From Alphaproteobacteria bacterium HGW-Alphaproteobacteria-18 (GTDB taxonomy: Bacteria > Pseudomonadota > Alphaproteobacteria > Caulobacterales > Hyphomonadaceae), in contig PHEH01000004.1 of assembly GCA_002841155.1 (NCBI GenBank), positions 186,001-250,000 of the forward strand: a DNA stretch of 64,000 nucleotides. Reading direction: 5' to 3'. Both the position numbers and the translations under genes were made by a program. Positions within the stretch are counted from its first letter, which is position 1, and every line of letters begins with the position of its first letter. The notes beneath the pieces are model-generated. The model did no database searches. It saw only the letters and a program-made list of their open reading frames with translations, and had not been told where the DNA came from. Shown here piece after piece: positions 1 to 64,000 of the stretch.

Positions 1-541
1 TCGATAAACTATGATATTTTTGCAGCTTCGGGAATCCCAGATTCATTGGCCCAGAGTGCCGGCTCGCGATCCTCTTTCTAGGCGGACCAACAGAAATTCG
101 GGCAGTCGTACTCATCCGGCATGAAACTCATCGAGACGGGGCAAAGCACGGCGGGCAGATCGACTGCGAAACTTTATGCGGCCTCGATTGGTTCTGAACT
201 CCAGAGATCTCAGGCAGGCGGTGTCGGATCGCTGGAGGTCGGCGAGGCAAGTTCGGGATCATAGGTAACGCTGATAACCTGCCGCTCCAGCATCCGCTGA
301 ACCTCGGGCTGAAGTTACAAAGTTCGCAAGCCATTAGCGGGGACTGACAAAGTTCGAATTCACGCCACCAGCAAGAGTATGCCGTAGACGTATTTTTTGC
401 TCGGCCTGCAGACAGCGCAATACTGCCCCCGTGCTTGAGCCCCAATTGTTGCGGCGAACCTCCCGAAGCGACGCAGCTAAAGAATTAGTCGCCCCTTACC
501 CGGGCCAGCCGGACTTTGGAGTTTCTTGCCGACTTGGTTCT
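1..541. other. Gene-poor left end of the window
   Basis: I see no convincing gene here. The open frames on both strands are short, low in typical protein composition and without recognisable motifs. The only structure noticed is a 10-base direct repeat (ACAAAGTTCG at 317-326 and 347-356) spaced exactly 30 bases apart. The stretch may be debris of an older insertion, but nothing in the sequence proves it. Confidence 0.4.
317..356 (+). repeat. Two-copy 10-base direct repeat
   Basis: ACAAAGTTCG occurs at 317-326 and again at 347-356. Regularly spaced short direct repeats are known at the ends of IS21-family elements and in some operators. No transposase gene is visible next to them, so the meaning is open. 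Confidence 0.35.
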
Positions 542-1156
542 TTAGCAGTTTCCGACCGTTAATCGGGAAAAGCTCCGACGCACCATTTCCTGTCCTCGTT
601 CTCTGAGATCTAGCAAATCATCATCCCGGCCTGAGATAGCGCACTCCGTTGCAACGCCGAGCATCAGCCGCAGGTACAGCACGGCGTCTTCCTCGCAATT
701 GATAGCCGGGTTGATCGTGGCGTCTGCCAGCCCCTTTCTGATCAACAGTCCGACCTCGTCCAACAAATCCGACTTAGCTATGGCGACTGCATTACGCATG
801 GCCGGAAGGTCCGGAATATGGGCCGACAGTATTTCAAAAAACGCCGCCTGTTCAAAATCCGCCGAAGCGGCTCTCACATGGGCCGAAAAATGATGCATCA
901 AGGCATCAATCCCATTGTGATTCACCAAACAGAGCTCAGATGTCAGGTGCTTGCGCCGGGCATTCAGATAGCGGACCGCCGCAACCAGCAGCCCCTCTCT
1001 GGAACCGAATCGCTGATAGGTCTGCCCCCGGCTATAGCCCGCGAGTCGGCCGACTTCTTCACATGTCAGCCCCTGAATTCCGACACGGACCGCGACGCGG
1101 CAGGCTGCAGACAGGAGCTGGCTCTCGGACCTCAGTCGGCGCTGAGGTTGTGACAT
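542..1156 (-). CDS. TetR family transcriptional regulator
   Basis: A 204-residue protein with the usual TetR layout: an N-terminal helix-turn-helix at about residues 10-60 (including the run LTCEEVGRLAGYSRGQTYQRF) and an alpha-helical ligand domain of about 130 residues. The ATG at 1156 is preferred; a longer frame upstream has poor composition. The gene is divergent from the di-iron protein gene at 1437, and the roughly 280-base gap between them probably holds both promoters. By TetR convention it would repress that neighbour or itself and be released by a small molecule, but the ligand cannot be read from the sequence. No clear palindromic operator was found in the gap. Confidence 0.85.
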   Translation of the reverse strand: MSQPQRRLRSESQLLSAACRVAVRVGIQGLTCEEVGRLAGYSRGQTYQRFGSREGLLVAAVRYLNARRKHLTSELCLVNHNGIDALMHHFSAHVRAASADFEQAAFFEILSAHIPDLPAMRNAVAIAKSDLLDEVGLLIRKGLADATINPAINCEEDAVLYLRLMLGVATECAISGRDDDLLDLRERGQEMVRRSFSRLTVGNC

Positions 1157-1436
1157 TCGAACTTCGTACACGGAATTCCTCCGTCGTTTACGACCTTGCC
1201 AGACAATACCGCCAAGGGCTTCTTGTCCATCTGGAGACGATCCGTCCGAACAAGGCAGGCTCAACTACTTTTCCTGCTGCCCGGAATTTCGAGATCCCGA
1301 AGACGTGGAAAGTATGTCACGCCCCCAAAGATGACGCATCCGTCATTTTCCGTATATCCTTTATTTTTTGTACCGATAGCGTCCCTCCACTGGCGCGAAA
1401 TCGAGACGCCAAGTCACGATAAAGGGAGAAACGACG

Positions 1437-2549
1437 ATGAAAGTTAAGCTCGTATCCGGGCCGCCAACCCAGCCCCGCACATTTGAAGATCCAGGCGAAC
1501 TCGCCGACAAGCTGTCGCCGGAAGATGTCGAGATCGTACGCGAGATCTTCAACACGCCGCTGACCGGTTCTTATAACTGGGACTATGAAAGCGCGAACGC
1601 CAAGATCCGGCGGCTCTACGAACTCGGCAAACGCTTTAACTGGAACGCTGAGCTGGATGTCGACTGGGAGGTGCCTTTCGACAAGTCGCAGGGTCCGTCG
1701 CAGGCCGGTCTCAATCCCCTGCACGATCACCCGGTTTTCCTGGCGATGAGCGACGAGCAACGCAGCGAATATGCGTGGCGATCCCTTTCCCAGGTGCTCT
1801 CGCAATTCCTGCACGGCGAACAGGGTGCGATGATGGTTGCCTCGCAGCTTGTCTCCTGCGCGCCGACCTATGATGCGAAGCTTTATGCTGCCTCCCAGAC
1901 TTTTGATGAGGCACGCCATGTCGAGGTGTTCAACAAATACCTGCGCACGCGCTGCCGGATCGAATATCCCGTCAACCCGAGCCTGAAGCTTCTGCTGGAC
2001 AAGATCCTCACCGATCCACGCTGGGACCTGAAATTCATCGGGATGCAGATCCTGATCGAAGGTCTGGCCCTTGCGGCGTTCCAGACCATGACACAGACGA
2101 CGCGCGATCCACTTCTTCGCCAGATCCTTCATCTCGTCATGCGGGATGAAGGCCGGCACGTCGCCTTTGGGGTCAACTACCTCGAAGACTGGATCAAGTC
2201 GCTGCCTGAGCAGGAAATCGAGGAGCGCGCACAGTTCGCCTATGAGGCCTGCGCGATCATGCGGGAAAGACTTTTCTCAACCATCGTCGAAGAAGAGTTC
2301 GGCTTTGACCGTGAAGAAGCCCGGCGTGCGTCGATCGACTCGACTGGTGGGCAGGCCTTCCGTAACTTCCTCTTTGAGCGGATGATCCCAAATCTCAAGC
2401 GCGTCGGACTGCTGACCGAAAGCGTCAAGCCCAAGTTCGAAGCCCTTGGTGTTCTTCACTACGAGAACGCTGCGACGGACGCCGAGATCGACTGGAATGC
2501 ACTGGAGCGCCCGCTCGATACGGGCCCCATTTCCATTGCTGCAGAGTGA
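1437..2549 (+). CDS. Ferritin-like di-iron protein
   Basis: A 370-residue soluble protein of the ferritin-like/ribonucleotide-reductase-like superfamily. The iron ligands are visible: E128 in HGEQGAM, E158-x-x-H161 in DEARH, E208 in IEGLA and E238-x-x-H241 in DEGRH. This is the full E, ExxH, E, ExxH set of a carboxylate-bridged di-iron centre. Family members include AurF-type N-oxygenases, fatty-acid desaturase-like proteins and uncharacterised oxygenases. The exact substrate is unknown, and without radical-relay residues it is unlikely to be an R2 subunit. A good Shine-Dalgarno (AGGGAGAA) lies before the ATG. It stands alone, divergent from a TetR gene, which suggests induction by a compound that it oxidises or detoxifies. 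Confidence 0.8.
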   Translation: MKVKLVSGPPTQPRTFEDPGELADKLSPEDVEIVREIFNTPLTGSYNWDYESANAKIRRLYELGKRFNWNAELDVDWEVPFDKSQGPSQAGLNPLHDHPVFLAMSDEQRSEYAWRSLSQVLSQFLHGEQGAMMVASQLVSCAPTYDAKLYAASQTFDEARHVEVFNKYLRTRCRIEYPVNPSLKLLLDKILTDPRWDLKFIGMQILIEGLALAAFQTMTQTTRDPLLRQILHLVMRDEGRHVAFGVNYLEDWIKSLPEQEIEERAQFAYEACAIMRERLFSTIVEEEFGFDREEARRASIDSTGGQAFRNFLFERMIPNLKRVGLLTESVKPKFEALGVLHYENAATDAEIDWNALERPLDTGPISIAAE

Positions 2550-2626
2550 ACAGGCCGATCATGGCCAATACACACGGCAAGCCTAGCCGGGAAAGGGAGC
2601 ACGACGGATCAAATGCAGGAGCGGAA

Positions 2627-2661
2627 ATGCTGGCAGGTAAGACCTGGTGACCTGCCGGCAT
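2627..2661. other. Hairpin after the di-iron gene
   Basis: ATGCTGGCAGGT at 2627-2638 and ACCTGCCGGCAT at 2650-2661 form a 12-base inverted repeat with one G-T type mismatch and an 11-base loop. No T-run follows on either side, so it may be an mRNA-stabilising hairpin or a weak terminator rather than a standard intrinsic terminator. Confidence 0.4.
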
Positions 2662-2740
2662 CTATCCGCGCAATCATGTCAGGCGCTGAGTTCCTTCTCA
2701 TCCTATCAACGTAACGGGCCGTAACAGAAAATTCCTCCGG

Positions 2741-2768
2741 CCCCGAACGAAGGGAATCCTTCTCGGGG
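2741..2768. terminator. Candidate bidirectional terminator between convergent genes
   Basis: CCCCGA (2741-2746) pairs with TCGGGG (2763-2768), and GAAGG (2749-2753) pairs with CCTTC (2758-2762), giving a bulged GC-rich stem. It lies between the convergent di-iron gene and mobA. A short TTT follows on the plus strand and a TTTT a few bases beyond on the minus strand. Position supports a terminator; the U-tracts are weak. Confidence 0.4.
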
Positions 2769-2778
2769 CGGCCTTTGC

Positions 2779-3360
2779 TCAAACTCTCTTCATCTGGAAA
2801 TTTTGAAGATCAGTCTCGGTATTGATGTTGAAGAAGGGGTCATTGCCTTCGTCGCGCCATTCCACTGCGTGCGCGCCGCACCGCTCCAACGCCCCTTTGA
2901 GACTTCGTCCACCTGCCGTGGCAAATGCCTCGACTTCGGTCGTCGCCGACAGAGGCCAAACGGCGCAAGCTGGGTGGTCGCCGCCTCGCGACCTTGCAAA
3001 GCATGGCGCACACGTGGCGTCTGACACAGCTTTCAACCGGGCCAGCAGGTCTGGTGGCAGCGCAGGCGTGTCACAGGGCACAACCAGAAGCGAGACTGCA
3101 CGCGCCGAGCCTGCCCAATGAAGGGCCGCGACCAGGCCCGCGATGGGGCCCTCAAATGGAGCATCAAGAATTTCGGGCACATCGACTTCAGGAACCTGGC
3201 CCGTGTATCGCACGGAAACTGCCACCTCGATCCCCCAGGTTCGCACACGCGCAAGAGCAATGTCTACGAGGCGCAGGCCGTTCACGCGCTGCATGGGTTT
3301 GTGCCCGCCGATCCGGCGCCCTTCCCCACCTGCAAGGATGACAGCGACAATATCAGGCAT
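2779..3360 (-). CDS. mobA: Molybdenum cofactor guanylyltransferase MobA
   Basis: MobA joins GMP from GTP to molybdopterin to make the bis-MGD cofactor needed by NarG. The 193-residue protein opens with the nucleotide-binding loop AVILAGGEGRRIGGHKPM and has VVPCDTPALP, the metal-binding aspartate region, mid-protein. The ATG at 3360 was chosen because it places the loop near residue 6; it overlaps the carbonic anhydrase stop by 8 bases. It is the last gene of the nitrate reductase operon, so cofactor maturation is co-expressed with its target enzyme. Confidence 0.9.
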   Translation of the reverse strand: MPDIVAVILAGGEGRRIGGHKPMQRVNGLRLVDIALARVRTWGIEVAVSVRYTGQVPEVDVPEILDAPFEGPIAGLVAALHWAGSARAVSLLVVPCDTPALPPDLLARLKAVSDATCAPCFARSRGGDHPACAVWPLSATTEVEAFATAGGRSLKGALERCGAHAVEWRDEGNDPFFNINTETDLQNFQMKRV

Positions 3361-3991
3361 TCGAAGACCAGCGACGCCGCACCAGTGCATCGACGTCCCT
3401 GGCATTCTCTATCGTCAATTCGAGATCGTGAAGCAGTCCGTCACGGATCGAGTAGATCCAGCCATGGACCGCCAGCTTCTGCCCCCGGCGCCACGCGTCA
3501 GCCACGAAGGGATTGCGTCCAACATACTCGACCTGCGCGCGAACATTCAGCTCGCAGGTCAAATTTACCCGTCCTTCAAAGTCCGTGATTGTATCCAGAT
3601 GATCAGCATGGGCGCGCGCCAGTTCAGTAACTGGTTGTAGCCAGTGATCGATCAGTCCCCTGCGCTCTGTATCCAGGGCTGCACGCACACCGCCGCATCC
3701 ATAGTGGCCGCACACGATGATATGGCGCACTTTCAGGACCTCTACCGAATATTGAAGCACGGAAAGAAAGTTGATGTCACGCGGCGGTGCGAGATTGGCG
3801 ATATTTCGATGGACGAACAACTCGCCTGGATCGAGCCCGACAATTTCGTTCGCCGGTACCCGGCTGTCACTGCATCCGATCCACAGGTATTCCGGAGACT
3901 GCTGTTCGGAAAGCCGCCGGAAGAACTGTGAATCTGCACGCACCCGTGCGCTGGCCCACGCCATGTTGTTGTTCAGAAGACTTTCGATCAT
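3353..3991 (-). CDS. can: Beta-class carbonic anhydrase
   Basis: Interconverts carbon dioxide and bicarbonate in the cytoplasm using zinc. The 212-residue length fits bacterial beta enzymes. The zinc ligands are C40 (in CSDSR, with D42 and R44), H96 and C99 (in CGHYGCGG). The ATG overlaps the hemerythrin-like stop by four bases, and the 3' end overlaps mobA. Its place inside a nitrate reductase operon is unusual and suggests a need for bicarbonate or proton buffering during anaerobic growth; that role is inference. Confidence 0.93.
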   Translation of the reverse strand: MIESLLNNNMAWASARVRADSQFFRRLSEQQSPEYLWIGCSDSRVPANEIVGLDPGELFVHRNIANLAPPRDINFLSVLQYSVEVLKVRHIIVCGHYGCGGVRAALDTERRGLIDHWLQPVTELARAHADHLDTITDFEGRVNLTCELNVRAQVEYVGRNPFVADAWRRGQKLAVHGWIYSIRDGLLHDLELTIENARDVDALVRRRWSSNA

Positions 3992-4548
3992 GGAGTCTCC
4001 GCAAAAGGATCAGGAAGCCCCCGGCGAGCAGCCAGGCGCTGGCCGAGACTTTGCAGGTCTGACTCCGTGATCCGGATCCGGGCGATGGGCAGGACCACCG
4101 CATTTTCCATAGCGATATGACGTTTCTGAGCGCTGCAGAAATGTTCGATCACGGATCGCGATTCCGAATAGCATCGCAAACCGCGTTCCTCGGATATTGC
4201 TTTCGCGATGACAGTTCTTACCGCCTGCGCATCATGCATGTCATTGGCGTGCTCGCCGGAGAGCATTCCAAGGACATTTTCAATGTGGTCATCCGGCTCA
4301 CATCTCCTGCGCAGGAGCGGAAAGAGGTCGTCTTCCTCATCGATAATATGAATTGGAAGGTCACTTTCCAGAAAGTCATGAATTGCCTGGAGGGCGTCTG
4401 CGTCATGATCGACCGTGTCGAGCAGAACAAGCAGCCGCTTGCAGACATCGCGGTGGCGGTAATGCTCGGCAAAGAACCAGACCAGTGGCTCTCGCAGGAG
4501 TTCGATTGGCACCGGTTCCAGAACGCCGGACTTCTTCATGCTGGCCAT
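3988..4548 (-). CDS. Hemerythrin-like (HHE) protein
   Basis: A 186-residue cytoplasmic protein with spaced histidine and acidic residues typical of HHE cation-binding four-helix bundles: FFAEHYRHRD near the N-terminus, HIIDEEDDLFPLL, LSGEHANDMHDA and QKRHIAMENAVVLPIA. Such proteins bind a di-iron site and sense or handle oxygen, nitric oxide or iron-sulfur damage. The ATG at 4548 has an AAGGA ribosome site 8 bases upstream; a TTG two codons earlier is less likely. In the nitrate respiration operon a role in protection from nitric oxide is plausible but not shown. Confidence 0.8.
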   Translation of the reverse strand: MASMKKSGVLEPVPIELLREPLVWFFAEHYRHRDVCKRLLVLLDTVDHDADALQAIHDFLESDLPIHIIDEEDDLFPLLRRRCEPDDHIENVLGMLSGEHANDMHDAQAVRTVIAKAISEERGLRCYSESRSVIEHFCSAQKRHIAMENAVVLPIARIRITESDLQSLGQRLAARRGLPDPFAETP

Positions 4549-4565
4549 AACCAATGTCCTTCTCT

Positions 4566-5699
4566 TCAGGGTGCAGTCTCAGTTCCGTTTCTGATGTGGA
4601 TAAGTCGGTGCGGTTTACGAAGCGGCGGGAACTGGTGGGCAACGATCAGCGCAAGGCTGTCTGCAAGCGGCGCGGCGCTATCGCGAAGTTTCGAAATGAT
4701 CTGTGTCCAAGCTTCGTCGTTTGCGTCCGAAAGGAAGGTCCGGATCGCGCGCGCCAGCGTATCTGCCGCCGGCTCACCTCCACGCGCAGCGGCTGCCTCA
4801 ACCGACTGGCGGGCCTGCAAAGGCAATTGTGCATACGCAGCTTCAATGTCTGCAAGCGCAGACCCAAGCAGGCCGTCAAGCCGGGAGAGATTGGTTTCCC
4901 CATCAGCCAGCCGGCCATCGTCGCCTAACTTGAGGCGCGGCGCTGCAGCCGAATTGGACAAAAGTTCATCAACATATCGCACAGCCGCTTTCGTCCAGGC
5001 TTTGGCTTCAAGCTGCAATGCAATATGCGGGCGAACATAGTCGAGCGGTAGTTGTGCACCCGGAGACATGTGGTCGAGCCGAACGACATGCCATCCATGT
5101 TCCGTGAGTACCGGTTCGGCAGCAATCTCGCCAACCGCAAGGCTCATCGCCGCGTTCCAGATATTCTCAAGGACATCGCCGGGCCGCAGCTGTCCCAAAG
5201 TCCCGCCTTCACTCGCAGAGGGGCATGCAGAATGGTCTGCAGCCAGATGCCTGAACATTTCCGGCCGGGTTCTCAGGCGGTCGATCAGGTCAAGCGCCCG
5301 CGCGCGCGCCAATGTGAAGCCTTCCACTGTTTCATCTGCAGATGCGATCAGGATATGCGACACTTCCAGAAGCGTGGGCGACATAAAGGCGTCCGGACGC
5401 GCGTCGTATACAGCCTCGATATCGGCCTCTGGCGCCGAGCTCACGTCAATTTCTGCGCTGAGCACGGCGCGTATTAGCGCCTCCTCTTCGGTTTCCTCCT
5501 GGTCATCTGCATTTCGCTCAGGAACGGGCTCGAGCCCGAGTTCGCGGGCGCGATCAAGAAGAACCGCCTTCGCGGCGAGGGCGCGGCCGGCCATGGCGCG
5601 TGCGTCCGCCAGCGTCGGTGCGTGATGGTTTTGGGTCTCCCCGGCCAGAAGGGTTTCGGGGATTTCGACACCGTGAAATACTGCAACAGCGACCGACAT
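4566..5699 (-). CDS. PpiC-type (parvulin) peptidyl-prolyl isomerase of the nar operon
   Basis: A 377-residue protein with a parvulin domain at about residues 105-205, seen in VSHILIAS and GGTLGQLRPGDVL followed by LTEHGWHVVRLD. About 170 further residues, including a helical C-terminal region, have no recognised function. No signal peptide is visible, so it should be cytoplasmic, similar in outline to NifM-type isomerases that help metalloenzymes mature. The start codon overlaps the narI stop by one base (TAATG). A chaperone role for the Nar complex is the likely reading; parvulin genes are known next to nar genes in several proteobacteria. Confidence 0.85.
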   Translation of the reverse strand: MSVAVAVFHGVEIPETLLAGETQNHHAPTLADARAMAGRALAAKAVLLDRARELGLEPVPERNADDQEETEEEALIRAVLSAEIDVSSAPEADIEAVYDARPDAFMSPTLLEVSHILIASADETVEGFTLARARALDLIDRLRTRPEMFRHLAADHSACPSASEGGTLGQLRPGDVLENIWNAAMSLAVGEIAAEPVLTEHGWHVVRLDHMSPGAQLPLDYVRPHIALQLEAKAWTKAAVRYVDELLSNSAAAPRLKLGDDGRLADGETNLSRLDGLLGSALADIEAAYAQLPLQARQSVEAAAARGGEPAADTLARAIRTFLSDANDEAWTQIISKLRDSAAPLADSLALIVAHQFPPLRKPHRLIHIRNGTETAP

Positions 5700-6463
5700 T
5701 ACACACCTCCCGCTGTTGTGCTTGCCCGCTTTTTGCTTGTCGCCATGTTGCGGCGCGTCCGGACAAGCTGCCAGCCACGCCGGTTGAGGTACCAGACCGG
5801 CGCAGAGAGCATGTGGACGAGACGGGTGAAGGGGAAAACAAGAAGGATCGTCAGCCCAAGGATCAGATGCGCCTTGAAGATCCAGTGTACCTCAGCGATG
5901 TGGTTGGCGGCGCCGGGCTTGAATGTGAAAATGCTTTGTGCCCAGGCCATGAACTTGACCATCTCAGACCCGTCGAGATGCTGCGCGGACAGCGGAATGG
6001 TCGACAGCCCCAGCGCAAGCTGGACCGTCAGGAGCGCGAGAATAGCTGTATCGCCGAAACTCGAATTTGCACGGATGCGCGGATCGAATACGCGGCGGTG
6101 AAGAAGAATGAGCGCGCCCGCGATGGCGAAGACACCGGCGATGCCGCCTGCGACGATCGCGAGGACCTGCTTGGCGCCGTGACTGATGCCCACTGCATCA
6201 AAAAGCTGAATGGGAGTCAGCAGACCGACAAAATGGCCGGCGAAGATCACGAGGACGCCGAGGTGGAAGAGCACCGACCCCAGCACGAGCTGTTTGCGCC
6301 TCAGGAGCTGTGACGAACCGGAACGCCAAGTATAAGGTTCGCGGTCGAACCGGATGACGGAGCCGATCGCGAGCACCGACAACGCAATGTAAGGATAGTA
6401 TCCAAACATCGCCTGGTCTAACCAGCCTGCGCTGGCAAGAGAAGTTACGTGTTCCTGAGCCAT
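5699..6463 (-). CDS. narI: Respiratory nitrate reductase gamma subunit NarI
   Basis: The membrane cytochrome b subunit that takes electrons from quinol and passes them to NarH. The 254-residue protein has about five transmembrane segments. Probable heme-ligand histidines are in FHLGVLVIFAGH (second helix) and in the late pair KAHLILGL and RLVHMLSA. It is a little longer than E. coli NarI because of an Arg/Lys-rich tail. It is separated from narJ by a porin gene, which breaks the usual narGHJI order. Confidence 0.95.
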   Translation of the reverse strand: MAQEHVTSLASAGWLDQAMFGYYPYIALSVLAIGSVIRFDREPYTWRSGSSQLLRRKQLVLGSVLFHLGVLVIFAGHFVGLLTPIQLFDAVGISHGAKQVLAIVAGGIAGVFAIAGALILLHRRVFDPRIRANSSFGDTAILALLTVQLALGLSTIPLSAQHLDGSEMVKFMAWAQSIFTFKPGAANHIAEVHWIFKAHLILGLTILLVFPFTRLVHMLSAPVWYLNRRGWQLVRTRRNMATSKKRASTTAGGV

Positions 6464-6487
6464 GTCTGGCCTCCTTTATTCAATCCG

Positions 6488-7687
6488 TTAGAGGCTCGCG
6501 TCGAGCGCAAGCCAGAATTTCGTCCTGTCTGCGGGCCCGCCAGCGGCGCCGTCGAAGACGGCCCCTTTGGCTTCGAGCGTCAGCCAGGCATTGATGGGCA
6601 GGGTGAACACGGCGTCGAATTCACGGCCGTAGGACACCGCGCCATTATCGCTATCGAAGTCATGGTAGATCAGCGCCCAACCTGCAGGCTTTGCGTTCTC
6701 AATGATCTCAAGTCCCTTGCCGCGCAGGCCGAGGCTCAGGTCTCGCACCCCGGTAGCCGGCGTGTTGAGAAACACATCCGCCCAGCCCTGGAAGGCGTGA
6801 AGCGTCGCCAGAGGGGTCGCGAACCCCTGCCCGGCCGATCCCTCGAGAACATCCAGGTTAGCGAAACCTGAGTAATTGCCGCGCGCAAGCGAAGCGCCGT
6901 ACGACTGGAAGCCCAGATCTTCGGCCGGACCATTTCCGTTATAATCGCTCTGGCGCGCAGCCAGAGCCGTCATCCCGAATGAACCCGCTACCGTTTCCCA
7001 TGTGTCTGACCAGCGCATGGAATAGGTTTGGGACGAGGCTGCTGGCGCGTTATCGAAATCGAGGAGCAGCGCGGTTGCGGCGAACTCTCCAAGCCCCGTC
7101 TTGGCGCCGAGCCGCACCACGTGTGAATCGCTTTCAAACTCACCGGCCGGGCTGTCATCCCCAAAGATGCGATGCACCTTGTCGATGTAAACATAGTCGA
7201 GGGTCGCTGCCTCAAATCCTGCATAGCCGATCCGCAAGGCATCGAAGGTCTGCTCGTTCTGGCGGAATCCGACATTTCCCACGAAGCGTGCATCGTCAAA
7301 GATGATACGCTGGCGTCCAAGGGTGGCATTGCCAGCGTCCCCCTTCCAGCTAACCTGCAACCGGTTCAGCTCAAACGCTTCAGGGTCCGGGACAACCGCC
7401 TTGCCAGGCACGTTCCGTACGGTATCCGGGAAGTCCTGATTGAGGTGGCCAATCGCCTCTGCTTCAACAAGCGCGCTCCAGCCGCGGCTCGTCTTTATCT
7501 CATAGCCAACCCGCCCTCGCAGCGTCAGAGCTGTCGTCTCGTCCAGGCCTGCCTGATCGACAAATTCGCTCCTGAGGCGGAGGTCAATGACCGGCTCGCC
7601 ATCGATATCAGCGTTCTGAGCCGCTGCAGCGGGTCCCATCGCGGCGAGTGTCAGTCCGGCAAAAATGTAGGCATACGAACGTATCAT
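6488..7687 (-). CDS. Outer-membrane beta-barrel porin (alginate-export type)
   Basis: A 399-residue exported protein. Residues 1 to about 22 form a signal peptide (MIRSYAYIFAGLTLAAMGPA, then AAAQ). The mature part is rich in alternating hydrophobic and polar strands, with repeated barrel-like stretches, and ends in FWLALDASL. This resembles alginate-export/porin family proteins. The ATG at 7687 overlaps the narJ stop by four bases (ATGA), so the two are translationally coupled. The position between narJ and narI suggests a channel for nitrate or nitrite across the outer membrane; the substrate is inferred only from context. Confidence 0.8.
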   Translation of the reverse strand: MIRSYAYIFAGLTLAAMGPAAAAQNADIDGEPVIDLRLRSEFVDQAGLDETTALTLRGRVGYEIKTSRGWSALVEAEAIGHLNQDFPDTVRNVPGKAVVPDPEAFELNRLQVSWKGDAGNATLGRQRIIFDDARFVGNVGFRQNEQTFDALRIGYAGFEAATLDYVYIDKVHRIFGDDSPAGEFESDSHVVRLGAKTGLGEFAATALLLDFDNAPAASSQTYSMRWSDTWETVAGSFGMTALAARQSDYNGNGPAEDLGFQSYGASLARGNYSGFANLDVLEGSAGQGFATPLATLHAFQGWADVFLNTPATGVRDLSLGLRGKGLEIIENAKPAGWALIYHDFDSDNGAVSYGREFDAVFTLPINAWLTLEAKGAVFDGAAGGPADRTKFWLALDASL

Positions 7688-8367
7688 GGCCGTTGTGCCT
7701 TCACCGCCGCTGGTGCCTGCTGAGGCGCAGAACAGCCATCGCGCGCATCGCCGGCGCCAAACGTGACCGGCTCTTCGGCCCACGCCCTGTCGAGCGCCGC
7801 CAGGTCGCTCGGATCATCATCCTTGATCGCGAGCAGGCTCTGAACAGCAGCTTTGTCGGCAGGCCTGTCAGAAATGGACAGGAGCGCGCCGAAGACGGCG
7901 CGGTAATTGCTCTGGCGCTTCTTGAGCCGCTCTGAGATCGCTTCAAGTACATGAGCAGCCTCGCCGATCAGCGAAGCAGCCTCTGCCTCCGGCAGTATGG
8001 AGAGGAATTCGAGGAACACCGGAAGATAATCCGGAAGGTCACTCACGTCCATTTCTAAGCCATGCGTCCGGTAGAGTTCGACGAGACCGACCATTGCAGG
8101 ACCCCGTTCCCGGCTTTCGCCATGAACATGTTCGTAGAGGTGAAGCGAAACACTTCGTGTCCGGTCGAAGAGATCAACATATGCCGCCTGGAGCTCATAG
8201 AGATCTCCGTCCGCAACATATTCTGCGAGCTTGCCGAGCGAACCCGAGATCCGATCAGGGACCAGTCCCTCACTGATTATGGCCTCAGCGCACAGCCGGG
8301 CCTCGGCCTGCAAAGAAGCTTCGGGATAAGACAGGAGGCGCGAAAGCGCCCGGTATGTAACCGCCAT
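7684..8367 (-). CDS. narJ: Nitrate reductase assembly chaperone NarJ
   Basis: A cytoplasmic chaperone that binds apo-NarG and helps insert the molybdenum cofactor and the FS0 cluster before membrane docking. The 227-residue length is normal. The family core YVDLFDRTRSVSLHLYEHVH followed by GESRERGPAM and LPDYLPVFLEFLS is well kept. The gene starts 3 bases after the narH stop and overlaps the porin gene at its 3' end. Confidence 0.95.
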   Translation of the reverse strand: MAVTYRALSRLLSYPEASLQAEARLCAEAIISEGLVPDRISGSLGKLAEYVADGDLYELQAAYVDLFDRTRSVSLHLYEHVHGESRERGPAMVGLVELYRTHGLEMDVSDLPDYLPVFLEFLSILPEAEAASLIGEAAHVLEAISERLKKRQSNYRAVFGALLSISDRPADKAAVQSLLAIKDDDPSDLAALDRAWAEEPVTFGAGDARDGCSAPQQAPAAVKAQRP

Positions 8368-8370
8368 GGT

Positions 8371-9894
8371 TCAGGTCTCCATCGGTGTCTTGGACCGCGA
8401 GCGCTTGTCCTTGCCAAACAGGCCAAGTTCAGTGCGTCCGCCTGAGCAGTCATTTCCGAACGTGAAGCCGCATTCGCCCCGAAGATCGAAAGCGTCTTCG
8501 TCCGTTTCGCGGTGAGTTGTGGGAATGACGAAGCGATCTTCATAGTTTGCGATAGCCAGATACCGGTACATCTCATCGATCTGGCGCGCCGTCAGCCCGA
8601 CACGTTCCGCCGTGGGATGATCGATGACGCCTTCAATGGTCTTCGCGCGCATGTACTTGCGCATGGCCATCATGCGCTCCAGTGCGGCAACGACGGGCTC
8701 TTCCTTGCCTGCGGTCAGAAGGTTCGCGAGATAGCGCACCGGTATGCGCATCGATGACACATCGGGCATCTCTGCGTCGTTCTCGAGCGCGCCCGCAGCC
8801 ATCGCCGATTGAATGGGCGAGAGCGGCGGCACGTACCAGACCATCGGGAGCGTGCGATACTCCGGGTGAAGCGGAAACGCGATTTTCCACTCCATGGCCA
8901 TCTTCCAAACCGGGCTCACCTGGGCCGCCTTGATCCAAGCCTCAGGTACACCGTCGAGCCGGGCCTGCGCGATGACGGCCGGATCATTGGGGTCAAGGAA
9001 TACATCGAGCTGGGCCTGATAGAGATCCTGTTCATCCGCCGTGCTTGCAGCGGCTTCAATCTTGTCGGCGTCATAGAGGAGGACACCAAGATAGCGGATC
9101 CTGCCGACACAGGTCTCGGAACAGACTGTCGGCTGCCCGACTTCAAGACGCGGATAGCAGAACGTACACTTTTCGGACTTTCCGCTATCCCAGTTGTAGT
9201 AGACCTTCTTGTACGGACAGGCGGAAACACACATACGCCAACCCCGGCACTTGTCCTGATCGATCAGGACGATGCCATCTTCCTCGCGCTTGTAGATCGC
9301 ACCCGAAGGACAAGCCGCCACGCAGGTCGGATTGAGGCAATGCTCGCAAAGCCTAGGAAGGTACATCATGAAGGTTTGTTCGAAGGCGCCATAGATGGCC
9401 TTCTCGACACCTTCAAAGTTATAATCCTTGCTGCGCTTTTCGAACTCGCCGCCGAGGATTTCCTCCCAGTTCGGCCCCCATTCGATCTTCTCCATGCGCT
9501 CACCCGTGATCTTTGATCTCGGACGTGCGGTCGGAAACGCCTTCATCTCCGGCGCGGTCTGGAGGTGGGAATAGTCGAAATCGAACGGCTCATAATAGTC
9601 ATCGATTTCGGGAAGGTCCGGATTGGCGAATATCTTCGCGAGGATACGCCATTTGGCGCCCATGCGCGGCTCGATGCGGCCATTCTTCTTGCGCCGCCAG
9701 CCACCGTTCCAGCGCTTCTGGTTCTCCCAATCCTTGGGAAATCCAATCCCCGGTTTGGTTTCGACATTGTTGAACCAGGCGTATTCAACGCCTTCGCGGC
9801 TGGTCCAGACATTCTTGCAGGTTACCGAACACGTGTGGCAACCAATACATTTGTCCAGGTTCAGCACCATGCCGATCTGTGCACGGATCTTCAT
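8371..9894 (-). CDS. narH: Respiratory nitrate reductase beta subunit NarH
   Basis: The iron-sulfur electron-transfer subunit. The 507-residue protein has four cysteine groups: CIGCHTCSVTCKNVW at the N-terminus, CEHCLNPTCVAACP, CRGWRMCVSACPYKK (the tryptophan in place of a cysteine marks the 3Fe-4S site) and CTFCYPR with later partners in CSETCVG. These give three 4Fe-4S clusters and one 3Fe-4S cluster. The ATG overlaps the narG stop by four bases. Confidence 0.97.
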   Translation of the reverse strand: MKIRAQIGMVLNLDKCIGCHTCSVTCKNVWTSREGVEYAWFNNVETKPGIGFPKDWENQKRWNGGWRRKKNGRIEPRMGAKWRILAKIFANPDLPEIDDYYEPFDFDYSHLQTAPEMKAFPTARPRSKITGERMEKIEWGPNWEEILGGEFEKRSKDYNFEGVEKAIYGAFEQTFMMYLPRLCEHCLNPTCVAACPSGAIYKREEDGIVLIDQDKCRGWRMCVSACPYKKVYYNWDSGKSEKCTFCYPRLEVGQPTVCSETCVGRIRYLGVLLYDADKIEAAASTADEQDLYQAQLDVFLDPNDPAVIAQARLDGVPEAWIKAAQVSPVWKMAMEWKIAFPLHPEYRTLPMVWYVPPLSPIQSAMAAGALENDAEMPDVSSMRIPVRYLANLLTAGKEEPVVAALERMMAMRKYMRAKTIEGVIDHPTAERVGLTARQIDEMYRYLAIANYEDRFVIPTTHRETDEDAFDLRGECGFTFGNDCSGGRTELGLFGKDKRSRSKTPMET

Positions 9895-12800
9895 TGTGCG
9901 CCCTCCGTTTGAGCAGCAGGTGTTTCGAGCCAGTCAACCTTCGCCATCTTGCGAAGGACAATGAATTCATCGCGGTTTGAACCGACCGTGCCGTAATAGT
10001 TGAAGCCGTAGGCCAATTGGGCATATCCGCCGATCATGTGCGTCGGCTTCAGGATCGTCCGTGTCACAGAGTTGTGGATCCCGCCGCGCTTTCCGGTAAT
10101 CTCGGATCCCGGCGTATTCACGATCTTCTCCTGGGCGTGATACATGAACATCGTCCCTTCACGGATCCGCTGAGAGACGACGGCCCGCGCCGTGAGCGCA
10201 CCGTTAGCATTGAAGACTTCCACCCAGTCATTATCGACGATGCCGGCCTTTCGAGCGTCGGTTTCTGACACCCAGACGACGGGCCCGCCGCGGTTGAGCG
10301 TCAGCATCATCAGGTTATCGGTATAGGTGGAGTGGATGCCCCATTTCTGGTGCGGCGTGATGAAGTTGAGCGTGATCTCTGTATTGCCATTGGGCTTGTC
10401 GCCTTTGACATGCAGCGTCTTCAGGTCGATCGGCGGCTTGTAGACAACCAGGGTTTCACCGAAGGCCCGCATCCAGTCATGGTCCTGGTAAAGCTGCTGG
10501 CGTCCCGTCAGGGTTCGCCAGGGGATCAACTCATGAACGTTCGTGTACCCGGCATTATAGCTGACATGCTCGCTCTCGATCCCGGACCAGATCGGAGAGG
10601 TGATGATCTTGCGCGGCTGGGCAACAATGTCCCGGAACCGGATCTTCTCGTCTTCCTTTGGCCGCGCGAGATGGGTGTGCTCCCTGCCCGTCTGCTTTTC
10701 GAGCGCTTCCCAAGCGCGGACCGCCACCTCACCGTTGGTTTCCGGGGCGAGCATGAGGATTGTCTCGCAGGCATCGATGTCGGTCTCTATTATCGGTCGC
10801 CCTTTGGCGACGGTCTCGTCGAGCACCCTGCCGTTCAATGAACCGAGTTTTTTAACTTCAAGCTCCGTGCTCCAGCCAATGCCCTTTCCGCCGTTGCCGA
10901 GCTTGTCCAGCAAAGGTCCGAGGGAGGTGAACTTTGCATAGATCTGGCTGTAGTCGCGCTCGACGGTGACGACCGTCGGCATGGTCTTGCCGGGCACCGG
11001 CTCACACTCTCCGGCATACCAGTCCTTCACGCCGTGTGCCTGCGCCATTTCGCCGGCGGTGTCATGCTGGATGGGATAAAGAACCACATCCGTTTCCACA
11101 CCCAGTACTTCCGGTGCGATTTCCGAGAAGGTCTTGGCAAGGCCCTTGAAGATCTCCCAGTCCGACCGGCTCTCCCAGGCCGGATCGACGGCCGCGCCCA
11201 GCGGGTGAATGAAGGGGTGCATGTCGGACGTGTTGAGGTCGTTTTTCTCATACCAGGTCGCGGTCGGCAGAACGATGTCAGAGTAGACTGCGGTCGTAGA
11301 CATCCGGAAATCGATACATACGAGAAGGTCGAGCTTCCCGCGCGGCGCTTCGTCGTGCCACTTGACCTGGCGGGGCTTGTCCTGACCCATTTCGCCAAGG
11401 TCTTTGCCCTGCACGCCGTGGTCGGTCCCGAGCAGGTGTTTCAGGAAATACTCATGTCCCTTGCCGGACGAACCAAGCAGGTTCGAGCGCCAGACAAACA
11501 TGTTACGCGGCCAATTGTGTGGATCGTCCGGATCCATGCAGGACATCTCGAGCTCGCCGGACTTCAGCGCCTGCGCGACATAGTCTTTCGCATCCTTGCC
11601 GGCAGCTTCCGCCCGGCCTGCGATCTCCAGAGAATTGGTCTTGAGTGCCGGCGCCGACGGCAGCCAGCCCATGCGTTCAGCTTTCGCGTTGTAATCGATG
11701 AAACTGCCGGCCCAATCTCCCGGCTCGGCCGTTGGCGAGAGGATTTCGCCGACCGGCACCGTTTCATACCGCCACTGGTCGGTATGCGCATAGAAGAAGG
11801 AGGTCGAGTTCTGCTGCCGCGGGGGACGGACCCAATCGGTTGCGAAGGCCAGCGGCGCCCAACCGGTCTGCGGACGAAGCTTCTCCTGGCCCACATAATG
11901 TGACCAGCCGCCACCCGACTGTCCGATACAGCCGCACATGACCAGCATGTTGATCACGGCGCGGTAGTTCATGTCCATGTGATACCAATGGTTCATGCCG
12001 GCACCGATGATGACCATGGACTTGCCATTGGTTTTCTCGGCGTTGGTCGCGAAACCTCGGGCCGTCGCGATGATGTTCTCCCGCGAGACGGAGGTGATCG
12101 CCTCTGCCCAGGCGGGCGTGTAGGGCTCCATGTCATCATAGCCGGCAGCCAGATGCTCGCCGCCATACCCCTGATCGACACCGTAATTGGCCATGAGCAG
12201 GTCGTAGACACAGGCTACGAGTGCGTCCGAACCGTCGGCAAGCCTGACCTTTTTTACCGGGATGTTCCGCGTCAGGACACTCGGATGGTCGGTCGATGCA
12301 AAGCCGTTGGACGCCGTGTTCGCAAAATAGGGGAACCGGACCTTGGCAATCTCGTCTTCGACGCCCTTGAGACCGAGGCGAAGTTCAGTTTCTGCGCCAG
12401 AGGCGTCCCGTTCCTCAAGGTTCCATTTGCCGTCTTCGCCCCAGCGAAATCCGATCGAGCCGTTCGGCACGACGATTTTTCCGGACTTCTCATCCAGCGC
12501 GACGGTCTTCCAATCCGGATTGTTGCTCTCCCCGAGCGCGCCGTCGAAGTCTGCGGCTCGCAGGAGCTGCTGCGGCACGAAGCCATCTTCCTGCGGCACA
12601 AGCCGCACGAGCAGCGGCAAATCTGTATACTGACGGACATAGTCCCGGAAATACGGCACTTGCCGGTCGCGGTGATATTCCGTCAGGATTACATGGCCAA
12701 AAGCCATGCCGAGCGCCGCATCAGTCCCTTGCTTGGCCGCAAGCCAGAGATCAGAGAATTTCGACGCTTCGGAATAGTCCGGGCAGATAACGACCGACTT

Positions 12801-13625
12801 CACGCCCTTGTATCGAGCCTCGGTGTAAAAGTGCGCGTCCGGGGTGCGTGTCTGGGGAACGTTAGATCCCCAAAGGATAAGGAAGCCCGAATTGTACCAA
12901 TCGGCGCTTTCGGCGACATCTGTCTGTTCGCCCCATGTCTGGGGACTTGCTGGCGGCAGGTCGCAATACCAGTCATAGAAAGATCCGGTGACACCACCGA
13001 TGAGCTGCAGGTAGCGCGCGCCGGCAGCATAGGAGACCATCGACATGGCCGGGATCGGCGAGAAGCCGAATACGCGGTCAGGTCCCCATTTCCGGATGGT
13101 ATGAGCGTTCGCAGCCGCGATGATTTCGTTGGCTTCCTCCCAACCGGCGCGAACAAAACCGCCGAGGCCGCGGCGGGTAACATAGTCAGCCCGCTTGTCC
13201 GGATCTTCCTGGATCGACTTCCAGGCAGCAACGGGCGCCATCGTCTTTCTTGCCGCCCGCCAGGCCTTGAGCAGCCGGGCACGGATCAGGGGGTATTTCA
13301 CCCGGTTTGCGGAATAGAGATACCAGCTATAGCTTGCACCACGCGAACAGCCGCGCGGCTCATGATTGGGCAAGTCGTCCCGGGTGCGGGGATAGTCGGT
13401 CTGCTGGGTTTCCCAGGTGACGATGCCTCCCTTCACATAGATCTTCCAGGAACAGGATCCGGTGCAGTTCACACCGTGCGTCGAGCGCACGATCTTGTCG
13501 TGGCGCCAGCGGTTCCGGTAGGCCTCCTCCCAGGTTCTGTCCTCGTCATTGATAACGCCGTGTCCGGCAGAGAAGGTTTCTGTCTTGCGGCGAAAGAAGG
13601 TCAGGCGATCAAGTGTGTGGCTCAT
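9891..13625 (-). CDS. narG: Respiratory nitrate reductase alpha subunit NarG
   Basis: The catalytic subunit that reduces nitrate to nitrite on the cytoplasmic face with a bis-MGD molybdenum site. At 1244 residues it matches E. coli NarG. The FS0 cluster ligands are H50, C54, C58 and C93. The molybdenum aspartate lies in YCDLPPASPQTWGEQTDV. The ATG at 13625 gives the standard N-terminus MSHTLDRLTFFRR and lies 13 bases after the narK stop; longer in-frame starts run into narK and are unlikely. MobA, the Moa/Moe proteins and NarJ in this window all serve this enzyme. Confidence 0.97.
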   Translation of the reverse strand: MSHTLDRLTFFRRKTETFSAGHGVINDEDRTWEEAYRNRWRHDKIVRSTHGVNCTGSCSWKIYVKGGIVTWETQQTDYPRTRDDLPNHEPRGCSRGASYSWYLYSANRVKYPLIRARLLKAWRAARKTMAPVAAWKSIQEDPDKRADYVTRRGLGGFVRAGWEEANEIIAAANAHTIRKWGPDRVFGFSPIPAMSMVSYAAGARYLQLIGGVTGSFYDWYCDLPPASPQTWGEQTDVAESADWYNSGFLILWGSNVPQTRTPDAHFYTEARYKGVKSVVICPDYSEASKFSDLWLAAKQGTDAALGMAFGHVILTEYHRDRQVPYFRDYVRQYTDLPLLVRLVPQEDGFVPQQLLRAADFDGALGESNNPDWKTVALDEKSGKIVVPNGSIGFRWGEDGKWNLEERDASGAETELRLGLKGVEDEIAKVRFPYFANTASNGFASTDHPSVLTRNIPVKKVRLADGSDALVACVYDLLMANYGVDQGYGGEHLAAGYDDMEPYTPAWAEAITSVSRENIIATARGFATNAEKTNGKSMVIIGAGMNHWYHMDMNYRAVINMLVMCGCIGQSGGGWSHYVGQEKLRPQTGWAPLAFATDWVRPPRQQNSTSFFYAHTDQWRYETVPVGEILSPTAEPGDWAGSFIDYNAKAERMGWLPSAPALKTNSLEIAGRAEAAGKDAKDYVAQALKSGELEMSCMDPDDPHNWPRNMFVWRSNLLGSSGKGHEYFLKHLLGTDHGVQGKDLGEMGQDKPRQVKWHDEAPRGKLDLLVCIDFRMSTTAVYSDIVLPTATWYEKNDLNTSDMHPFIHPLGAAVDPAWESRSDWEIFKGLAKTFSEIAPEVLGVETDVVLYPIQHDTAGEMAQAHGVKDWYAGECEPVPGKTMPTVVTVERDYSQIYAKFTSLGPLLDKLGNGGKGIGWSTELEVKKLGSLNGRVLDETVAKGRPIIETDIDACETILMLAPETNGEVAVRAWEALEKQTGREHTHLARPKEDEKIRFRDIVAQPRKIITSPIWSGIESEHVSYNAGYTNVHELIPWRTLTGRQQLYQDHDWMRAFGETLVVYKPPIDLKTLHVKGDKPNGNTEITLNFITPHQKWGIHSTYTDNLMMLTLNRGGPVVWVSETDARKAGIVDNDWVEVFNANGALTARAVVSQRIREGTMFMYHAQEKIVNTPGSEITGKRGGIHNSVTRTILKPTHMIGGYAQLAYGFNYYGTVGSNRDEFIVLRKMAKVDWLETPAAQTEGAQ

Positions 13626-13638
13626 CGGGGGCTTCCGT

Positions 13639-16377
13639 TCATTCAGCTTGTGCAGGGGTGAGAGCGGGCGCGCGGCGGCGCTCGACATCGTGGAGGAGCC
13701 CGCCCGGCCGCACATAGACGAACCATGTGATCAGCAGGCAGGAGACGTAGAAAGCGAGGAAGGCGTAGAGGGCTGTCTCGGCGCTGCCGGTTGCCGCAAT
13801 CGACATCCCGAAACTCTTCGGAATGAAGAAGGCACCATAGGCAGCGATCGCGCTCGTAAAGCCGGTAATGGCGGCGCTTTCCTTTTCCGACTGTCGAAGC
13901 AGGGCATCGCCCTTCAGGTGAGGCTCAAGACGCGCGATCTCCTTGCGCATGATCGCCGGGATCATCTGGAAGGTAGAGGCGTTGCCGACGCCGGTGGCGA
14001 AGAAGAGGAGGATGAAGCAGGCAAAGAAGCCCGTGAAAGCACCTGGCTGGTCTTTGGCCCCAAGGAAATAGAGAACACCGATAGTGCCAGCCATCATCAG
14101 GAGGAACACGGCAATCGTGACACGTCCGCCGCCAAAGCGGTCTGAAATCCAGCCCGTAAACGACCTCGCAAGGGCGCCGACGAGCGGCCCGAGAAACGCG
14201 ATCTGCAGAACGTTGACTTCAGGAAACTGGGTTTTGGTCAGCAACGGGAACGCCGCCGAGAATCCGATGAAGGATCCGAAGGTGCCGGTGTAGAGCCAGC
14301 ACATGATCCAGTTGTGTGTGCGCCGGAAGATCACGGCCTGATCAGAGAAGGACGCTTTGGCCGTGGACAGATCATTCATTCCGAACCAGGCCGCAAAGGC
14401 ACTGAGCGCAATGAACGGGACCCAGATGAATCCGGCGTTCTGCAGGAAAAGTTCTTCACCTGTAGCACTGACCTGCGGATTGCCGCCGAGAACGCCGAAA
14501 ACACCGGCGGTCACAGCAATCGGCACAAGGAATTGCATCGCGCTGACACCGAGATTGCCGAGCCCGGCATTCATGGCGAGCGCGTTGCCCTTTTCCTTTT
14601 TGGGATAGAAGAAGCCGATATTCGACATCGAGGAGGCAAAATTTCCGCCACCGAGGCCGCAGAGCAGAGCCAGGGCAAGCATGATCCAGTAAGGCGTACC
14701 CGGGCTTTGAACCGCCAGACCGATGCCAATCGCCGGGATCATCAGCGACCAGGTTGTGAGCGTCGTCCAGAGCCGCCCGCCGAAAACCGGCACCATGAAG
14801 CTGTAGAAGATCCGCAGCGTGGCACCGGAGAGGCCGGGGAGCGCAGCAAGCCAGAAAAGCTGGTCGGTTGTGTAGGCAAAGCCGATCTGCGGCAGCTTGG
14901 CGACGACAACCGACCAGACCATCCACACGGCAAATGACAGGAAGAGTGAAGGAATTGAAATCCAGAGATTGCGCGACGCAACTGACTTTCCGGTTTTCTC
15001 CCAGAACGCCGGATCTTCAGGCCTCCAGTCCTCGATCAGCTTGGGGGCAAGTGCGCGCGCTTCCTTTTCTCCGTGGATGGGCTGCATTTCAGGCAGTTGA
15101 GGCAGCGCATCGAGCGTCGCACCGGCGGCCTGGCGTTCCATGTGCCGGATGGCGAAATGCATCCAGATCAGCGATGCCGAGACAACCACGAACAACAGCA
15201 TGAAGCAGCTTGTCCAGATACCGGTCAGGTCATTCAACAGCCCGAAGACGATCGGGAGGATGAAACCGCCGAGCCCGCCCATGAGGCCGACAAGTCCGCC
15301 CACCGCGCCGACATCCTTGGGGTAATAGACCGGTATGTGCTTGTAGACCGCCGCTTTGCCGAGGCTCATGAAAAAGCCAAGCACAAAGATCGCGATGACG
15401 AACACGGCAGGGCCTGTCGCCAGCCGGAAGCTGATCGGTCCGCGGACACCGTCCACCACATACGAGGCAGGAGGATAGGAGAGGAAGAACGTGACAACAA
15501 CGGACACAAGAAATGTCCAGTACATCACCGTCCGTGCGCCGACTTTGTCCGACAGGTGGCCGCCGTAGATGCGGAACAGGGATGCAGGAACCGAATAGGC
15601 CGCCGCCAGCATGCCGGCCGTCTTTATGTCGAAGCCGTATACGCCGATCAGGTAGCGCGGGAGCCAGAGGGCCAGTGCCACGAACGCACCGAACACGAAG
15701 AAATAGTAGAGTGAAAACCGCCAGACCTGGACGTTGCGCAAAGGTTCGAACTGGGAGGCAAAACTGCGTGGGCGCGCACCTGAGAGCCGGCGCGCCGCCA
15801 GGTCGGGATCATCCTTGGTGAAGAAGAAGAAGACGATCGCAACGGCAACGAGCGCGAGCGCCCAGACGTTGGCGACCCCTTTCCATCCCATCGCCGCCAT
15901 CACCAGAGGCGCGGCGAACTTGGTCACAGCGGCGCCGACATTTCCCGCCCCGACGATGCCAAGTGCAGAGCCCTGCCTTTCCGGCGCGAAGAACTTTGAC
16001 ACATAGGTGATCGACACAGAGAAAGATCCGCCCGCGATACCGATCCCGAGCGCCGCCAGAAGGAACTGCGGATAGGTTTCGGCGAAGGTCAGGAGCCACG
16101 TGGCGAGCGCTGCGAGGAGCATGACCAGGAGGTTGACGATCCGGCCGCCATACTGGTCGGCCCATATTCCGAGCACGAGACGCGACAGGGAACCTGTCAG
16201 GATCGGCGTTCCGACAAGCAGGCCAAACTGTGTCTCGGTGAGCCCAAGATCCTTCTGTATCTGAAGGCCGAGGATTGCAAAAATCGTCCAGACCGCAAAA
16301 CAGGCGGTGAAGGCGAATGTTGTCAGACCGAGGGCAGCGTTTGCCCCTTTGGCAGCTGGATTGACAGTCGGTGTCAT
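13639..16377 (-). CDS. narK: Fused NarK1-NarK2 nitrate/nitrite transporter
   Basis: A 912-residue fusion of two major facilitator domains, about 24 membrane segments. The N-terminal half (about 1-430) has ALGIVGAGNVGAAVTKFAAP and GLVGLMGGLGGFILP; the C-terminal half (about 470-890) has AGLGNLGVSAMQFLVP and GVGNASTFQMIP. These are the glycine-rich nitrate signatures of each half. Fusions are known in Paracoccus, where the first half acts as a nitrate-proton symporter and the second as a nitrate-nitrite exchanger. It is the first gene of the nar operon, with a TTGAT-type box about 80 bases upstream. Confidence 0.95.
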   Translation of the reverse strand: MTPTVNPAAKGANAALGLTTFAFTACFAVWTIFAILGLQIQKDLGLTETQFGLLVGTPILTGSLSRLVLGIWADQYGGRIVNLLVMLLAALATWLLTFAETYPQFLLAALGIGIAGGSFSVSITYVSKFFAPERQGSALGIVGAGNVGAAVTKFAAPLVMAAMGWKGVANVWALALVAVAIVFFFFTKDDPDLAARRLSGARPRSFASQFEPLRNVQVWRFSLYYFFVFGAFVALALWLPRYLIGVYGFDIKTAGMLAAAYSVPASLFRIYGGHLSDKVGARTVMYWTFLVSVVVTFFLSYPPASYVVDGVRGPISFRLATGPAVFVIAIFVLGFFMSLGKAAVYKHIPVYYPKDVGAVGGLVGLMGGLGGFILPIVFGLLNDLTGIWTSCFMLLFVVVSASLIWMHFAIRHMERQAAGATLDALPQLPEMQPIHGEKEARALAPKLIEDWRPEDPAFWEKTGKSVASRNLWISIPSLFLSFAVWMVWSVVVAKLPQIGFAYTTDQLFWLAALPGLSGATLRIFYSFMVPVFGGRLWTTLTTWSLMIPAIGIGLAVQSPGTPYWIMLALALLCGLGGGNFASSMSNIGFFYPKKEKGNALAMNAGLGNLGVSAMQFLVPIAVTAGVFGVLGGNPQVSATGEELFLQNAGFIWVPFIALSAFAAWFGMNDLSTAKASFSDQAVIFRRTHNWIMCWLYTGTFGSFIGFSAAFPLLTKTQFPEVNVLQIAFLGPLVGALARSFTGWISDRFGGGRVTIAVFLLMMAGTIGVLYFLGAKDQPGAFTGFFACFILLFFATGVGNASTFQMIPAIMRKEIARLEPHLKGDALLRQSEKESAAITGFTSAIAAYGAFFIPKSFGMSIAATGSAETALYAFLAFYVSCLLITWFVYVRPGGLLHDVERRRAPALTPAQAE

Positions 16378-16450
16378 GGTTGCGCCCTCCCCGTAAGCGC
16401 CAGAGGTTCCTGAAGCGCCCCAGAGGTGTCATTCACGCGGCCGGCGAGCC

Positions 16451-16464
16451 TTGATTTTTGTGAA
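16451..16464 (-). promoter_or_regulatory. FNR/Dnr-like box for the nar operon
   Basis: TTGATTTTTGTGAA has one perfect TTGAT half site and a weaker partner. Its centre lies 80 bases from the narK ATG, so activation at -41.5 would start transcription near 16416 and leave a leader of about 39 bases. The likely binder is the Crp/Fnr regulator encoded at 16694. Confidence 0.6.
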
Positions 16465-16587
16465 GCGACGGCTTGGCGAATGTGCGCTGGCCTGCACCAA
16501 TTGAGATCAATCTGCGCAGGCCTGACAGGCAGCACTGCGAAGCATGATGTCTGCGATCAGACCCGCTGACGGATCCGAATGCGCGGC

Positions 16588-16601
16588 TTGACTTTTATCA
16601 A
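16588..16601 (+). promoter_or_regulatory. FNR/Dnr-like box before the Crp/Fnr regulator gene
   Basis: TTGACTTTTATCAA matches nine of the ten specified bases of TTGAT-N4-ATCAA. The centre is about 100 bases before the regulator ATG at 16694, so a class II promoter would start near 16636. It may give self-control or control by another FNR. With the box at 16451-16464 it is the main content of the gap between 16378 and 16693. Confidence 0.65.
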
Positions 16602-16693
16602 GCGTCGGCTAGGGCTGTGAGCGGCCAAGGTTTGCCCCCGCGCGCCGTTGTCCGCGCGACGTTCGTTCCGCAACAGCCCCTTAGGAGGCACGC

Positions 16694-17470
16694 ATGCCAT
16701 TAAGACCAACTGATGCGGAACATATCCGTCATCTATCGTTTTTCCGCGCCTCGACGGACGCAACGTTCGACAAGGCGATTGCCGGCGGATTTTTGCAGAA
16801 GTTCCCGGCGGGCACGACCCTTCTGATGGAAGGCGACACGGTCGATTTCCTCTACATCCTTCTGGAAGGCTCGGTCGAACTGGGCGCGGGGTGGAAATCG
16901 AAAGATACCACGCTCGCCATCCTGCGGCCCGTGTCGACCTTCATTCTGGCTGCTGTCGTTCTCGATGCAGACGCGCTGATGACTGCCGTAACGCTTGAGC
17001 GGTCCGAGATACTCATGGTGCCAGGCGAGTCGCTGCGCCGCGCGATGAAAGAAGATGCGGAATTCTGCTTTGCCGTCTCGGAAGAACTCTCCGGTTGCTA
17101 TCGCGGCCTCGTGCGTTCGATCAAGAATCACAAACTGCGCGACTCGACCGAGCGGCTGGCCAACTACCTGCTGACCCAACGCGCCCGCCAGGGCGGGAAA
17201 ATCGAAATCGTCCTGCCGCATGAAAAACGGGTCCTGGCTTCGCTTCTGGGTATGACGCCCGAAAACCTGTCGCGCGCTTTCCTGAAGCTCCAAGCGCAGG
17301 GTGTGACCGTCGACGGCGCCCGGGTAAGGCTCGAGAAAGTTACAGCGCTTGAGCGGCTGGCGCGTCCCAGCCCGCTCATCGACAACCACTTTGCGCAGCC
17401 GCGCAATGAGCTTGGAAAGGCGCATACCGAGCGCCAGAAAGGCCTGCTCGACGGGAAAGGCAGCGCTTAA
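16694..17470 (+). CDS. Crp/Fnr family regulator of nitrate respiration
   Basis: A 258-residue regulator with a cyclic-nucleotide-like sensor domain (about residues 12-125), a dimer helix and a C-terminal winged helix. The recognition helix has TPENLSRAF; the E-x-x-S-R pattern is that of FNR proteins that read TTGAT. The N-terminal cysteine cluster of oxygen-sensing FNR is missing, so it belongs with Dnr, NnrR or NarR-type sensors of nitric oxide or nitrate. The tail after residue 230 is longer than usual. Its stop codon overlaps the convergent moaA stop. Matching boxes lie before narK, its own gene, moaA, nrdJ and the epoxide hydrolase gene. Confidence 0.85.
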   Translation: MPLRPTDAEHIRHLSFFRASTDATFDKAIAGGFLQKFPAGTTLLMEGDTVDFLYILLEGSVELGAGWKSKDTTLAILRPVSTFILAAVVLDADALMTAVTLERSEILMVPGESLRRAMKEDAEFCFAVSEELSGCYRGLVRSIKNHKLRDSTERLANYLLTQRARQGGKIEIVLPHEKRVLASLLGMTPENLSRAFLKLQAQGVTVDGARVRLEKVTALERLARPSPLIDNHFAQPRNELGKAHTERQKGLLDGKGSA

Positions 17471-18459
17471 CCGCCCGCCTGGGCCAGGTTCAGCATGTCG
17501 CCCGTATCACCCGCATGCAGTCCGTGGGCAGCGGGTTTGAAAGTCAGCGCATCCACGACGCAGTCCTGCAACTCGCCAATCTGCGTGTCATCGACCAAAA
17601 GTTTTCTCAGATCTCTGCCGCCTTGCCCGAACAGGCAAAGACGAAGCTGCCCGCGCGCCGTGACCCTCAGCCGGTTGCAGCCGTCACAAAAGCCTGCCGC
17701 GTAAGGCGCAATAAGGCCGATACGCCCGGCATAGTCTGGATGCGTGAATTCGATGGCTGGTCCATCCTCAGCGCCGCGTTCCGAAGGGGTCCAGCCCCGG
17801 TCCTGAAGCCAGGTCCGAAGTACCTGCCCGCTGACATGCTGCTGTTCGAAGAAGGCCTTGTTGTCCCCGGTCCGCATGAGCTCGATGAAGCGCACGGCGA
17901 TTGGCCGATCCTTCACGAACCGTGTCCAGGCTGAAAACCCGTCCTCCAGCCCGTCGCGCAGCAGCACGGCGTTGACCTTGAGAGCTTTCAGCGGGAGCGC
18001 CTGGGCCCGTTCCAATCCGGCGAGAACATCTTCCAGCCGATCATGCCCGGTTATTTTTCTGAAGGTGTCGCGGTCAAGAGCGTCCATGCTGACATTGAGA
18101 TGTGTCAGCCCGGCCGCGACCCAGTCGTCGACATGACGCGCAAGGTTCCAGCCATTGGTAGTGAGAGCAACCTTGCCGATGCCTGGCTGGCGCGCGGCGC
18201 ACGCGATCAGCTCACCGATGTCTTTGCGAACGGTTGGCTCCCCGCCTGTGAGGCGGATCTTGGTGATACCGAGCCCTGCAAAGGCGCGGACCAGGCGCGC
18301 GACCTCGTCAGCGGCGAGGAAATCCATGGCGCCCGATTTTGTGTAACCGTTCGGCAGGCAGTAGGTGCAGCGGAAGTTGCACACTTCCGTCACCGAAAGT
18401 CTCAGGTAACGAAACCTGCGTCCGAATGCGTCCGTCGCAGCTGCGCCGGGAGATACCAT
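17467..18459 (-). CDS. moaA: GTP 3',8-cyclase MoaA
   Basis: A radical SAM enzyme that starts molybdopterin synthesis by converting GTP to cyclic dehydro-GTP. The 330-residue protein has the SAM cluster cysteines C27, C31 and C34 (in CNFRCTYC), LTGGEPTVRKD for SAM binding, and a second cluster CDGCNRLRVTARGQLRLC near the C-terminus. It lacks the extreme C-terminal GG, ending instead in LNLAQAGG. The ATG at 18459 has AAAGGAG seven bases upstream, and is preferred over a TTG six codons earlier. It is set apart from the other moa genes and has its own FNR-like box. Confidence 0.95.
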   Translation of the reverse strand: MVSPGAAATDAFGRRFRYLRLSVTEVCNFRCTYCLPNGYTKSGAMDFLAADEVARLVRAFAGLGITKIRLTGGEPTVRKDIGELIACAARQPGIGKVALTTNGWNLARHVDDWVAAGLTHLNVSMDALDRDTFRKITGHDRLEDVLAGLERAQALPLKALKVNAVLLRDGLEDGFSAWTRFVKDRPIAVRFIELMRTGDNKAFFEQQHVSGQVLRTWLQDRGWTPSERGAEDGPAIEFTHPDYAGRIGLIAPYAAGFCDGCNRLRVTARGQLRLCLFGQGGRDLRKLLVDDTQIGELQDCVVDALTFKPAAHGLHAGDTGDMLNLAQAGG

Positions 18460-18632
18460 CGCGAGGCTCCTTTCCAAGAACGGGAGGCGGCAGGGTTTCC
18501 CCTTACCACCCGCGGCCGGAGCGCCTTGACGGTTCGTGATATCGAAACGTTTTAGGCGAGCAGGCTCGGAGCGATTTGAGCCACGCTAGAGCGGCCCTCG
18601 GACCCTGTCTTTGACCTTCCGGGGTAAGCGGA

Positions 18633-18646
18633 TTGATGTGGGTCAA
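18633..18646 (-). promoter_or_regulatory. FNR/Dnr-like box for moaA
   Basis: TTGATGTGGGTCAA matches nine of ten specified bases of the consensus. It lies about 174 bases before the moaA ATG, just beyond the nnrS stop, so a transcript would begin near 18598 with a leader of about 140 bases. Confidence 0.6.
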
Positions 18647-18664
18647 GGCGCCTGGGGCGCCGCA

Positions 18665-19861
18665 TCAAGCAGCTTTGCCGAGCCTCGGCGAAACAAGCCT
18701 CGGGCCATAGACAAAGACAAACCCGAGAAAGGCGCCGGACCAGAGAGCGGACGCAAGGAAGTTTGCGTGCATCTGGTAAGGCTGGTCCAGAAACGGCGCG
18801 GCAACGCGCGCCAGGGCCGCTACGTTCACCAGCCCGTATATGACAAGGGTTCCCGCACCGGCCGTCAAGGCACGCCCGGTATGCCCGAGACTTGAGCGCG
18901 TCATCACAGCCAGGGTCATGACACCAACCGCGCCCGCACCCGCTGCGTGAAGGCCCGCTATGCGAGGCACATGTTCAGGCCAGAGGCCGCTGAGCCCGAT
19001 CAGGACAATTGCAAGCGCCGCCCATGCGTACCCCACATGCAGGACTGTCACCAGCGGCTCGGCCAGCGTGCGCTCCCCGCCCCAGCGCGACAGGCGAACG
19101 CCGTTCAGGATGCCTGCGACCAGCAGCAGGATTGACGAGGCCAACATCCCTCCGAACACGGCCCAGGCCGCGAGCGCTGCGAAAGAGACCGCCAGTGCAA
19201 CTGCATCGATCCGCCCTGCTGCTTCCGGCAGTGGTCCGCCCTGACGGGCAAGCCAGTTGCGCGTAAAACTCGGTGTGATCCGTCCACCGATCAAAAGGAT
19301 CAGAAACAACAAGGTGCCAAGACCTGCCCGAATAGCCGCCTGGGGCAGTCCACCATCATCAAGCGAGATCCAGTGGAATGCGATGTTCGCCAACGCCAGC
19401 AGGCTGACCGCAGCGGCGACTTTGAGATTGCGGGTATTCTGTCCCGCGATCACCTCGCGCCAGATGATTCCCGCGAACAGCACCAGGAAAGCGCTGTCGA
19501 CCATCGCGGGCACCCAGCCCGGCCCTGGCTGGAAGAGCATTGCCGCACGGCCGGCCACCCAGACCGTCACCAATACCATCAGCGGGAGACCGCAGACAGG
19601 CAACCTGCCAGTCCAGTTGGGTACGGCGGTCAGCAGAAATCCCGCAACAATGGCCGACCCGTACCCGAACACCATTTCGTGCACGTGAAACGCAAGGCCT
19701 GCATTCACCGGGAGCGCATCCGGCCCGGCGGCATAGGTGACGATCCACAGCGGAACCGACACCGCGGCCCACAGCGCCCCCAGAAGGAAAAAGGGACGAA
19801 ATCCGAAGCTGAACAGCGCCGGTCCGCGATAGTCACGTACCTGCTGGGATGTAGTGGCCAT
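18665..19861 (-). CDS. nnrS: NnrS family heme-copper membrane protein
   Basis: A 398-residue protein with about 12 membrane segments. Family features are seen in LFSFGFRPFFLLGALWA at the N-terminus, FHVHEMVFGYGSAIVAGFLLTAVPNWTG in two adjoining helices, GGRITPSFTRNW and HAAGAGAVGVMTLAVMTRSSLGHTG. NnrS proteins bind heme and copper and relieve nitrosative stress in nitric-oxide-producing cells. It follows nrdJ by 24 bases and is probably in the same transcript under the perfect FNR box at 22198. Confidence 0.93.
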   Translation of the reverse strand: MATTSQQVRDYRGPALFSFGFRPFFLLGALWAAVSVPLWIVTYAAGPDALPVNAGLAFHVHEMVFGYGSAIVAGFLLTAVPNWTGRLPVCGLPLMVLVTVWVAGRAAMLFQPGPGWVPAMVDSAFLVLFAGIIWREVIAGQNTRNLKVAAAVSLLALANIAFHWISLDDGGLPQAAIRAGLGTLLFLILLIGGRITPSFTRNWLARQGGPLPEAAGRIDAVALAVSFAALAAWAVFGGMLASSILLLVAGILNGVRLSRWGGERTLAEPLVTVLHVGYAWAALAIVLIGLSGLWPEHVPRIAGLHAAGAGAVGVMTLAVMTRSSLGHTGRALTAGAGTLVIYGLVNVAALARVAAPFLDQPYQMHANFLASALWSGAFLGFVFVYGPRLVSPRLGKAA

Positions 19862-19885
19862 GAACCGTTTGTTCCTTTGCTGATC

Positions 19886-22084
19886 TCAGCCGCACTTCGA
19901 GTGGCCACATTCAAGGCAGGTGTCGCAGCCTTCCTTTCGGACGAGAGCCTTCTGGCCGCATTTCGGGCAGCAGGCTGCATCCGGCGACGTGGCGGGCGCG
20001 ACATGATCGTGCATGCCCAGATGTTCTGAGACGATACGTCCGATGGCCGCCGGCAACGATGGGACATAGCGTCCGTCCATGAACGCGCCGCCCTGCGGAT
20101 CGAACACCGCCTGAAGCTCTTCAGCGACAAAGCCCACATCGCCGCCCCGCCGGAACACGGCGGAGATCATGCGGGTCAATGCAAGTGTCCAGGCATAATG
20201 GTCCATATTCTTCGAGTTCACGAAAACTTCGAACGGCCTGGGTCCCTGCCCGTCGTCCGCGTCATTTATGGTCACATAGACGGCATGCGCACTCAGCGGC
20301 CATTTCAGCTTGTAGGTCGCGCCCTCGAGCCGTCTCTCGCGCGGCGACAAGGCGTTCTCTGTTGAAACCTTCGCCGCACTTGCCGGCGCTGGTGCGCTGA
20401 CAGACAGGACAGACCCGGTAATCGCGTTGGGACGATAGGTCGTCAGCCCCTTGCAGCCAATCTGGTAGCCCTGGAGATATACGTCCTTGAACGCATCAAA
20501 GGAGATTTCGGCGGGACAATTCACGGTCTTCGAAATTGAGCTGTCGATAAATCTCTGGGCGGCGGCCTGCATCCTGAGGTGATCATCCGGCGTGAGCGTC
20601 TGCGCGCTCACGAAGATTTCGTCCGGCAACGGATAGTCCGCACGGGTCCTGCGCCATTCTGACAAGGCATAATCAGTGACGGGCTCTTCCCGCCGGGTAC
20701 CGTCGCCCTGCAAGACCTTGCGGGTATAGGAAAAGGCAAAGACCGGCTCGATACCGGACGATACATTGTCCGCGAGCAGCGATGTCGTTCCGGTGGGCGC
20801 AATCGACGTCAGGCAGCCATTGCGCAGCCCGTTTTCTGCGATCAGCGCCCGCGTCTCCTGATCGAGAGAGAGAAGGTTTGGCCGGTCGAGGACGGCGCTG
20901 TCATAGAGCGGATAGCGTCCCTTTTCTGCCGCGAGGTGGGCCGAGGCGCGATAGGCGGCACGTTTTACGGTTCCCAGCCAGAGCTCGGTCAGGGCTACAG
21001 CCTCATCTGATCCGTAGGCAGCGCCGCAGAAGATGAGCGCGTCGGCAAGGCCGGTTACGCCGAGCCCGATACGTCTCTTGCTCCGGGCCTCCTTCGCCTG
21101 CGCGTCCAGAGGATACCGGGAAATGTCGATCACATTGTCGAGGAAACGCACCGCCGTCGCGGTGATCTCTTCCAGGGTCTCCGCAGATATACCCGCATCC
21201 GGCTCGAAGGGTGAACCCACAAGCCTTGCCAGGTTGATCGATCCCAGCAGGCAGGCGCCATAGGGCGGCAACATCTGCTCGCCGCAGGGATTGGAGGCGG
21301 CAATCACCTCGCTGCCCGCGAGATTGTTAAGGGCGTTCACACGGTCGACAAAGATGACGCCGGGTTCGGCGGCATCGAAGGTCGCCTTCATCAACCGGTC
21401 CCAGAGTTCGGAAGCGGGCAATGTCCGGTAAGGCGTTCCTTCAAATACGAGGTCCCAGGTCTCGCCCCGCTCGAGTGCCTCCATGAACGCGTCGGTAACG
21501 AGAACGGACAGGTTGAAGTTCCGGAACCGCGTCCCATCCCGTTTGGCATCGATGAAGGATTCGATATCCGGATGGTCGATCCTCAGACATCCCATCATCG
21601 CGCCGCGGCGCTGCCCGGCGGACATGATGGTCCGGCACATCGCATCCCACGTATCCATGAACGACAGGGGACCGCTTGCCTGTGCACCGACGCCCTTCAC
21701 CGGAGCGCCTGACGGGCGGATCGTCGAGAAGTCCATCCCCACACCGCCGCCCTGCTGCAGCGTGACTGCCGCTTCGCGCAGGTGTTCGAAGATGCCGGAA
21801 AGGTTGTCTGGAAGCGTTCCCATGACAAAACAATTGAAAAGGGTCACGTTCCGCGCCGTGCCGGCGCCAGCAAGAATGCGTCCGGCAGGGATGAACCGAA
21901 AGTCGTCGAGCGCCGCGCGAAACCGCGCGCGCCAGCGTTTACGGACTGCCGGCTTTTCAGCGCCGGCGACAGCATTCGCGACCCGGTCGAGTGTGGCCGA
22001 AAGGTCGGCATCTTCACCCGCCTCGGAGCGGAAGCGGTATTTCTTGTCCCAGATCTCCTGAGCGAGCGGTGTATCGAAGGGCAT
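19886..22084 (-). CDS. nrdJ: Class II (adenosylcobalamin-dependent) ribonucleotide reductase
   Basis: A 732-residue oxygen-independent enzyme that makes deoxyribonucleotides with vitamin B12 coenzyme. Visible features are LFNCFVMG (an active-site redox cysteine), NPCGEQ (the radical cysteine with flanking Asn and Glu), GLGVTGLADAL, APTGTTS, and a C-terminal CPKCGQKALVRKEGC then CLECGHSKC zinc/redox tail. No class I or III genes are near. The perfect TTGAT-N4-ATCAA site upstream suggests it supplies DNA precursors when oxygen is low. It appears cotranscribed with nnrS. Confidence 0.95.
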   Translation of the reverse strand: MPFDTPLAQEIWDKKYRFRSEAGEDADLSATLDRVANAVAGAEKPAVRKRWRARFRAALDDFRFIPAGRILAGAGTARNVTLFNCFVMGTLPDNLSGIFEHLREAAVTLQQGGGVGMDFSTIRPSGAPVKGVGAQASGPLSFMDTWDAMCRTIMSAGQRRGAMMGCLRIDHPDIESFIDAKRDGTRFRNFNLSVLVTDAFMEALERGETWDLVFEGTPYRTLPASELWDRLMKATFDAAEPGVIFVDRVNALNNLAGSEVIAASNPCGEQMLPPYGACLLGSINLARLVGSPFEPDAGISAETLEEITATAVRFLDNVIDISRYPLDAQAKEARSKRRIGLGVTGLADALIFCGAAYGSDEAVALTELWLGTVKRAAYRASAHLAAEKGRYPLYDSAVLDRPNLLSLDQETRALIAENGLRNGCLTSIAPTGTTSLLADNVSSGIEPVFAFSYTRKVLQGDGTRREEPVTDYALSEWRRTRADYPLPDEIFVSAQTLTPDDHLRMQAAAQRFIDSSISKTVNCPAEISFDAFKDVYLQGYQIGCKGLTTYRPNAITGSVLSVSAPAPASAAKVSTENALSPRERRLEGATYKLKWPLSAHAVYVTINDADDGQGPRPFEVFVNSKNMDHYAWTLALTRMISAVFRRGGDVGFVAEELQAVFDPQGGAFMDGRYVPSLPAAIGRIVSEHLGMHDHVAPATSPDAACCPKCGQKALVRKEGCDTCLECGHSKCG

Positions 22085-22197
22085 GGCAGTCGTCCTTGTC
22101 TTCTGAAGTCAACGGACGGTCAGGCTTCCTGATTCTGTGCGGCTGGCGGAACGCTGCGCGCTCCAAAGACGCTCGCAAAATAATCAGAAAGCCGGAT

Positions 22198-22211
22198 TGA
22201 TGATGATCAAG
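22198..22211 (-). promoter_or_regulatory. Perfect FNR/Dnr box for nrdJ-nnrS
   Basis: TTGATGATGATCAA is an exact match to TTGAT-N4-ATCAA. Its centre is about 120 bases from the nrdJ ATG, leaving room for a class II promoter and a leader of about 79 bases. Confidence 0.75.
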
Positions 22212-22232
22212 GTGAGCCTTGAAAGGCACGCA

Positions 22233-22610
22233 TCATCCGCCGCCTACAGCGCCTTTCGTATAGGTGGCGAGATCAAAATAGTCGCGCCAGATCCTGATCT
22301 TCCCATCCTGCATCTGGAACACGCCGCAGCAGGGCAGATCGACAGAGCGCTCACCGAGTTTCGTTCGGTCCAGCCGTTCTGCGATGACTATATCGCCTGA
22401 GGCGACCAAGGTCAGAATCTCCCACTCGGTGGCTGTCCAGCCTTTGAGAAAATTCGCAATGAAGACTTTCAGCGCGGCGCGTCCCTGCACGGGCTTGAAG
22501 GGCATATTGTAGTAAATGCCGTCCTCAGTGAAATACCCGACAAGCTCATCCACATCGAGACGCGACCAGGCGGCAATAAAATCGCGGATAACTTCTTCGT
22601 TGTTACTCAT
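22233..22610 (-). CDS. Limonene-1,2-epoxide hydrolase-like protein
   Basis: A 125-residue protein of the SnoaL/limonene epoxide hydrolase fold. The residues that build the epoxide hydrolase active site are all present: Y33 and N35 in YYNMP, R79 and D81 in ERLD, and D110 in WRDYFD. This supports true hydrolase chemistry rather than a generic NTF2-like protein; the substrate is unknown. The ATG has a strong AAAGGAG site. A perfect FNR-type palindrome sits only 16 bases upstream of the start, abutting the ribosome site, an odd place for activation. Confidence 0.8.
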   Translation of the reverse strand: MSNNEEVIRDFIAAWSRLDVDELVGYFTEDGIYYNMPFKPVQGRAALKVFIANFLKGWTATEWEILTLVASGDIVIAERLDRTKLGERSVDLPCCGVFQMQDGKIRIWRDYFDLATYTKGAVGGG

Positions 22611-22625
22611 TCCGATCTCCTTTGC

Positions 22626-22639
22626 TTGATCCGGATCAA
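22626..22639 (-). promoter_or_regulatory. Perfect FNR/Dnr box abutting a ribosome binding site
   Basis: TTGATCCGGATCAA is an exact consensus match lying between the moeA stop and the epoxide hydrolase gene. Because it is 2-3 bases from the Shine-Dalgarno, it cannot sit at -41.5 of a promoter for that gene. A roadblock or repressor role, or an unusual promoter layout, is suggested. Confidence 0.65.
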
Positions 22640-22660
22640 TAAATCCCGCCTGGACGCGCC

Positions 22661-23845
22661 TTAGAACAGCAGTCCCTGAATCGTCTCGCCTGGCTGAAAG
22701 TCACTGTTGCCGGGCGGCTGGCGCAGCAGGAGGTCCGCCTCGAGCAGGCTGGCCTGGCCGGAGGAATCCTGATGGATCAGCGGCATGGCGCGATTGTCCC
22801 TGATCCGTGCCCGGACGAAGGTTTCCCGGTCGCCCGCCGCCGGAAGGGCCGCTGCGAGCGCCCAGCTTTCAAAAACCACGGTTGCCGCTGCATCCCGGCC
22901 TCCAAGGCCGGCAAGGAGCGGCGCGAGAAACAGCCGCGCGGTCACCAGGGCCGATGTCGGATTGCCCGGTAGTCCGAGCACCAGCTTGCCGCCTATCCGT
23001 GCGAGCCAGACAGGCTTGCCGGGTTTGATGGCCACCTTCGGGAAAATATAATCAGGCGGCCCGGCGAACAGGCTGCGGGAGTGATCTCTGTCACCGACCG
23101 ACGCACCGCCGATGAGGATCAGGAGGTCCGCGCCGGCAAGCGCGGCGGCTGCAGCAAGCCGCAGCTGGGCCGGATCGTCGGGGTACATTTCCCGGCTGAT
23201 CAACTGCCCGCCCGCGCTCCTTACAAAAGCGGCAATCGCCGGGGAGATGCTTTCCGGTATGGCGCCAGGGATGCCGCTCGCCTCTCCGGGGACTGCGAGT
23301 TCGTCGCCGGTCGCGAGAATCGCGACCCGCGGCCGGAGATAGACTTTCAGGGGTGACTGGTCGGCGGCGGCGGCGACCGTCAGTGTTCGCCAGTCAAGCT
23401 GGCGGCCGGCCGGAACGAGGATGTCCCCTTCCCGGAAGTCGGAGCCCGCTTCGCGGATGTGGCGTGCTGCTCCGGGGGGGCGAACAATTCTTGCAAGCTC
23501 ACCCTCGCGCTCGACATTTTCCTGGACGATCACCCGGTCGGCGCCAACCGGCACCGGCGCGCCCGTGAATATCCGCACGGCCGTTCCCGGGGCGAACTCG
23601 GCACCTGGCGGGCTTCCTGCCGCCGTCTCGCCGCGTACCGGAAGGGAGAACGGGACGGCGCCGAGGTCTGCGCTTCGCACGGCATACCCGTCCATCGCCG
23701 AGACGTCACACCTCGGCATCGAGAGACGCGCGATGACAGGCTCTGCCAGTATCCGCCCTGCCCCTTCGCCGAGCGGCACGCACTGCGTGCCCAAAGGTAC
23801 CGCGATCTCCACGACCCTTTGAAACGCATCGTCGAAGCTGATCAC
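22661..23845 (-). CDS. moeA: Molybdopterin molybdotransferase MoeA
   Basis: Inserts molybdate into adenylated molybdopterin. The 394-residue protein has the MoeA features [62 protein letters not shown] and [18 protein letters not shown]. The start is GTG at 23845, overlapping the moaC stop by four bases (GTGA). It is the last gene of the moa/moe operon. Confidence 0.95.
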
Positions 23846-24330
23846 CGGCTTTCCTCTTCCGCCGCCCAGTCACCTGACTTGCCGCCGCTCTTGATTTCAA
23901 GCCGGACAGCCTCGATCACCATACCGCGATCGACGGCCTTGAGCATGTCATAGAGGGTCAGGGCGGCAACAGTCACAGCCGTGAGGGCCTCCATTTCAAC
24001 ACCGGTCTGGCCCTGCGTGCGCACCTCTGCCTGGAGCCTGAAGCCCGGCAAAGCCTCGTCGAGTTTTACGGTGACGGAGACCTTGGACAAGGCGAGCGGA
24101 TGACAGAGCGGGATGAGTTCATGCGTGCGTTTGGAGGCCATGATGCCTGCGAGTTCTGAGGTCGTTATCACGGCGCCTTTCGGCGCCTTGTCGTCGCGCA
24201 CGAGCTGCAGGGTTTCCCTTCGGCAGAGGACGCGGGCGCTTGCGACCGCGCGTCGCTCGGTGACGGTCTTGGCCCCGACATCCACCATGTGGACACGGCC
24301 GTCTTGATCAAGGTGTGTGAGTTCACTCAT
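23842..24330 (-). CDS. moaC: Cyclic pyranopterin monophosphate synthase MoaC
   Basis: Converts the MoaA product to cyclic pyranopterin monophosphate. The 162-residue protein carries [16 protein letters not shown], the active-site segment [32 protein letters not shown] and a late KSGGKSGDW. The ATG at 24330 overlaps the moaB stop by four bases; longer in-frame starts would lie within moaB. Confidence 0.95.
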
Positions 24331-24872
24331 GGGCAGATCCCCCGGTAGCGGGCGATCTGGCCCACGAGTGAACAGGGTCGATACCGGCTGTCGAACTCGA
24401 ACGCAAAAACATGATCCCACGCATCGCGGCAAGCGCCCGTCGAACCCGGAACACAAAAGATGAAAGTCTCACCGGCCTGCCCTGCAAAAGCGCGCGACTG
24501 GAGCGTGGAAACTCCCACCGTGCCGAGACTGACTGTATGGAACACCACAGAAAATCCATCCATCTCCCGGCTGAAGAGGGGTTTCAGGGCTTCGGGCGTC
24601 ACATCGCGCGGCGAGAAACCGGTGCCGCCAGTTGTCAGGATAACATCAATCCCCGGGTCGGCGATCCAACGGCCGACAACCTGCCGGATTTCGTCAACTT
24701 CGTCCCTGACGATGGCACGCTCAACCAGTGCATGGCCGGCAGCCCTGGCCCGGTCGCAAAGGAGGCCTCCGGACGTGTCTGTCTCCTCAGAGCGCGTGTC
24801 CGAGACGGTGAGCACCGCAATATTCAGCGGATAGAAGGGAAGGCTTTCATCAAGTCCCGGCATCTTTTTCAT
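24327..24872 (-). CDS. moaB: Molybdopterin adenylyltransferase-type protein MoaB
   Basis: A 181-residue MoaB/Mog-fold protein that activates molybdopterin by adenylation in bacteria lacking Mog. The motifs [38 protein letters not shown] and [15 protein letters not shown] bind the pterin phosphate. The start at 24872 has a purine-rich site; a second ATG at 24863 is possible. It overlaps moaE by 14 to 23 bases. Confidence 0.92.
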
Positions 24873-25347
24873 TCCATCTCTCAAGGTCGATAACGTCGCG
24901 TTCTGTAGGTTCGATCCATCGCTCGCCGAATGGACCGAGTTCCCGCTTCCAGAAGATGGCCTCCGACTTCAGCCGGTCCATCAGATACTCGGCGGCCAGA
25001 AACGCTTCCTTTCGATGATCGCTGGTCACGCCCACAAAGACGATGACCTCCCCTGGGGTCATTGCGCCGCAGCGGTGGACGACTGACACCGCGCTCACAT
25101 CAAACCTTTCCAGTCCGGCCCTGGCGATGCGTTGCAGGGAAACCAGCGTCATTCGCGGGTGGTAGTCGAGAACCAGATGGTCAAGCGGTTCTCCCTGCCG
25201 GGTCACGGACCTCACGGATCCCTGAAACGAGACGACGGCGCCATGGCCCGGCGCGCGCAGGCGCAGGTCGTCCAGCCTGGCCGTGACATCGATCGGCGAA
25301 GCGGCAAGCTCCGCGTGCAAATTGTGTTCTGATCTTTCCTGGATCAT
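24850..25347 (-). CDS. moaE: Molybdopterin synthase large subunit MoaE
   Basis: Catalyses sulfur transfer to cyclic pyranopterin together with thiocarboxylated MoaD. The 165-residue protein has GAVVSFQGSVRS, LDYHPRM, VVHRCGAMTPGEVIVFVGV, SDHRKEAF and SEAIFWKRE, where the Lys residues are catalytic in the family. The ATG at 25347 follows a GAGGG site; a TTG two codons earlier is less likely. MoaD lies upstream, with a membrane protein gene between them. Confidence 0.95.
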   Translation of the reverse strand: MIQERSEHNLHAELAASPIDVTARLDDLRLRAPGHGAVVSFQGSVRSVTRQGEPLDHLVLDYHPRMTLVSLQRIARAGLERFDVSAVSVVHRCGAMTPGEVIVFVGVTSDHRKEAFLAAEYLMDRLKSEAIFWKRELGPFGERWIEPTERDVIDLERWNEKDAGT

Positions 25348-25363
25348 GTCCAACCCTCGATGT

Positions 25364-25837
25364 TCAATAAAGTGCGCCGTGAGATCCGAGCACGGCGGCC
25401 AGGACAGTTACCAATGACAAGGTCATAAGAACGAGGTGCCCGCGTTGTACGATTGCCATCGTGCCGCCGGGCTGGCTCTGCATCTGCCGTTGAAACCACT
25501 GGTCGAGGAATAGCGGCTCGAGCACAAAGAGGACTATGCTAAAAACCGCCCAGATCGCCACCATGGCGTGCATCCACCAGAAGGCCGGATCGAGGAACCG
25601 TCCCCAGGCCGCGAGCCGGTGGGTCATGTAGAAACCGGTCAGCCCCGCCAGCGTGACTGAAATCTTTGCCTGCCAGGAAAAAGCACTCTCAATGGCCTCG
25701 AACAGGCGTGCCCGCTCGGTCGGTTCGGCGAGGCGGTGCACGCCGGGGAGCAGGACGAGCGTCACGAACGTGACCCCGCCAATCCAGTGGACAATGGCGG
25801 CAACATGCAGGGCGCGGGCAAGCGTGATATCGAACAC
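25364..25837 (-). CDS. Small integral membrane protein in the moa operon
   Basis: A 157-residue protein with four hydrophobic segments, starting with GTG. It has conserved-looking histidines in ALHVAAIVHWIGGVTF, in WMHAMVAIWAVF and in QRGHLVLMTLSLVTV, a pattern like CopD-type or heme-binding four-helix membrane proteins. Its place between moaD and moaE is unusual. It may be a cytochrome b-like or copper-handling protein linked to denitrification. I do not recognise a named gene. Confidence 0.65.
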   Translation of the reverse strand: MFDITLARALHVAAIVHWIGGVTFVTLVLLPGVHRLAEPTERARLFEAIESAFSWQAKISVTLAGLTGFYMTHRLAAWGRFLDPAFWWMHAMVAIWAVFSIVLFVLEPLFLDQWFQRQMQSQPGGTMAIVQRGHLVLMTLSLVTVLAAVLGSHGALY

Positions 25838-25847
25838 GGGGCTCAGC

Positions 25848-26087
25848 TCATCCTCCAGAGACGGGACTCATGAACGCGACCGTATCGCCTGCCTGGACGA
25901 TATGATCTTCCGTGACAATCTCATCATTGACGGCCGCACGCACGGACCGGTGGAAGATGGCGTCGACGCCGTACTGGCTGGCGAGCAGGGCTCTCAGGCC
26001 GGAGACAGCGAGCCCGTCCATCGCAATATCAACATGCGCTGCTCCGCCAAAAGGCGTCCCGATGCGCCCATGAAACTCTATCTGCAT
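25848..26087 (-). CDS. moaD: Molybdopterin synthase small subunit MoaD
   Basis: A 79-residue ubiquitin-fold sulfur carrier ending in the required Gly-Gly (VSGG). The C-terminal glycine is thiocarboxylated and donates sulfur at the MoaE active site. The ATG at 26087 has an AGGAA site about 8 bases upstream and gives normal length; the longer in-frame extension lies in nnrU sequence and is not credible. Confidence 0.9.
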   Translation of the reverse strand: MQIEFHGRIGTPFGGAAHVDIAMDGLAVSGLRALLASQYGVDAIFHRSVRAAVNDEIVTEDHIVQAGDTVAFMSPVSGG

Positions 26088-26124
26088 ACGTACAATTCCT
26101 TTTACTGGCATGGGCTGAAACGCC

Positions 26125-26814
26125 TCAAAACGGGGGCAGCGGAGAGACGCCGATCGTGGGACGGTGCAGCAGAACAATCCCGCCCCAGACGAAGGGAACA
26201 AGCGTCATCCTTGGCTGCAGGAGCGAGGCCCAGCTCGCCCGGCCCGTCAGGAGGGCGGCAAACGGCACGAAGCTCGTGGCACGGCTGAGGCCGGCCCACT
26301 GCGCCCCGGCCAGCCTGCGGCTGCGTTTTTCCATGGCGAAGATCCCGGCGAGCGAAAAACCCCCGAGGCTGCCAAAGAGCAGAACGTGCGCAAGATCCCC
26401 GTTTGCAATGAGGTGCGCCGCAGACCAGAGCACCAGAGCCCAGAGCAAGGGATGCCGAGTGAGGGCGAGTATACCGGGATGGTCCGGATCGTATAGCCTG
26501 TCCGCACGGCCGCCAAGACTGAAGGGATTGGCGATGGCTGTTCCCCCGACGGCCAGAATGAGCGCGAGGGCCATCAGGGCATTGGCAATCCAGAGCCCCT
26601 GCGGGACCCACAGCCAGAGACCGACAAAGGGCGCCCTGCCGGCGGCAAGGATGAGCCAGGCGAGGAGCGCCAGCGACACGGCGCTGTAGATCGCCAGATA
26701 GGTTCGCCGGCCCAGCGCGGCCGTCAGCCGGACGCGTATGCCGGGCCGGGCGGGCAAAGCGTGACTGGCGAGAAAGACAATCGCTGCCCCCACAAACTCC
26801 GCCCATCCGTTCAC
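26125..26814 (-). CDS. nnrU: NnrU family membrane protein
   Basis: A 229-residue protein with about six membrane segments. Family features are SHALPARPGIRVRLTAALG near the start, TRHPLLWALVLWSAAHLIANGD and HVLLFGSLGGFSLAGI. NnrU is tied to nitric oxide reduction in denitrifiers, although its precise role is unsettled. The GTG at 26814 gives the family N-terminus; an ATG at 26883 would add 23 residues of atypical composition. It leads the moaD-moaE-moaB-moaC-moeA operon. Confidence 0.9.
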   Translation of the reverse strand: MNGWAEFVGAAIVFLASHALPARPGIRVRLTAALGRRTYLAIYSAVSLALLAWLILAAGRAPFVGLWLWVPQGLWIANALMALALILAVGGTAIANPFSLGGRADRLYDPDHPGILALTRHPLLWALVLWSAAHLIANGDLAHVLLFGSLGGFSLAGIFAMEKRSRRLAGAQWAGLSRATSFVPFAALLTGRASWASLLQPRMTLVPFVWGGIVLLHRPTIGVSPLPPF

Positions 26815-26995
26815 CTTGCGTCCGTCCTGATCCGAAACCTGCCCGGAATTGTTAAACCAGCTCAAGGCGATGGGGCATGACATTGATCATCCGGCAGTCT
26901 GCTATTTTCCCGGTCGCCGCCAGACGATTGTAATGGGGAAGCGCCCGCCCTGCCGTTAGGAGTAGACGGGCAGATGCGCGAGGACAGATCGATCA

Positions 26996-27763
26996 ATGCC
27001 AATCGTGCTGACCGCAGCGTTCTTCATCACGGCCATCCTTTATGCGAGCGTCGGCTTCGGCGGGGGCTCGACCTATAACGCCCTGCTTGTGCTCAGCGGC
27101 GCGGACTACCGACTGGTTCCTGCGATTGCGCTCGTCTGCAACGTGATCGTGGTGACCGGCGGCGTCTGGCGGTTTTCGAGGACCGGAGACCTGTCCGCCC
27201 AGCGGCTCGCACCGTTCCTGATGACTTCGGTCCCGGCGGCCTGGATCGGCGGCCGGCTGGCAATCAGCGAGACAACGTTCGTAGGCCTGCTCGGCGCTGC
27301 GCTGCTGATTTCGGGGGTTCATCTTGCCCTGCAGCGGGGAACCCCACAATCCGATCCGGCGTCTCAACCGCGCCGCGTTCCGGCTGTTCTCGCGGCCGGC
27401 ATCGGCGGGGCGATCGGCATCCTGTCAGGCCTGGTCGGCATAGGCGGGGGGATATTCCTTGCCCCGGTTCTTTACTTCCTGCGCTGGGGAAACGCCAAGC
27501 AGATCGCGGCCGCCTGCAGCCTGTTCATCCTGGTCAATTCTCTGTCGGGCCTCGTCGGGCAGGTACTCAAACTCCAGGACCTCGCCCTGCTTTCACTCGC
27601 CCTGCCCTATTGGCCCCTGCCGCTTGCTGTTCTGATAGGTGGCCAGATGGGATCCTGGCTGGCCGGATATCATATCAAGCCCGATATCATCCGTATCCTG
27701 ACCGCCATCCTCATCCTCTATGTCTCGGCGCAGCTCCTGTTGCGATGGGGCGCGATGATATGA
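26996..27763 (+). CDS. TSUP family anion transporter (TauE/SafE)
   Basis: A 255-residue protein with about eight membrane segments and the internal duplication of the family: VGFGGGSTYNALLVLSG in the first half and VGIGGGIFLAPVLYF in the second. TSUP proteins export or import sulfite, sulfoacetate and related anions. It is divergent from nnrU and has no clear FNR site, so a link to nitrate respiration is not shown. Confidence 0.88.
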   Translation: MPIVLTAAFFITAILYASVGFGGGSTYNALLVLSGADYRLVPAIALVCNVIVVTGGVWRFSRTGDLSAQRLAPFLMTSVPAAWIGGRLAISETTFVGLLGAALLISGVHLALQRGTPQSDPASQPRRVPAVLAAGIGGAIGILSGLVGIGGGIFLAPVLYFLRWGNAKQIAAACSLFILVNSLSGLVGQVLKLQDLALLSLALPYWPLPLAVLIGGQMGSWLAGYHIKPDIIRILTAILILYVSAQLLLRWGAMI

Positions 27764-27954
27764 ATGGTTACGTTACGGTACGACCGGCACGGCTCAGCAA
27801 GCGGTCATTCAATATTTGAGAGCCTGCTGACAGGCGTCTTCAACTTTCTCATTGATTCAGCAGCTTTTGCGTCTGCTATGACAAGTATCTGCATGTCCTC
27901 AATGCATTCTGTGTCCGTTTCGCACCTCAACAAGGTCAAGAGTGAGGCCTCGCC

Positions 27955-29208
27955 GTGGAACCTGAATTGCTCCAGAGACTGACTGCAGCGCTCGCAATCG
28001 GCGCGCTGATCGGTATTGAGCGCGGCTGGAAACAGCGCAGTGATGAACCGGGTTCCCGAGCGGCAGGCCTTCGGACGTTTACGCTCGCCGGACTGCTTGG
28101 AGGTATCGCAGCGGTCGTTGGCACAAACCTTGGCGCTGCTGCATTTGCGGCCATTGCGATTGCGTTTTCCGCCCTGTTCGGCGCGTTTCAATGGCGCGAA
28201 ACGCTTGCTGACGAGGACTTTTCGGCGACGAGCACCATTGCCGGCCTCCTGACGTTCGCCCTGGGCGGTCTCGCCGGGCTTGGATACCTGCATGAGGCGG
28301 CGGCAGCGGCAGTCGCGGCCGTGTGCATCCTGGCGTTCAAGCAAAGCCTTCATGCCTGGCTGGGAGGCCTGACATGGCCGGAGATCCGATCTGCCCTCTT
28401 GATCCTTGCGATGACATTCATCGCGCTACCGCTGCTGCCATCGGGACCCATTGATCCCTGGGGACTAATTGACCTGCGAGAGCTTTGGTTCCTGACGATC
28501 CTCATCGCAACAATCTCGTTCGCCGGTTACGTTGCGGTCCGCGTGCTCGGTGCGAGGGCCGGACTCGCACTCGGCGCGGTTATCGGCTCGCTGGTTTCCT
28601 CCACGCTGACGGTGGCAGAACTGGCCGGCCGAGTGCGCAAGGGTACTGCAACGGCGCCCGATGCAGCAGCCGCGGCATCGCTTTCAACGCTGGTCATGCT
28701 GATCCGGATCGGTCTGCTGGTCAGCGTTCTCGCGCCTCACCTGCTTTCCGAAATCCTGCCCGTACTCGGCGCGTCTGTTGCTGTCAGCGCGGCAGGGGCG
28801 CTCTATCTGTTTCATCCGCGGAACGGGCCGGCCGGCCAGCCGCTTCTGCCTGAACTGAAGAGCCCGCTCGATATGAGGTCCGTCGCGGGCTTTGCACTGT
28901 TGATCGCAGGATTGAATGTGTCCATTGCCCTGGCAACGAACTGGGCCGGCGACATTGCTGTCTTGCCGCTTGCCATCCTCAGCGGCTTTGCGGATGTCGA
29001 TGCCGTGATCCTGAACGTGACCCGCCTGTCGCAGCCCCCATCCGGCCTCGCCGTCGCTGCAATCCTGCTGGCAGCGCTCGCCAACATGTTCAGCAAGTCA
29101 GTCCTCGCCTTTTTTACCGGCAATCTTCAGTTCGGACTCTACTTCGCCGGCGCGTCGCTGGCGGCCTGTCTTGCAGGCGCCGCTGCGTTCGGATTGTGGC
29201 TGGATTGA
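27955..29208 (+). CDS. MgtC/DUF4010 membrane protein
   Basis: A 417-residue protein with 12 or so hydrophobic segments. The N-terminal third is MgtC/SapB-like (AIGALIGIERGWKQR and TFTLAGLLGGIAA), and the rest is the DUF4010 domain, with ATISFAGYVAVRVLGARAGLALGAVIGSLVSSTLTV and LSGFADVDAVILNVTRL. The start is GTG at 27955 with GTGAGG upstream. The function is unknown; MgtC domains are linked to magnesium limitation and acid stress. Confidence 0.85.
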   Translation: MEPELLQRLTAALAIGALIGIERGWKQRSDEPGSRAAGLRTFTLAGLLGGIAAVVGTNLGAAAFAAIAIAFSALFGAFQWRETLADEDFSATSTIAGLLTFALGGLAGLGYLHEAAAAAVAAVCILAFKQSLHAWLGGLTWPEIRSALLILAMTFIALPLLPSGPIDPWGLIDLRELWFLTILIATISFAGYVAVRVLGARAGLALGAVIGSLVSSTLTVAELAGRVRKGTATAPDAAAAASLSTLVMLIRIGLLVSVLAPHLLSEILPVLGASVAVSAAGALYLFHPRNGPAGQPLLPELKSPLDMRSVAGFALLIAGLNVSIALATNWAGDIAVLPLAILSGFADVDAVILNVTRLSQPPSGLAVAAILLAALANMFSKSVLAFFTGNLQFGLYFAGASLAACLAGAAAFGLWLD

Positions 29209-29238
29209 ACTCAAGGACTGCGGGCAAGGCCGGCAAGA

Positions 29239-29781
29239 TCAGTCCGTTCTCACTTCGACGGGCGCGTCCGACAGGCGCCGGAAAAGCCGCCGCCGCTGCG
29301 CGAGAGGCCACCAATCGTAGAGGAAGATTTCCAGGGGCCGCCAGTTGGCAACCCATCCCAGGATGATCAATCCCTCCGACAGTATGCGAGATGCAGATCC
29401 GGGGCCCAGCAGAATTGAGGCTGCCTGTCCAAGAAGAACACAGACCGTGAGCGTGGCGAGCCCGATCATCAGGGACGTCCGCCCCACCCGGAAAAGCTCA
29501 CTGATATCGCCCTTCAGTCCTCGTTCTCGCTGGCGGAAGTGATTGGAGAATGCTGTCTGCACTTCAGATGCATCATGCTTTCCCAGTGACGAAACATGCA
29601 GGACAAGCCTGATCTGCGCGCCTCGAAGCAATTCTCTCGCCCACCCGACGATAAACTCTTCGGTCGCCCGTGAGAGGTCCCGGGAAGGCGTCGGAAACGG
29701 ATCAAGCGGATCGAACAGCAGCGCGATGTTCTCGATCCGCAGCTCGACGACAGATTCGCCCCCTGCCGGCTTGGCGAGCAT
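29239..29781 (-). CDS. Unrecognised membrane protein
   Basis: A 180-residue protein I cannot name. The N-terminal half is soluble and may form a mixed fold (IENIALLFDPLDPFPTPSRD), followed by two membrane segments (SLMIGLATLTVCVLLGQ and a second in ILSEGLIILGWVA) and a basic, aromatic tail with EIFLYDWWPLAQRRRLFRRL. The ATG at 29781 is preferred because AAAGGA lies 8 bases upstream, while a GTG two codons earlier is too close to it. It is convergent with the DUF4010 gene. Confidence 0.65.
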   Translation of the reverse strand: MLAKPAGGESVVELRIENIALLFDPLDPFPTPSRDLSRATEEFIVGWARELLRGAQIRLVLHVSSLGKHDASEVQTAFSNHFRQRERGLKGDISELFRVGRTSLMIGLATLTVCVLLGQAASILLGPGSASRILSEGLIILGWVANWRPLEIFLYDWWPLAQRRRLFRRLSDAPVEVRTD

Positions 29782-30097
29782 TTTCACAATCCTTTCCGCT
29801 CATGAAGAACGGGACGCGCAGTCCGCGAAAGCGTACCATTTTCCTGGGGGCATACTCAATCAGGTGACCACGACGCGCACTGCCTCAGGCGCAATCACCA
29901 CCGCCGACGAGAATTGGCAATGCACACCTCGGTCCGGTGATTCCGCGGCGTCGGCAGCCCATCACATCAATCAAGGATCGCGCTACGCACCGCCTCACTG
30001 TATGTAACGAGAGGTAACTCAACATTATGCCGACAGGATCGCAGGTGCAGCCCGCATCCTTCAATCCAGTCAGATTAAAACAAATGGAGACAATGCT
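29782..30097. other. Divergent intergenic region
   Basis: No gene is credible here. The region should hold the promoters of the unrecognised membrane protein gene (leftward) and the cupin gene (rightward). I saw no convincing operator; GTAAC appears twice ten bases apart at about 30003-30018. Confidence 0.4.
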
Positions 30098-30430
30098 ATG
30101 GCGCTGAAGCATGCAGCATCCGGCGAGCGTGTCGACCTTCGCCCGTTCGGCTCCCTTTTGAGCACGGAAAAAACCAGCGCCATCGTCCGCACCCCAAACT
30201 TCGAAGCGATACGGCTCGTCCTCCTGGCCGGAACGGAAATCCCATCCCATAAGGTCGCTGGTCAGATCATGTTCCAGTGCATTGAAGGGCACGTCCAGTT
30301 GCGGATCACTGGCACCACGATTGAGCTGCTGCCCGGACACTGGGTCTATCTTGACCATGACGAGCTCCATTCGTTGCTGGGAGTTCAGGACTCTTCCCTG
30401 CTCATGACCATCCTGTTTGATGGCGATTGA
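30098..30430 (+). CDS. Small cupin-domain protein
   Basis: A 110-residue single-domain cupin. The first cupin motif is degenerate, seen as IPSHKVAGQIMFQCIEGHV with one histidine kept, and the second appears in LLPGHWVYLDHDELHSL, giving candidate metal-binding histidines. The start has GGAGA six bases upstream. Such proteins are often small sensors or metal-binding isomerases; no substrate can be assigned. It stands alone, convergent with cecR. Confidence 0.75.
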   Translation: MALKHAASGERVDLRPFGSLLSTEKTSAIVRTPNFEAIRLVLLAGTEIPSHKVAGQIMFQCIEGHVQLRITGTTIELLPGHWVYLDHDELHSLLGVQDSSLLMTILFDGD

Positions 30431-30515
30431 ACAGCGCCGGAACAGGAAACTGTCTTAGTCATCGGCAGTATCGGATCGAATTACCCATATAGGAAAGTCT
30501 GCTCCACCAACCCCT

Positions 30516-31169
30516 CTATAGATATCGCAACAGACGGATATGCTCGCGAATTGAAGAGGTGACAGCCGCGATTTCCTCAGGACCCAGATCCTCGCGCTCC
30601 AGAGTTCTCAAGGATAGCGCCCGCGCGGCGCGGAAAGCCAGCGCCTGGCCGACGAGGGTCAGACCCCGAATGCGGGCGGTCTGGGACCCCGGAACATCGC
30701 CGCTCGCAATCGCGGTTAGATGGATGACATTGCGGAAGAAGCGGCCGACATCGCTGGCGTAGAGTATTTCGAATGCTTCCGTCGGCGCAGCCTGCTCGCG
30801 AAGCATGAACCTTGCCCACTTCTCGCTCTCACGGCTTGCCAGCATCGTCACAAACGGAATGAAGGACTCTTCGAGAAGCGTGATTGCCTTCTTTCGGCTG
30901 AGCGCGCCGCTGTAAATTTCGGCGTCGAGAACCTTCAGCGCTGGCGCGAGTCTTTGCGTTACCTGTTCGGCAATTGAGGACGCGGCCGCGAGATAGAGTT
31001 TCTCCTTGGTCGTAAAGTGATACGGTATCGCGGCAAGGGACGCGCCCGCTTTATCGGCAATGGCGCGGGTCGTCGTCCCGTCGAATCCGGCGAGACCGAA
31101 CAGTTCGATCGCGGCTCCAACGAGCCGCTCGCGCGTTTCGACACTTCGAGGATCATCACGCTTTGGCAT
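30516..31169 (-). CDS. cecR: CecR-type TetR family regulator
   Basis: A 217-residue repressor with an N-terminal helix-turn-helix (TTTRAIADKAGASLAAIPYHF) and a C-terminal domain like that of E. coli CecR (YbiH). It begins immediately after the ybhR-like stop, so it is the last gene of an export operon equivalent to E. coli ybhGFSR, whose genes CecR controls in response to antibiotics such as cefoperazone and chloramphenicol. A palindrome upstream of the operon (36234) is a likely operator. Confidence 0.85.
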   Translation of the reverse strand: MPKRDDPRSVETRERLVGAAIELFGLAGFDGTTTRAIADKAGASLAAIPYHFTTKEKLYLAAASSIAEQVTQRLAPALKVLDAEIYSGALSRKKAITLLEESFIPFVTMLASRESEKWARFMLREQAAPTEAFEILYASDVGRFFRNVIHLTAIASGDVPGSQTARIRGLTLVGQALAFRAARALSLRTLEREDLGPEEIAAVTSSIREHIRLLRYL

Positions 31170-32270
31170 CTATGAGGTCTTCTTTCTGAGCAGCCAGGCG
31201 GACGCCGGAAGGGTCGCCATCGCGATTACGATGAGCGGCGCCGTACTGCGGGCCACTTCGGACAGCGGCAGATCCTTGAGGAACACACCTTGCGTGATGA
31301 CGAGGAAGTGCCGGAGCGGATTTATCTGCGTCGCCAGCTGCATCCAGCCCGGCATATTCTCAACCGGAGACATGAAGCCCGACAGAAGGACCGCAGGCGA
31401 GGCAAATACGAAGGCGCCGAGGATGGCCTGTTGCTGGGTATCAGATATCACCGAGATGAACAGGCCGATGCCGATCACTGCCAGCAGATAAAAAAACATT
31501 GAACCGTAAAGCGCGAGCACGGACCCTGCGAAGGGAATCTTGAAGCCGAACACGGCAACAAGGACGAAGAATGTGCCATGCAGATAGCCGAAGATGAGAC
31601 CCGGCGCCGACTTGCCGATCACAATTTCCAGCGGCCTCAGCGGTGAGACGAGCAGCTGGTCGAATGTGCCAAGTTCGCGCTCGCGGGCAACCGACAGGGC
31701 CGTCACGATGATCGTGGTCAGGAGGGTGATGGTCGCGACCAGTCCCGGCAGGGTAAACCAAGCATATTCGAGATTTGGGTTGAACCAATGCCGGACCCGG
31801 AGGGCGTCCGGCGGCGCGCCGCCCGCATAAGCCGCCGCCGAGACACGCGCGATGATGGCAGACAGGTACGAGTTTACGATCTGCGATGCGTTCGACTTGC
31901 GGCCATCGAGGATGATCTGGACATCTGCCGGCTGACCCACCTCGATCCGCCGCGAGAAGTCCTGACCGATATGCACCACCGCAATGACGCGCTGGCTATC
32001 GATGGCCTGCCGGATCTGGCTGACGGATTGCAAATGAATGATCTCGTCGAATGCGGAGGCGCCCTCGATGCCTGCCACGATTTCCCGGCCGCTGCTTCCG
32101 TGATCGAGATTGAGCACGGCAATATCGACATTGCGCACTTCCATCGTCATGGCGAATGCGAAGATGACGAGTTGCAGCAAGGGCGGCACGAGGATCACGG
32201 CGCGTCCCTTCGGATCGCGCCAGATGGCCAGCATCTCCTTGATGATGAGAGCTCTGAGGCGCCGCCACAT
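31170..32270 (-). CDS. ybhR: ABC-2 type export permease (YbhR-like)
   Basis: A 366-residue permease with an N-terminal membrane anchor, a large periplasmic loop at about residues 45-170 and five later membrane segments, including the family stretch ARERELGTFDQLLVSPLRPLE. It pairs with the YbhS-like protein to form the channel. It starts one base after the ybhS-like stop codon. Confidence 0.88.
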   Translation of the reverse strand: MWRRLRALIIKEMLAIWRDPKGRAVILVPPLLQLVIFAFAMTMEVRNVDIAVLNLDHGSSGREIVAGIEGASAFDEIIHLQSVSQIRQAIDSQRVIAVVHIGQDFSRRIEVGQPADVQIILDGRKSNASQIVNSYLSAIIARVSAAAYAGGAPPDALRVRHWFNPNLEYAWFTLPGLVATITLLTTIIVTALSVARERELGTFDQLLVSPLRPLEIVIGKSAPGLIFGYLHGTFFVLVAVFGFKIPFAGSVLALYGSMFFYLLAVIGIGLFISVISDTQQQAILGAFVFASPAVLLSGFMSPVENMPGWMQLATQINPLRHFLVITQGVFLKDLPLSEVARSTAPLIVIAMATLPASAWLLRKKTS

Positions 32271-32271
32271 G

Positions 32272-33408
32272 TCAGGCGATCCGCTTCGGCGTGGCCAGCC
32301 AGGTCAGCGCGAGGAAAAAGGCGCCGACGGCCAGCATCTTCAGAATTGCAGGCCACAGTACCGACCAGACATCCCCTGCAAGGAACAATGTTTGTAAACT
32401 GGTGACAAAGTAGCGCGCGGGGATCACCGTCGTGACCGTGCGGATCGGCAGCGGCATCGCGCTGATTTCGAAGATGAAGCCTGACAGTAATGTCGCTGGC
32501 AAGAAACCTGTGAAGAGCGCCAGCTGAGCTGCAACGAACTGGTTCTTGGTTGCCGCTGAGATCAGCAGTCCCTGACCAAGGGCCGGCACCAGGAACGCTG
32601 CGGCAACGGCGGCAAGCGCAAACACCGAGCCCCGGAACGGCACATTAAAAACGAACACAGCCGCCAGGGCGCACAGCACCAGAGAGCTCATGCCCAGCAA
32701 AAAATACGGCACGATCTTCGACAGTAACAATTCCACCCGGCTGACCGGGGTGGCGAGCACCGCCTCCATGGTGCCGCGCTCCCATTCACGGGCGATGACC
32801 AGCGCCGTCAGCAAGGTGCCGATGATGGTCATCACAACCGCGGTGGACCCCGGCACGAGATTGTAGCGGCTGGTCAGTTCGGCGTTGAACCAGAAGCGGG
32901 GTTGCGGGGTGATCGCCGCCGGAGCTGGCAGGGCCGCGTCTGCGATCCGGCGTGCCTGCCAGACGCCGTAGACCCCCTGGGCATAGTTTGCGACGAACTG
33001 CGCGGTGTTGGGCTGCGAACCGTCGGTCAGGACTTCGATGGGCGCCGGATCGCGCCTACGCAGGCGTTCGGTAAAGTCAGCGGGAATAATGACGAGCCCG
33101 CGCAGATCGCCGGATACGAGGCCCGGCTCAAGTGCCGCCTGGTCAAAGGCCGTGACCGTTTCGAAATAGCCGGAGCCTTCAAACGCCTGGACAAGGCTGC
33201 GCGCGTCGGCGCGTGCGTCCTGCGCGACAATGCCAATCCGGATTGAATTGGCATCGAGCGAAATCCCGAATCCGAAGAGTAGGAGAAGGATAAGCGGCAG
33301 GACGAACGCGATCAGAATGGAAGACGGATCACGGATAATCTGGAAGGTCTCCTTACGCGCCAGCGACAGGGTGCGGCGCAAGGGAGCAGGAAGCCGTGAC
33401 GGAGTCAT
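32272..33408 (-). CDS. ybhS: ABC-2 type export permease (YbhS-like)
   Basis: A 378-residue permease with the same layout as its neighbour: a membrane anchor after residue 25, a periplasmic domain with VIIPADFTERLRRRDPAPIE, and a C-terminal membrane block with EWERGTMEAVLATPVSRVEL. The ATG overlaps the ATPase stop by four bases. With YbhR it should form a heterodimeric pore. Confidence 0.88.
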   Translation of the reverse strand: MTPSRLPAPLRRTLSLARKETFQIIRDPSSILIAFVLPLILLLLFGFGISLDANSIRIGIVAQDARADARSLVQAFEGSGYFETVTAFDQAALEPGLVSGDLRGLVIIPADFTERLRRRDPAPIEVLTDGSQPNTAQFVANYAQGVYGVWQARRIADAALPAPAAITPQPRFWFNAELTSRYNLVPGSTAVVMTIIGTLLTALVIAREWERGTMEAVLATPVSRVELLLSKIVPYFLLGMSSLVLCALAAVFVFNVPFRGSVFALAAVAAAFLVPALGQGLLISAATKNQFVAAQLALFTGFLPATLLSGFIFEISAMPLPIRTVTTVIPARYFVTSLQTLFLAGDVWSVLWPAILKMLAVGAFFLALTWLATPKRIA

Positions 33409-35156
33409 AAGGCTGCCTCTTCCTTTTCCGACCGCGCGACCAGCTCAATGAACGCGTCTTCCATAGTTACGCTCGATCCATCCGGATTGGCGCAGCTTGC
33501 CTTCAGGGCTTCAGGTGTGCCTTCCGCAATCGTCCTGCCGCGATAGATCAGGTTGATCCGGTCGCAATACTCGGCCTCTTCCATGAAGTGCGTGGTGACG
33601 AGCACGGCAACATTCTTCGCCGTCAAGGCATTGATGTGCGACCAGAATTCTCGGCGTGTAATGGGATCAACACCCGAGGTCGGCTCATCAAGGAATAGGA
33701 CTTCCGGCTCGTGCAAGAGCGCAGCAGCGAGCGCGAGGCGCTGCTTGAATCCGAGCGGCAGGCGCGCAGCTACCGTGTTGCGATGGGTCGTCAGATCAAA
33801 GGCCCGCAGCATCGCTTCGATACGTTCCCTGGCACGCGGACGGCTGAGACCGTAGACACCCGCGAAGAAGGAGAGGTTCTGGTCCACTGAAATATCTCCG
33901 TACAGGGAGAACTTCTGCGCCATGTAACCAAGCCGCCCGCGTGCATCGGCGGCGGCCGTGCGCAAGTCGAACCCCGCCACACGCCCCTCGCCCTCGCTCG
34001 GCTCAGTCAGGCCGCAGAGCATCTTGAAGGTTGTCGACTTGCCTGCCCCATTGGGGCCGAGCAGCCCGAGGATTTCGCCGCGCTTCTGCGTGAACGTGAT
34101 ATTAGACGCTGCCGTGAAGGTGCCGTAGCGTTTTGTAAGGCCGCATGCTTCGATAACCGCCTCGCCATTGTCCGAATGGGCAATCATGGCCTCGGCCAGC
34201 GGCGACCGTCCGTCCGGTCCGCCGCCCAGCCGGTCGACAAACGCGTCCTCGAAGCGCGGCGCGGCCGGAACCACCGCTGCATTCACCAGCGTCCTGACAT
34301 GGTCAAGATCAGCCCCTTCGCGCGTCAGCACGCGGATAGCATCCCCGTGCAGGATGGCGTCGGCCACGGATGCATCGCGAAGCAGGGGCGCGATGGCGGC
34401 GCGGCGCGTCTCCTGCGGAACGCGTGCAAGGAAGACGCGGCCAGCCATTGTCACCGTCAGGTCACCGGGAGGCCCCGCATAGAGAAGCTTGCCGCCGCTG
34501 AGCAGAAGAACATCGTCGCACTTTTCCGCTTCGTCGAGGTAGGCAGTTGCCCAGACCACGGCCATGCTGTCGTCGACAAGTTCGCCCACCATCGACCACA
34601 GTTCCCGCCGCGAAATCGGGTCAACCCCCACCGATGGCTCGTCAAGGAGCAGCAACCGAGGCCGGGTGAGCAAGGCGCAGGCAAGGCCGAGTTTCTGCTT
34701 CATGCCGCCAGACAGGGCGCCTGCCAGACGCTCGGTGAACCGCGCAAGATCCGTGAACTTCAGCAGGTGGCCGAAAGTGTCCTCCCGCTCTTCGCCCGAA
34801 AGCCCCTTGAGGTCGGCGAACAGTTCAAGATTTTCCATCACGCTCAGATCTTCGTAGAGGCCGAAGCGTTGGGGCATGTAGCCAAGCATCTGGTGCAAGG
34901 CACGCTGAGATATGTGGGCGCGCGCGCCTTCGATGAGCACGTCGCCCTTGCTCGGCCGGCTCAGGCCTGTCAGCAGTCTTATGAGGGTTGTCTTGCCTGC
35001 GCCGTCGGGCCCAACAAGTCCGGTGATCTTGCCGGTCTCTATGGTTCCAGACACATCATCTAGAGCCGCCGGGCCAATTGCTCCGAACCGCTTTGTCACG
35101 TTTTTGATCTGGACGAAGGGCTGAGGCTTCAGGGAACTGAGGGACGCATCGTTCAT
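33405..35156 (-). CDS. ybhF: Double-ATPase ABC transporter protein (YbhF-like)
   Basis: A 583-residue protein with two ABC ATPase domains in tandem. The first has GPDGAGKTT, LSGGMKQKLG and LLLDEPSVGVDP; the second has GPNGAGKST, the variant signature LPLGFKQRLA and LFLDEPTSGVDP. Both are intact in Walker motifs; the second signature departs from LSGGQ as is common in this family. It powers the YbhRS permease pair. Confidence 0.9.
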   Translation of the reverse strand: MNDASLSSLKPQPFVQIKNVTKRFGAIGPAALDDVSGTIETGKITGLVGPDGAGKTTLIRLLTGLSRPSKGDVLIEGARAHISQRALHQMLGYMPQRFGLYEDLSVMENLELFADLKGLSGEEREDTFGHLLKFTDLARFTERLAGALSGGMKQKLGLACALLTRPRLLLLDEPSVGVDPISRRELWSMVGELVDDSMAVVWATAYLDEAEKCDDVLLLSGGKLLYAGPPGDLTVTMAGRVFLARVPQETRRAAIAPLLRDASVADAILHGDAIRVLTREGADLDHVRTLVNAAVVPAAPRFEDAFVDRLGGGPDGRSPLAEAMIAHSDNGEAVIEACGLTKRYGTFTAASNITFTQKRGEILGLLGPNGAGKSTTFKMLCGLTEPSEGEGRVAGFDLRTAAADARGRLGYMAQKFSLYGDISVDQNLSFFAGVYGLSRPRARERIEAMLRAFDLTTHRNTVAARLPLGFKQRLALAAALLHEPEVLFLDEPTSGVDPITRREFWSHINALTAKNVAVLVTTHFMEEAEYCDRINLIYRGRTIAEGTPEALKASCANPDGSSVTMEDAFIELVARSEKEEAAL

Positions 35157-35164
35157 CTGCGCCC

Positions 35165-36196
35165 TTAATCCGCCACAGTCGGGCGGCTGAGCTTGACCGT
35201 GACGGGCATGCCTTGACGAAGGCCGCTGTCTGGTGCGTCGATAGTGATCCGGACCTGATAGACAAGATCAGTACGAAGATCAGGCGTCTGGACCGTCCGG
35301 GGCGTGAACTCGGCAATGGGAGAGACAAAGCCGACTTGCCCCTGGTAGGGCTTGCCGGGCGCGCTGTCAGTGAAGACTTCGGCTGTCTTACCTGGCACGA
35401 CCAGGCCGAGATCTGTCTCATCGACATAAGCGCGAACCCAGACCGGACTGGTCAAGGCCAATGTGGCGACCGGCACACCTGCCGCGACGATCGAGCCGGG
35501 TTCGCGCACGCGCGCCAGAAGGACGCCGTCCGAAGGCGCGATGAGATTTGTGTCTCCGAGTCTCAGCTGAGCCTGAGCAACGGCTGCCTCGGCTGCTTCG
35601 ACGCCCGCTTCGCCTCCTGCAATTTCTTCAGCCCGCGGTCCGAGCTGCACGAGAGCGAGATCCTTTTTACCCGCGACAAGACGCTTTCTCGCCGCGTCCA
35701 ATGCGGCGAGCGCCGTGTCATAGGCTTGCTGCGATACATAGCCACTGTCGCGCAACTTTGACTGCCGGTCGAAGGTCTGCTGAGCGATCAGGACATTTGC
35801 GTCCAGCTCTTCCACCCGGGCTCTTGCCCGGTCTATTTCCTGGGACCGGCTTCCAGCTTCGAGGCGCGCAAGCTCTGCACGGCGCACCGACGCCTCTGCC
35901 TCAGCCTGAGCGACCCCGTCACGCAGCGGCGCGGTGTCCAGGACCGCAATCACGTCGCCAGCCAAAACCGTGTCCCCTTCCTCGAAATTCACGGCGTCGA
36001 GCCGGCCGGACACCCGAAACGCGAGCTCCACCTGCCGGATATCGACATTGCCGTAGAGCACGAGCGCGCCGTCCGCGCCGGAACCCGCGGGGCTCAAACG
36101 CGGCCACACGACGAAACGCCCCAGGATGAGGGCGGCGACCAAAACAGCGGCAATGATGGCAATGCGTTTCATTGAAAATCGTCTGAGGGCTTGCAT
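35165..36196 (-). CDS. ybhG: HlyD-type membrane fusion protein (YbhG-like)
   Basis: A 343-residue adaptor with an N-terminal membrane anchor (IAIIAAVLVAALILGRF), a lipoyl half-domain near VNFEEGDTVLAGDVIAVLD, a coiled-coil hairpin of about residues 85-190 rich in Ala, Glu and Arg, and a second lipoyl half near LIAPSDGVLLARVREPGS. It links the inner-membrane pump to the outer membrane. It is the first gene of the operon; the palindrome at 36234 lies about 40 bases upstream. Confidence 0.9.
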   Translation of the reverse strand: MQALRRFSMKRIAIIAAVLVAALILGRFVVWPRLSPAGSGADGALVLYGNVDIRQVELAFRVSGRLDAVNFEEGDTVLAGDVIAVLDTAPLRDGVAQAEAEASVRRAELARLEAGSRSQEIDRARARVEELDANVLIAQQTFDRQSKLRDSGYVSQQAYDTALAALDAARKRLVAGKKDLALVQLGPRAEEIAGGEAGVEAAEAAVAQAQLRLGDTNLIAPSDGVLLARVREPGSIVAAGVPVATLALTSPVWVRAYVDETDLGLVVPGKTAEVFTDSAPGKPYQGQVGFVSPIAEFTPRTVQTPDLRTDLVYQVRITIDAPDSGLRQGMPVTVKLSRPTVAD

Positions 36197-36651
36197 GAGG
36201 CTCCACCTCGGTTCAGGTCACCACAGTATTTTTAGTACATCTGTACTGTTTTATTTTCAAGGACCTTCCTTCACGACTGGCGGCGCGGGCGCCCGCGATC
36301 AGTTCATGCTGGGACTTTGGTTGCAACGAGCAGAACGGGTTCGACCATCGCTTCCGCACCGGGCGGGCCGCCCGCATCCACGACGACGCCTGCTATCGCA
36401 AGTTCGGTTTGGACCTCTGCCAATGTCGGGAACCAGTACACACCGTCTGGGAAAGCAATCGCCTCGATCTGCAAAGCCGGAAGAACGCCCACCTAACGCC
36501 GTCTTGCAAGTCAGCCTTGGAGGATCGTCACAAACGGCGAACGGATTGAACGATTCACCCACAGAGCCCAACTCCTCGCCATTGAGAGAGGTTTTGCGAT
36601 GACTGACCCATCCAGCCGGCGATATCATTGTGACCATGCATTCGCCGCCAG
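36197..36651. other. Export-operon promoter region and gene debris
   Basis: The first part holds the ybhG promoter and the palindrome at 36234. Between 36304 and 36492 on the minus strand a 62-codon frame ends in VEPVLLVATKVPA and might be the C-terminal remnant of a methyltransferase-like protein, with a TAG just before its GTG. From about 36505 to 36650 several overlapping frames are open but none is a complete gene. I read this as decayed sequence. Confidence 0.4.
36234..36247. promoter_or_regulatory. Palindromic operator before the export operon
   Basis: AGTACATCTGTACT is a perfect palindrome with six-base arms and a two-base centre. It lies in an AT-rich stretch 38-51 bases upstream of the ybhG ATG, so a bound TetR-type dimer would cover the promoter. 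CecR, encoded at the other end of the operon, is the likely binder. Confidence 0.6.
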
Positions 36652-36948
36652 GCCATCAACCGGCGCCTCTCGGCAACCGAAGCGCTCGAATGGGGCCTCG
36701 CAAACGAAGTTGTGGCGGCCAACGCGCTCCCGGCGCGCGCCGACACCCTCGCCCGGCAGTTTGCAGCAGGGCCCACTCAGGCATTCGGCGCGGTCAAAAC
36801 GCTCCTCGCCGGCAGCGCCACCAACAGTCTCGAAACCCAGATGGAACTCGAAGCACGTGCGATTGCAGATACGGCCCGGACAGCCGATGCGCGGGAAGGC
36901 ATCGACGCCTTCCTCAACAAGCGCAGGCCTGTCTTCACGGGAGAATGA
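36652..36948 (+). pseudogene. 3' fragment of an enoyl-CoA hydratase/isomerase gene
   Basis: The frame reads INRRLSATEALEWGLANEVV and continues for about 99 residues to a normal stop after FLNKRRPVFTGE. This is the C-terminal third of a crotonase-fold protein, including the region that packs the trimer. The N-terminal two thirds, with the oxyanion-hole residues, are missing and an in-frame stop lies just before the fragment. It is a truncated, non-functional remnant and may mark a recombination or insertion edge. Confidence 0.75.
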
Positions 36949-37052
36949 AGCAGTCGTTACCCTCAGGCAGCAGATCGTCGTGACGGCCTCGCGCCTTTGA
37001 GCCTGCACAGGTTGAGCCGCAAAAGCTGCGCGTTGCAGTTTGACTTTATCCG

Positions 37053-37415
37053 TTAGCGGACCTTCCGGGTCACCTGCTCGATGAAATGGTCAAATCGTTT
37101 CTTTCCAAGCGCGTGGGCAATATCCCGTTCGCCTTCGGGCAAAGGCTCGGTGCGGGTCAGCCAGTAATAGACATAGTGAGCAAGCGTTTGGTAAGTGAAC
37201 GCCACATCCCGCTCGATATCTGCCTGGCGCAGGTCAAAGGCATCAATGCGGACCAGCAAGCGCTCCTCCAACACGGACCGCGACTCTGGATCAAACCATG
37301 CCCGGAGCGCGTCCTCGACAATCGCTGTCTTGGTCATACCGGGGCGGCCTGCGGCCTCACACAGCTGAGCATGCAGCTTCGTCGAGATCCGGATGTTCAC
37401 GCGCGGCTTACCCAT
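37053..37415 (-). CDS. CopG/ribbon-helix-helix protein of the tra region
   Basis: A 120-residue protein with an N-terminal ribbon-helix-helix (PRVNIRISTKLHAQLCEAA then TKTAIVEDALRAWF) and a helical C-terminal extension. Proteins of this type follow traG in many alphaproteobacterial conjugative elements and may regulate or help the coupling protein. It starts 5 bases after the traG stop. Confidence 0.82.
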   Translation of the reverse strand: MGKPRVNIRISTKLHAQLCEAAGRPGMTKTAIVEDALRAWFDPESRSVLEERLLVRIDAFDLRQADIERDVAFTYQTLAHYVYYWLTRTEPLPEGERDIAHALGKKRFDHFIEQVTRKVR

Positions 37416-37420
37416 AAAAC

Positions 37421-39382
37421 TCAGAACTCCGGCAGGAAATCAGGATCGCCGCGATCCGCGGCGGCGGCGCGCCGCACGACCTTGAGATTGAGGTCGTCTG
37501 CGGGATCTGCCGCCTCGTCCTTCTCGACGTCCACGCCGGGTTCCGGCTCCGGTTGCGGAGCTTGATTATCGATCTCGTGCTCAGGCTCCCAGGTCTGCTT
37601 GCGTTCAAGCCCAGCGGTATCCTCTCCGCCTCGCGCCGCTTCAGCCTCCGGCATGGGTACATCGACACGCGCATTCCACGCATCCTTTCCTGCCTGCCCG
37701 CTCCATCCGACCGCCGCCGGCGGCAGGACCCGGGCCTTGAAGTTTGCGTCCTCGAAATAGCGCAGCTTCTTGGCGCGCACGGGCGGCACGCCTGACACCA
37801 TGACGATCTCGTCCGTGGCAGCGAGCTGCATGACTTCGCCCGGCGTCACCAACGCGCGCTGGGTTTCCTGGCGCGAGACCATCATGTGGGAGAGCCAGGG
37901 CGCCAGGCGGTGGCCCGTATAGTTCTTCTGCGAGCGGAGTTCTGTTGTCGTGCCCAAAGCGTCGGAAACGCGCTTCGCCGTGCGTTCATCGTTCGTCGCA
38001 AAGGCGATGCGGACATGGCAGTTGTCGAGGATAGAGTTGTTCGGCCCGTAGGCTTTCTCGATCTGGTTCAGCGACTGGGTGATCAGGTAGGCACGGATCC
38101 CGTATCCTGCCATGAACGCAAGCGCGCTCTCGAAGAAGTCGAGCCGTCCGAGGGCCGGGAATTCATCCAGCATGAACAGGAGCTGCCGCTGCCCCTTTGA
38201 AGGAAGCTCCTCGGTAAGCCGGCGCCCGATCTGGTTGAGGATCAGGCGCATCAGCGGCTTGGTTCGGGAGAGGTCAGAGGGCGGTACAACGAGGTAGAGC
38301 GACAAGGGCGCGCTGCCCTCCACGAGATCCTCGATCCGCCAGTCCGAATGGCTCGTCACTTCGGCAATGACGGGATCGCGGTAGAGAGACAGGAAACTCA
38401 TCGCCGTCGACAGGACGCCGGAGCGCTCATTCTCGGATTTGTTGAGGAGCTCGCGCGCCGCCTGCGCGACAATCGGATGAACGCCTTCAGGCCCCAGATG
38501 CGCCGTCGTCATCATGGCGCGCAGGCTGACAGCAAAAGACCGCGCCGGATCGGACAGGAACCGCGCACATCCGGCGAGTGTCTTGTCTTCTTCGGCATAG
38601 AGTACATGCAGGATCACGCCGACCAGGAGGGAATGCCCGGTCTTTTCCCAATGGTTGCGGCGTTCCAGTGAGCCCTCCGGATCAACGAGGATGTCGGCGA
38701 TGTTCTGCACGTCACGCACTTCGTGCTCGCCGCGCCGCACCGCCATCAGAGGATTGTAACGCGGGGACCGGCGGTCGGTCGGATCAAACCGCACGCAGCG
38801 CGAGAAGCGCGCACGCCAGCCGGAGGTGATCTCCCAGTTCTCACCCTTAATGTCATGGATGACAGCGCTGCTTGTCCAGGAGAGCAGAGTTGGCACCACA
38901 AGGCCGACGCCCTTCCCCGACCGGGTCGGCGCAAACGCCATGACGTGTTCCGGCCCCGCATGACGCAGGTAGTCCTGTTGCCAGCGCCCCAGGAACACGC
39001 CGTCGCCGCCCAGCAGCCCGGCCCGGTTCAGATCCTGCCGCCTTGCCCAGCGCGCCGAGCCATAGGTCGTGACATTGCGTTCGTGCCGGCTGCGCAGGAC
39101 TGATCCGGTGATCGCCGCGAGGATGCCGAGCCCGGTTCCTGACACGGTGATCAATCCCCCTCGCGCAAACACTTCCGGCGCGTAGCCTTCATAGGCATAC
39201 CACCACTGGAACAGCCGCCATGGTTTGTAGACCGGAGCGTCCCCGACAAGGAACCAGGGCGAACCGAGTGCTGGCTGGAGCCCCAAGGCCTCGGCGGTCA
39301 CCTGGGTCGCAAGCCACACCGCCCCGAGGATCAGCATAAACACCACTGCAATCTGGCCGATGAGGATCTTTGTGCCGGTCAT
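37421..39382 (-). CDS. traG: Type IV coupling protein TraG/VirD4
   Basis: A 653-residue inner-membrane ATPase that brings the relaxosome to the secretion channel. Two N-terminal membrane segments (in IAVVFMLILGAVWLA and TGLGILAAITGSVL) are followed by Walker A near residue 150 (APTRSGKGVGLVVP) and Walker B LLFMLDEFPALGR. The ATG at 39382 has AAGGA seven bases upstream and is preferred over an ATG five codons earlier, which overlaps that site. The C-terminal tail is rich in Glu and Asp. Confidence 0.93.
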   Translation of the reverse strand: MTGTKILIGQIAVVFMLILGAVWLATQVTAEALGLQPALGSPWFLVGDAPVYKPWRLFQWWYAYEGYAPEVFARGGLITVSGTGLGILAAITGSVLRSRHERNVTTYGSARWARRQDLNRAGLLGGDGVFLGRWQQDYLRHAGPEHVMAFAPTRSGKGVGLVVPTLLSWTSSAVIHDIKGENWEITSGWRARFSRCVRFDPTDRRSPRYNPLMAVRRGEHEVRDVQNIADILVDPEGSLERRNHWEKTGHSLLVGVILHVLYAEEDKTLAGCARFLSDPARSFAVSLRAMMTTAHLGPEGVHPIVAQAARELLNKSENERSGVLSTAMSFLSLYRDPVIAEVTSHSDWRIEDLVEGSAPLSLYLVVPPSDLSRTKPLMRLILNQIGRRLTEELPSKGQRQLLFMLDEFPALGRLDFFESALAFMAGYGIRAYLITQSLNQIEKAYGPNNSILDNCHVRIAFATNDERTAKRVSDALGTTTELRSQKNYTGHRLAPWLSHMMVSRQETQRALVTPGEVMQLAATDEIVMVSGVPPVRAKKLRYFEDANFKARVLPPAAVGWSGQAGKDAWNARVDVPMPEAEAARGGEDTAGLERKQTWEPEHEIDNQAPQPEPEPGVDVEKDEAADPADDLNLKVVRRAAAADRGDPDFLPEF

Positions 39383-39496
39383 GGCGGGTCCTTCCATGCA
39401 AACTCAAAACAGCGCCAAACTGCGCTGCCTTCGGGGCGCGCCGCCATCCGCAAAGCACGCCAATGCGTGCAGCACGCCGCAAGGCTATGCAGAGCT

Positions 39497-41422
39497 TCAG
39501 CGAGACAGGCCGCGCCCGCGCTCCGCACCGAGGCTCCAGCTGAGCCCTGTCGCCGTCTGGCGGATGCTCAGCTCCCGGCCGATCTGGCGGCCCAGCGCAT
39601 CGCGCCAGGGGACGAGCGCAAACTGCTTCGCATTGCCGATGATCGCCATCCGGCCGGACGCAAGATCCAGATGACCCTCAAGCTTGCCGTCAAACGCGTC
39701 ACCCGGTTGCAGGGCCAGTGCTGTCCGACTCGACTGCGCCGCGAGAATGGCTGTTCGCCGGCTGAGCTCAAGGCTTCTGAGGCGGGCACGCTGATCGGCC
39801 GAGAGCTTGTCGTCACCCGCACCAAGAAGCCCCTGCTGGCGCAGCCATGCCTGTCGCTGCTGCCTGAGCTCTCCGAGCCGCTTGGATCCCCGAGCGCCGC
39901 CCGGATCATTTCCATCGAGCCAGGTCTCGGCATTCAGGCCGACCTGCTGTTCCAGCGGCACCCAGGACAGGACTGCCAGCCGGACGCCGCCGGCGCGGCG
40001 CGCTTCATACCCCGCAGCCCGTTCGACGAAGCCCTCATCGATCCGCCATTCGCCTGTGCCAAGCCGCTCGCCGATGCCGTCCCGGCGCAAAGCTTCCAGC
40101 CGCCGTTTGAGCGACAGGCGGTATTCCGGGCTCGAGCCCGGGTCGTGACGGACATGAAGCTCTTCAGACCAGACGCCGCCCGCTGCGTCTGCAACGGCCG
40201 CAATGGCCCGGTCTGCAGGCCGCGCGATTACGGCCGCTTTTGAGAGCTCGACGACCGCGCCGGGGCGCGGCGGCGCGGTCATGTCTGCTGCGCCTGACGG
40301 CACATGCCAGACCCTGCCGTCAAAATCCTCGATAAGGAGATAGCGCGTATCGCGCAGTTCATCCTCGGGACCGTAGGCCTTGACGGTCCCCGTAACCCGG
40401 GAAGCTTCAGAGCCAAGATCTTCGACGAACCGCAAGCCCTGTTCGCGGCCGCTGTATTCTGCGGCCAGCGTGCGGATGATGTCGCCGCGCTGGCCGGCCC
40501 GCTTCAGCTGTTGCTGCCAGCCATCTGTCATCTCCCAGGCCTGAGGTCCAACCGGCCTTGCAAATCCCAGTGTCTCGAGGTGCCGGAGCCGGCCGACCTG
40601 CAACGCGCGATCAAACCGCGCGCGGCTCCCGCTGGCTTCGGGCATGTCAATGCGGGTGCCTTCAAGCTTGGCCTCAATCTCGCGGTCGAGCCCGGTCCAG
40701 CGATCAAGGCTGACTTCCCTGCTGCGCGCCTCGGCGATCTCGAGCGAGCGCCTCGGTCCCAGGCGCTGTGTTGCAAGATCTTCCGCCGCTGCGCGCAGGC
40801 CGCGCGTCAGGTAGTCGCGCGCAATGACCACATCACGCATGCGGGCATCGCGGCCACGGATCACGATATGCGTGTGCGGATGACCGGTATTGTGGTGATC
40901 AACGGCGACCCAGTCGAGACGGCGCCCGGTATCGCGCTCCATCTGCGCCATGAGCTCGCGCGTTGCCGCCTTGAGGTCGCCCATGCGCGCACCGTCTTCC
41001 GGCGAAACGATGATCCGGAACTGGTGCGGGTCGTTTTCGCTGCGCTCCAGGAAGTCCGCCGGATCAACGCCTTCCGAGTCTCGGTCATAGAGCAGACCGC
41101 TTGTCCCGTCCCGGCCCGCGCCGTCGCGCTGGAGGTAGCCGACATGCGCGCGGTAAAGCCCCGGCCCTGACCGGCCCGGGCGCGCGATATGAACCTTCAC
41201 GATGACGCGCCGCATATGCACCCTAGAGAGATGCGCCAGCCGCACGCCGCGTGATCCCGTAGACCGGGCCGCGCCGAAGCGGGCGCCGGTGAAGGCAGGC
41301 TTGGTGGGCTTTGCGAGCCTGCGAGCCGTCTTGCCCAGCCTGCGCCCGCTGCGCCGGATGGACGAGGCGCCCTGATCGCCGGCGCGCCCGAGCCGAGGCG
41401 TGAACGGCGTCTCCTCGCTCAA
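39497..41422 (-). CDS. VirD2-like relaxase (DUF3363 type)
   Basis: A 641-residue relaxase. The metal-binding triad is in HHNTGHPHTHIVIRG at about residues 175-190, with a candidate nucleophile tyrosine in LYRAHVGYLQRD. The large C-terminal part matches DUF3363. No ATG is well placed; the best start is TTG at 41422, seven bases after GGAG, giving the usual N-terminus SEETPFTPRLGR. It nicks the element at oriT and leads the strand into the recipient. TraF and traG flank it. Confidence 0.88.
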   Translation of the reverse strand: MSEETPFTPRLGRAGDQGASSIRRSGRRLGKTARRLAKPTKPAFTGARFGAARSTGSRGVRLAHLSRVHMRRVIVKVHIARPGRSGPGLYRAHVGYLQRDGAGRDGTSGLLYDRDSEGVDPADFLERSENDPHQFRIIVSPEDGARMGDLKAATRELMAQMERDTGRRLDWVAVDHHNTGHPHTHIVIRGRDARMRDVVIARDYLTRGLRAAAEDLATQRLGPRRSLEIAEARSREVSLDRWTGLDREIEAKLEGTRIDMPEASGSRARFDRALQVGRLRHLETLGFARPVGPQAWEMTDGWQQQLKRAGQRGDIIRTLAAEYSGREQGLRFVEDLGSEASRVTGTVKAYGPEDELRDTRYLLIEDFDGRVWHVPSGAADMTAPPRPGAVVELSKAAVIARPADRAIAAVADAAGGVWSEELHVRHDPGSSPEYRLSLKRRLEALRRDGIGERLGTGEWRIDEGFVERAAGYEARRAGGVRLAVLSWVPLEQQVGLNAETWLDGNDPGGARGSKRLGELRQQRQAWLRQQGLLGAGDDKLSADQRARLRSLELSRRTAILAAQSSRTALALQPGDAFDGKLEGHLDLASGRMAIIGNAKQFALVPWRDALGRQIGRELSIRQTATGLSWSLGAERGRGLSR

Positions 41423-41640
41423 AACACCGCTCCCGCACTGTGCACCCTCGAAATGCCAGCGGAATCGACACCATGCGCCAGACCCGTGCACTGCAATGCT
41501 GTGCAAAGGACGCCAAAAAAGAGATGTGCAGACAAGGCGTTAGGGGGCACAAGGTGCCACAGCTTTAATCTCGCCCTACCGGGTCCGATTTGGAGACGCC
41601 TGCTCCGCTTTGCAGCGCTTTGCATGGCTCTGTAGTCCTG

Positions 41641-42141
41641 TCAGTTTCCGGAGATCATCAGGGGACGGACAACGCCGTCCAGGTCCTCAGTGCCGGTCAC
41701 GCCGAAATACCGTCCGTCGAGCGAACTGGCATGCGGCGCGAGCAGGAAATACTCCCCCGCCTTCAATCGCTGGCATCCTTCCCAGACAGGCAACATTCGC
41801 CCTCCGGAATCGACTTCCTGCGCCATCGCCGCCAGCTCGCCATTGATCAAAACTTCATTCCCGTTCCGGCAGATCAGGTCGCCCGGAACCCCTTCAACCC
41901 GCTTCAAAAGCGGCCAGTCCTTTCCAACAAACCCTCGCGCTTCGGCCCAGTCCGCATCAGCGCTCCTGGCTGAGACGGCGACCCATCGGCCTTTGGTGAA
42001 TGGGTCGCCGCTCAGCCAGTAGAGCCCTTTCGGCGCGCTGCCTGTCCGGTTCCAGATCAGCCTGTCAGCCGGATCGAACACGAGACCGAACAGGGCCGCT
42101 GATCCGCCGAGCACAAGCGCCAGCGCGTAGCCCGGCCTCAT
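41641..42141 (-). CDS. traF: TraF-type S26 signal peptidase
   Basis: A 166-residue serine peptidase with one N-terminal membrane segment. The catalytic Ser is S35 in NRTGSAPKGLYWL and the general base Lys is K80 in LLKRVEGVPGD; GEYFLLAPHASSLDGRYFG is the third conserved box. In RP4 the TraF protein cyclises the TrbC pilin, and trbC is present in this window. The ATG overlaps the HTH gene stop by four bases. Confidence 0.9.
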   Translation of the reverse strand: MRPGYALALVLGGSAALFGLVFDPADRLIWNRTGSAPKGLYWLSGDPFTKGRWVAVSARSADADWAEARGFVGKDWPLLKRVEGVPGDLICRNGNEVLINGELAAMAQEVDSGGRMLPVWEGCQRLKAGEYFLLAPHASSLDGRYFGVTGTEDLDGVVRPLMISGN

Positions 42142-42380
42142 TTGGTGTCCCTGATTTTTTCTGAGGTTGAGGCATAGGCATTGCGCTCCGACCAGCGGAT
42201 CAGGTCAGGCTTCGGATAGAAGACCCTCGCGCCATGTTTACGGTAAATCGGCCCGCGTCCCTCGCAGCGATAATGGTCGAGCGTCGAGCGCGTCAGCCGC
42301 AGGAACTTCGCGGCTTCCGTCACGCTCAGAAGCTCGGGCCAGTCCTCGTCTCCGCGTTTGTCAGATCTCTGTTTCGTCAT
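42138..42380 (-). CDS. Small helix-turn-helix (MerR/excisionase-like) protein
   Basis: An 80-residue protein with the run LLSVTEAAKFLRLTRSTLDHY and later GARVFYPKPDLIRW, typical of AlpA/excisionase-like HTH proteins. The ATG at 42380 has AAAGGAG upstream. It could control traF-relaxase expression or act in excision. A perfect 15-base inverted repeat lies about 60 bases upstream. Confidence 0.82.
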   Translation of the reverse strand: MTKQRSDKRGDEDWPELLSVTEAAKFLRLTRSTLDHYRCEGRGPIYRKHGARVFYPKPDLIRWSERNAYASTSEKIRDTK

Positions 42381-42440
42381 TGTACGGCGCTCCTTTTTCT
42401 TTCCCGGCGCCGCAAAGGATTGGCCGGAACTGCACCGCTT

Positions 42441-42479
42441 TGGAGGGAGAAAATGGGCCCCGCGCATTTTCTCCCTCCA
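42441..42479. repeat. Perfect 15-base inverted repeat near the relaxase genes
   Basis: TGGAGGGAGAAAATG (42441-42455) and CATTTTCTCCCTCCA (42465-42479) are exact reverse complements separated by nine bases. No T-run follows on the minus strand, so it is not a typical terminator. It lies between DUF736 and the HTH-traF-relaxase operon and could be an operator or part of an origin of transfer. Confidence 0.65.
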
Positions 42480-42491
42480 GGAACCAAACAT

Positions 42492-42527
42492 GCAAAAAGC
42501 CGCCCCGGAGAAGTCTCCGGGGCGGCT
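42492..42527 (-). terminator. Rho-independent terminator after the DUF736 gene
   Basis: AGCCGCCCCGGAGA (42498-42511) and TCTCCGGGGCGGCT (42514-42527) form a perfect 14-base stem. Read on the minus strand it is followed at once by TTTTTG. It lies 23 bases beyond the DUF736 stop. Confidence 0.9.
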
Positions 42528-42549
42528 CGCGGGCAATCGTTTACAAGGC

Positions 42550-42873
42550 TCAGTCCTTCGGGTTCCAGAGGATCACGTGGCGGCCTTTCTTGCCTTTGAC
42601 CGGCGCAAGGTTTGCGTAGATCTTGCGGGGTCCGATCTGCGGGTCTGCGAGGGTGATCGAGACGTATTCGCGTCCCGATGCTTTCGCTTTCCTGAGCCAG
42701 CCGCCGCCGATTTCGGTCGAGGTTTCACCGGCGAAGATGCGGTAGTCCGGTTGTCCTTCGGCGCCTTTTTCCGCGTTCTTCTCGATGCGGATCGGGCTCG
42801 TGAGGTTCATCATTGCGAGGGCGCCTTCGAAGCCGGTCTTGGTTTCGCTGACATATCCGAGTGCGTTGGCCAT
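42550..42873 (-). CDS. DUF736 family protein
   Basis: A 107-residue protein (MANALGYVSETKTGFEGALA at the start) with the DUF736 pattern: an IRIEKNAEKGAEGQPDYRIF strand pair, IGGGWLRKAKASGREYVSI and the tail NLAPVKGKKGRHVILWNP. It is a small beta-rich protein almost always found on alphaproteobacterial plasmids and ICEs; the function is not known. Single-gene unit with its own terminator. Confidence 0.9.
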   Translation of the reverse strand: MANALGYVSETKTGFEGALAMMNLTSPIRIEKNAEKGAEGQPDYRIFAGETSTEIGGGWLRKAKASGREYVSITLADPQIGPRKIYANLAPVKGKKGRHVILWNPKD

Positions 42874-42992
42874 GTGGGAGTTCCTTTCGTTTCTGCTCGT
42901 CGTCCCGGAGACCCCTTGTCCCCGTCGACGCCGGACCGCCCGGACGGCGCGGAGCCGGCCTGAACCCGTCAGGGGCGCAGCGTAGCGGAGCA

Positions 42993-43063
42993 CCGGCCCG
43001 CAGGAGAATTTTGCTGCGCGAGGAATGCGCGAAGCGCAGGGGAAAATTCTCCGGTAGGGCCGG
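42993..43063. repeat. Large interrupted palindrome upstream of DUF736
   Basis: Three nested pairs of arms line up: CCGGCCC (42993-42999) with GGGCCGG (43057-43063), GGAGAATTTT (43003-43012) with AAAATTCTCC (43043-43052), and CTGCGC (43014-43019) with GCGCAG (43034-43039). The whole 71 bases can fold into one long hairpin in RNA or single-stranded DNA. It lies 120 bases upstream of the DUF736 start. Confidence 0.65.
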
Positions 43064-43261
43064 TTTCGGGGCGGATCCGCGTCGTCCAGGTCACACGGCA
43101 AGAGACGGGAACAAGGAGTCCGGGGGCGGGCGCGGGGAAACGGAAGACCCTCAGTTGGCCAGACAGTGCGGATGCAAGGCGAGACCCCGAGACGGGCGAT
43201 TTTTTTCCCCCTCGCAGTGATGATCCTGGCCTGCCCCGGCCCCTCCGCACACGAACGGACA

Positions 43262-43297
43262 AGAAAAAGCCGCCCGGTGCCAGGGCACCGGACGGCT
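43262..43297 (-). terminator. Rho-independent terminator after the ParB-like gene
   Basis: AGCCGCCCGGTGCC (43268-43281) pairs with GGCACCGGACGGCT (43284-43297) with one mismatch. On the minus strand the stem is followed by TTTTTCTTG. It lies 31 bases past the ParB-like stop. Confidence 0.88.
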
Positions 43298-43328
43298 CCG
43301 TCATCCGCCTGACAGGAGACTGAATTTT

Positions 43329-45101
43329 TCAGGCGGCGTCTGGCTGGTCAATGGCATCTATGCTGGGCGGAAAGGCGTCACCGCGTCCCTCGAACAGACC
43401 GGCAATCCGGGCCCAGGCATCGGCTGGCGCGGACCCTGCGCCTTCCACAAGGCGGGTGGGCGGCACCTGCATCCATCCGGGGCGCCAGTCCGGATTGGGC
43501 GCGCAGCCTTCGCCCGTGATCCGGTTTCCGATGACCTGCTTCTGGGCTTTGGCGGGCTCAGCGGCGCAGGTTTCGGCGAGGGATTTTGAGCCGATGTCGG
43601 CGACCATCGCGTTGATCGCCCGCCGGTCGCGGGTGAGGTCAAAGAATGCCCCGTCCGGCCGCCAGTAATCAGACAGGTCCGTCTCGCAGACATGAAGGAC
43701 CGCCTCCACGACCGGCCCGCCCGCTTCAAGGGTTTCAGCCATGGTATAAGCGAGCACCTCCATAACTTCAGCGTCAGACAGGGCAAGAAGTGCGGCGAAC
43801 ACTTCGCAGAGCCGGTGGGCATCGCCGCTGCGCCGCGCCTCGCCGGACACGCAGAGCGCCTCGAACAGGCAGGCGGTGCGTCCGCGCGATTCCTCAAGTT
43901 CAGCGGCAGCTTTCGATGCTGCAAGGCTTGCCCGCGTCTCGTCCTTGCGGCTGGAGCAATGGTGGGGCCGGACGGTCCAGAGCGCGCTACCGGTCATCGC
44001 GTGAGCGACCATCAGGCGCAGCGCGATGGCAGGCTGACGGGCAAGGCTTGCCTGCGCGGCGCCGTGCCGGTGCAGCTGGATATACTCCGCCAGCGGGCCG
44101 GACATTTCGGGTTTGACAGGCACTGACGGCAGCGCGCCTTTTGCATTCCGGGCTGTCTCCTTTCGCCGCGCTTCGGCCTGTGAAATGAATCCTTCGTGGA
44201 AGGTCACGGTCCCGTCGTGGCGAAGCTCGACAATCACCTTGCCGCCTTGCTTGCGGGACTTCGTCAGATAGTCCCAGCGATGAAAGTACGCCCCGCGTTC
44301 AAGGCAGACCACGTCCTTCCAGCCCGCCGCGAGAAACGCATCAATGCGCTGCGCGACCGCCGCCATCTGCGCGGCCCAGAACGCGTCCGGATCAGCGAAC
44401 ACGCCTTGGTCACCGAATAGGTCCGTGGTGACCTGGCCCGCGTAGCCAGAGATGTCGAACAACGCCTTGTCAGTCGTGATGACCGCTCCGCCGGTGATCC
44501 ATGCCTTGCAGTTTCGCCCCAGCGGTGCGCGGGCGTCCTCGCTGTTCCAGAGCTTCAGCCATTCAGCCTGCTGGGCAGGCGTTGCGAGGGTCAGTGCCCG
44601 GATCGTTTCGCGGTCGATTTCTTCGTCGGCATAGAGTTTCCGGATCGGGGCGCTGAGCGCAGAAAGCGCCAGAACGCGGCGCACCGTCAGTTCTGTCACG
44701 CCGAAAAAAGCTGCAATCTCGGCCACAGCGCGGCCTTCATCATGCAGGCGTTTGAACGCGGTGAACTGTTCCATCTCTGTGGCAGGCAGGCGCGCGACGT
44801 TCTCGATGATGGACGCCTCTATGGCGGACGCGGCATCGCCTTCCGCCATCACGGCGCATGGCACCAGCGGATCGCTGCCGGTTTCCTTCGCGATCTGTTG
44901 GAGCGCAAAGAACCGGCGGCGTCCGGCCACGATGCCGTACCCATCGCCTTCGCGCCGGACGAGCAGGGTCTGCCGGACGCCCTTCTCCCGGATCGAAGGC
45001 AGGATGTCGGAGACATCCGGCGCCTTCCGGCCATGGCGCATGTTGAGTTTGGAAATGCTGAGCGCGCTCAGCGGCAGGTGGATCAGGTCAGGTTGTGACA
45101 T
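43329..45101 (-). CDS. ParB-like partition/nuclease-domain protein
   Basis: A 590-residue plasmid-type protein. The ParB/Srx domain is N-terminal: LPLSALSISKLNMRHGRK, LVRREGDGYGIVAGRRRFFAL and IEASIIENVARLPATEMEQF. A helix-turn-helix follows (VAEIAAFFGVTELTVRRVLAL), and the C-terminal 400 residues are helical and unassigned. The ATG at 45101 has GGAG eight bases upstream. Homologues accompany ArdA and DUF736 on conjugative elements; the role may be DNA binding for maintenance or regulation. Confidence 0.88.
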   Translation of the reverse strand: MSQPDLIHLPLSALSISKLNMRHGRKAPDVSDILPSIREKGVRQTLLVRREGDGYGIVAGRRRFFALQQIAKETGSDPLVPCAVMAEGDAASAIEASIIENVARLPATEMEQFTAFKRLHDEGRAVAEIAAFFGVTELTVRRVLALSALSAPIRKLYADEEIDRETIRALTLATPAQQAEWLKLWNSEDARAPLGRNCKAWITGGAVITTDKALFDISGYAGQVTTDLFGDQGVFADPDAFWAAQMAAVAQRIDAFLAAGWKDVVCLERGAYFHRWDYLTKSRKQGGKVIVELRHDGTVTFHEGFISQAEARRKETARNAKGALPSVPVKPEMSGPLAEYIQLHRHGAAQASLARQPAIALRLMVAHAMTGSALWTVRPHHCSSRKDETRASLAASKAAAELEESRGRTACLFEALCVSGEARRSGDAHRLCEVFAALLALSDAEVMEVLAYTMAETLEAGGPVVEAVLHVCETDLSDYWRPDGAFFDLTRDRRAINAMVADIGSKSLAETCAAEPAKAQKQVIGNRITGEGCAPNPDWRPGWMQVPPTRLVEGAGSAPADAWARIAGLFEGRGDAFPPSIDAIDQPDAA

Positions 45102-45112
45102 GGGGTAACTCC

Positions 45113-45364
45113 TCAAAATGGAAACAGGTGTGGGGGCGCGAGAGCGAGGCCCAGCCGCCAAGGCGGCAGGTGCCAGTTGATCGGCACGTACCGCGCGCCG
45201 AAGAAATCGCGCGAGGCATCCGCTGCGCTGGCGCCGAGATCAAAATCCCGGATCGTCACGTTCGGGCAGCGACCCTCCACCCAGATGGCGGTGACAAAGC
45301 CCTGCTCGATGTCGAGCGTCAGCGACGGACGCGGACCAAGTAGCTGTTCGAAGATGTCCGGCAT
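45113..45364 (-). CDS. Small unrecognised protein of the mobile element
   Basis: An 83-residue protein I do not recognise. It starts MPDIFEQLLGPRPSLTLDIE and ends in a proline-rich tail (HLPPWRLGLALAPPHLFPF). The middle VTAIWVEGRCPNVTIRDFDL suggests a small beta-rich fold. The start overlaps the stop of the upstream gene by one base (TGATG), and it is 11 bases before the ParB-like start. Confidence 0.7.
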   Translation of the reverse strand: MPDIFEQLLGPRPSLTLDIEQGFVTAIWVEGRCPNVTIRDFDLGASAADASRDFFGARYVPINWHLPPWRLGLALAPPHLFPF

Positions 45365-45837
45365 CACGCGCCCTCCAAAGCATCGGCATGGCGGGCGAGG
45401 CGCGCGAGCGTCTCGCGGCCAGCAGCGATGGCCTCCGGAAGCAGTTCGTTTGCGACCTCCGTGAGGTAGCTATTGTCAGCGCCCGGATAGTTCGCCTCGA
45501 TACCCGAAAGGCTTGCCGCATGGGCGGCGAGCTGGACGCCTTCAAGCGAAACGGACAGCACGATCCCGCAATAGAACCAGTCACCTTTGCGCCAGCCCTC
45601 CATGACGGCTTCGGCCTTCGCCTGTGCCTCGGCGAACCTTTGGCGATGGTTCGGCCCGGGGCCAATGAACCCCGGCGCATCCGCATAGAGCGAGGGCCAG
45701 AAACCGTCCTGGCGCTGATCCGGCGCGTCCGGACAATCGTCCGGCACAATCTGCGCCAAGACGGTGAAGGGCCCGGCCTCACAGGTGATGCTATCGCCGG
45801 GGCAGACATAGGATTGGAAGCCTTGGGTGAACCTCAT
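45364..45837 (-). CDS. Unrecognised protein of the mobile element
   Basis: A 157-residue acidic protein with no named domain that I can see. It has a strand-rich N-terminus (VCPGDSITCEAGPFTVLAQI) and a helical C-terminus (NELLPEAIAAGRETLARLAR). The ATG at 45837 overlaps the stop of the small zinc-ribbon-like gene by four bases. It lies in an operon led by ardA, where antirestriction and entry-phase genes tend to cluster. Confidence 0.72.
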   Translation of the reverse strand: MRFTQGFQSYVCPGDSITCEAGPFTVLAQIVPDDCPDAPDQRQDGFWPSLYADAPGFIGPGPNHRQRFAEAQAKAEAVMEGWRKGDWFYCGIVLSVSLEGVQLAAHAASLSGIEANYPGADNSYLTEVANELLPEAIAAGRETLARLARHADALEGA

Positions 45838-46046
45838 GCCTCGCCCTCCGCAAACAGGCCCGCGATGGCGATCCAGTGCGGGCCATAGACGGCGCGCTCG
45901 CCGCATTCGTCGCATTGATAGCCGCTCGCGTCCGGCTCGCAGCCGTCACGCGGGGCGCGGCAGGCGAGGCAAAAGCCCTCGGACCAGTCGTCCGCCTGCT
46001 GCAGTTCTTCGAGGGTGAACCGGTGCTGAGTGGTTTCAGGTGTCAT
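45834..46046 (-). CDS. Small zinc-ribbon-like protein
   Basis: A 70-residue protein with CLACRAPRDGC and YQCDECGER, four cysteines in two CxxC pairs that could bind zinc. The ATG at 46046 is used here; a GTG at 46064 that overlaps the ardA stop by four bases is also possible and would add six residues. Function unknown. Confidence 0.7.
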   Translation of the reverse strand: MTPETTQHRFTLEELQQADDWSEGFCLACRAPRDGCEPDASGYQCDECGERAVYGPHWIAIAGLFAEGEA

Positions 46047-46060
46047 GATAACGCCCACCC

Positions 46061-46627
46061 TCACCGCGACCAGAAGATGTGGACTTCATCGAAGCCCGTC
46101 TGGAACACCATGATCTCGCCGTTCAGCGCCATGTCGCGGGCGAGCGCCTGCCAGTCGATATAGTAGCTGAGGCTCTCGGGGACCTGCGTGCCGAGTTCGG
46201 TGTGTAGCGCCTCGGCAAAGTCGGCGGCGCTGCGGTACTCGCCTGCATAGTCCTCGAACGCGGCACGTGCCTGTTCAAGGTCGTTGCCGTAGTGTAAATG
46301 GATGCGGGCAGCGAGCTGCCCATACTCGCCGATGAACCCGGCAAGATCGCACACGGTCTCAAACGAAGCGTATTCGGAAAGGTGTGCGCCTTCGAAGCCT
46401 TCGTAATCGTGGATCGCCCATTCCTCGGCATCGGGCTCCGGGCTGGCGCGAAGCATCGCCGAAACTTCGCGCCAGATTCCGTCCGGCGTCGTTGCCTCGA
46501 TCCAACGTCCGTGCAGGCGTCCGTTGTTGTAAGCCGCGAGGCACGCAACGTAGATGCGGGGCCGGTCCTGAAGGGTTGGCGCACCCGTAGTTCCAAGAAA
46601 TGCAACGGCAGTGGATCGGTCAGTCAT
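46061..46627 (-). CDS. ardA: ArdA-type antirestriction protein
   Basis: A 188-residue acidic DNA-mimic protein that binds type I restriction enzymes in place of DNA. The ArdA core is clear: RIYVACLAAYNNGRLHGRWI, EWAIHDYEGF, FIGEYG and a long Asp/Glu-rich C-terminal part. The ATG at 46627 has GGAG six bases upstream. It is divergent from a type I restriction-modification operon, so the element carries both the weapon and its known inhibitor, and leads an operon of small unknown genes. Confidence 0.92.
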   Translation of the reverse strand: MTDRSTAVAFLGTTGAPTLQDRPRIYVACLAAYNNGRLHGRWIEATTPDGIWREVSAMLRASPEPDAEEWAIHDYEGFEGAHLSEYASFETVCDLAGFIGEYGQLAARIHLHYGNDLEQARAAFEDYAGEYRSAADFAEALHTELGTQVPESLSYYIDWQALARDMALNGEIMVFQTGFDEVHIFWSR

Positions 46628-46869
46628 GTCAGTCTCCTCGCGCCGCTCCTGTTGCGAATTCCCGGCTGACGGGGGTGGGCGGCGAGAAGGCGCTTGGCCG
46701 GAGCGCACAAGGGCGCTGCGCAAGGGGTTGCTGAAGGTATGAGCCCTAAAGACGCCGGGTCGGCCGAAAGCCCCGCCCCCTTGCGCGGCGACCGCGCTCT
46801 GGCAAACGCGCCGTCCGCCCACCACCGGCTGGCAGGGATAGAAATCGAGAGGCAGGGGACAAGAAATAG

Positions 46870-46889
46870 GCTGTACCAATCCGTACAGC
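46870..46889. promoter_or_regulatory. Inverted repeat upstream of the R-M promoter
   Basis: GCTGTAC (46870-46876) and GTACAGC (46883-46889) are exact inverted repeats spaced six bases apart. They lie 11 bases before the -35-like element and may bind a regulator for either divergent operon. Confidence 0.5.
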
Positions 46890-46928
46890 ATATTTTTCAT
46901 TGACCTGACGGGAACGCGCTACTATTTA

Positions 46929-46946
46929 CTGTTGAACGCTCAACAG
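46929..46946. promoter_or_regulatory. Palindromic operator at the start of the R-M operon
   Basis: CTGTTGAacgcTCAACAG is a perfect palindrome with seven-base arms. It covers the expected transcription start and ends 9 bases before the first start codon. A bound dimer would block initiation, which fits the need of R-M systems to delay restriction after entry. Confidence 0.6.
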
Positions 46947-46954
46947 AGGTTCCA

Positions 46955-47554
46955 ATGCGTCTGGATCAAGTCTGCGAAATCCAATCCGGCTTTACGGCGC
47001 GGGGAAAGCTTGAGGAGAGTCCCTCGGGGATTCCAGCCCTGCAGCTTCGCGATCTCAATGAGACGGCTGGCTGGGAGAACATCGTTCCAGGCAGGTTTGA
47101 GCTCGACGAGGTCCACGCCCGCTACTTCGCGGGGCCGGGCGATGTGCTCTTCCGCTCTCGCGGCACGAACAACACGGCCAGCGCCATTCCGGAGGACTGG
47201 CAGCACCTTGCCGCCGTTGTCCTTCCTCTGATCCTCTTGAAGCCGGACGATAGCCTCATCCGGCCAGCCTTCCTCGAGTGGAGCATCAACGCGCCGGGCG
47301 CTCAGCGAGACCTCGAAAAGAGCATCCAGGGAACTGCACTGCGGATGGTTCCAAGAAATGCACTTGCAGAACTTCAAATCGATGTGCCGGCCCTTGCGAC
47401 TCAGGACGCCATCCTCGAAGCAGCCCGGCTGGCGGCCCGCGCCCGCGAACTGGAAACCAACGCAGCGAACCTGAGACACGCGCTCTCAGACCTCATATTA
47501 CACGACGCCGCGAAACGCGCGGCGGCGCCCAACCCAAAGAAGGCCCACGCATGA
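46955..47554 (+). CDS. Half-size type I specificity protein (one TRD)
   Basis: A 199-residue protein with one target-recognition domain followed by one long helix pair. Family features are IQSGFTAR at the start, GDVLFRSRGTNNTA, ALRMVPRNALAELQIDVP and the helical tail ARLAARARELETNAANLRHAL. Ordinary HsdS proteins have two such units. It ends in an ATGA overlap with hsdM, so it is made together with the methylase subunit. It could dimerise to give a symmetric recognition site or act as an alternative partner beside the full HsdS downstream. Confidence 0.82.
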   Translation: MRLDQVCEIQSGFTARGKLEESPSGIPALQLRDLNETAGWENIVPGRFELDEVHARYFAGPGDVLFRSRGTNNTASAIPEDWQHLAAVVLPLILLKPDDSLIRPAFLEWSINAPGAQRDLEKSIQGTALRMVPRNALAELQIDVPALATQDAILEAARLAARARELETNAANLRHALSDLILHDAAKRAAAPNPKKAHA

Positions 47555-49068
47555 GCGACCAGATCACCCAGCAGAAAATCAATCAGGCCGCATGGGCCGC
47601 GTGCGACACGTTCCGCGGCGCCGTCGATCCTGCTCAGTACAAGGATTACATCCTTGTGATGCTCTTTCTGAAGTACATTTCGGACCACTGGGCAGATCAC
47701 GTAAACCAGTATCGGAAACAATACGCGAACGACGAGGCGCGCATCCGGCGCCGTCTTGAACGCGAACGCTTCGTGCTGCCGGAGGGCGCGAGCTATTACG
47801 ATCTCTACGAAAAGCGCAACGAGCCTAACATCGGCGAGCTGATCAACATCGCGCTGGAGAAGATCGAGGATACGAACCGGTCGAAGCTCGAAGGCGTATT
47901 CCGGAACATCGACTTCAACTCCGAAGCCAATCTCGGCCGGCCCAAAGATCGCAACCGGCGCCTGAAGAACATGCTCGAGGACTTCGCCAAACCCGAACTC
48001 GATCTCAGCCCATCCCGCGTCAGCGAAGACATCATCGGCGAGTGCTACATCTACCTGATTTCCCGGTTCGCGTCGGACGCCGGCAAGAAGGCAGGAGAAT
48101 TCTTCACCCCCGCTCCTGTTTCGCGTCTACTCGCCAAGCTCGCTGCGCCGAAGCCCGGCAACACGATCTGCGACCCCGCCTGCGGCTCAGGCTCACTGCT
48201 CATCCGGGCCGCAGAAGAAGTCGGCTCGGACAATTTCGCGCTCTATGGCCAGGAAGTGAACGGCGCGACGTGGGCGCTCGCCCGAATGAACATGTTCCTG
48301 CACGCGAAGGACGCAGCCCGGATTGAATGGTGTGACACGCTTAACAGTCCGTCACTTGTCGAGGGTGATCATCTTCTCAAGTTTGACGTCGTCGTCGCCA
48401 ACCCGCCCTTCTCACTGGACAAGTGGGGCGCGGAGAATGCCGAGACAGACACGTTCAAACGTTTCTGGCGCGGCGTGCCCCCGAAGTCGAAAGGTGACTA
48501 TGGGTTTATCTCGCACATGATTGAAATCGCCAAGCGCCATTCCGGGCGCGTGGCTGTGATCGTCCCACATGGCGTGCTGTTCCGTGGTGGTGCCGAGGGA
48601 AAGATCCGCCAGGCGCTGATCGAAGAAAACCTTCTCGACGCCGTTATTGGCCTACCCGCCAACCTCTTCACGACCACCGGCATCCCCGTTGCGATCCTCG
48701 TTTTTGACCGCTCACGTGAAGAGGGCGGCGCGAACGAAAAGCGCAAGGATGTTCTCTTCATCGATGCGAGCAAAGAGTTCGCGGCGAGCAAGACACAGAA
48801 CGTCATGGACGACGTACACATCGAGAAAGTGCTCGCCGCCTATCGAGCCCGAAAGTTCGCCGACAAGTTTGCCTACGTAGCAACGCCGGAAGAGATCGCC
48901 GAGAACGACTACAACCTCAACATCCCCCGCTATGTCGACACGTTCGAACCTGAAGAAGAAATCGACGTCGCCGCCGTCCAGAAGGAAATCAACGCCATCG
49001 AGGCCGAACTCGCCGACGTGCGCCGGCGCATGGCCGAGCATCTGAAGGAGTTGGGTATTGATGTCTAG
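47551..49068 (+). CDS. hsdM: Type I DNA methyltransferase subunit HsdM
   Basis: A 505-residue N6-adenine methyltransferase subunit. The N-terminal HsdM helical domain is followed by the SAM site DPACGSGSLL near residue 207 and the catalytic NPPF (VANPPFSLDKW) near residue 283. EFFTPAPVSRLLAKL, also a family mark, precedes them. The ATG overlaps the upstream specificity gene; longer in-frame starts would lie within that gene. Confidence 0.95.
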   Translation: MSDQITQQKINQAAWAACDTFRGAVDPAQYKDYILVMLFLKYISDHWADHVNQYRKQYANDEARIRRRLERERFVLPEGASYYDLYEKRNEPNIGELINIALEKIEDTNRSKLEGVFRNIDFNSEANLGRPKDRNRRLKNMLEDFAKPELDLSPSRVSEDIIGECYIYLISRFASDAGKKAGEFFTPAPVSRLLAKLAAPKPGNTICDPACGSGSLLIRAAEEVGSDNFALYGQEVNGATWALARMNMFLHAKDAARIEWCDTLNSPSLVEGDHLLKFDVVVANPPFSLDKWGAENAETDTFKRFWRGVPPKSKGDYGFISHMIEIAKRHSGRVAVIVPHGVLFRGGAEGKIRQALIEENLLDAVIGLPANLFTTTGIPVAILVFDRSREEGGANEKRKDVLFIDASKEFAASKTQNVMDDVHIEKVLAAYRARKFADKFAYVATPEEIAENDYNLNIPRYVDTFEPEEEIDVAAVQKEINAIEAELADVRRRMAEHLKELGIDV

Positions 49069-50299
49069 CTTCTTCCCAAGAGTCCGACTGAACGAAGCTG
49101 TAGGAAGCAATGGTCGTGTTATCGGCGGACCGTTTGGATCCGACCTCACGGCAGACGATTATGTGTCGTCGGGTATACCTGTAATTCGCGTTACCAATCA
49201 GGTCGGCAAAACAGTAGCCGGCGAGTTTGTCTATGTTACTGAAGATAAGGCAAAAAAGCTTTCCGCCAACATTGCCCGCCCGGGGGATATAGTAGTCGTT
49301 CAGCGGGGGAGCACCTATGGAAAGGTTTCGAAAATTCCCGAAAGAGCTGACTATGCTGAATATGTAGTGTGCCAGAGCCAAATGGCCATTTCTGTAGATG
49401 AAAGTGCTATTTCTCGCGAATACCTTTTTCAGGCGCTTCTCTCTTCTTTCTTCAATCGACACGTTGAAGCTTCCGTAATTCAAACAGGCCAGCCGCATAT
49501 CAATCTTGGTATCCTTCGAGATGCCAAGATTCCTATTCCTCCGCTCCCTGAACAACGCCGCATCGCCGAAATCCTCCGGACCTGGGATGAGGCAATCGAA
49601 AAGCTGGAAGCCCTCCTCGCGGCGAAAGATCGTCGGCGTAAAGGAATACTCCAACAAATCTTGGGGAACGGAGTCGACTTTCCGAGTGATTGGAAAGCGA
49701 CGGCTCTGAGCGCCATCACGACGCGAGTTGGTCGGACGAATGACGGCGGCGATCACCCAGTCATGACGATCTCCGCAAAATCGGGCTTCCTGATGCAGTC
49801 AGAGAAATTCGCTCGCGATATGGCGGGCAGCAGTGTTGATAAATACACGCTCCTCCATCAGGGCGAGTTTGCCTACAACAAGGGAAACTCTAAGACGGCA
49901 CCATATGGCTGCATCTTCGCGCTAGACCGCCCCACAGCAGTGATTCCGTTTGTCTATTTCTGTTTCCGGCTGAACGATGGCCATGACCACAGATTCTTCG
50001 AGCAAATGTTCAAAGCTGGCATTCTGAATCACCAGCTTTCGAAGGTCATCAATTCCGGCGTCCGGAATGATGGTCTACTAAATCTTTATGCCGACGATTT
50101 CTTTTCTTGCGTCGTGCCCGTACCTCCGCGCGACGAGCAGGAACGCATCTCTCGGGCAATTACAGCTCTGAATGACGATATCGCGCTGACAGACAACGAG
50201 ATCGCCGCACTCCAACGCCAGAAACGCGGCCTGATGCAAAAGCTCCTGACCGGCAAATGGCGCGTAAAGCTCGAAGACGTGACGGCGGTGCCGGGATGA
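49061..50299 (+). CDS. hsdS: Type I specificity subunit HsdS (two TRDs)
   Basis: A 412-residue protein with two target-recognition domains, about residues 1-170 and 205-370, each followed by a conserved helix (PPLPEQRRIAEILRTWDEAI and PPRDEQERISRAITALNDDI). The repeated helices set the spacing of the two half sites. The ATG at 49061 overlaps the hsdM end by eight bases; a TTG one codon earlier is possible. The two TRDs differ, so the site should be asymmetric. Confidence 0.93.
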   Translation: MSSFFPRVRLNEAVGSNGRVIGGPFGSDLTADDYVSSGIPVIRVTNQVGKTVAGEFVYVTEDKAKKLSANIARPGDIVVVQRGSTYGKVSKIPERADYAEYVVCQSQMAISVDESAISREYLFQALLSSFFNRHVEASVIQTGQPHINLGILRDAKIPIPPLPEQRRIAEILRTWDEAIEKLEALLAAKDRRRKGILQQILGNGVDFPSDWKATALSAITTRVGRTNDGGDHPVMTISAKSGFLMQSEKFARDMAGSSVDKYTLLHQGEFAYNKGNSKTAPYGCIFALDRPTAVIPFVYFCFRLNDGHDHRFFEQMFKAGILNHQLSKVINSGVRNDGLLNLYADDFFSCVVPVPPRDEQERISRAITALNDDIALTDNEIAALQRQKRGLMQKLLTGKWRVKLEDVTAVPG

Positions 50300-51912
50300 A
50301 AAAGAACATCCATAAGCTTTCCATCCGCCTACTGAAGGAGGACCTCAATCCCGAGGATGGCCTCAGGGACGGCATAGCGTTGGAAGTCTGGCCAAACGTT
50401 GAGGGCGGTAAGATCGCCCTTGGTACGATGGGCGGCGACGATCCGAAATGGTCGAATTTTCTCGACCTTTCGAAGGACCAAAAATCGAAGGTCATAAATC
50501 TAACTGCATTTGGACTGGTCTTTGTTCCGGTTTCTGGTCGTTGGTTTGCCGTGTCCTTCGGCATGGGGCACGTCAAGCTCGATCCATCCAAGTTCGTGCA
50601 AGACTTTGGCCTTAAGGTCGTTCTCAACGCGGTCGACCCGAAGCAGTTGAAGAGCGCGGACGTTCGAACGCCGGATGAAAACACACTCCAGCGGCGCAGC
50701 CAGACAAGCCGGGGGTCAGATCAGACGGCATTTTCCATCGATGTCGAGCGCGATATTGTGCGCGGCTTAGCAGGCACTCCAAAAGACGAAACGTTTGCTG
50801 TGCGCGTAGCCGGTACCGACTCCCTTTCCATGGACCGAAAGATGGATGTTGGCGACCTCGCGCAAGCGTGCGCCGACGCCTACACCATGTATGCGAAGAC
50901 CGATTATCAGACCGACTTCAAATGGATCGATCAGATCAAGCATGAGCGGGAAAAGGAAATCATCGAAAAGCTGGAAGACGCTCTGATCTCGGCAATCGAC
51001 GCAGTAGTCAAAGGAGCGACAGCCGACAATCTCTTTCTTGCATTCCCGATCATCTATGATCCGGAGAAGACGGCGTCGATCCTCTACAAGGGCTTTCGCA
51101 GCAAGCTGTTCTATCCGGACCTGAACTTTTTCAGCTATCTGGACGCGATGAAGAAGCGGTCTAAGACCGAGGATTGTGGCGGGCGCTGGAAAATTTCGGA
51201 ATGTCTTGTTTTTGAAGTCGAGCTCGACGGAAAGACCTATGTCCTCTCGGCCGGCCGCTGGTACTGCATCGATGAGGATCTCGCAAAGGACGTCCAGGAT
51301 TTCTTCGACAAGACTCCGAGAGTGACATTGCCCGCCGCACAGGCAGGCGAAAACGAGGAGCTTTACAACGCTCGCCTCAAGCAAGACGAGCCGGACTATC
51401 TCTGCCTCGACCGAAAGTTGATCACCCCCACTGGTGCATCCTCGACAATCGAAGTGTGTGATTTTCTGACTAAGGACAAACGGCTTGTGCATGTGAAGGA
51501 CAAAACGTCCTCATCGCGCCTCAGCCACTTGTTCAGTCAGGGCACGGTTTCAGGTCGCGTGCTCGTTCTCGATGGGCCAGCGCGAGACAAGGTCAAGGAT
51601 AGAGTTAAGGAGGTTGAGGGAGAAACTGGGCAGACGGGATTCATGGATGTCATCCCCGACTCAAGCACCAAGTTCCAAGCTTCGGATTTCACCGTTGTGT
51701 TCGCGGTCTTGTCTGTCGGTGACAAGCCAAAGTTGCCATTTTTCAGTCTCGTGACTTTTCGCCAAGCTGTTCGTGATCTGTCGGTGCCGGGTTTCAGGTA
51801 TGCATTTGCCTGGATCGAAAAGCCCGTCGCCGAACCCAAAAAGAAGGAAAAATCAAAATCAGACGCGACGGATGAGGATGATGGCAATGAATCAGACGAG
51901 GCCACCGCATGA
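50296..51912 (+). CDS. DUF6119/TIGR04141 protein, possible nuclease
   Basis: A 538-residue protein that matches the TIGR04141/DUF6119 family as I remember it: RWFAVSFGMGHVKLDPSKFV, DFGLKVVLNAVDPKQLKS, RQTSRGSDQTAF (as RSQTSRGSDQTAF), KTYVLSAGRWYCID and HVKDKTSSSRLSHLFSQG. The run E386-V-C-D389 followed by H399-V-K401 resembles the D/E-x-K end of a PD-(D/E)xK nuclease core, which is an inference. The C-terminal 30 residues are highly charged. It is coupled by ATGA overlaps to hsdS before it and hsdR after it, so it is an integral part of the R-M operon rather than a passenger. Confidence 0.8.
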   Translation: MKKNIHKLSIRLLKEDLNPEDGLRDGIALEVWPNVEGGKIALGTMGGDDPKWSNFLDLSKDQKSKVINLTAFGLVFVPVSGRWFAVSFGMGHVKLDPSKFVQDFGLKVVLNAVDPKQLKSADVRTPDENTLQRRSQTSRGSDQTAFSIDVERDIVRGLAGTPKDETFAVRVAGTDSLSMDRKMDVGDLAQACADAYTMYAKTDYQTDFKWIDQIKHEREKEIIEKLEDALISAIDAVVKGATADNLFLAFPIIYDPEKTASILYKGFRSKLFYPDLNFFSYLDAMKKRSKTEDCGGRWKISECLVFEVELDGKTYVLSAGRWYCIDEDLAKDVQDFFDKTPRVTLPAAQAGENEELYNARLKQDEPDYLCLDRKLITPTGASSTIEVCDFLTKDKRLVHVKDKTSSSRLSHLFSQGTVSGRVLVLDGPARDKVKDRVKEVEGETGQTGFMDVIPDSSTKFQASDFTVVFAVLSVGDKPKLPFFSLVTFRQAVRDLSVPGFRYAFAWIEKPVAEPKKKEKSKSDATDEDDGNESDEATA

Positions 51913-54395
51913 CCTCCGAATCCTTCAACCCCGCCGAAAAACACCAATCCCAGATCCCTGCCCTGCAGCTACTGGTCGCCCTAGGCTACACGCCGCTCCC
52001 AGAGTCCGAAATCATCCGCCAGCGCGGCGGCCGCCTGCGCAATGTTGTCCTCGATGACATCCTCGTCGAGCAACTCCTGAAGCTCAACTCCTTCGAGTAT
52101 CGCGGAAAGTCCTACCCCTTCGACCTGGAGGACGCGCATGACGCGATCCGCCGCCTCAAACCTACGCCGGACCGTGTTAAAGGCCTCAAGGCCACCAATC
52201 AGGACGTCTATGACACACTGATCCTCGGCACGACGATCACCAAGACGATTGACGGCGATTCCAAGAGTTTCAGTTTCCGGTTCATCGACTGGGAAAACCC
52301 AGCCAACAACGCCTTCCACGTGGCGGCGGAGGTGGCTGTTGAACGCACCGGAAGCAGCGCCACCAAACGCTGCGACATCGTAGCCTACGTGAACGGCATT
52401 CCCTTCATCGTGATTGAGAACAAGCGCCCGACCGAAGGCCTGAAGAAGGCAGGCAGCCAGCTCATCGGCTATCAGAGCGAAGACGGCATCCCCCAGCTCT
52501 TCCATTTCGCGCAGTTGTTGATCGTGGCAAACCGCAATGAGGCGCTCTATGCGACTGTCGGGACACCGCGCAAATTCTGGCACGCCTGGCGCGATGAAGA
52601 CGACACTGAAGAAGAGGTTGCGCGCGCCGCCAATCGCAGCCTGACGAACGAAGAAACCGATAGGGTGTTCTCAGGGTCCTTCGCATCCGTCCGCCACTTC
52701 TTCAAAGACCTGCAGGCTGGCGGTGCACGCGCTGTCACTGAGCAGGACCGGACGATCCACGCCCTCTGCCGCCCTGAGCGCCTGCTCGACCTAGTGCGGC
52801 GCTTCACGGTCTTCGATGGCGGCATCCGAAAGATCGCGCGCCATCAGCAATTCTTTGGCATCAAGCTGGCCGTGGAACGCGTAAAGCAGTTCGACCTTGC
52901 GCGCACCCGAAAGGGCGGTGTGATCTGGCACACGCAAGGCTCAGGCAAGTCCCTCACCATGGTGATGCTTGGCCGAGCCCTGGCGCTCGATAAGGCGATC
53001 CCCAATCCGCGCATCATCATCGTCACGGACCGGGACGACCTCGACAAGCAGATCAAGGGCACATTCAAGTCCTGCGACATGGATCCGGTTCGAGCGACCA
53101 GCGGCTCTCACCTGCTGTCGATGATCCGCGCCAAAACACCGTTGATCACCACCTTGATCAACAAGTTCGACACAGCGCTGCGCAACGGCGAAGACCCGGA
53201 CGAGGATCCCAATCTCTTTGTCCTCATCGATGAAAGCCACCGCTCCCAGACGGGCACACACGGGGGATACGGACAACTAGCCGTCAAAATGCGGCGGCTC
53301 CTGCCAAGGGCCTGCTACCTCGGTTTCACGGGTACCCCGCTGCTCAAGAACGACAAGCGCAATACGTTCACGACCTTTGGCGGGCTGATCCATCACTACA
53401 AGATTGACGAAGCAGTGGCGGACGGCGCTGTTGTGCCCCTGCTCTACGAAGGCCGGCTCGTCGACCAGCAGATTACCGGCGGCGTGATCGATGCCTGGTT
53501 CGACAAGATTTCAGAAGGACTGACGGACCAGCAAAAGGCAGACCTGAAACGAAAATTCTCCCGGATGGACGCGCTCTCGAAGACGGGACAGGCGATCCGT
53601 GCCAAGGCGTTCGATATTTCGGAGCACTACCGTCAGCATTGGCAGGATACGGGATTCAAGGCCCAGCTGGTGGCGCCGTCGAAAGCAGCCGCGGTCCGGT
53701 TCAAGGAAGTGCTCGACGAGATCGGACACGTTACCAGCGAAATCATCATGTCACCGCCCGACGAAAACGAGGGCAATGATGATGTGGACTCGGAATCGAA
53801 AGATCTCGTCCGCCGCTTCTGGGCGAAGATGATGACGCGGTACAAGACAGAGGAGGTTTACAACCGCGAGATCATCGACAATTTCAAAGGCTCAGGTGAG
53901 CCGGAAATTCTTATCGTCGTTTCCAAACTACTCACCGGCTTCGACGCACCCAGAAACACAGTCCTTTACGTCTGCAAGCCGCTGCGCGAGCACAACCTCC
54001 TCCAGGCGATTGCACGGGTGAACCGCTTGTTTGAAGACGGAGACACCGAGAAACAGTTCGGTTTCATCATCGACTATGAAGGGCTGCTCGGCGAACTGGA
54101 CCGGGCGCTCACAACGTATACGGCCTTTGCAGGTTTTGAAGACAGCGACCTCATCGGCACCGTGCATGACGTGAAAGAAGAGATCCGGCGGCTCCCCCAG
54201 CTGCATGATCAGCTCTGGGACCTGTTCAAGCCGGTGCTCAACAAGAAGGACATGGAAGCCTTCGAGCAGTTCCTGGGCGATGAAGCGATCCGCCAGGAAT
54301 TCTATGAACGGTTCCGCGCGTTCGGGCGCTGCCTGCACATCGCCATGTCGACAAGGCACTTGATGTCTTTGCGCCGGAAACGCTCGAGAAGATGA
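51909..54395 (+). CDS. hsdR: Type I restriction subunit HsdR, N-terminal part (frameshifted)
   Basis: An 828-residue product holding the nuclease and motor. The PD-(D/E)xK site is in RCDIVAYVNG and FIVIENKRP (about residues 155-175). The motor motifs are WHTQGSGKS (Walker A), IDESHRSQTG (Walker B), LGFTGTPLL, LLTGFDAP and QAIARVNRLF. After LHIAMST the frame runs out of homology and stops at 54395. One base appears to be missing near 54350 (ATGTC-GACAAG), because the next frame continues DKALDVFAPETLEK. Without the C-terminal domain this product may not join HsdM. Confidence 0.88.
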   Translation: MTSESFNPAEKHQSQIPALQLLVALGYTPLPESEIIRQRGGRLRNVVLDDILVEQLLKLNSFEYRGKSYPFDLEDAHDAIRRLKPTPDRVKGLKATNQDVYDTLILGTTITKTIDGDSKSFSFRFIDWENPANNAFHVAAEVAVERTGSSATKRCDIVAYVNGIPFIVIENKRPTEGLKKAGSQLIGYQSEDGIPQLFHFAQLLIVANRNEALYATVGTPRKFWHAWRDEDDTEEEVARAANRSLTNEETDRVFSGSFASVRHFFKDLQAGGARAVTEQDRTIHALCRPERLLDLVRRFTVFDGGIRKIARHQQFFGIKLAVERVKQFDLARTRKGGVIWHTQGSGKSLTMVMLGRALALDKAIPNPRIIIVTDRDDLDKQIKGTFKSCDMDPVRATSGSHLLSMIRAKTPLITTLINKFDTALRNGEDPDEDPNLFVLIDESHRSQTGTHGGYGQLAVKMRRLLPRACYLGFTGTPLLKNDKRNTFTTFGGLIHHYKIDEAVADGAVVPLLYEGRLVDQQITGGVIDAWFDKISEGLTDQQKADLKRKFSRMDALSKTGQAIRAKAFDISEHYRQHWQDTGFKAQLVAPSKAAAVRFKEVLDEIGHVTSEIIMSPPDENEGNDDVDSESKDLVRRFWAKMMTRYKTEEVYNREIIDNFKGSGEPEILIVVSKLLTGFDAPRNTVLYVCKPLREHNLLQAIARVNRLFEDGDTEKQFGFIIDYEGLLGELDRALTTYTAFAGFEDSDLIGTVHDVKEEIRRLPQLHDQLWDLFKPVLNKKDMEAFEQFLGDEAIRQEFYERFRAFGRCLHIAMSTRHLMSLRRKRSRR

Positions 54396-55132
54396 AGCAG
54401 GACTGGAAGCGCTTTTCAGAGCTGCGGCGCTCAGTGCAGCTACGCTACCAGGAAACGGTCGACCTCAAAGAGTTCGAACCAAAGATTCAGAAACTCCTCG
54501 ACGATCACGTCATCGCCATGCCGGCGCAGATCATCATCGAGATGGTCAACATCAATGATCCCAAAGCCCTCCAGGCAGTGGTGGAAGATGCCGGCATCAC
54601 GGATGCTTCGAAAGCTGACCGCATTGCGAGCGCGACGCGACGCACACTGACTGAGCGCATGGATGAGGATCCGAGCTTCTATGCGAAGTTCTCCGCCTTG
54701 CTCGAAGAGACGATCCGAGATTATCGTTCGAGGCGTCTATCCGAGCGCGACTATCTAAACAGCGTCGTTGATCTCGCCCAGAAGGTCGCGTCCAAGGACC
54801 GCGGCCGGCGCGTGCCCGAAGTGTTGAAGGGCAATGATGACGGTCAGGCCTTCTTCGGGGTTATCGAGACGAAGATGGTGACGGAGGCTGGCGCCCCGCT
54901 CGATGAGCGCGAGACCGCAATGGTCGCGCTGAGACTGATCGAGATCGTCAAGGCGCACCACATCGTCGACATCTGGACTAATGAAGTTGCCCAGAACGCA
55001 TTGCGCAATGCGATCGATGATTACTTCTTCGATGTTCTCAGGGACCAAAAAGGCGTGGTCCTATCTGTTGAGGATCTCGACACGCTGGAACTCGATCTGA
55101 TGAAACTGGCGCGGGCGCGATTTCCAGGATGA
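54392..55132 (+). CDS. hsdR: HsdR C-terminal domain, separate reading frame
   Basis: A 246-residue helical segment that continues HsdR after the frameshift, as seen in DLKEFEPKIQKLLDDHV and IVDIWTNEVAQNALRNAIDDY. In type I enzymes this region anchors HsdR to HsdM. Its ATG overlaps the stop of the first part (ATGA), so coupled translation could make it as a free domain. The homologous frame actually begins upstream, at about 54347, with DKALDVFAPETLEK. Together the parts would give about 1075 residues, a normal full HsdR. Either the gene is broken, or the sequence has a one-base error, or the two chains reassemble. Confidence 0.8.
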   Translation: MKQDWKRFSELRRSVQLRYQETVDLKEFEPKIQKLLDDHVIAMPAQIIIEMVNINDPKALQAVVEDAGITDASKADRIASATRRTLTERMDEDPSFYAKFSALLEETIRDYRSRRLSERDYLNSVVDLAQKVASKDRGRRVPEVLKGNDDGQAFFGVIETKMVTEAGAPLDERETAMVALRLIEIVKAHHIVDIWTNEVAQNALRNAIDDYFFDVLRDQKGVVLSVEDLDTLELDLMKLARARFPG

Positions 55133-55845
55133 AGGCTGAACATCGCCAAATCGACTACGGCTCTATAAAAATCGCTTTCACCGTGAACCGGCGAGAGCGA
55201 ACTACGCTTGAAATCGCCGTTGAGCCGGACCTCAGCGTCACCGTTGCAGCGCCTGTCGACGCAGACTGCGCTGCCATAGACGCGAAAGTACGAAAGCGCG
55301 GCGCGTGGATTATGAAGCAGCAGGCATTCTTCCGGCAATTTCTTCCGCGAACGCCTGAGCGCCAGTTTGTGGCCGGCGCCACTCATCGCTACCTTGGTCG
55401 GCAATACCGGCTCAAGGTTCGTGCAGGTCTGATCGACCGTGTGAGGCTGTTTCGCGGCTTCATCGATATTGAAACACTCCGGCCAAAGACGGACGCTCAT
55501 ACACGCGGTCTTGTAGAAGATTGGTACCGCGACCGTGCAAAGCTGAAGTTTCAGGAACGCATCGAGGTCTGCCAGGAACGTTTCGCAACGCCCGCCAGAG
55601 TTTCACCGGAAGGCATTGTCGTTCGAAAGCTTAGCCACCGCTGGGGCTCCATGTCGCCCGCTGGCAGGCTTGTCTTGAATACAAGGCTCATTGAAGCGCC
55701 GGTTGATGCGATCGACTACGTGATCACGCACGAGCTCTGCCACAGGCTTCATCCTCATCATGGCAAGGCATTCTTCAAGACGCTGACTGCTGTCATGCCT
55801 GATTGGGAACGTCGGAAGGTGCAGCTCGAACGCCTGATGGCCTAA
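55129..55845 (+). CDS. YgjP-type zinc metalloprotease (DUF45)
   Basis: A 238-residue protein with the zinc motif HELCHRLHPHHGKAFF (H201, E202, H205 and a later ligand) and the family segment RKLSHRWGSMSPAGRLVLNTRLIEAP. Members with this fold are common next to hsdR in type I operons and may control the restriction subunit by proteolysis; that is an inference. The ATG overlaps the hsdR end by four bases. It is the last gene of the operon and converges on the Fic gene with a 10-base gap. Confidence 0.88.
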   Translation: MKAEHRQIDYGSIKIAFTVNRRERTTLEIAVEPDLSVTVAAPVDADCAAIDAKVRKRGAWIMKQQAFFRQFLPRTPERQFVAGATHRYLGRQYRLKVRAGLIDRVRLFRGFIDIETLRPKTDAHTRGLVEDWYRDRAKLKFQERIEVCQERFATPARVSPEGIVVRKLSHRWGSMSPAGRLVLNTRLIEAPVDAIDYVITHELCHRLHPHHGKAFFKTLTAVMPDWERRKVQLERLMA

Positions 55846-55855
55846 ACCCTCGGAG

Positions 55856-57028
55856 TCAAAGTGGCTCAGTGCCAGCGTCCAGCAACGACAGATACCGCCG
55901 GTAAACAAACACGCGCCCCCGCGCCTTCCCGGTAATCTCTTCCACAATACCGAGCGCCTGAAGGCGCTCCAGCGCTGCCGTCGCCGTCGGAAACGTCACA
56001 CCGGAAAGCTCGGCCGCCGTGCCGATTGTCAGGAGCGGTCGCTTCTGAAGGATCGCATGCAAAGCCTGAGCTGCGGGCGCCCCGCGCCCGAGCCCGGCGA
56101 TCCTTGCGGCATCTTCGGCGAAGATTGCAGAGATCGACCGCGCCGCTTCATGCGCCTGGCGCGCCACATCCCTCACGCCGGTCAGGAAGAACTCGAGCCA
56201 GGTCTCCCAACGGCCATGCTCACGAACTTCCTGCAGCAAGGCGTAATACGTCGCTCTGTGAGACTTTAGATAGAGGCTCAGATAGAGGAGCGGCTCATCG
56301 AGGATCCCCTGCTCGCAGAGATACAACGTGATCAGCAGGCGACCTAGCCTGCCATTGCCATCGAGGAACGGATGGATCGTTTCGAACTGCACATGCGCGA
56401 GGCCCGCCTTGATGAGAGGCGGCAGACCGGAGTCCGTCTCGTGCAGGAACGCTTCAAGATTGCTCATCAGGTCCAGCACGTGCTGGGGCGGCGGCGGCAC
56501 GAACAACGCGTTGCCGGGCCGTGTTCCGCCGATCCAGTTCTGCGAGCGGCGGAACTCGCCTGGCTGCTTCGTGCTTCCCCTGCCGGACGACAAGAGAATG
56601 CCATGCATCTCCTTCAGCAGGCGGAGCGATAGCGGGAACCCTCCACGGATGCGGTCCAGGCCATGCGTCAACGCTGCGACATAGGTCGAGACCTCCTCGA
56701 CATCGTCCAGCGGTACGCCGGGCGCGGCCTCATCTTCGTAGAGGAGCAGGTCCGATAGCGAAGACTGGGTCCCCTCGATCTGGGACGAGAGCAGCGCTTC
56801 CTTGCGCACGTACATGTAGAGGAAGAGCGATGTGTCGGGGGCCACGCTGCGAACGCCGTCCAGTCGCCCCAGCGCAAGCATCGCCTCGCTGGCGAGAACC
56901 GACAGGCCCGCCATGTCGATCGGGGGCCGGTGCGGCAGATCCGGCGGCAGGAAGGCGCGCACGGTTTCGCCGGTGACAGTGCTCGTCACCCATTTGCCTT
57001 TCCGGCCGGAGTCCTGCGGAGCTGCCAT
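55856..57028 (-). CDS. Fic-domain AMP transferase with C-terminal winged helix
   Basis: A 390-residue protein. The Fic active site HPFLDGNGRLGR starts at residue 219. The N-terminal inhibitory motif SSQIEG (S81 to G86, matching S/T-x-x-x-E-G) marks a class II, self-inhibited Fic protein. A C-terminal winged helix (LTIGTAAELSGVTFPTATAALERL) follows. It should transfer AMP from ATP to a target protein. The ATG at 57028 has AAAGGA upstream, and a 12-base inverted repeat covers that site. Confidence 0.9.
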   Translation of the reverse strand: MAAPQDSGRKGKWVTSTVTGETVRAFLPPDLPHRPPIDMAGLSVLASEAMLALGRLDGVRSVAPDTSLFLYMYVRKEALLSSQIEGTQSSLSDLLLYEDEAAPGVPLDDVEEVSTYVAALTHGLDRIRGGFPLSLRLLKEMHGILLSSGRGSTKQPGEFRRSQNWIGGTRPGNALFVPPPPQHVLDLMSNLEAFLHETDSGLPPLIKAGLAHVQFETIHPFLDGNGRLGRLLITLYLCEQGILDEPLLYLSLYLKSHRATYYALLQEVREHGRWETWLEFFLTGVRDVARQAHEAARSISAIFAEDAARIAGLGRGAPAAQALHAILQKRPLLTIGTAAELSGVTFPTATAALERLQALGIVEEITGKARGRVFVYRRYLSLLDAGTEPL

Positions 57029-57032
57029 GGTG

Positions 57033-57068
57033 TATCCTTTAATAGCGCCCAATCGTTATTAAAGGATA
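57033..57068 (-). promoter_or_regulatory. Inverted repeat over the fic ribosome binding site
   Basis: TATCCTTTAATA (57033-57044) and TATTAAAGGATA (57057-57068) are exact reverse complements 12 bases apart. A third copy of the core, CTTTAATA, lies at 57079-57086. In the minus-strand transcript the near arm carries the AAAGGA ribosome site five bases from the ATG, so it may be a DNA operator for the Fic winged helix, an RNA hairpin that hides the ribosome site, or both. Confidence 0.7.
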
Positions 57069-57245
57069 ACCCTATACGCTTTAATAGACTTCCGCGCAAT
57101 TAAAGGCTCGCGCCCTGTCCAGAAACGAGAAAACTGCCGGGTTCGGCCCAAACCGCCGAGCGAGAGACAAAAATGTCCCAGGCAGCCAGGCCAACCTCTT
57201 AAAGACTCGCGCGCCTTCCCCGAATCTTTCCATGACTCCCCTATC

Positions 57246-57653
57246 ATGGCGCTACACATCCGAGACTTCCGTCAAAGCGATGCCGCTGAGCTCACCCCGC
57301 TCAGCGAGGCTGCCCATATGCTCGGTGCCCTGCCCCCGCCTGAAGCTGAAGCCCGCATCCTCGTTGGCCTGCGCGGCCACAGGCTCACCGGCGCAATCTG
57401 GTTTACCCTCAAGGGGCAGACCGGCATCATCTCGTGCATCGCGGCCGCCCAGGCCAATGGCTGGCATTCGGATGTCCAGGAACTTATCGTTGAAGCAAGC
57501 CTCTGGCTTAGCTCACGCGGCGCGGCGCACATCGAGCTCATGGCTATTCCGGGCGACGAAGCCCTCGTCGCCCGCCTGATGGAACTGGACTTCAGGACCT
57601 ACGAGCGCCAAGGCGTCATGCGCCGATTATTACCCGCTCAAAGCGCTGCCTGA
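57246..57653 (+). CDS. GNAT-like acetyltransferase-fold protein
   Basis: A 135-residue protein that looks like a short GNAT domain: HIRDFRQSDAAELTPLSEAA at the start, a central strand pair around LTGAIWFTLKGQ, LIVEASLWLSSRGAAHIEL and a final LMELDFRTYERQGVM. The acetyl-CoA loop is not obvious, so it may be a degenerate member. No strong ribosome site is visible. It stands alone between fic and the DUF2285 gene. Confidence 0.6.
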   Translation: MALHIRDFRQSDAAELTPLSEAAHMLGALPPPEAEARILVGLRGHRLTGAIWFTLKGQTGIISCIAAAQANGWHSDVQELIVEASLWLSSRGAAHIELMAIPGDEALVARLMELDFRTYERQGVMRRLLPAQSAA

Positions 57654-57924
57654 ACCGGCCCCGCATCGAGCGGCCGCGACCCCTCTGGCCGCAATCGTTT
57701 CAGAGACCCCACACCACCGGCGACCTGCGGACAGTGGGAAGCGCGGCCGCGCGGACCTGCCGGCGAGACCCAGCCGCACGGCCTTTTGCCGAATGACCGG
57801 ATCCTCATTGAGCCTCGCCGGGCAGCCCGGCGTGCTCACTCCGATCCAAACGACAATAACCCAGCCGGGCGAACAGCCCCGCGCCTCTGGCGCGGGCAGG
57901 CCGCGAAGGGACTCGAAGGCCTCC

Positions 57925-58773
57925 TTACGCCGCGCGGCGACCGCCGCTGATCCGTGCCCCGAGCAGTTCGGTGAGGTATCCACCGTCCCGAAGACTTTCT
58001 GCTTTGCGGATCACATAGCGCAGGGACGCGCGCAGCGCGCTTCCATCTATGCCCCATTCTTCCGCAACGGCGGCAGGCCCGTGAAGAAGCGAAGCAATCT
58101 CGCGCTGGCTCATTCCGGCTTTTAGACAGTCGAGCGCGATGACGCCGTTGCGCAGGATCTGCGTCGTCTTCGTCCAGCGCGCCGCTGACGTGTCCGGACC
58201 TTTTCCATAGAGGCGGAGCGCTTCCTTCTGGACTTTCAGCTTGCGCTCGAGATCGATGAGATCGGGCGTCTGCATTTTCATCCGTACCGGTTCAATTCCG
58301 AGATGAGACATGCCGGTGCAGCGCACCTGGACAATGCATCCCTTACCGCGGATCAGGAGATATTCGCGGGCAGCGGTGTCGGTCACGTGTGTGATGCTAC
58401 AATGATGCACGGTCCGGTCCCAGATATCGCAGCGCTCGCCCGGCAGGCGCGGCGTGCAGTTTACCTCGACCTGGTCGGGGAACACATAATGGGTCCAGAC
58501 CGCGTCGGCGTCGATGCCGCTCAAGTCCGGATCCGGCATGAGCACCAGCCCCCAGCGCTCTGCGAGGCCCTGCGGCACGCGCGACCGGAGGAGCCGGATG
58601 GGGGCGCAGGGCGCCTTCCTCTCGGAAATGTCGGCATCTTTTCGGCTGATGGCATCACGGCGCAGTTCGTCATTGCGCCGGGCATATTCCCAGGCCCAGC
58701 GATCCAGAGGAAGGCGGGACAGGTAATCGTAAGGTGCAGTCTCTGCGCAGGTCTCGAGTGTAAACGTCTTCAT
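57925..58773 (-). CDS. DUF2285-domain protein of the conjugative element
   Basis: A 282-residue protein with the N-terminal segment PYDYLSRLPLDRWAWEYARRN (DUF6499-like) and a C-terminal DUF2285 region with an HTH-like run (LKAGMSQREIASLLHG and ALRASLRYVIRKAESLRDGGYL). Such proteins are typical of alphaproteobacterial ICEs and are thought to be transcriptional regulators. The ATG at 58773 has GAGG upstream. It is divergent from trbB. Confidence 0.82.
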   Translation of the reverse strand: MKTFTLETCAETAPYDYLSRLPLDRWAWEYARRNDELRRDAISRKDADISERKAPCAPIRLLRSRVPQGLAERWGLVLMPDPDLSGIDADAVWTHYVFPDQVEVNCTPRLPGERCDIWDRTVHHCSITHVTDTAAREYLLIRGKGCIVQVRCTGMSHLGIEPVRMKMQTPDLIDLERKLKVQKEALRLYGKGPDTSAARWTKTTQILRNGVIALDCLKAGMSQREIASLLHGPAAVAEEWGIDGSALRASLRYVIRKAESLRDGGYLTELLGARISGGRRAA

Positions 58774-58859
58774 TGCAGTCCTCGTTCTGCCCACGGCAAA
58801 GCAAATTTCATTCCAAAGAAGAAATGTGCGACAATTTTGCCCGCAATAGGGGAAATTGA

Positions 58860-58878
58860 ATCCCCTCCGTATAGGGAT
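58860..58878. promoter_or_regulatory. Inverted repeat between the DUF2285 gene and trbB
   Basis: ATCCC (58860-58864) and GGGAT (58874-58878) form a short inverted repeat with a nine-base centre in the divergent promoter region. It could be the operator of the DUF2285 protein. The arms are short, so chance is possible. Confidence 0.35.
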
Positions 58879-59040
58879 CATTAATCTTCAAAACCGCCAG
58901 TGCTTGCCGGGGGTCATGCCTGCGGACTTGCGGGTGTTTGCACAGGCCTGCCGCAACTTGCGCAGGATGGCCCCGCGTCCAACTCACGCGGGCGCCTGAA
59001 AGCTGGGAGCTTCTCCGGGACAGGAGAGGTCCCGCGCCCC

Positions 59041-60036
59041 ATGAGCTACCGCTTACACCAGCAGGAAACAGAATGCCGGCGCAGCCTGATGCTGCGCACC
59101 GCCTTCTGCCCGGTGGTTCGCGAAGCGCTCGATGCGGCCGACACGATCGAAGTGATGGCCAATCCCGACGGCTCGATCTGGATCGAAAAAGCGGGCGCGG
59201 GCGTCATCGTTTCAGAGCACTCGCTGGATGCGACCGACCGGGAACGCGTGATCCGGCTGGTTGCATCCGGCGCGGGTGATATCGTCAGCGCGGGCCATCC
59301 GATCATTTCCGCCGAACTTCCGGGGACCGGCGAGCGGTTTGAAGGCCTGCTCCCACCGGTTTCGACAGCGCCGTGCTTTTCGATCCGCAAGCCCGCCTCG
59401 TCGCCGTTTGGTCTAAGCGACTATGTTGACCAGGGCAGCTTGTCGCCTGCGCTCTGCGCGGCGCTCAAGGAAGCGCTCGGCGCGCATGGGAACATCCTGA
59501 TTGCCGGCGGCACGTCTTCCGGCAAGACCACGTTCACGAACGCACTGCTGGCTGAGCCGGTGCTGGCCGCCGACCGGATCATCATTCTTGAAGACACGCG
59601 GGAGCTCTGCTGCGCGGTGCCCAATGCCGTCCAGCTGAGGACGCAGCGCGGCAGCGTCTGCCTGCAGGAACTTGTCCGCTCGACGCTGCGCCTGCGCCCT
59701 GACCGGATCATTGTCGGGGAAGTGCGAGGGCCAGAAGCGCTCGATCTGCTGAAGGCCTGGAATACCGGACACCCCGGCGGGATCACAACGCTGCATGCAA
59801 ATTCTGCCCTCGGCGCGCTGAGACGTCTCGAACAGCTCACGCTTGAAGCGACACCGCGCGCGCCGTTCGATCTCATCGCCGACGCAATAGACGTGGTTGT
59901 CTTTATGAGCCGCGCGAACGGCGTCCGCCGCATCGAGGAGGCGCTGCGCGTCCTCAGCTTCGACGGCGACGGCTATGTGACCGAGCCGCTGGTGTCGCGG
60001 TCCCTTACCCTCGTCAAACATGGAGACTTCACATGA
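59041..60036 (+). CDS. trbB: Conjugative transfer ATPase TrbB (VirB11-like)
   Basis: A 331-residue hexameric traffic ATPase of the mating channel. Walker A is [16 protein letters not shown] (residues 155-170), the Asp box is [11 protein letters not shown], and the His box lies in [19 protein letters not shown]. The ATG at 59041 is the family start. It is the first gene of the trb operon and overlaps trbC by four bases. Confidence 0.94.
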
Positions 60037-60368
60037 CGAACAATCAGACCGACCACGGCAGGAACAGCGTCCGCAAAGCGGCGATCCTGATTGGCCTCAC
60101 TACGGCCCTCGCCCTTCCGGCCCATGCTGCCGGCACAGGCATGCCCTGGGAAGGCCCGCTCGACCAGATCCTCTCCTCGATCGAAGGCCCGGTCGCGCGC
60201 ATCGTAGCCGTGATCATCATCACGATCACGGGTCTCACCCTCGCGTTCGGCGAAACGTCCGGCGGTTTCCGCAAGCTCATCCAGATCGTGTTCGGCCTTT
60301 CGATCGCGTTCGCGGCAACGAGCTTCTTCCTGACCTTCTTCTCGTTCGGCGGAGGCGCGGTCGTCTGA
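60033..60368 (+). CDS. trbC: Conjugative pilin TrbC (VirB2-like)
   Basis: A 111-residue pilin precursor with a signal peptide (LIGLTTALALPAHAAG, about residues 19-33) and two membrane segments (VARIVAVIIITITGLTLAF and IVFGLSIAFAATSFFLTFF). In RP4 the mature pilin is cyclised by TraF, also encoded here. Coupled to trbB and trbD by 4-base and 1-base overlaps. Confidence 0.92.
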   Translation: MTNNQTDHGRNSVRKAAILIGLTTALALPAHAAGTGMPWEGPLDQILSSIEGPVARIVAVIIITITGLTLAFGETSGGFRKLIQIVFGLSIAFAATSFFLTFFSFGGGAVV

Positions 60369-60622
60369 TGACTGAGGGGTTCGATATCCCGGTCCGCCGG
60401 TCCCTGACCGAGCCGGTCCTGATGGCGGGGGCGCCGCGTACGGCGGCCATCGTCATCGGGACTGTGGCCGCAGCGGTCGGACTTGGCCTCCAGCTCTGGA
60501 TCCCCGGCCTCCTCATCTGGATCGGCGGACATTCTGCGGCCGTGTTCATGGCCCGCCGCGATCCGGACTTCATGACCGTCATGGCCCGCGCGATGCGGCA
60601 CAAGGAGTATCTCTCATGCTGA
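60368..60622 (+). CDS. trbD: Conjugative protein TrbD (VirB3-like)
   Basis: An 84-residue inner-membrane protein with the VirB3 pattern IPVRRSLTEPVLMAGAPRTA followed by two hydrophobic segments and RRDPDFMTVMARAMRHKEYL. It begins at the TGATG overlap with trbC and overlaps trbE by seven bases. Confidence 0.92.
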   Translation: MTEGFDIPVRRSLTEPVLMAGAPRTAAIVIGTVAAAVGLGLQLWIPGLLIWIGGHSAAVFMARRDPDFMTVMARAMRHKEYLSC

Positions 60623-63087
60623 ACCTCGCAGAGTATGCAGACCGCCCGAGGCTACTGGCCGACTACCTCCCCTGGGCCTGTCTCGTCGCGCCAGGCGTGA
60701 TCCTGAACAAGGACGGCGCGTTCCAGACGAGCTTCCGGTATCGGGGGCCTGACCTTGAAAGCTCGACCGAGTCCGAACTCGTCGCCGTCACCGCGCGCCT
60801 CAACAATGTCCTGCGCCGGTTCGGGTCGGGCTGGGCGCTCTTCTTCGAAGCCGTCCGCCGCGAAGCGCCGCCCTATCCGGAATGCGCCTTCCCCGATGCG
60901 GTCTCCTGGCTCGTCGACGAGGAACGCGCGATTGCCGCCGATGAAGCCGGTGCACGGTTCGAGAGCGACTATTACCTGACCCTGCTCTGGCTGCCGCCGG
61001 AAGATCTCGCAGGCCATGCCGAACGCGCGCTGATCACTAAGGCGAAGACAGAAGACGCCTATGCCTGGCGCGCACGGCTGGAAGAGTTCCAGCAGCATGC
61101 TGCGCGGGCATTTGATCTCCTCTCAACTGCGCTGCCGGAGATCGCCCGGCTCTCAGACAGCGAGACCCTCACCTACCTGCATTCGACGATCTCGACGAAG
61201 CGCCATCCGGTCGTTGTCCCGGAACTGCCCGTCTTCCTGGACGCCGTGCTGGCGGACGAGCCGTTCACCGGCGGGCTCGAGCCGATGATTGGTAATGCCC
61301 ACATCCGTACCCTGACGGTGCTGGGTTATCCGGCCTCGACGCTGCCCGGCATTCTCGACGAACTGAACCGCCAGGGATTTGGCTATCGCTGGGTGACGCG
61401 GTTCATCGCGATGGATAAGGCCGAGGCCGAGAAGCTGCTTTCGAAGAAACGGCGCCACTGGGCCGCCAAGCGCAAGTCGGTTGGCGCGATCCTGCGCGAG
61501 ACGATGTTCAATGAGCCGACAACGCTCGTCGACAATGATGCCGACAACAAGGCGCAGGACGCCGACGCTGCGCTCCAGGAGCTTGGCAGCGACCTTGTCT
61601 CCTATGGATATGTGACCACGACGCTCACGGTCATCCATGACGACGCGCGAATTGCAGAGGAGCAGGCCCGCGCGCTCGAGCGGATCATCAACGGCCGCGG
61701 GTTCACGGTGATTGCCGAGAGCCTCAACGCCGTCGAGGCCTGGCTCGGAAGCCTCCCGGGGCACCCTTACGCCAATGTCCGCCAGCCGGTGCTGCACACG
61801 CTGAACCTTGCCCACATGATCCCGGTCTCGGCAGTCTGGGCGGGCGATGCCTTGAACCGCCACCTCAATGGCCCTGCCCTCATCGAAGCGCAGACCGGCG
61901 GCTCGACCCCGTTCCGGCTGAACCTGCATGCCGGGGATGTCGGGCATACGATGATTGTGGGCCCGACGGGCGCGGGCAAATCCGTTCTCCTCGCCATGCT
62001 GGCCCTGCAATGGCAGCGCTACCCCGGCGCTCAGGTGTTCATCTTCGACAAGGGCGGATCGGCGAGGGCCACCACGCTGGCGCTCGGGGGCAAACACATT
62101 CGCTTTGGTGACGGCCGGCAGCCTGACCTCCAGCCCCTGGCGAACATCGATACCTGGCAGGGCGCCGGCCTTGCGGCCGGATGGCTCCAGGGACTTCTGG
62201 AACAGGCGGGCCTCAAACTGACGCCGGAGCTCAAAGCCCGGCTCTGGGAAGGCCTCATGGCCCTCGCCTCCGCGCCGCCACGAGAGCGCACGCTCACCGG
62301 GCTCTCACTCATGCTGCAGGACCGCGAGCTGCGCACCGCGCTCGAACCCTACACACTCGAAGGCTCTCTGGGACGGCTACTGGACGCCGACGAAGACACG
62401 CTGGCGCTTTCAGATCTCGCCTGTTTCGAGATGGAAGAGCTCATGCACCTCTCCGGCGCGGCGCTCCCCGTCCTGACGTATCTCTTCGACCGGCTTGAAG
62501 ACCGGTTCGACGGCAGGCCCACGCTGCTCATCCTAGACGAGGCCTGGCTGTTCCTCGACCATACCGCGTTTGCGGGCCGTATCCGCGAATGGCTCAAAAC
62601 CCTGCGCAAGAAGAACGTCGCAGTCGTGTTCGCCACCCAGTCGCTTGCCGATATCACCACGAGCAGCATTGCGCCGGCCCTGATCGAATCCTGCCCGACG
62701 CGGATCTTCCTGCCGAATGAGCGGGCCGGCGAGCCGCAGATGCGCGAGGCCTATGAACGGTTCGGACTGAACGTCCGCCAGATCGAGATCATCGCGCGGG
62801 GGGCGCCGAAGCGGGACTATTACTTCCAGTCGCCCAGAGGCTGCCGCCTGTTCGATTTGAGCCTTGGCCCTGTGGCGCTCGCCTTCGCCGCCGCTGGCAC
62901 CCCGGAAGACCAGGCCACGCTCGACCGCGTGATGGCCGAGACCGAAGGCGAAGGATTCGCGGAGACCTGGCTCCACGAAAAGGGCCTCGCCTGGGCGGCA
63001 GACTTGCTGGCCCGCTGGCCGGGCCATCCATCGGCCGAACGTCCCCCAAGTCCGACCTTCCGTCCACAGATCCTCGCTGCCGAATGA
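60616..63087 (+). CDS. trbE: Conjugative ATPase TrbE (VirB4-like)
   Basis: An 823-residue ATPase that powers pilus assembly and DNA transfer. The CagE/TrbE N-terminal domain is followed by Walker A GPTGAGKSVLLAML near residue 449 and Walker B LLILDEAWLFLDH. The start overlaps trbD. Confidence 0.95.
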   Translation: MLNLAEYADRPRLLADYLPWACLVAPGVILNKDGAFQTSFRYRGPDLESSTESELVAVTARLNNVLRRFGSGWALFFEAVRREAPPYPECAFPDAVSWLVDEERAIAADEAGARFESDYYLTLLWLPPEDLAGHAERALITKAKTEDAYAWRARLEEFQQHAARAFDLLSTALPEIARLSDSETLTYLHSTISTKRHPVVVPELPVFLDAVLADEPFTGGLEPMIGNAHIRTLTVLGYPASTLPGILDELNRQGFGYRWVTRFIAMDKAEAEKLLSKKRRHWAAKRKSVGAILRETMFNEPTTLVDNDADNKAQDADAALQELGSDLVSYGYVTTTLTVIHDDARIAEEQARALERIINGRGFTVIAESLNAVEAWLGSLPGHPYANVRQPVLHTLNLAHMIPVSAVWAGDALNRHLNGPALIEAQTGGSTPFRLNLHAGDVGHTMIVGPTGAGKSVLLAMLALQWQRYPGAQVFIFDKGGSARATTLALGGKHIRFGDGRQPDLQPLANIDTWQGAGLAAGWLQGLLEQAGLKLTPELKARLWEGLMALASAPPRERTLTGLSLMLQDRELRTALEPYTLEGSLGRLLDADEDTLALSDLACFEMEELMHLSGAALPVLTYLFDRLEDRFDGRPTLLILDEAWLFLDHTAFAGRIREWLKTLRKKNVAVVFATQSLADITTSSIAPALIESCPTRIFLPNERAGEPQMREAYERFGLNVRQIEIIARGAPKRDYYFQSPRGCRLFDLSLGPVALAFAAAGTPEDQATLDRVMAETEGEGFAETWLHEKGLAWAADLLARWPGHPSAERPPSPTFRPQILAAE

Positions 63088-63815
63088 GCCGCCCCATGCG
63101 CCGCCACCTTGTCTGCCTGCTGATGACGACCGCGCCCCTGATGGCCGTGCCCGTCGCTGGCCTCTTCGCACCGCCTGCAATGGCGCAGGTCGCGGTCTAT
63201 GATCCGGCCAACCATGCCCAGAACATCCTGCAGGCGGTCCGCGCGCTGCAGGAACTCGAAGGCCAGGTCCAGCAGCTCGCCCATGAGATCGAGATGCTGG
63301 AGAACATGGCCCGCAATCTCGAGACCCTCCCCGTTTCTGTCGCCGAAAGCATCATCGGCCAGCGCATCCTCCGCATCCAGGATGTACTCCGCCGGGCGCA
63401 GGGCATCGGCTACTCGGTCGACGAGATCGAACGCGATTATGAGACCGCCTACCCTGAAGACTACGGGACGACGACACCGGGCTCCGTGCTTGTCGAAGAT
63501 GCCCGGGCCCGCTGGCGCCAGTCGCGCGACGCATTCCGCGAAACGCTGACCGTCTCGGCCGCTGCGCTCGAAGACAACGAGACGGATGCAGGCGCGATCC
63601 GCAGCCTCGTTACGCAGAGCCAGGACGCGGTCGGCGCGCTGCAGGCCGCCCAGGCCGGCAATGAGCTCAGCGCCATGACCAACCAGCAGCTGATGCAGAT
63701 CGAGGCGATGCTCGCCGCCCAGCACCGCGCAGAGGCGCTGGAAGAGGCGCGCAAGCTTGCGGAAGCCGAACGCGGCCGAGCCCGCCTCAAATCCTTCCTC
63801 GGCGCCGGAGACTAG
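63084..63815 (+). CDS. trbJ: Conjugative protein TrbJ (VirB5-like)
   Basis: A 243-residue exported protein with a signal peptide ending near PPAMAQ, residue about 35, and a long coiled-coil-rich body (LQELEGQVQQLAHEIEMLEN; AEALEEARKLAEAERGRARL). It is a minor pilus component. Overlaps trbE by four bases. Confidence 0.92.
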   Translation: MSRPMRRHLVCLLMTTAPLMAVPVAGLFAPPAMAQVAVYDPANHAQNILQAVRALQELEGQVQQLAHEIEMLENMARNLETLPVSVAESIIGQRILRIQDVLRRAQGIGYSVDEIERDYETAYPEDYGTTTPGSVLVEDARARWRQSRDAFRETLTVSAAALEDNETDAGAIRSLVTQSQDAVGALQAAQAGNELSAMTNQQLMQIEAMLAAQHRAEALEEARKLAEAERGRARLKSFLGAGD

Positions 63816-63820
63816 CCGCC

Positions 63821-64000
63821 ATGGAAGAGATGGACGTCATCGACCGGTTCCTCGAGACCTTCATTCGCTACATCGATAGCGGGTTCGGGCTGCTGCAGGG
63901 CGATGTCGCCTATCTCACCTCCACGCTGATCGTCATCGACATCACGCTGGCGGGCCTGTTCTGGGCGCTGTCGCAGAATGCCGACGTGATCGCGGGGCTG
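63821..64000 (+). CDS. trbL: Conjugative protein TrbL (VirB6-like), 5' part
   Basis: The first 60 codons of trbL, cut by the window end. MEEMDVIDRFLETFIRYIDS and a first membrane segment (STLIVIDITLAGLFWAL) match the TrbL start. It begins five bases after trbJ, and trbF, trbG and trbI would be expected beyond the window. Confidence 0.88.
   Translation, partial: MEEMDVIDRFLETFIRYIDSGFGLLQGDVAYLTSTLIVIDITLAGLFWALSQNADVIAGL

Follow-up and report, generated by a model that had tools for sequence, protein, structure and literature searches.

A DUF6119 protein in the exchangeable slot of a conserved type I restriction-modification operon is a candidate anti-phage nuclease

Within the 64,000-nucleotide stretch of DNA that we analysed (the window), a plus-strand operon spanning positions 46955-55845 brings together members of the HsdM, HsdS and HsdR families, a gene content that identifies it as a type I restriction-modification (R-M) operon. 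We recovered every gene that an initial annotation of this DNA had placed here, and each matched a family profile or a PADLOC model. The operon begins with half-S (46955..47554, + strand), a 199-amino acid protein carrying one target-recognition half that is matched by PADLOC specificity models (Specificity_I, 1.5e-14), whereas a scan against Pfam and NCBIfam returned no match at E <= 0.001. Half-S shares 26% identity over 138 columns with the first half of the HsdS protein encoded downstream, and compared with its counterpart in a genome of the same genus (locus L034) it shows 85% nucleotide identity, with 68 of the 88 changes at codon position 3. It is followed on the same strand by the N6-adenine methyltransferase HsdM (47551..49068; N6_Mtase 4e-100, HsdM_N 3.2e-29) and by HsdS (49058..50299, starting from TTG at 49058 or ATG at 49061), a two-half specificity subunit matched by Methylase_S across its first half (1.2e-19) and by PADLOC Specificity_I across residues 28-404. 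Next comes a 538-amino acid protein (50296..51912, +) whose scores of 470 bits against a cut-off of 27 for DUF6119 and 418 bits against a cut-off of 35 for TIGR04141 make it a member of that family. The remaining plus-strand reading frames encode 828 amino acids of HsdR with its HSDR_N nuclease and SWI2/SNF2 motor domains (51909..54395; profile matches HSDR_N and SWI2_SNF2), the rest of HsdR in a different frame, with a T1RH-like C-terminal domain (54392..55132; profile match T1RH-like_C), and a YgjP/SprT/M48-like metallopeptidase (55129..55845; YgjP-like, 4.8e-53). The YgjP-like gene likewise comes after hsdR in related loci, a pairing that a full-text literature search did not turn up. Arranged in this order, half-S, HsdM, HsdS, the slot, HsdR and YgjP form a conserved chassis of type I R-M genes, and the DUF6119 gene is the cargo of the slot between hsdS and hsdR.

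The overlaps of 4 or 8 bases reported for every junction are largely borne out, in that junctions overlap by 4 nt, including those of the DUF6119 gene with hsdS upstream and with hsdR downstream, and HsdM and HsdS overlap by 8 nt if HsdS starts at its ATG; from the TTG this last overlap is 11 nt. The 4-nt junction at 54392 is accidental, because the apparent division of HsdR into two genes is, judged from sequence comparison, a frameshift near 54,348 within one gene, or else an assembly error. A single HsdR reading frame of 1,052-1,121 amino acids is found in L034, whose HsdR is 95% identical, and in the 44 other chassis relatives of our HsdR tree. Substitutions between the window and L034 hsdR fall mostly at one codon position, both before the break (227 of 259) and after it (90 of 108), and since this bias holds on both sides the break is either recent or an error of assembly. 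An intact HsdR frame is therefore a feature of the chassis family that this copy lacks, possibly through misassembly. We also considered phase variation through a repeat and rejected it, as the only nearby run is one of four T, outside the break. The operon is situated among conjugation genes, and its divergent neighbour, outside the chassis, is the antirestriction gene ardA (46061..46900, - strand; PF07275, 5.6e-44), which also accompanies L034 and L023, making three loci with ardA among the 46 chassis loci over the stretches examined. A promoter scan upstream of the operon was uninformative because it found only two sigma-70-like sites, compared with a mean of 3.3 in shuffled sequence, and both lie on the opposite strand.

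Comparison with L034 demonstrates that the hsdS-hsdR gap is an exchangeable slot. The parts of the operon flanking the slot are 78-97% identical at the nucleotide level between the two loci (150-nt bins), and the aligned blocks stop at 49063 and restart at 51922; the interval contains just two short islands of alignment. In L034, hsdS and the slot gene are both replaced and a different gene occupies the slot of the same operon. To describe slot contents more broadly, we counted loci whose HsdR aligns with the greater part of the query at no less than 41% identity, excluding weaker matches (L053 and L054 among them) and three genome loci (L046, L049 and L052) affected by a contig edge or a truncated HsdR; one of these, L046, shows a cut DUF3800 gene. 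We inspected 17 of 428 plasmid records, including all 10 at 60-80% identity, and 5 E. coli records from the 30 matches listed, out of 822 E. coli records with a match; at least 80% of hsdR is present in 537 of 5,426 E. coli genomes. Among the 25 slots counted, DUF6119 accounts for four (none of the eight that come from genomes), DUF3800 without Shedu for five, Shedu for three, and a HAD protein (PDC-S34) alone and a kinase for two each. The others occur once each: Kiwa KwaAB; a CBASS cyclase with a 2TM effector and Abi_2; AbiD; Fic; a weakly SIR2-like gene with HAD; a weakly NDT-like gene; DUF6933; a gene of unknown type; and no gene at all. A relative of the chassis in E. coli carries a STALD and ThsB-TIR pair upstream of hsdR. 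On an HsdR tree of 46 rows, in which DUF6119-sampled and HsdR-sampled loci are mixed, slot content switches at least 22 times and the DUF6119 label eight times; with 16 content labels the least possible number of changes is 15 and random shuffles average 24.5, so contents are somewhat clustered on the tree.

We next followed the DUF6119 family itself, using the best 80 of 256 loci found with the peptide pattern [SA]xLSHLF[NSK]QG. Conserved synteny, which the initial annotation had proposed as a check, is evident: 15 of 28 close relatives lie in the S-R slot, five more lie beside other R-M genes, and eight have no R-M genes in reach, two of these near a contig end. Since a random gene would presumably land in this position only rarely, 15 of 28 in the same chassis slot would exceed chance, and the 15/5/8 split marks DUF6119 as interchangeable cargo and not an obligate subunit. 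The context labels derive from home-made profiles, and the count for other R-M genes is approximate because the label of L030, which is also in the DUF6119 tree, rests on a gene read as UvrB. Among distant copies, 39 of 52 have no R-M genes in reach, and many of the loci so labelled fall near contig ends. The family also extends to further R-M settings, as a DUF6119 with 51% identity follows an R-M-S set that is very different and resembles EcoEI, and two Neisseria loci (L099 and L102) by our reading place DUF6119 in a type III-like setting. A cassette of DUF6119 with a partner of about 446 amino acids is 93-96% identical between a slot copy and standalone copies elsewhere, and the identity ends at the gene ends. 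On the DUF6119 tree, from which L024 (apparently the same record as L078) and proteins under 450 amino acids were excluded and in which 20 of 96 rows, being uncertain, were set aside, slot residence requires at least 11 changes, nine of them forced by starred branches. The family is sporadic, with a Pfam profile search of 299 genomes from the order finding it in 12. One record titled Bacillus (L080) hardly differs from a Sphingomonas copy and could be contamination.

An AlphaFold2 model of the DUF6119 protein (mean pLDDT 85) contains two domains of interest. The N-terminal domain (50296..50940, +) is weakly RdgC-like in structure, with model residues 4-205 reaching VIA-align Z scores of 6.5 and 6.3 against two RdgC entries; sequence kinship with RdgC was not supported by hhalign, which gave 0.2% against eight RdgC rows. 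The C-terminal domain (51283..51834, +; pLDDT 95) is predicted to form a PD-(D/E)XK-like nuclease core with E354, E386, D389, H399, K401 and Q415 as candidate active-site residues. Its top eight VIA rows, which we take to be PD-(D/E)XK nuclease entries, have Z scores of 5.3-7.1, a range in which, by the program's own warning for values under 8, a match may reflect merely a common arrangement; HamA alone stands more than 1 above unrelated rows, and six of the eight (Z 5.3-5.9) are in effect level with unrelated rows, which reach 5.0. Foldseek found no match to either DUF6119 model at E <= 0.001, sequence searches found no solved homologue at E <= 1, and a Pfam scan of the protein returned DUF6119 only. 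Structure prediction, suggested earlier as a way to look for a PD-(D/E)xK fold, thus points, with middling scores, to a PD-(D/E)XK-like core as the leading structural guess for this domain.

The candidate residues are conserved. The set E...ExxD...HxK...Q is invariant in all 69 sequences of an alignment of divergent DUF6119 proteins, which omits 12 of the 80 loci (L095, L107 and L125 because they contain stop codons, and the rest because they were truncated, near copies or not chosen), and the same six residues are kept in 12 of 12 rows found by the Pfam profile. The invariance of S410, H411, L412, F413, Q415 and G416 in the larger alignment is partly a product of selection because the search pattern that found those loci contains them. 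In all 69 sequences D389 is followed by H399-x-K401, so that the motif D...(D/E)xK is not matched and a histidine stands at the acidic position; for this reason we call the domain PD-(D/E)XK-like and not a member of that superfamily, and catalysis is not assured. An HxK sequence also occurs in the phospholipase D superfamily, whose motif is HxK(x)4D. We rejected this reading because the later D is absent, position 406 being S in 68 of 69 sequences and A in one. Sequence kinship of the C-terminal domain with SduA or HamA likewise found no support in hhalign, for which the alignments were small (seven and five rows).

The gene order, slot exchange, standalone cassettes and invariant residues described above are observations, and the explanation that we favour for them, with a probability of roughly 0.57, is that DUF6119 is a self-contained anti-phage nuclease plugged into the exchangeable slot of an R-M operon, with a predicted fold and activities that we infer. 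Under this model the S-R slot of the chassis receives whole defence genes or gene sets, the N-terminal domain of DUF6119 would bind DNA, and the PD-(D/E)XK-like C-terminal domain, with H before xK, would cut nucleic acid. Its place in the operon would allow DUF6119 to be co-expressed and co-transferred with the R-M genes, where it may provide a second line of defence when phages escape methylation-based restriction. DUF6119 is probably a DNA-cutting defence protein that is not yet described as one. A broader formulation, which we put forward tentatively and at slightly less than even odds, is that DUF6119 represents an undescribed, widespread family of single-protein anti-phage nucleases combining an RdgC-like DNA-clasping domain with an HxK histidine-variant nuclease core, and that it travels as a cassette with exact ends, either by itself or together with the partner of about 446 amino acids, entering and leaving a general docking slot in type I R-M operons, and also occurs in other R-M settings.

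Other explanations were weighed against the same data. The initial annotation regarded DUF6119 as a working part of a composite system, in other words a type I enzyme subunit with the role of a second nuclease or regulator, and the overlapping junctions and the conserved position beside hsdS and hsdR are what one would expect of such a part. We consider this very improbable, since the chassis is found with many other slot contents and once with an empty slot, the DUF6119 label switches repeatedly on the HsdR tree, and copies exist with no R-M genes in reach; the slot swap in L034, the standalone cassettes and the copy behind the EcoEI-like set all speak against DUF6119 as a required component. 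The same overlaps on both sides of the gene could instead suit a sentinel resembling PrrC, which the HsdMS(R) complex would keep inactive until a phage inhibits restriction, whereupon the freed protein would damage cellular nucleic acid. DUF6119 is a single gene in a type I operon, as is prrC in EcoprrI (PMC3874165, PMC12707154), and Makarova 2012 proposes such logic in general (PMC3506569). This too we regard as unlikely, given that eight of 28 close relatives are without R-M genes, near-identical cassettes exist without R-M, and the 51%-identical protein accompanies a very different R-M set; in addition, the adjoining type I inhibitor gene ardA would risk triggering a sentinel on entry.

A further alternative takes DUF6119 to be a mobile passenger or addiction gene, or to act without cleaving nucleic acid, for example by binding only, its nuclease-like core being inactive. 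The substitution of HxK for (D/E)xK, the sporadic distribution across the order and the middling fold scores are all compatible with this idea, which we nonetheless judge decidedly unlikely because the invariance of six polar positions across all 69 divergent proteins is consistent with an active site and because the slot otherwise often holds known defence systems.

Placing the favoured reading, a self-contained nuclease in an exchangeable slot, alongside known systems shows that the earlier proposal of the operon as a candidate for an undescribed system was too strong, for cargo embedded in type I operons is already in print (PMC3874165, PMC11411939, PMC12255303). DUF6119/TIGR04141 in that role was not found in the literature searched, although the Payne et al. 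2024 preprint on embedded defences may list it, and none of five DUF6119 proteins tested matched PADLOC-DB 2.0.0. The closest parallel in layout is the RptR-RMS-DarTG2-M48 island of E. coli, which is anti-phage as a whole and, like the window, has the order hsdM, hsdS, cargo, hsdR, M48 metallopeptidase; its authors suggest that the interval between S and R may be a hotspot of recombination. In that island the cargo is DarTG2 and the RptR regulator lies upstream, and half-S does not appear in the accessible part of the description (PMC12255303). TgvAB also sits inside a type I R-M cluster, that of V. cholerae VPI-2, and protects even with an altered HsdR nuclease site; unlike DUF6119, it is a GmrSD-like two-gene type IV system (PMC11411939). 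PrrC, embedded in the EcoprrI operon (PMC3874165, PMC12707154), shares with DUF6119 the arrangement of one effector gene within a type I operon, but it combines an ABC NTPase part with anticodon-nuclease activity silenced by the R-M enzyme, and our Pfam scan of the DUF6119 protein returned neither domain (PMC3874165, PMC3506569).

Two known defence nucleases invite direct comparison. Shedu SduA (DUF4263) occupies the same slot of the same chassis in three of the 25 HsdR-sampled loci, yet its fold match to the DUF6119 C-terminal domain (Z 5.3) is tied with unrelated rows, the DUF6119 protein has no Pfam match to SduA_C (PF14082), and hhalign gives a probability of 1.2%. Hachiman HamA is the best fold match of that domain (Z 7.1, rmsd 4.6, 157 aligned), but there is no HamA Pfam match, the hhalign probability is 0.15%, and the DUF6119 gene adjoins R-M genes and not a HamB helicase. 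A family so far carrying a placeholder name gains a functional setting and a putative active site that can be tested by experiment. Because one R-M chassis accepts complete and otherwise independent systems (Kiwa, Shedu, the CBASS pair) at one place, the other slot genes about which little is known (the NDT-like gene, a 319-amino acid gene, DUF6933 and DUF3800) and the partner of about 446 amino acids become ranked defence candidates.

The initial annotation placed a six-gene type I restriction-modification (R-M) operon with overlapping junctions at 46955-55845, and all of its genes and overlaps were confirmed. Profile searches of the window proteins backed the identities of HsdM, HsdS, DUF6119/TIGR04141, HsdR and the YgjP-type protease. 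The half-size S protein (46955-47554) had no match in a Pfam search; it is matched by PADLOC specificity models and shares 26% identity with the first half of the full HsdS over 138 columns. Its gene was found in 18 of 18 hand-picked loci with the same conserved operon, or chassis, and is conserved ahead of hsdM in many chassis copies from Alphaproteobacteria (L034 from a same-genus genome, many of L055-L081 and plasmid loci), while the annotation of L149-L151 shows no such gene before hsdM. The half-size protein may form a second, dimeric specificity. The proposed division of HsdR into two genes was not upheld, because relatives have one frame, of 1,052-1,121 aa in the 45 other chassis loci of our HsdR tree, and the window carries a frameshift near 54,348 relative to its nearest relative, L034 (protein 95% identical). 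Substitutions between these two HsdR genes fall mostly at one codon position both before (227 of 259) and after (90 of 108) the break, which is either recent or an error in the source assembly, a draft in 48 contigs; the 4-nt overlap at this site is accidental. In the source strain HsdR may no longer restrict DNA, in which case DUF6119 could be the arm that still works.

The gap between hsdS and hsdR, which in the window holds the DUF6119 gene (538 aa, 50296-51912, plus strand), is an exchangeable slot, as is directly seen in L034 (genome G259). There, ParB-like, ArdA, half-size S, HsdM, HsdS, a protein X, HsdR, YgjP and Fic are encoded in surroundings that match those of the window, with nucleotide identities of 83% and 86% in the upstream and downstream aligned blocks, respectively. 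The half-size S gene, hsdM, hsdR and ygjP are 78-97% identical in 150-nt bins, but between 49063 (hsdS start) and 51922 (hsdR start) the alignment is limited to two short islands. Thus, hsdS and the slot gene have been replaced and the remainder of the operon retained. X is 346 aa long and weakly resembles nucleoside deoxyribosyltransferases (NDT), with a match below the cut-off. The Fic-family gene (Fic_N, Fic) lies convergent just past ygjP in the window (55856-57052, minus strand), and a near copy also follows the L034 operon. On plasmids L137 (Mameliella) and L139 (Paracoccus), both flanks are about 93% identical, the first part of hsdS differs and the slots hold two DUF6119 proteins from separate tree clades. 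L135 and L138 diverge in two places: from the end of RhuM into the first part of hsdS, and at the second gene of the slot, HAD versus DUF3800, between a common Shedu gene and hsdR.

We surveyed slot contents by sampling chassis through HsdR rather than DUF6119, which gave 25 readable loci besides the window (8 from genomes, 17 from plasmids). DUF6119 occupies the slot in four, all on plasmids. Others hold known defence genes, including complete systems: Shedu SduA in three, each with HAD or DUF3800; a complete Kiwa KwaA and KwaB pair in one (L045:9795-11200); and a CBASS cyclase with a 2TM effector and Abi_2 in one, on a Methylomonas plasmid (L147:3812-6740). DUF3800 without Shedu was found in five, HAD alone (PADLOC PDC-S34, a model that matches six of six HAD genes tested) in two and a protein kinase (PADLOC mad6 / PD-T4-6 models) in two. 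Single loci carry AbiD, a Fic protein (PDC-S24), a weakly SIR2-like protein (under the Pfam cut-off) with HAD, the NDT-like gene, DUF6933, a 319-aa gene without an assigned family, or no gene at all. The hsdM-hsdS gap is a second variable slot, holding RhuM (PDC-S05), a DUF4357 / GIY-YIG-annotated protein (PDC-S14) or a MazEF-like pair (for example L135:2477-3502, L061:6548-7486 and L149:3395-3990). Among 5,426 E. coli genomes, a relative hsdR is covered to at least 80% in 537; of five records examined, two have a YecA-family gene in the slot, two combine YecA with a protein that weakly matches a cold-shock domain, and the fifth has a STALD and ThsB-TIR pair upstream of hsdR along with insertion sequences, hsdM and hsdS being absent from the stretch examined. 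On a 46-row HsdR tree that mixes both samplings, slot content changes at least 22 times, where 16 labels would need a minimum of 15; the label for DUF6119 changes at least 8 times.

DUF6119 itself is sporadic, occurring in 12 of 299 genomes of the order. Reading their neighbourhoods placed four of the 12 genes in type I R-M loci: the window, G050 (S-DUF6119-HAD-R-YgjP), G007 (R-M-S-DUF6119, R with HSDR_N, ResIII and EcoEI_R_C domains) and G004 (M-S-...-DUF6119-Abi_C-R). For a wider sample, we took the best 80 of 256 relatives from a scan of named genomes. Among the 28 closest of these 80 (L055-L082; 47-66% identity, nearly all labelled Alphaproteobacteria), 15 lie between hsdS and hsdR, five near other R-M genes and eight show no R-M genes. 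Eleven of the 15 slot copies overlap hsdR by 4 or 8 nt; in the other four, the longest-ORF start hides the overlap. Of the remaining 52 among the best 80, one occupies such a slot and 12 have R-M-like genes nearby; 39 do not, many of them near contig ends. In Neisseria L099 and L102, near 10000-17000, DUF6119 is flanked by a helicase gene and a Mod/Res pair that reads as type III-like. A distant DUF6119 gene (25% identity) adjoins an integrase in Pseudomonas phage genome BK061476.1 (L156, 38375-40084).

On a 96-row DUF6119 tree, slot residence requires at least 11 changes, and strong branch support makes nine of them unavoidable; some slot proteins have near-identical counterparts that stand alone. 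In one subclade DUF6119 forms a two-gene cassette with a ~446-aa protein (encoded at L061:8658-9998 and L063:8613-9998; also in L065, L066, L067, L056 and L060), and this partner gave no match in Pfam and PADLOC searches. The Stappia slot cassette (L061) is 95.9, 94.5 and 92.6% identical over 3.0 kb to standalone copies in Pleomorphomonas, Gemmobacter and Paracoccus (L063, L065, L067), and the match starts within 4 nt of the partner-gene start and stops 7 to 34 nt beyond DUF6119. In L059 and L068 the slot carries the same DUF6119 type and nothing that matches the L061 partner. Together, the standalone cassettes and partnerless copies indicate that DUF6119 strictly needs neither R-M genes nor the partner.

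AlphaFold2 modeled the full DUF6119 protein with a mean pLDDT of 85 and its C-terminal domain alone with 95. Foldseek returned no match for these models at E <= 0.001. With VIA-align, where Z below 8 proves little alone, the C-terminal domain best matched HamA (Z 7.1, rmsd 4.6, 157 aligned; further HamA rows 6.9 and 5.7), and the first eight rows also held CdiA-CT (5.9, 5.3), Can2 (5.4), EcoT38I (5.3) and SduA (5.3), all of which we take to be PD-(D/E)XK nucleases; unrelated rows begin at Z 5.0, a level from which only the top two HamA rows are well separated. Invariant residues lie at a helix start (E354), right before a strand (E386 and D389), on the next strand (H399-x-K401) and on the helix after (Q415). 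The shared kind of the top matches and this placing suggest a predicted nuclease-like, PD-(D/E)XK-like fold; since histidine at an acidic position is unusual, we do not assign superfamily membership. The N-terminal domain matched RdgC at Z 6.5 and 6.3, and sequence comparison gave no support for this.

Cargo within type I operons is already published. EcoprrI carries PrrC (PMC3874165), TgvAB is cargo in a type I operon (PMC11411939), DarTG2 fills the hsdS-hsdR gap, a possible recombination hotspot, with an M48 peptidase encoded further downstream (PMC12255303), and coupled toxins are put forward as a general hypothesis (PMC3506569). DUF6119 as such cargo was not found in the literature searched, and PADLOC-DB 2.0.0 gave no match for five of five DUF6119 proteins tested. 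We propose that DUF6119 would act on its own as a defence nuclease, expressed together with the R-M genes of the operon and moved with them by a mobile element. Less probably, it may be a guard like PrrC that R-M keeps silent; strict silencing is disfavoured by the standalone copies and by an adjoining ArdA antirestriction gene (46061-46900, minus strand; PF07275, 5.6e-44), which lies divergent and directly upstream of the operon. ArdA is beside the chassis in three of 46 loci (the window, L034 and L023) within the stretches examined.

The operon is flanked by relaxase-like, TraG, peptidase S26, ParB-like, T2SSE (VirB11-like by our reading of the gene) and TrbE-like genes, which give the region the look of a conjugative-element segment. 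Many plasmids encode relatives of the chassis HsdR: 428 plasmid records match at E <= 1e-150, of which 375 are predicted to be conjugative. More than 20 kb from the conjugation genes, a respiratory nitrate reductase alpha gene (9891-13715) and its neighbours appear, mostly on inspection by eye, to form a cluster for nitrate respiration and the molybdenum cofactor.
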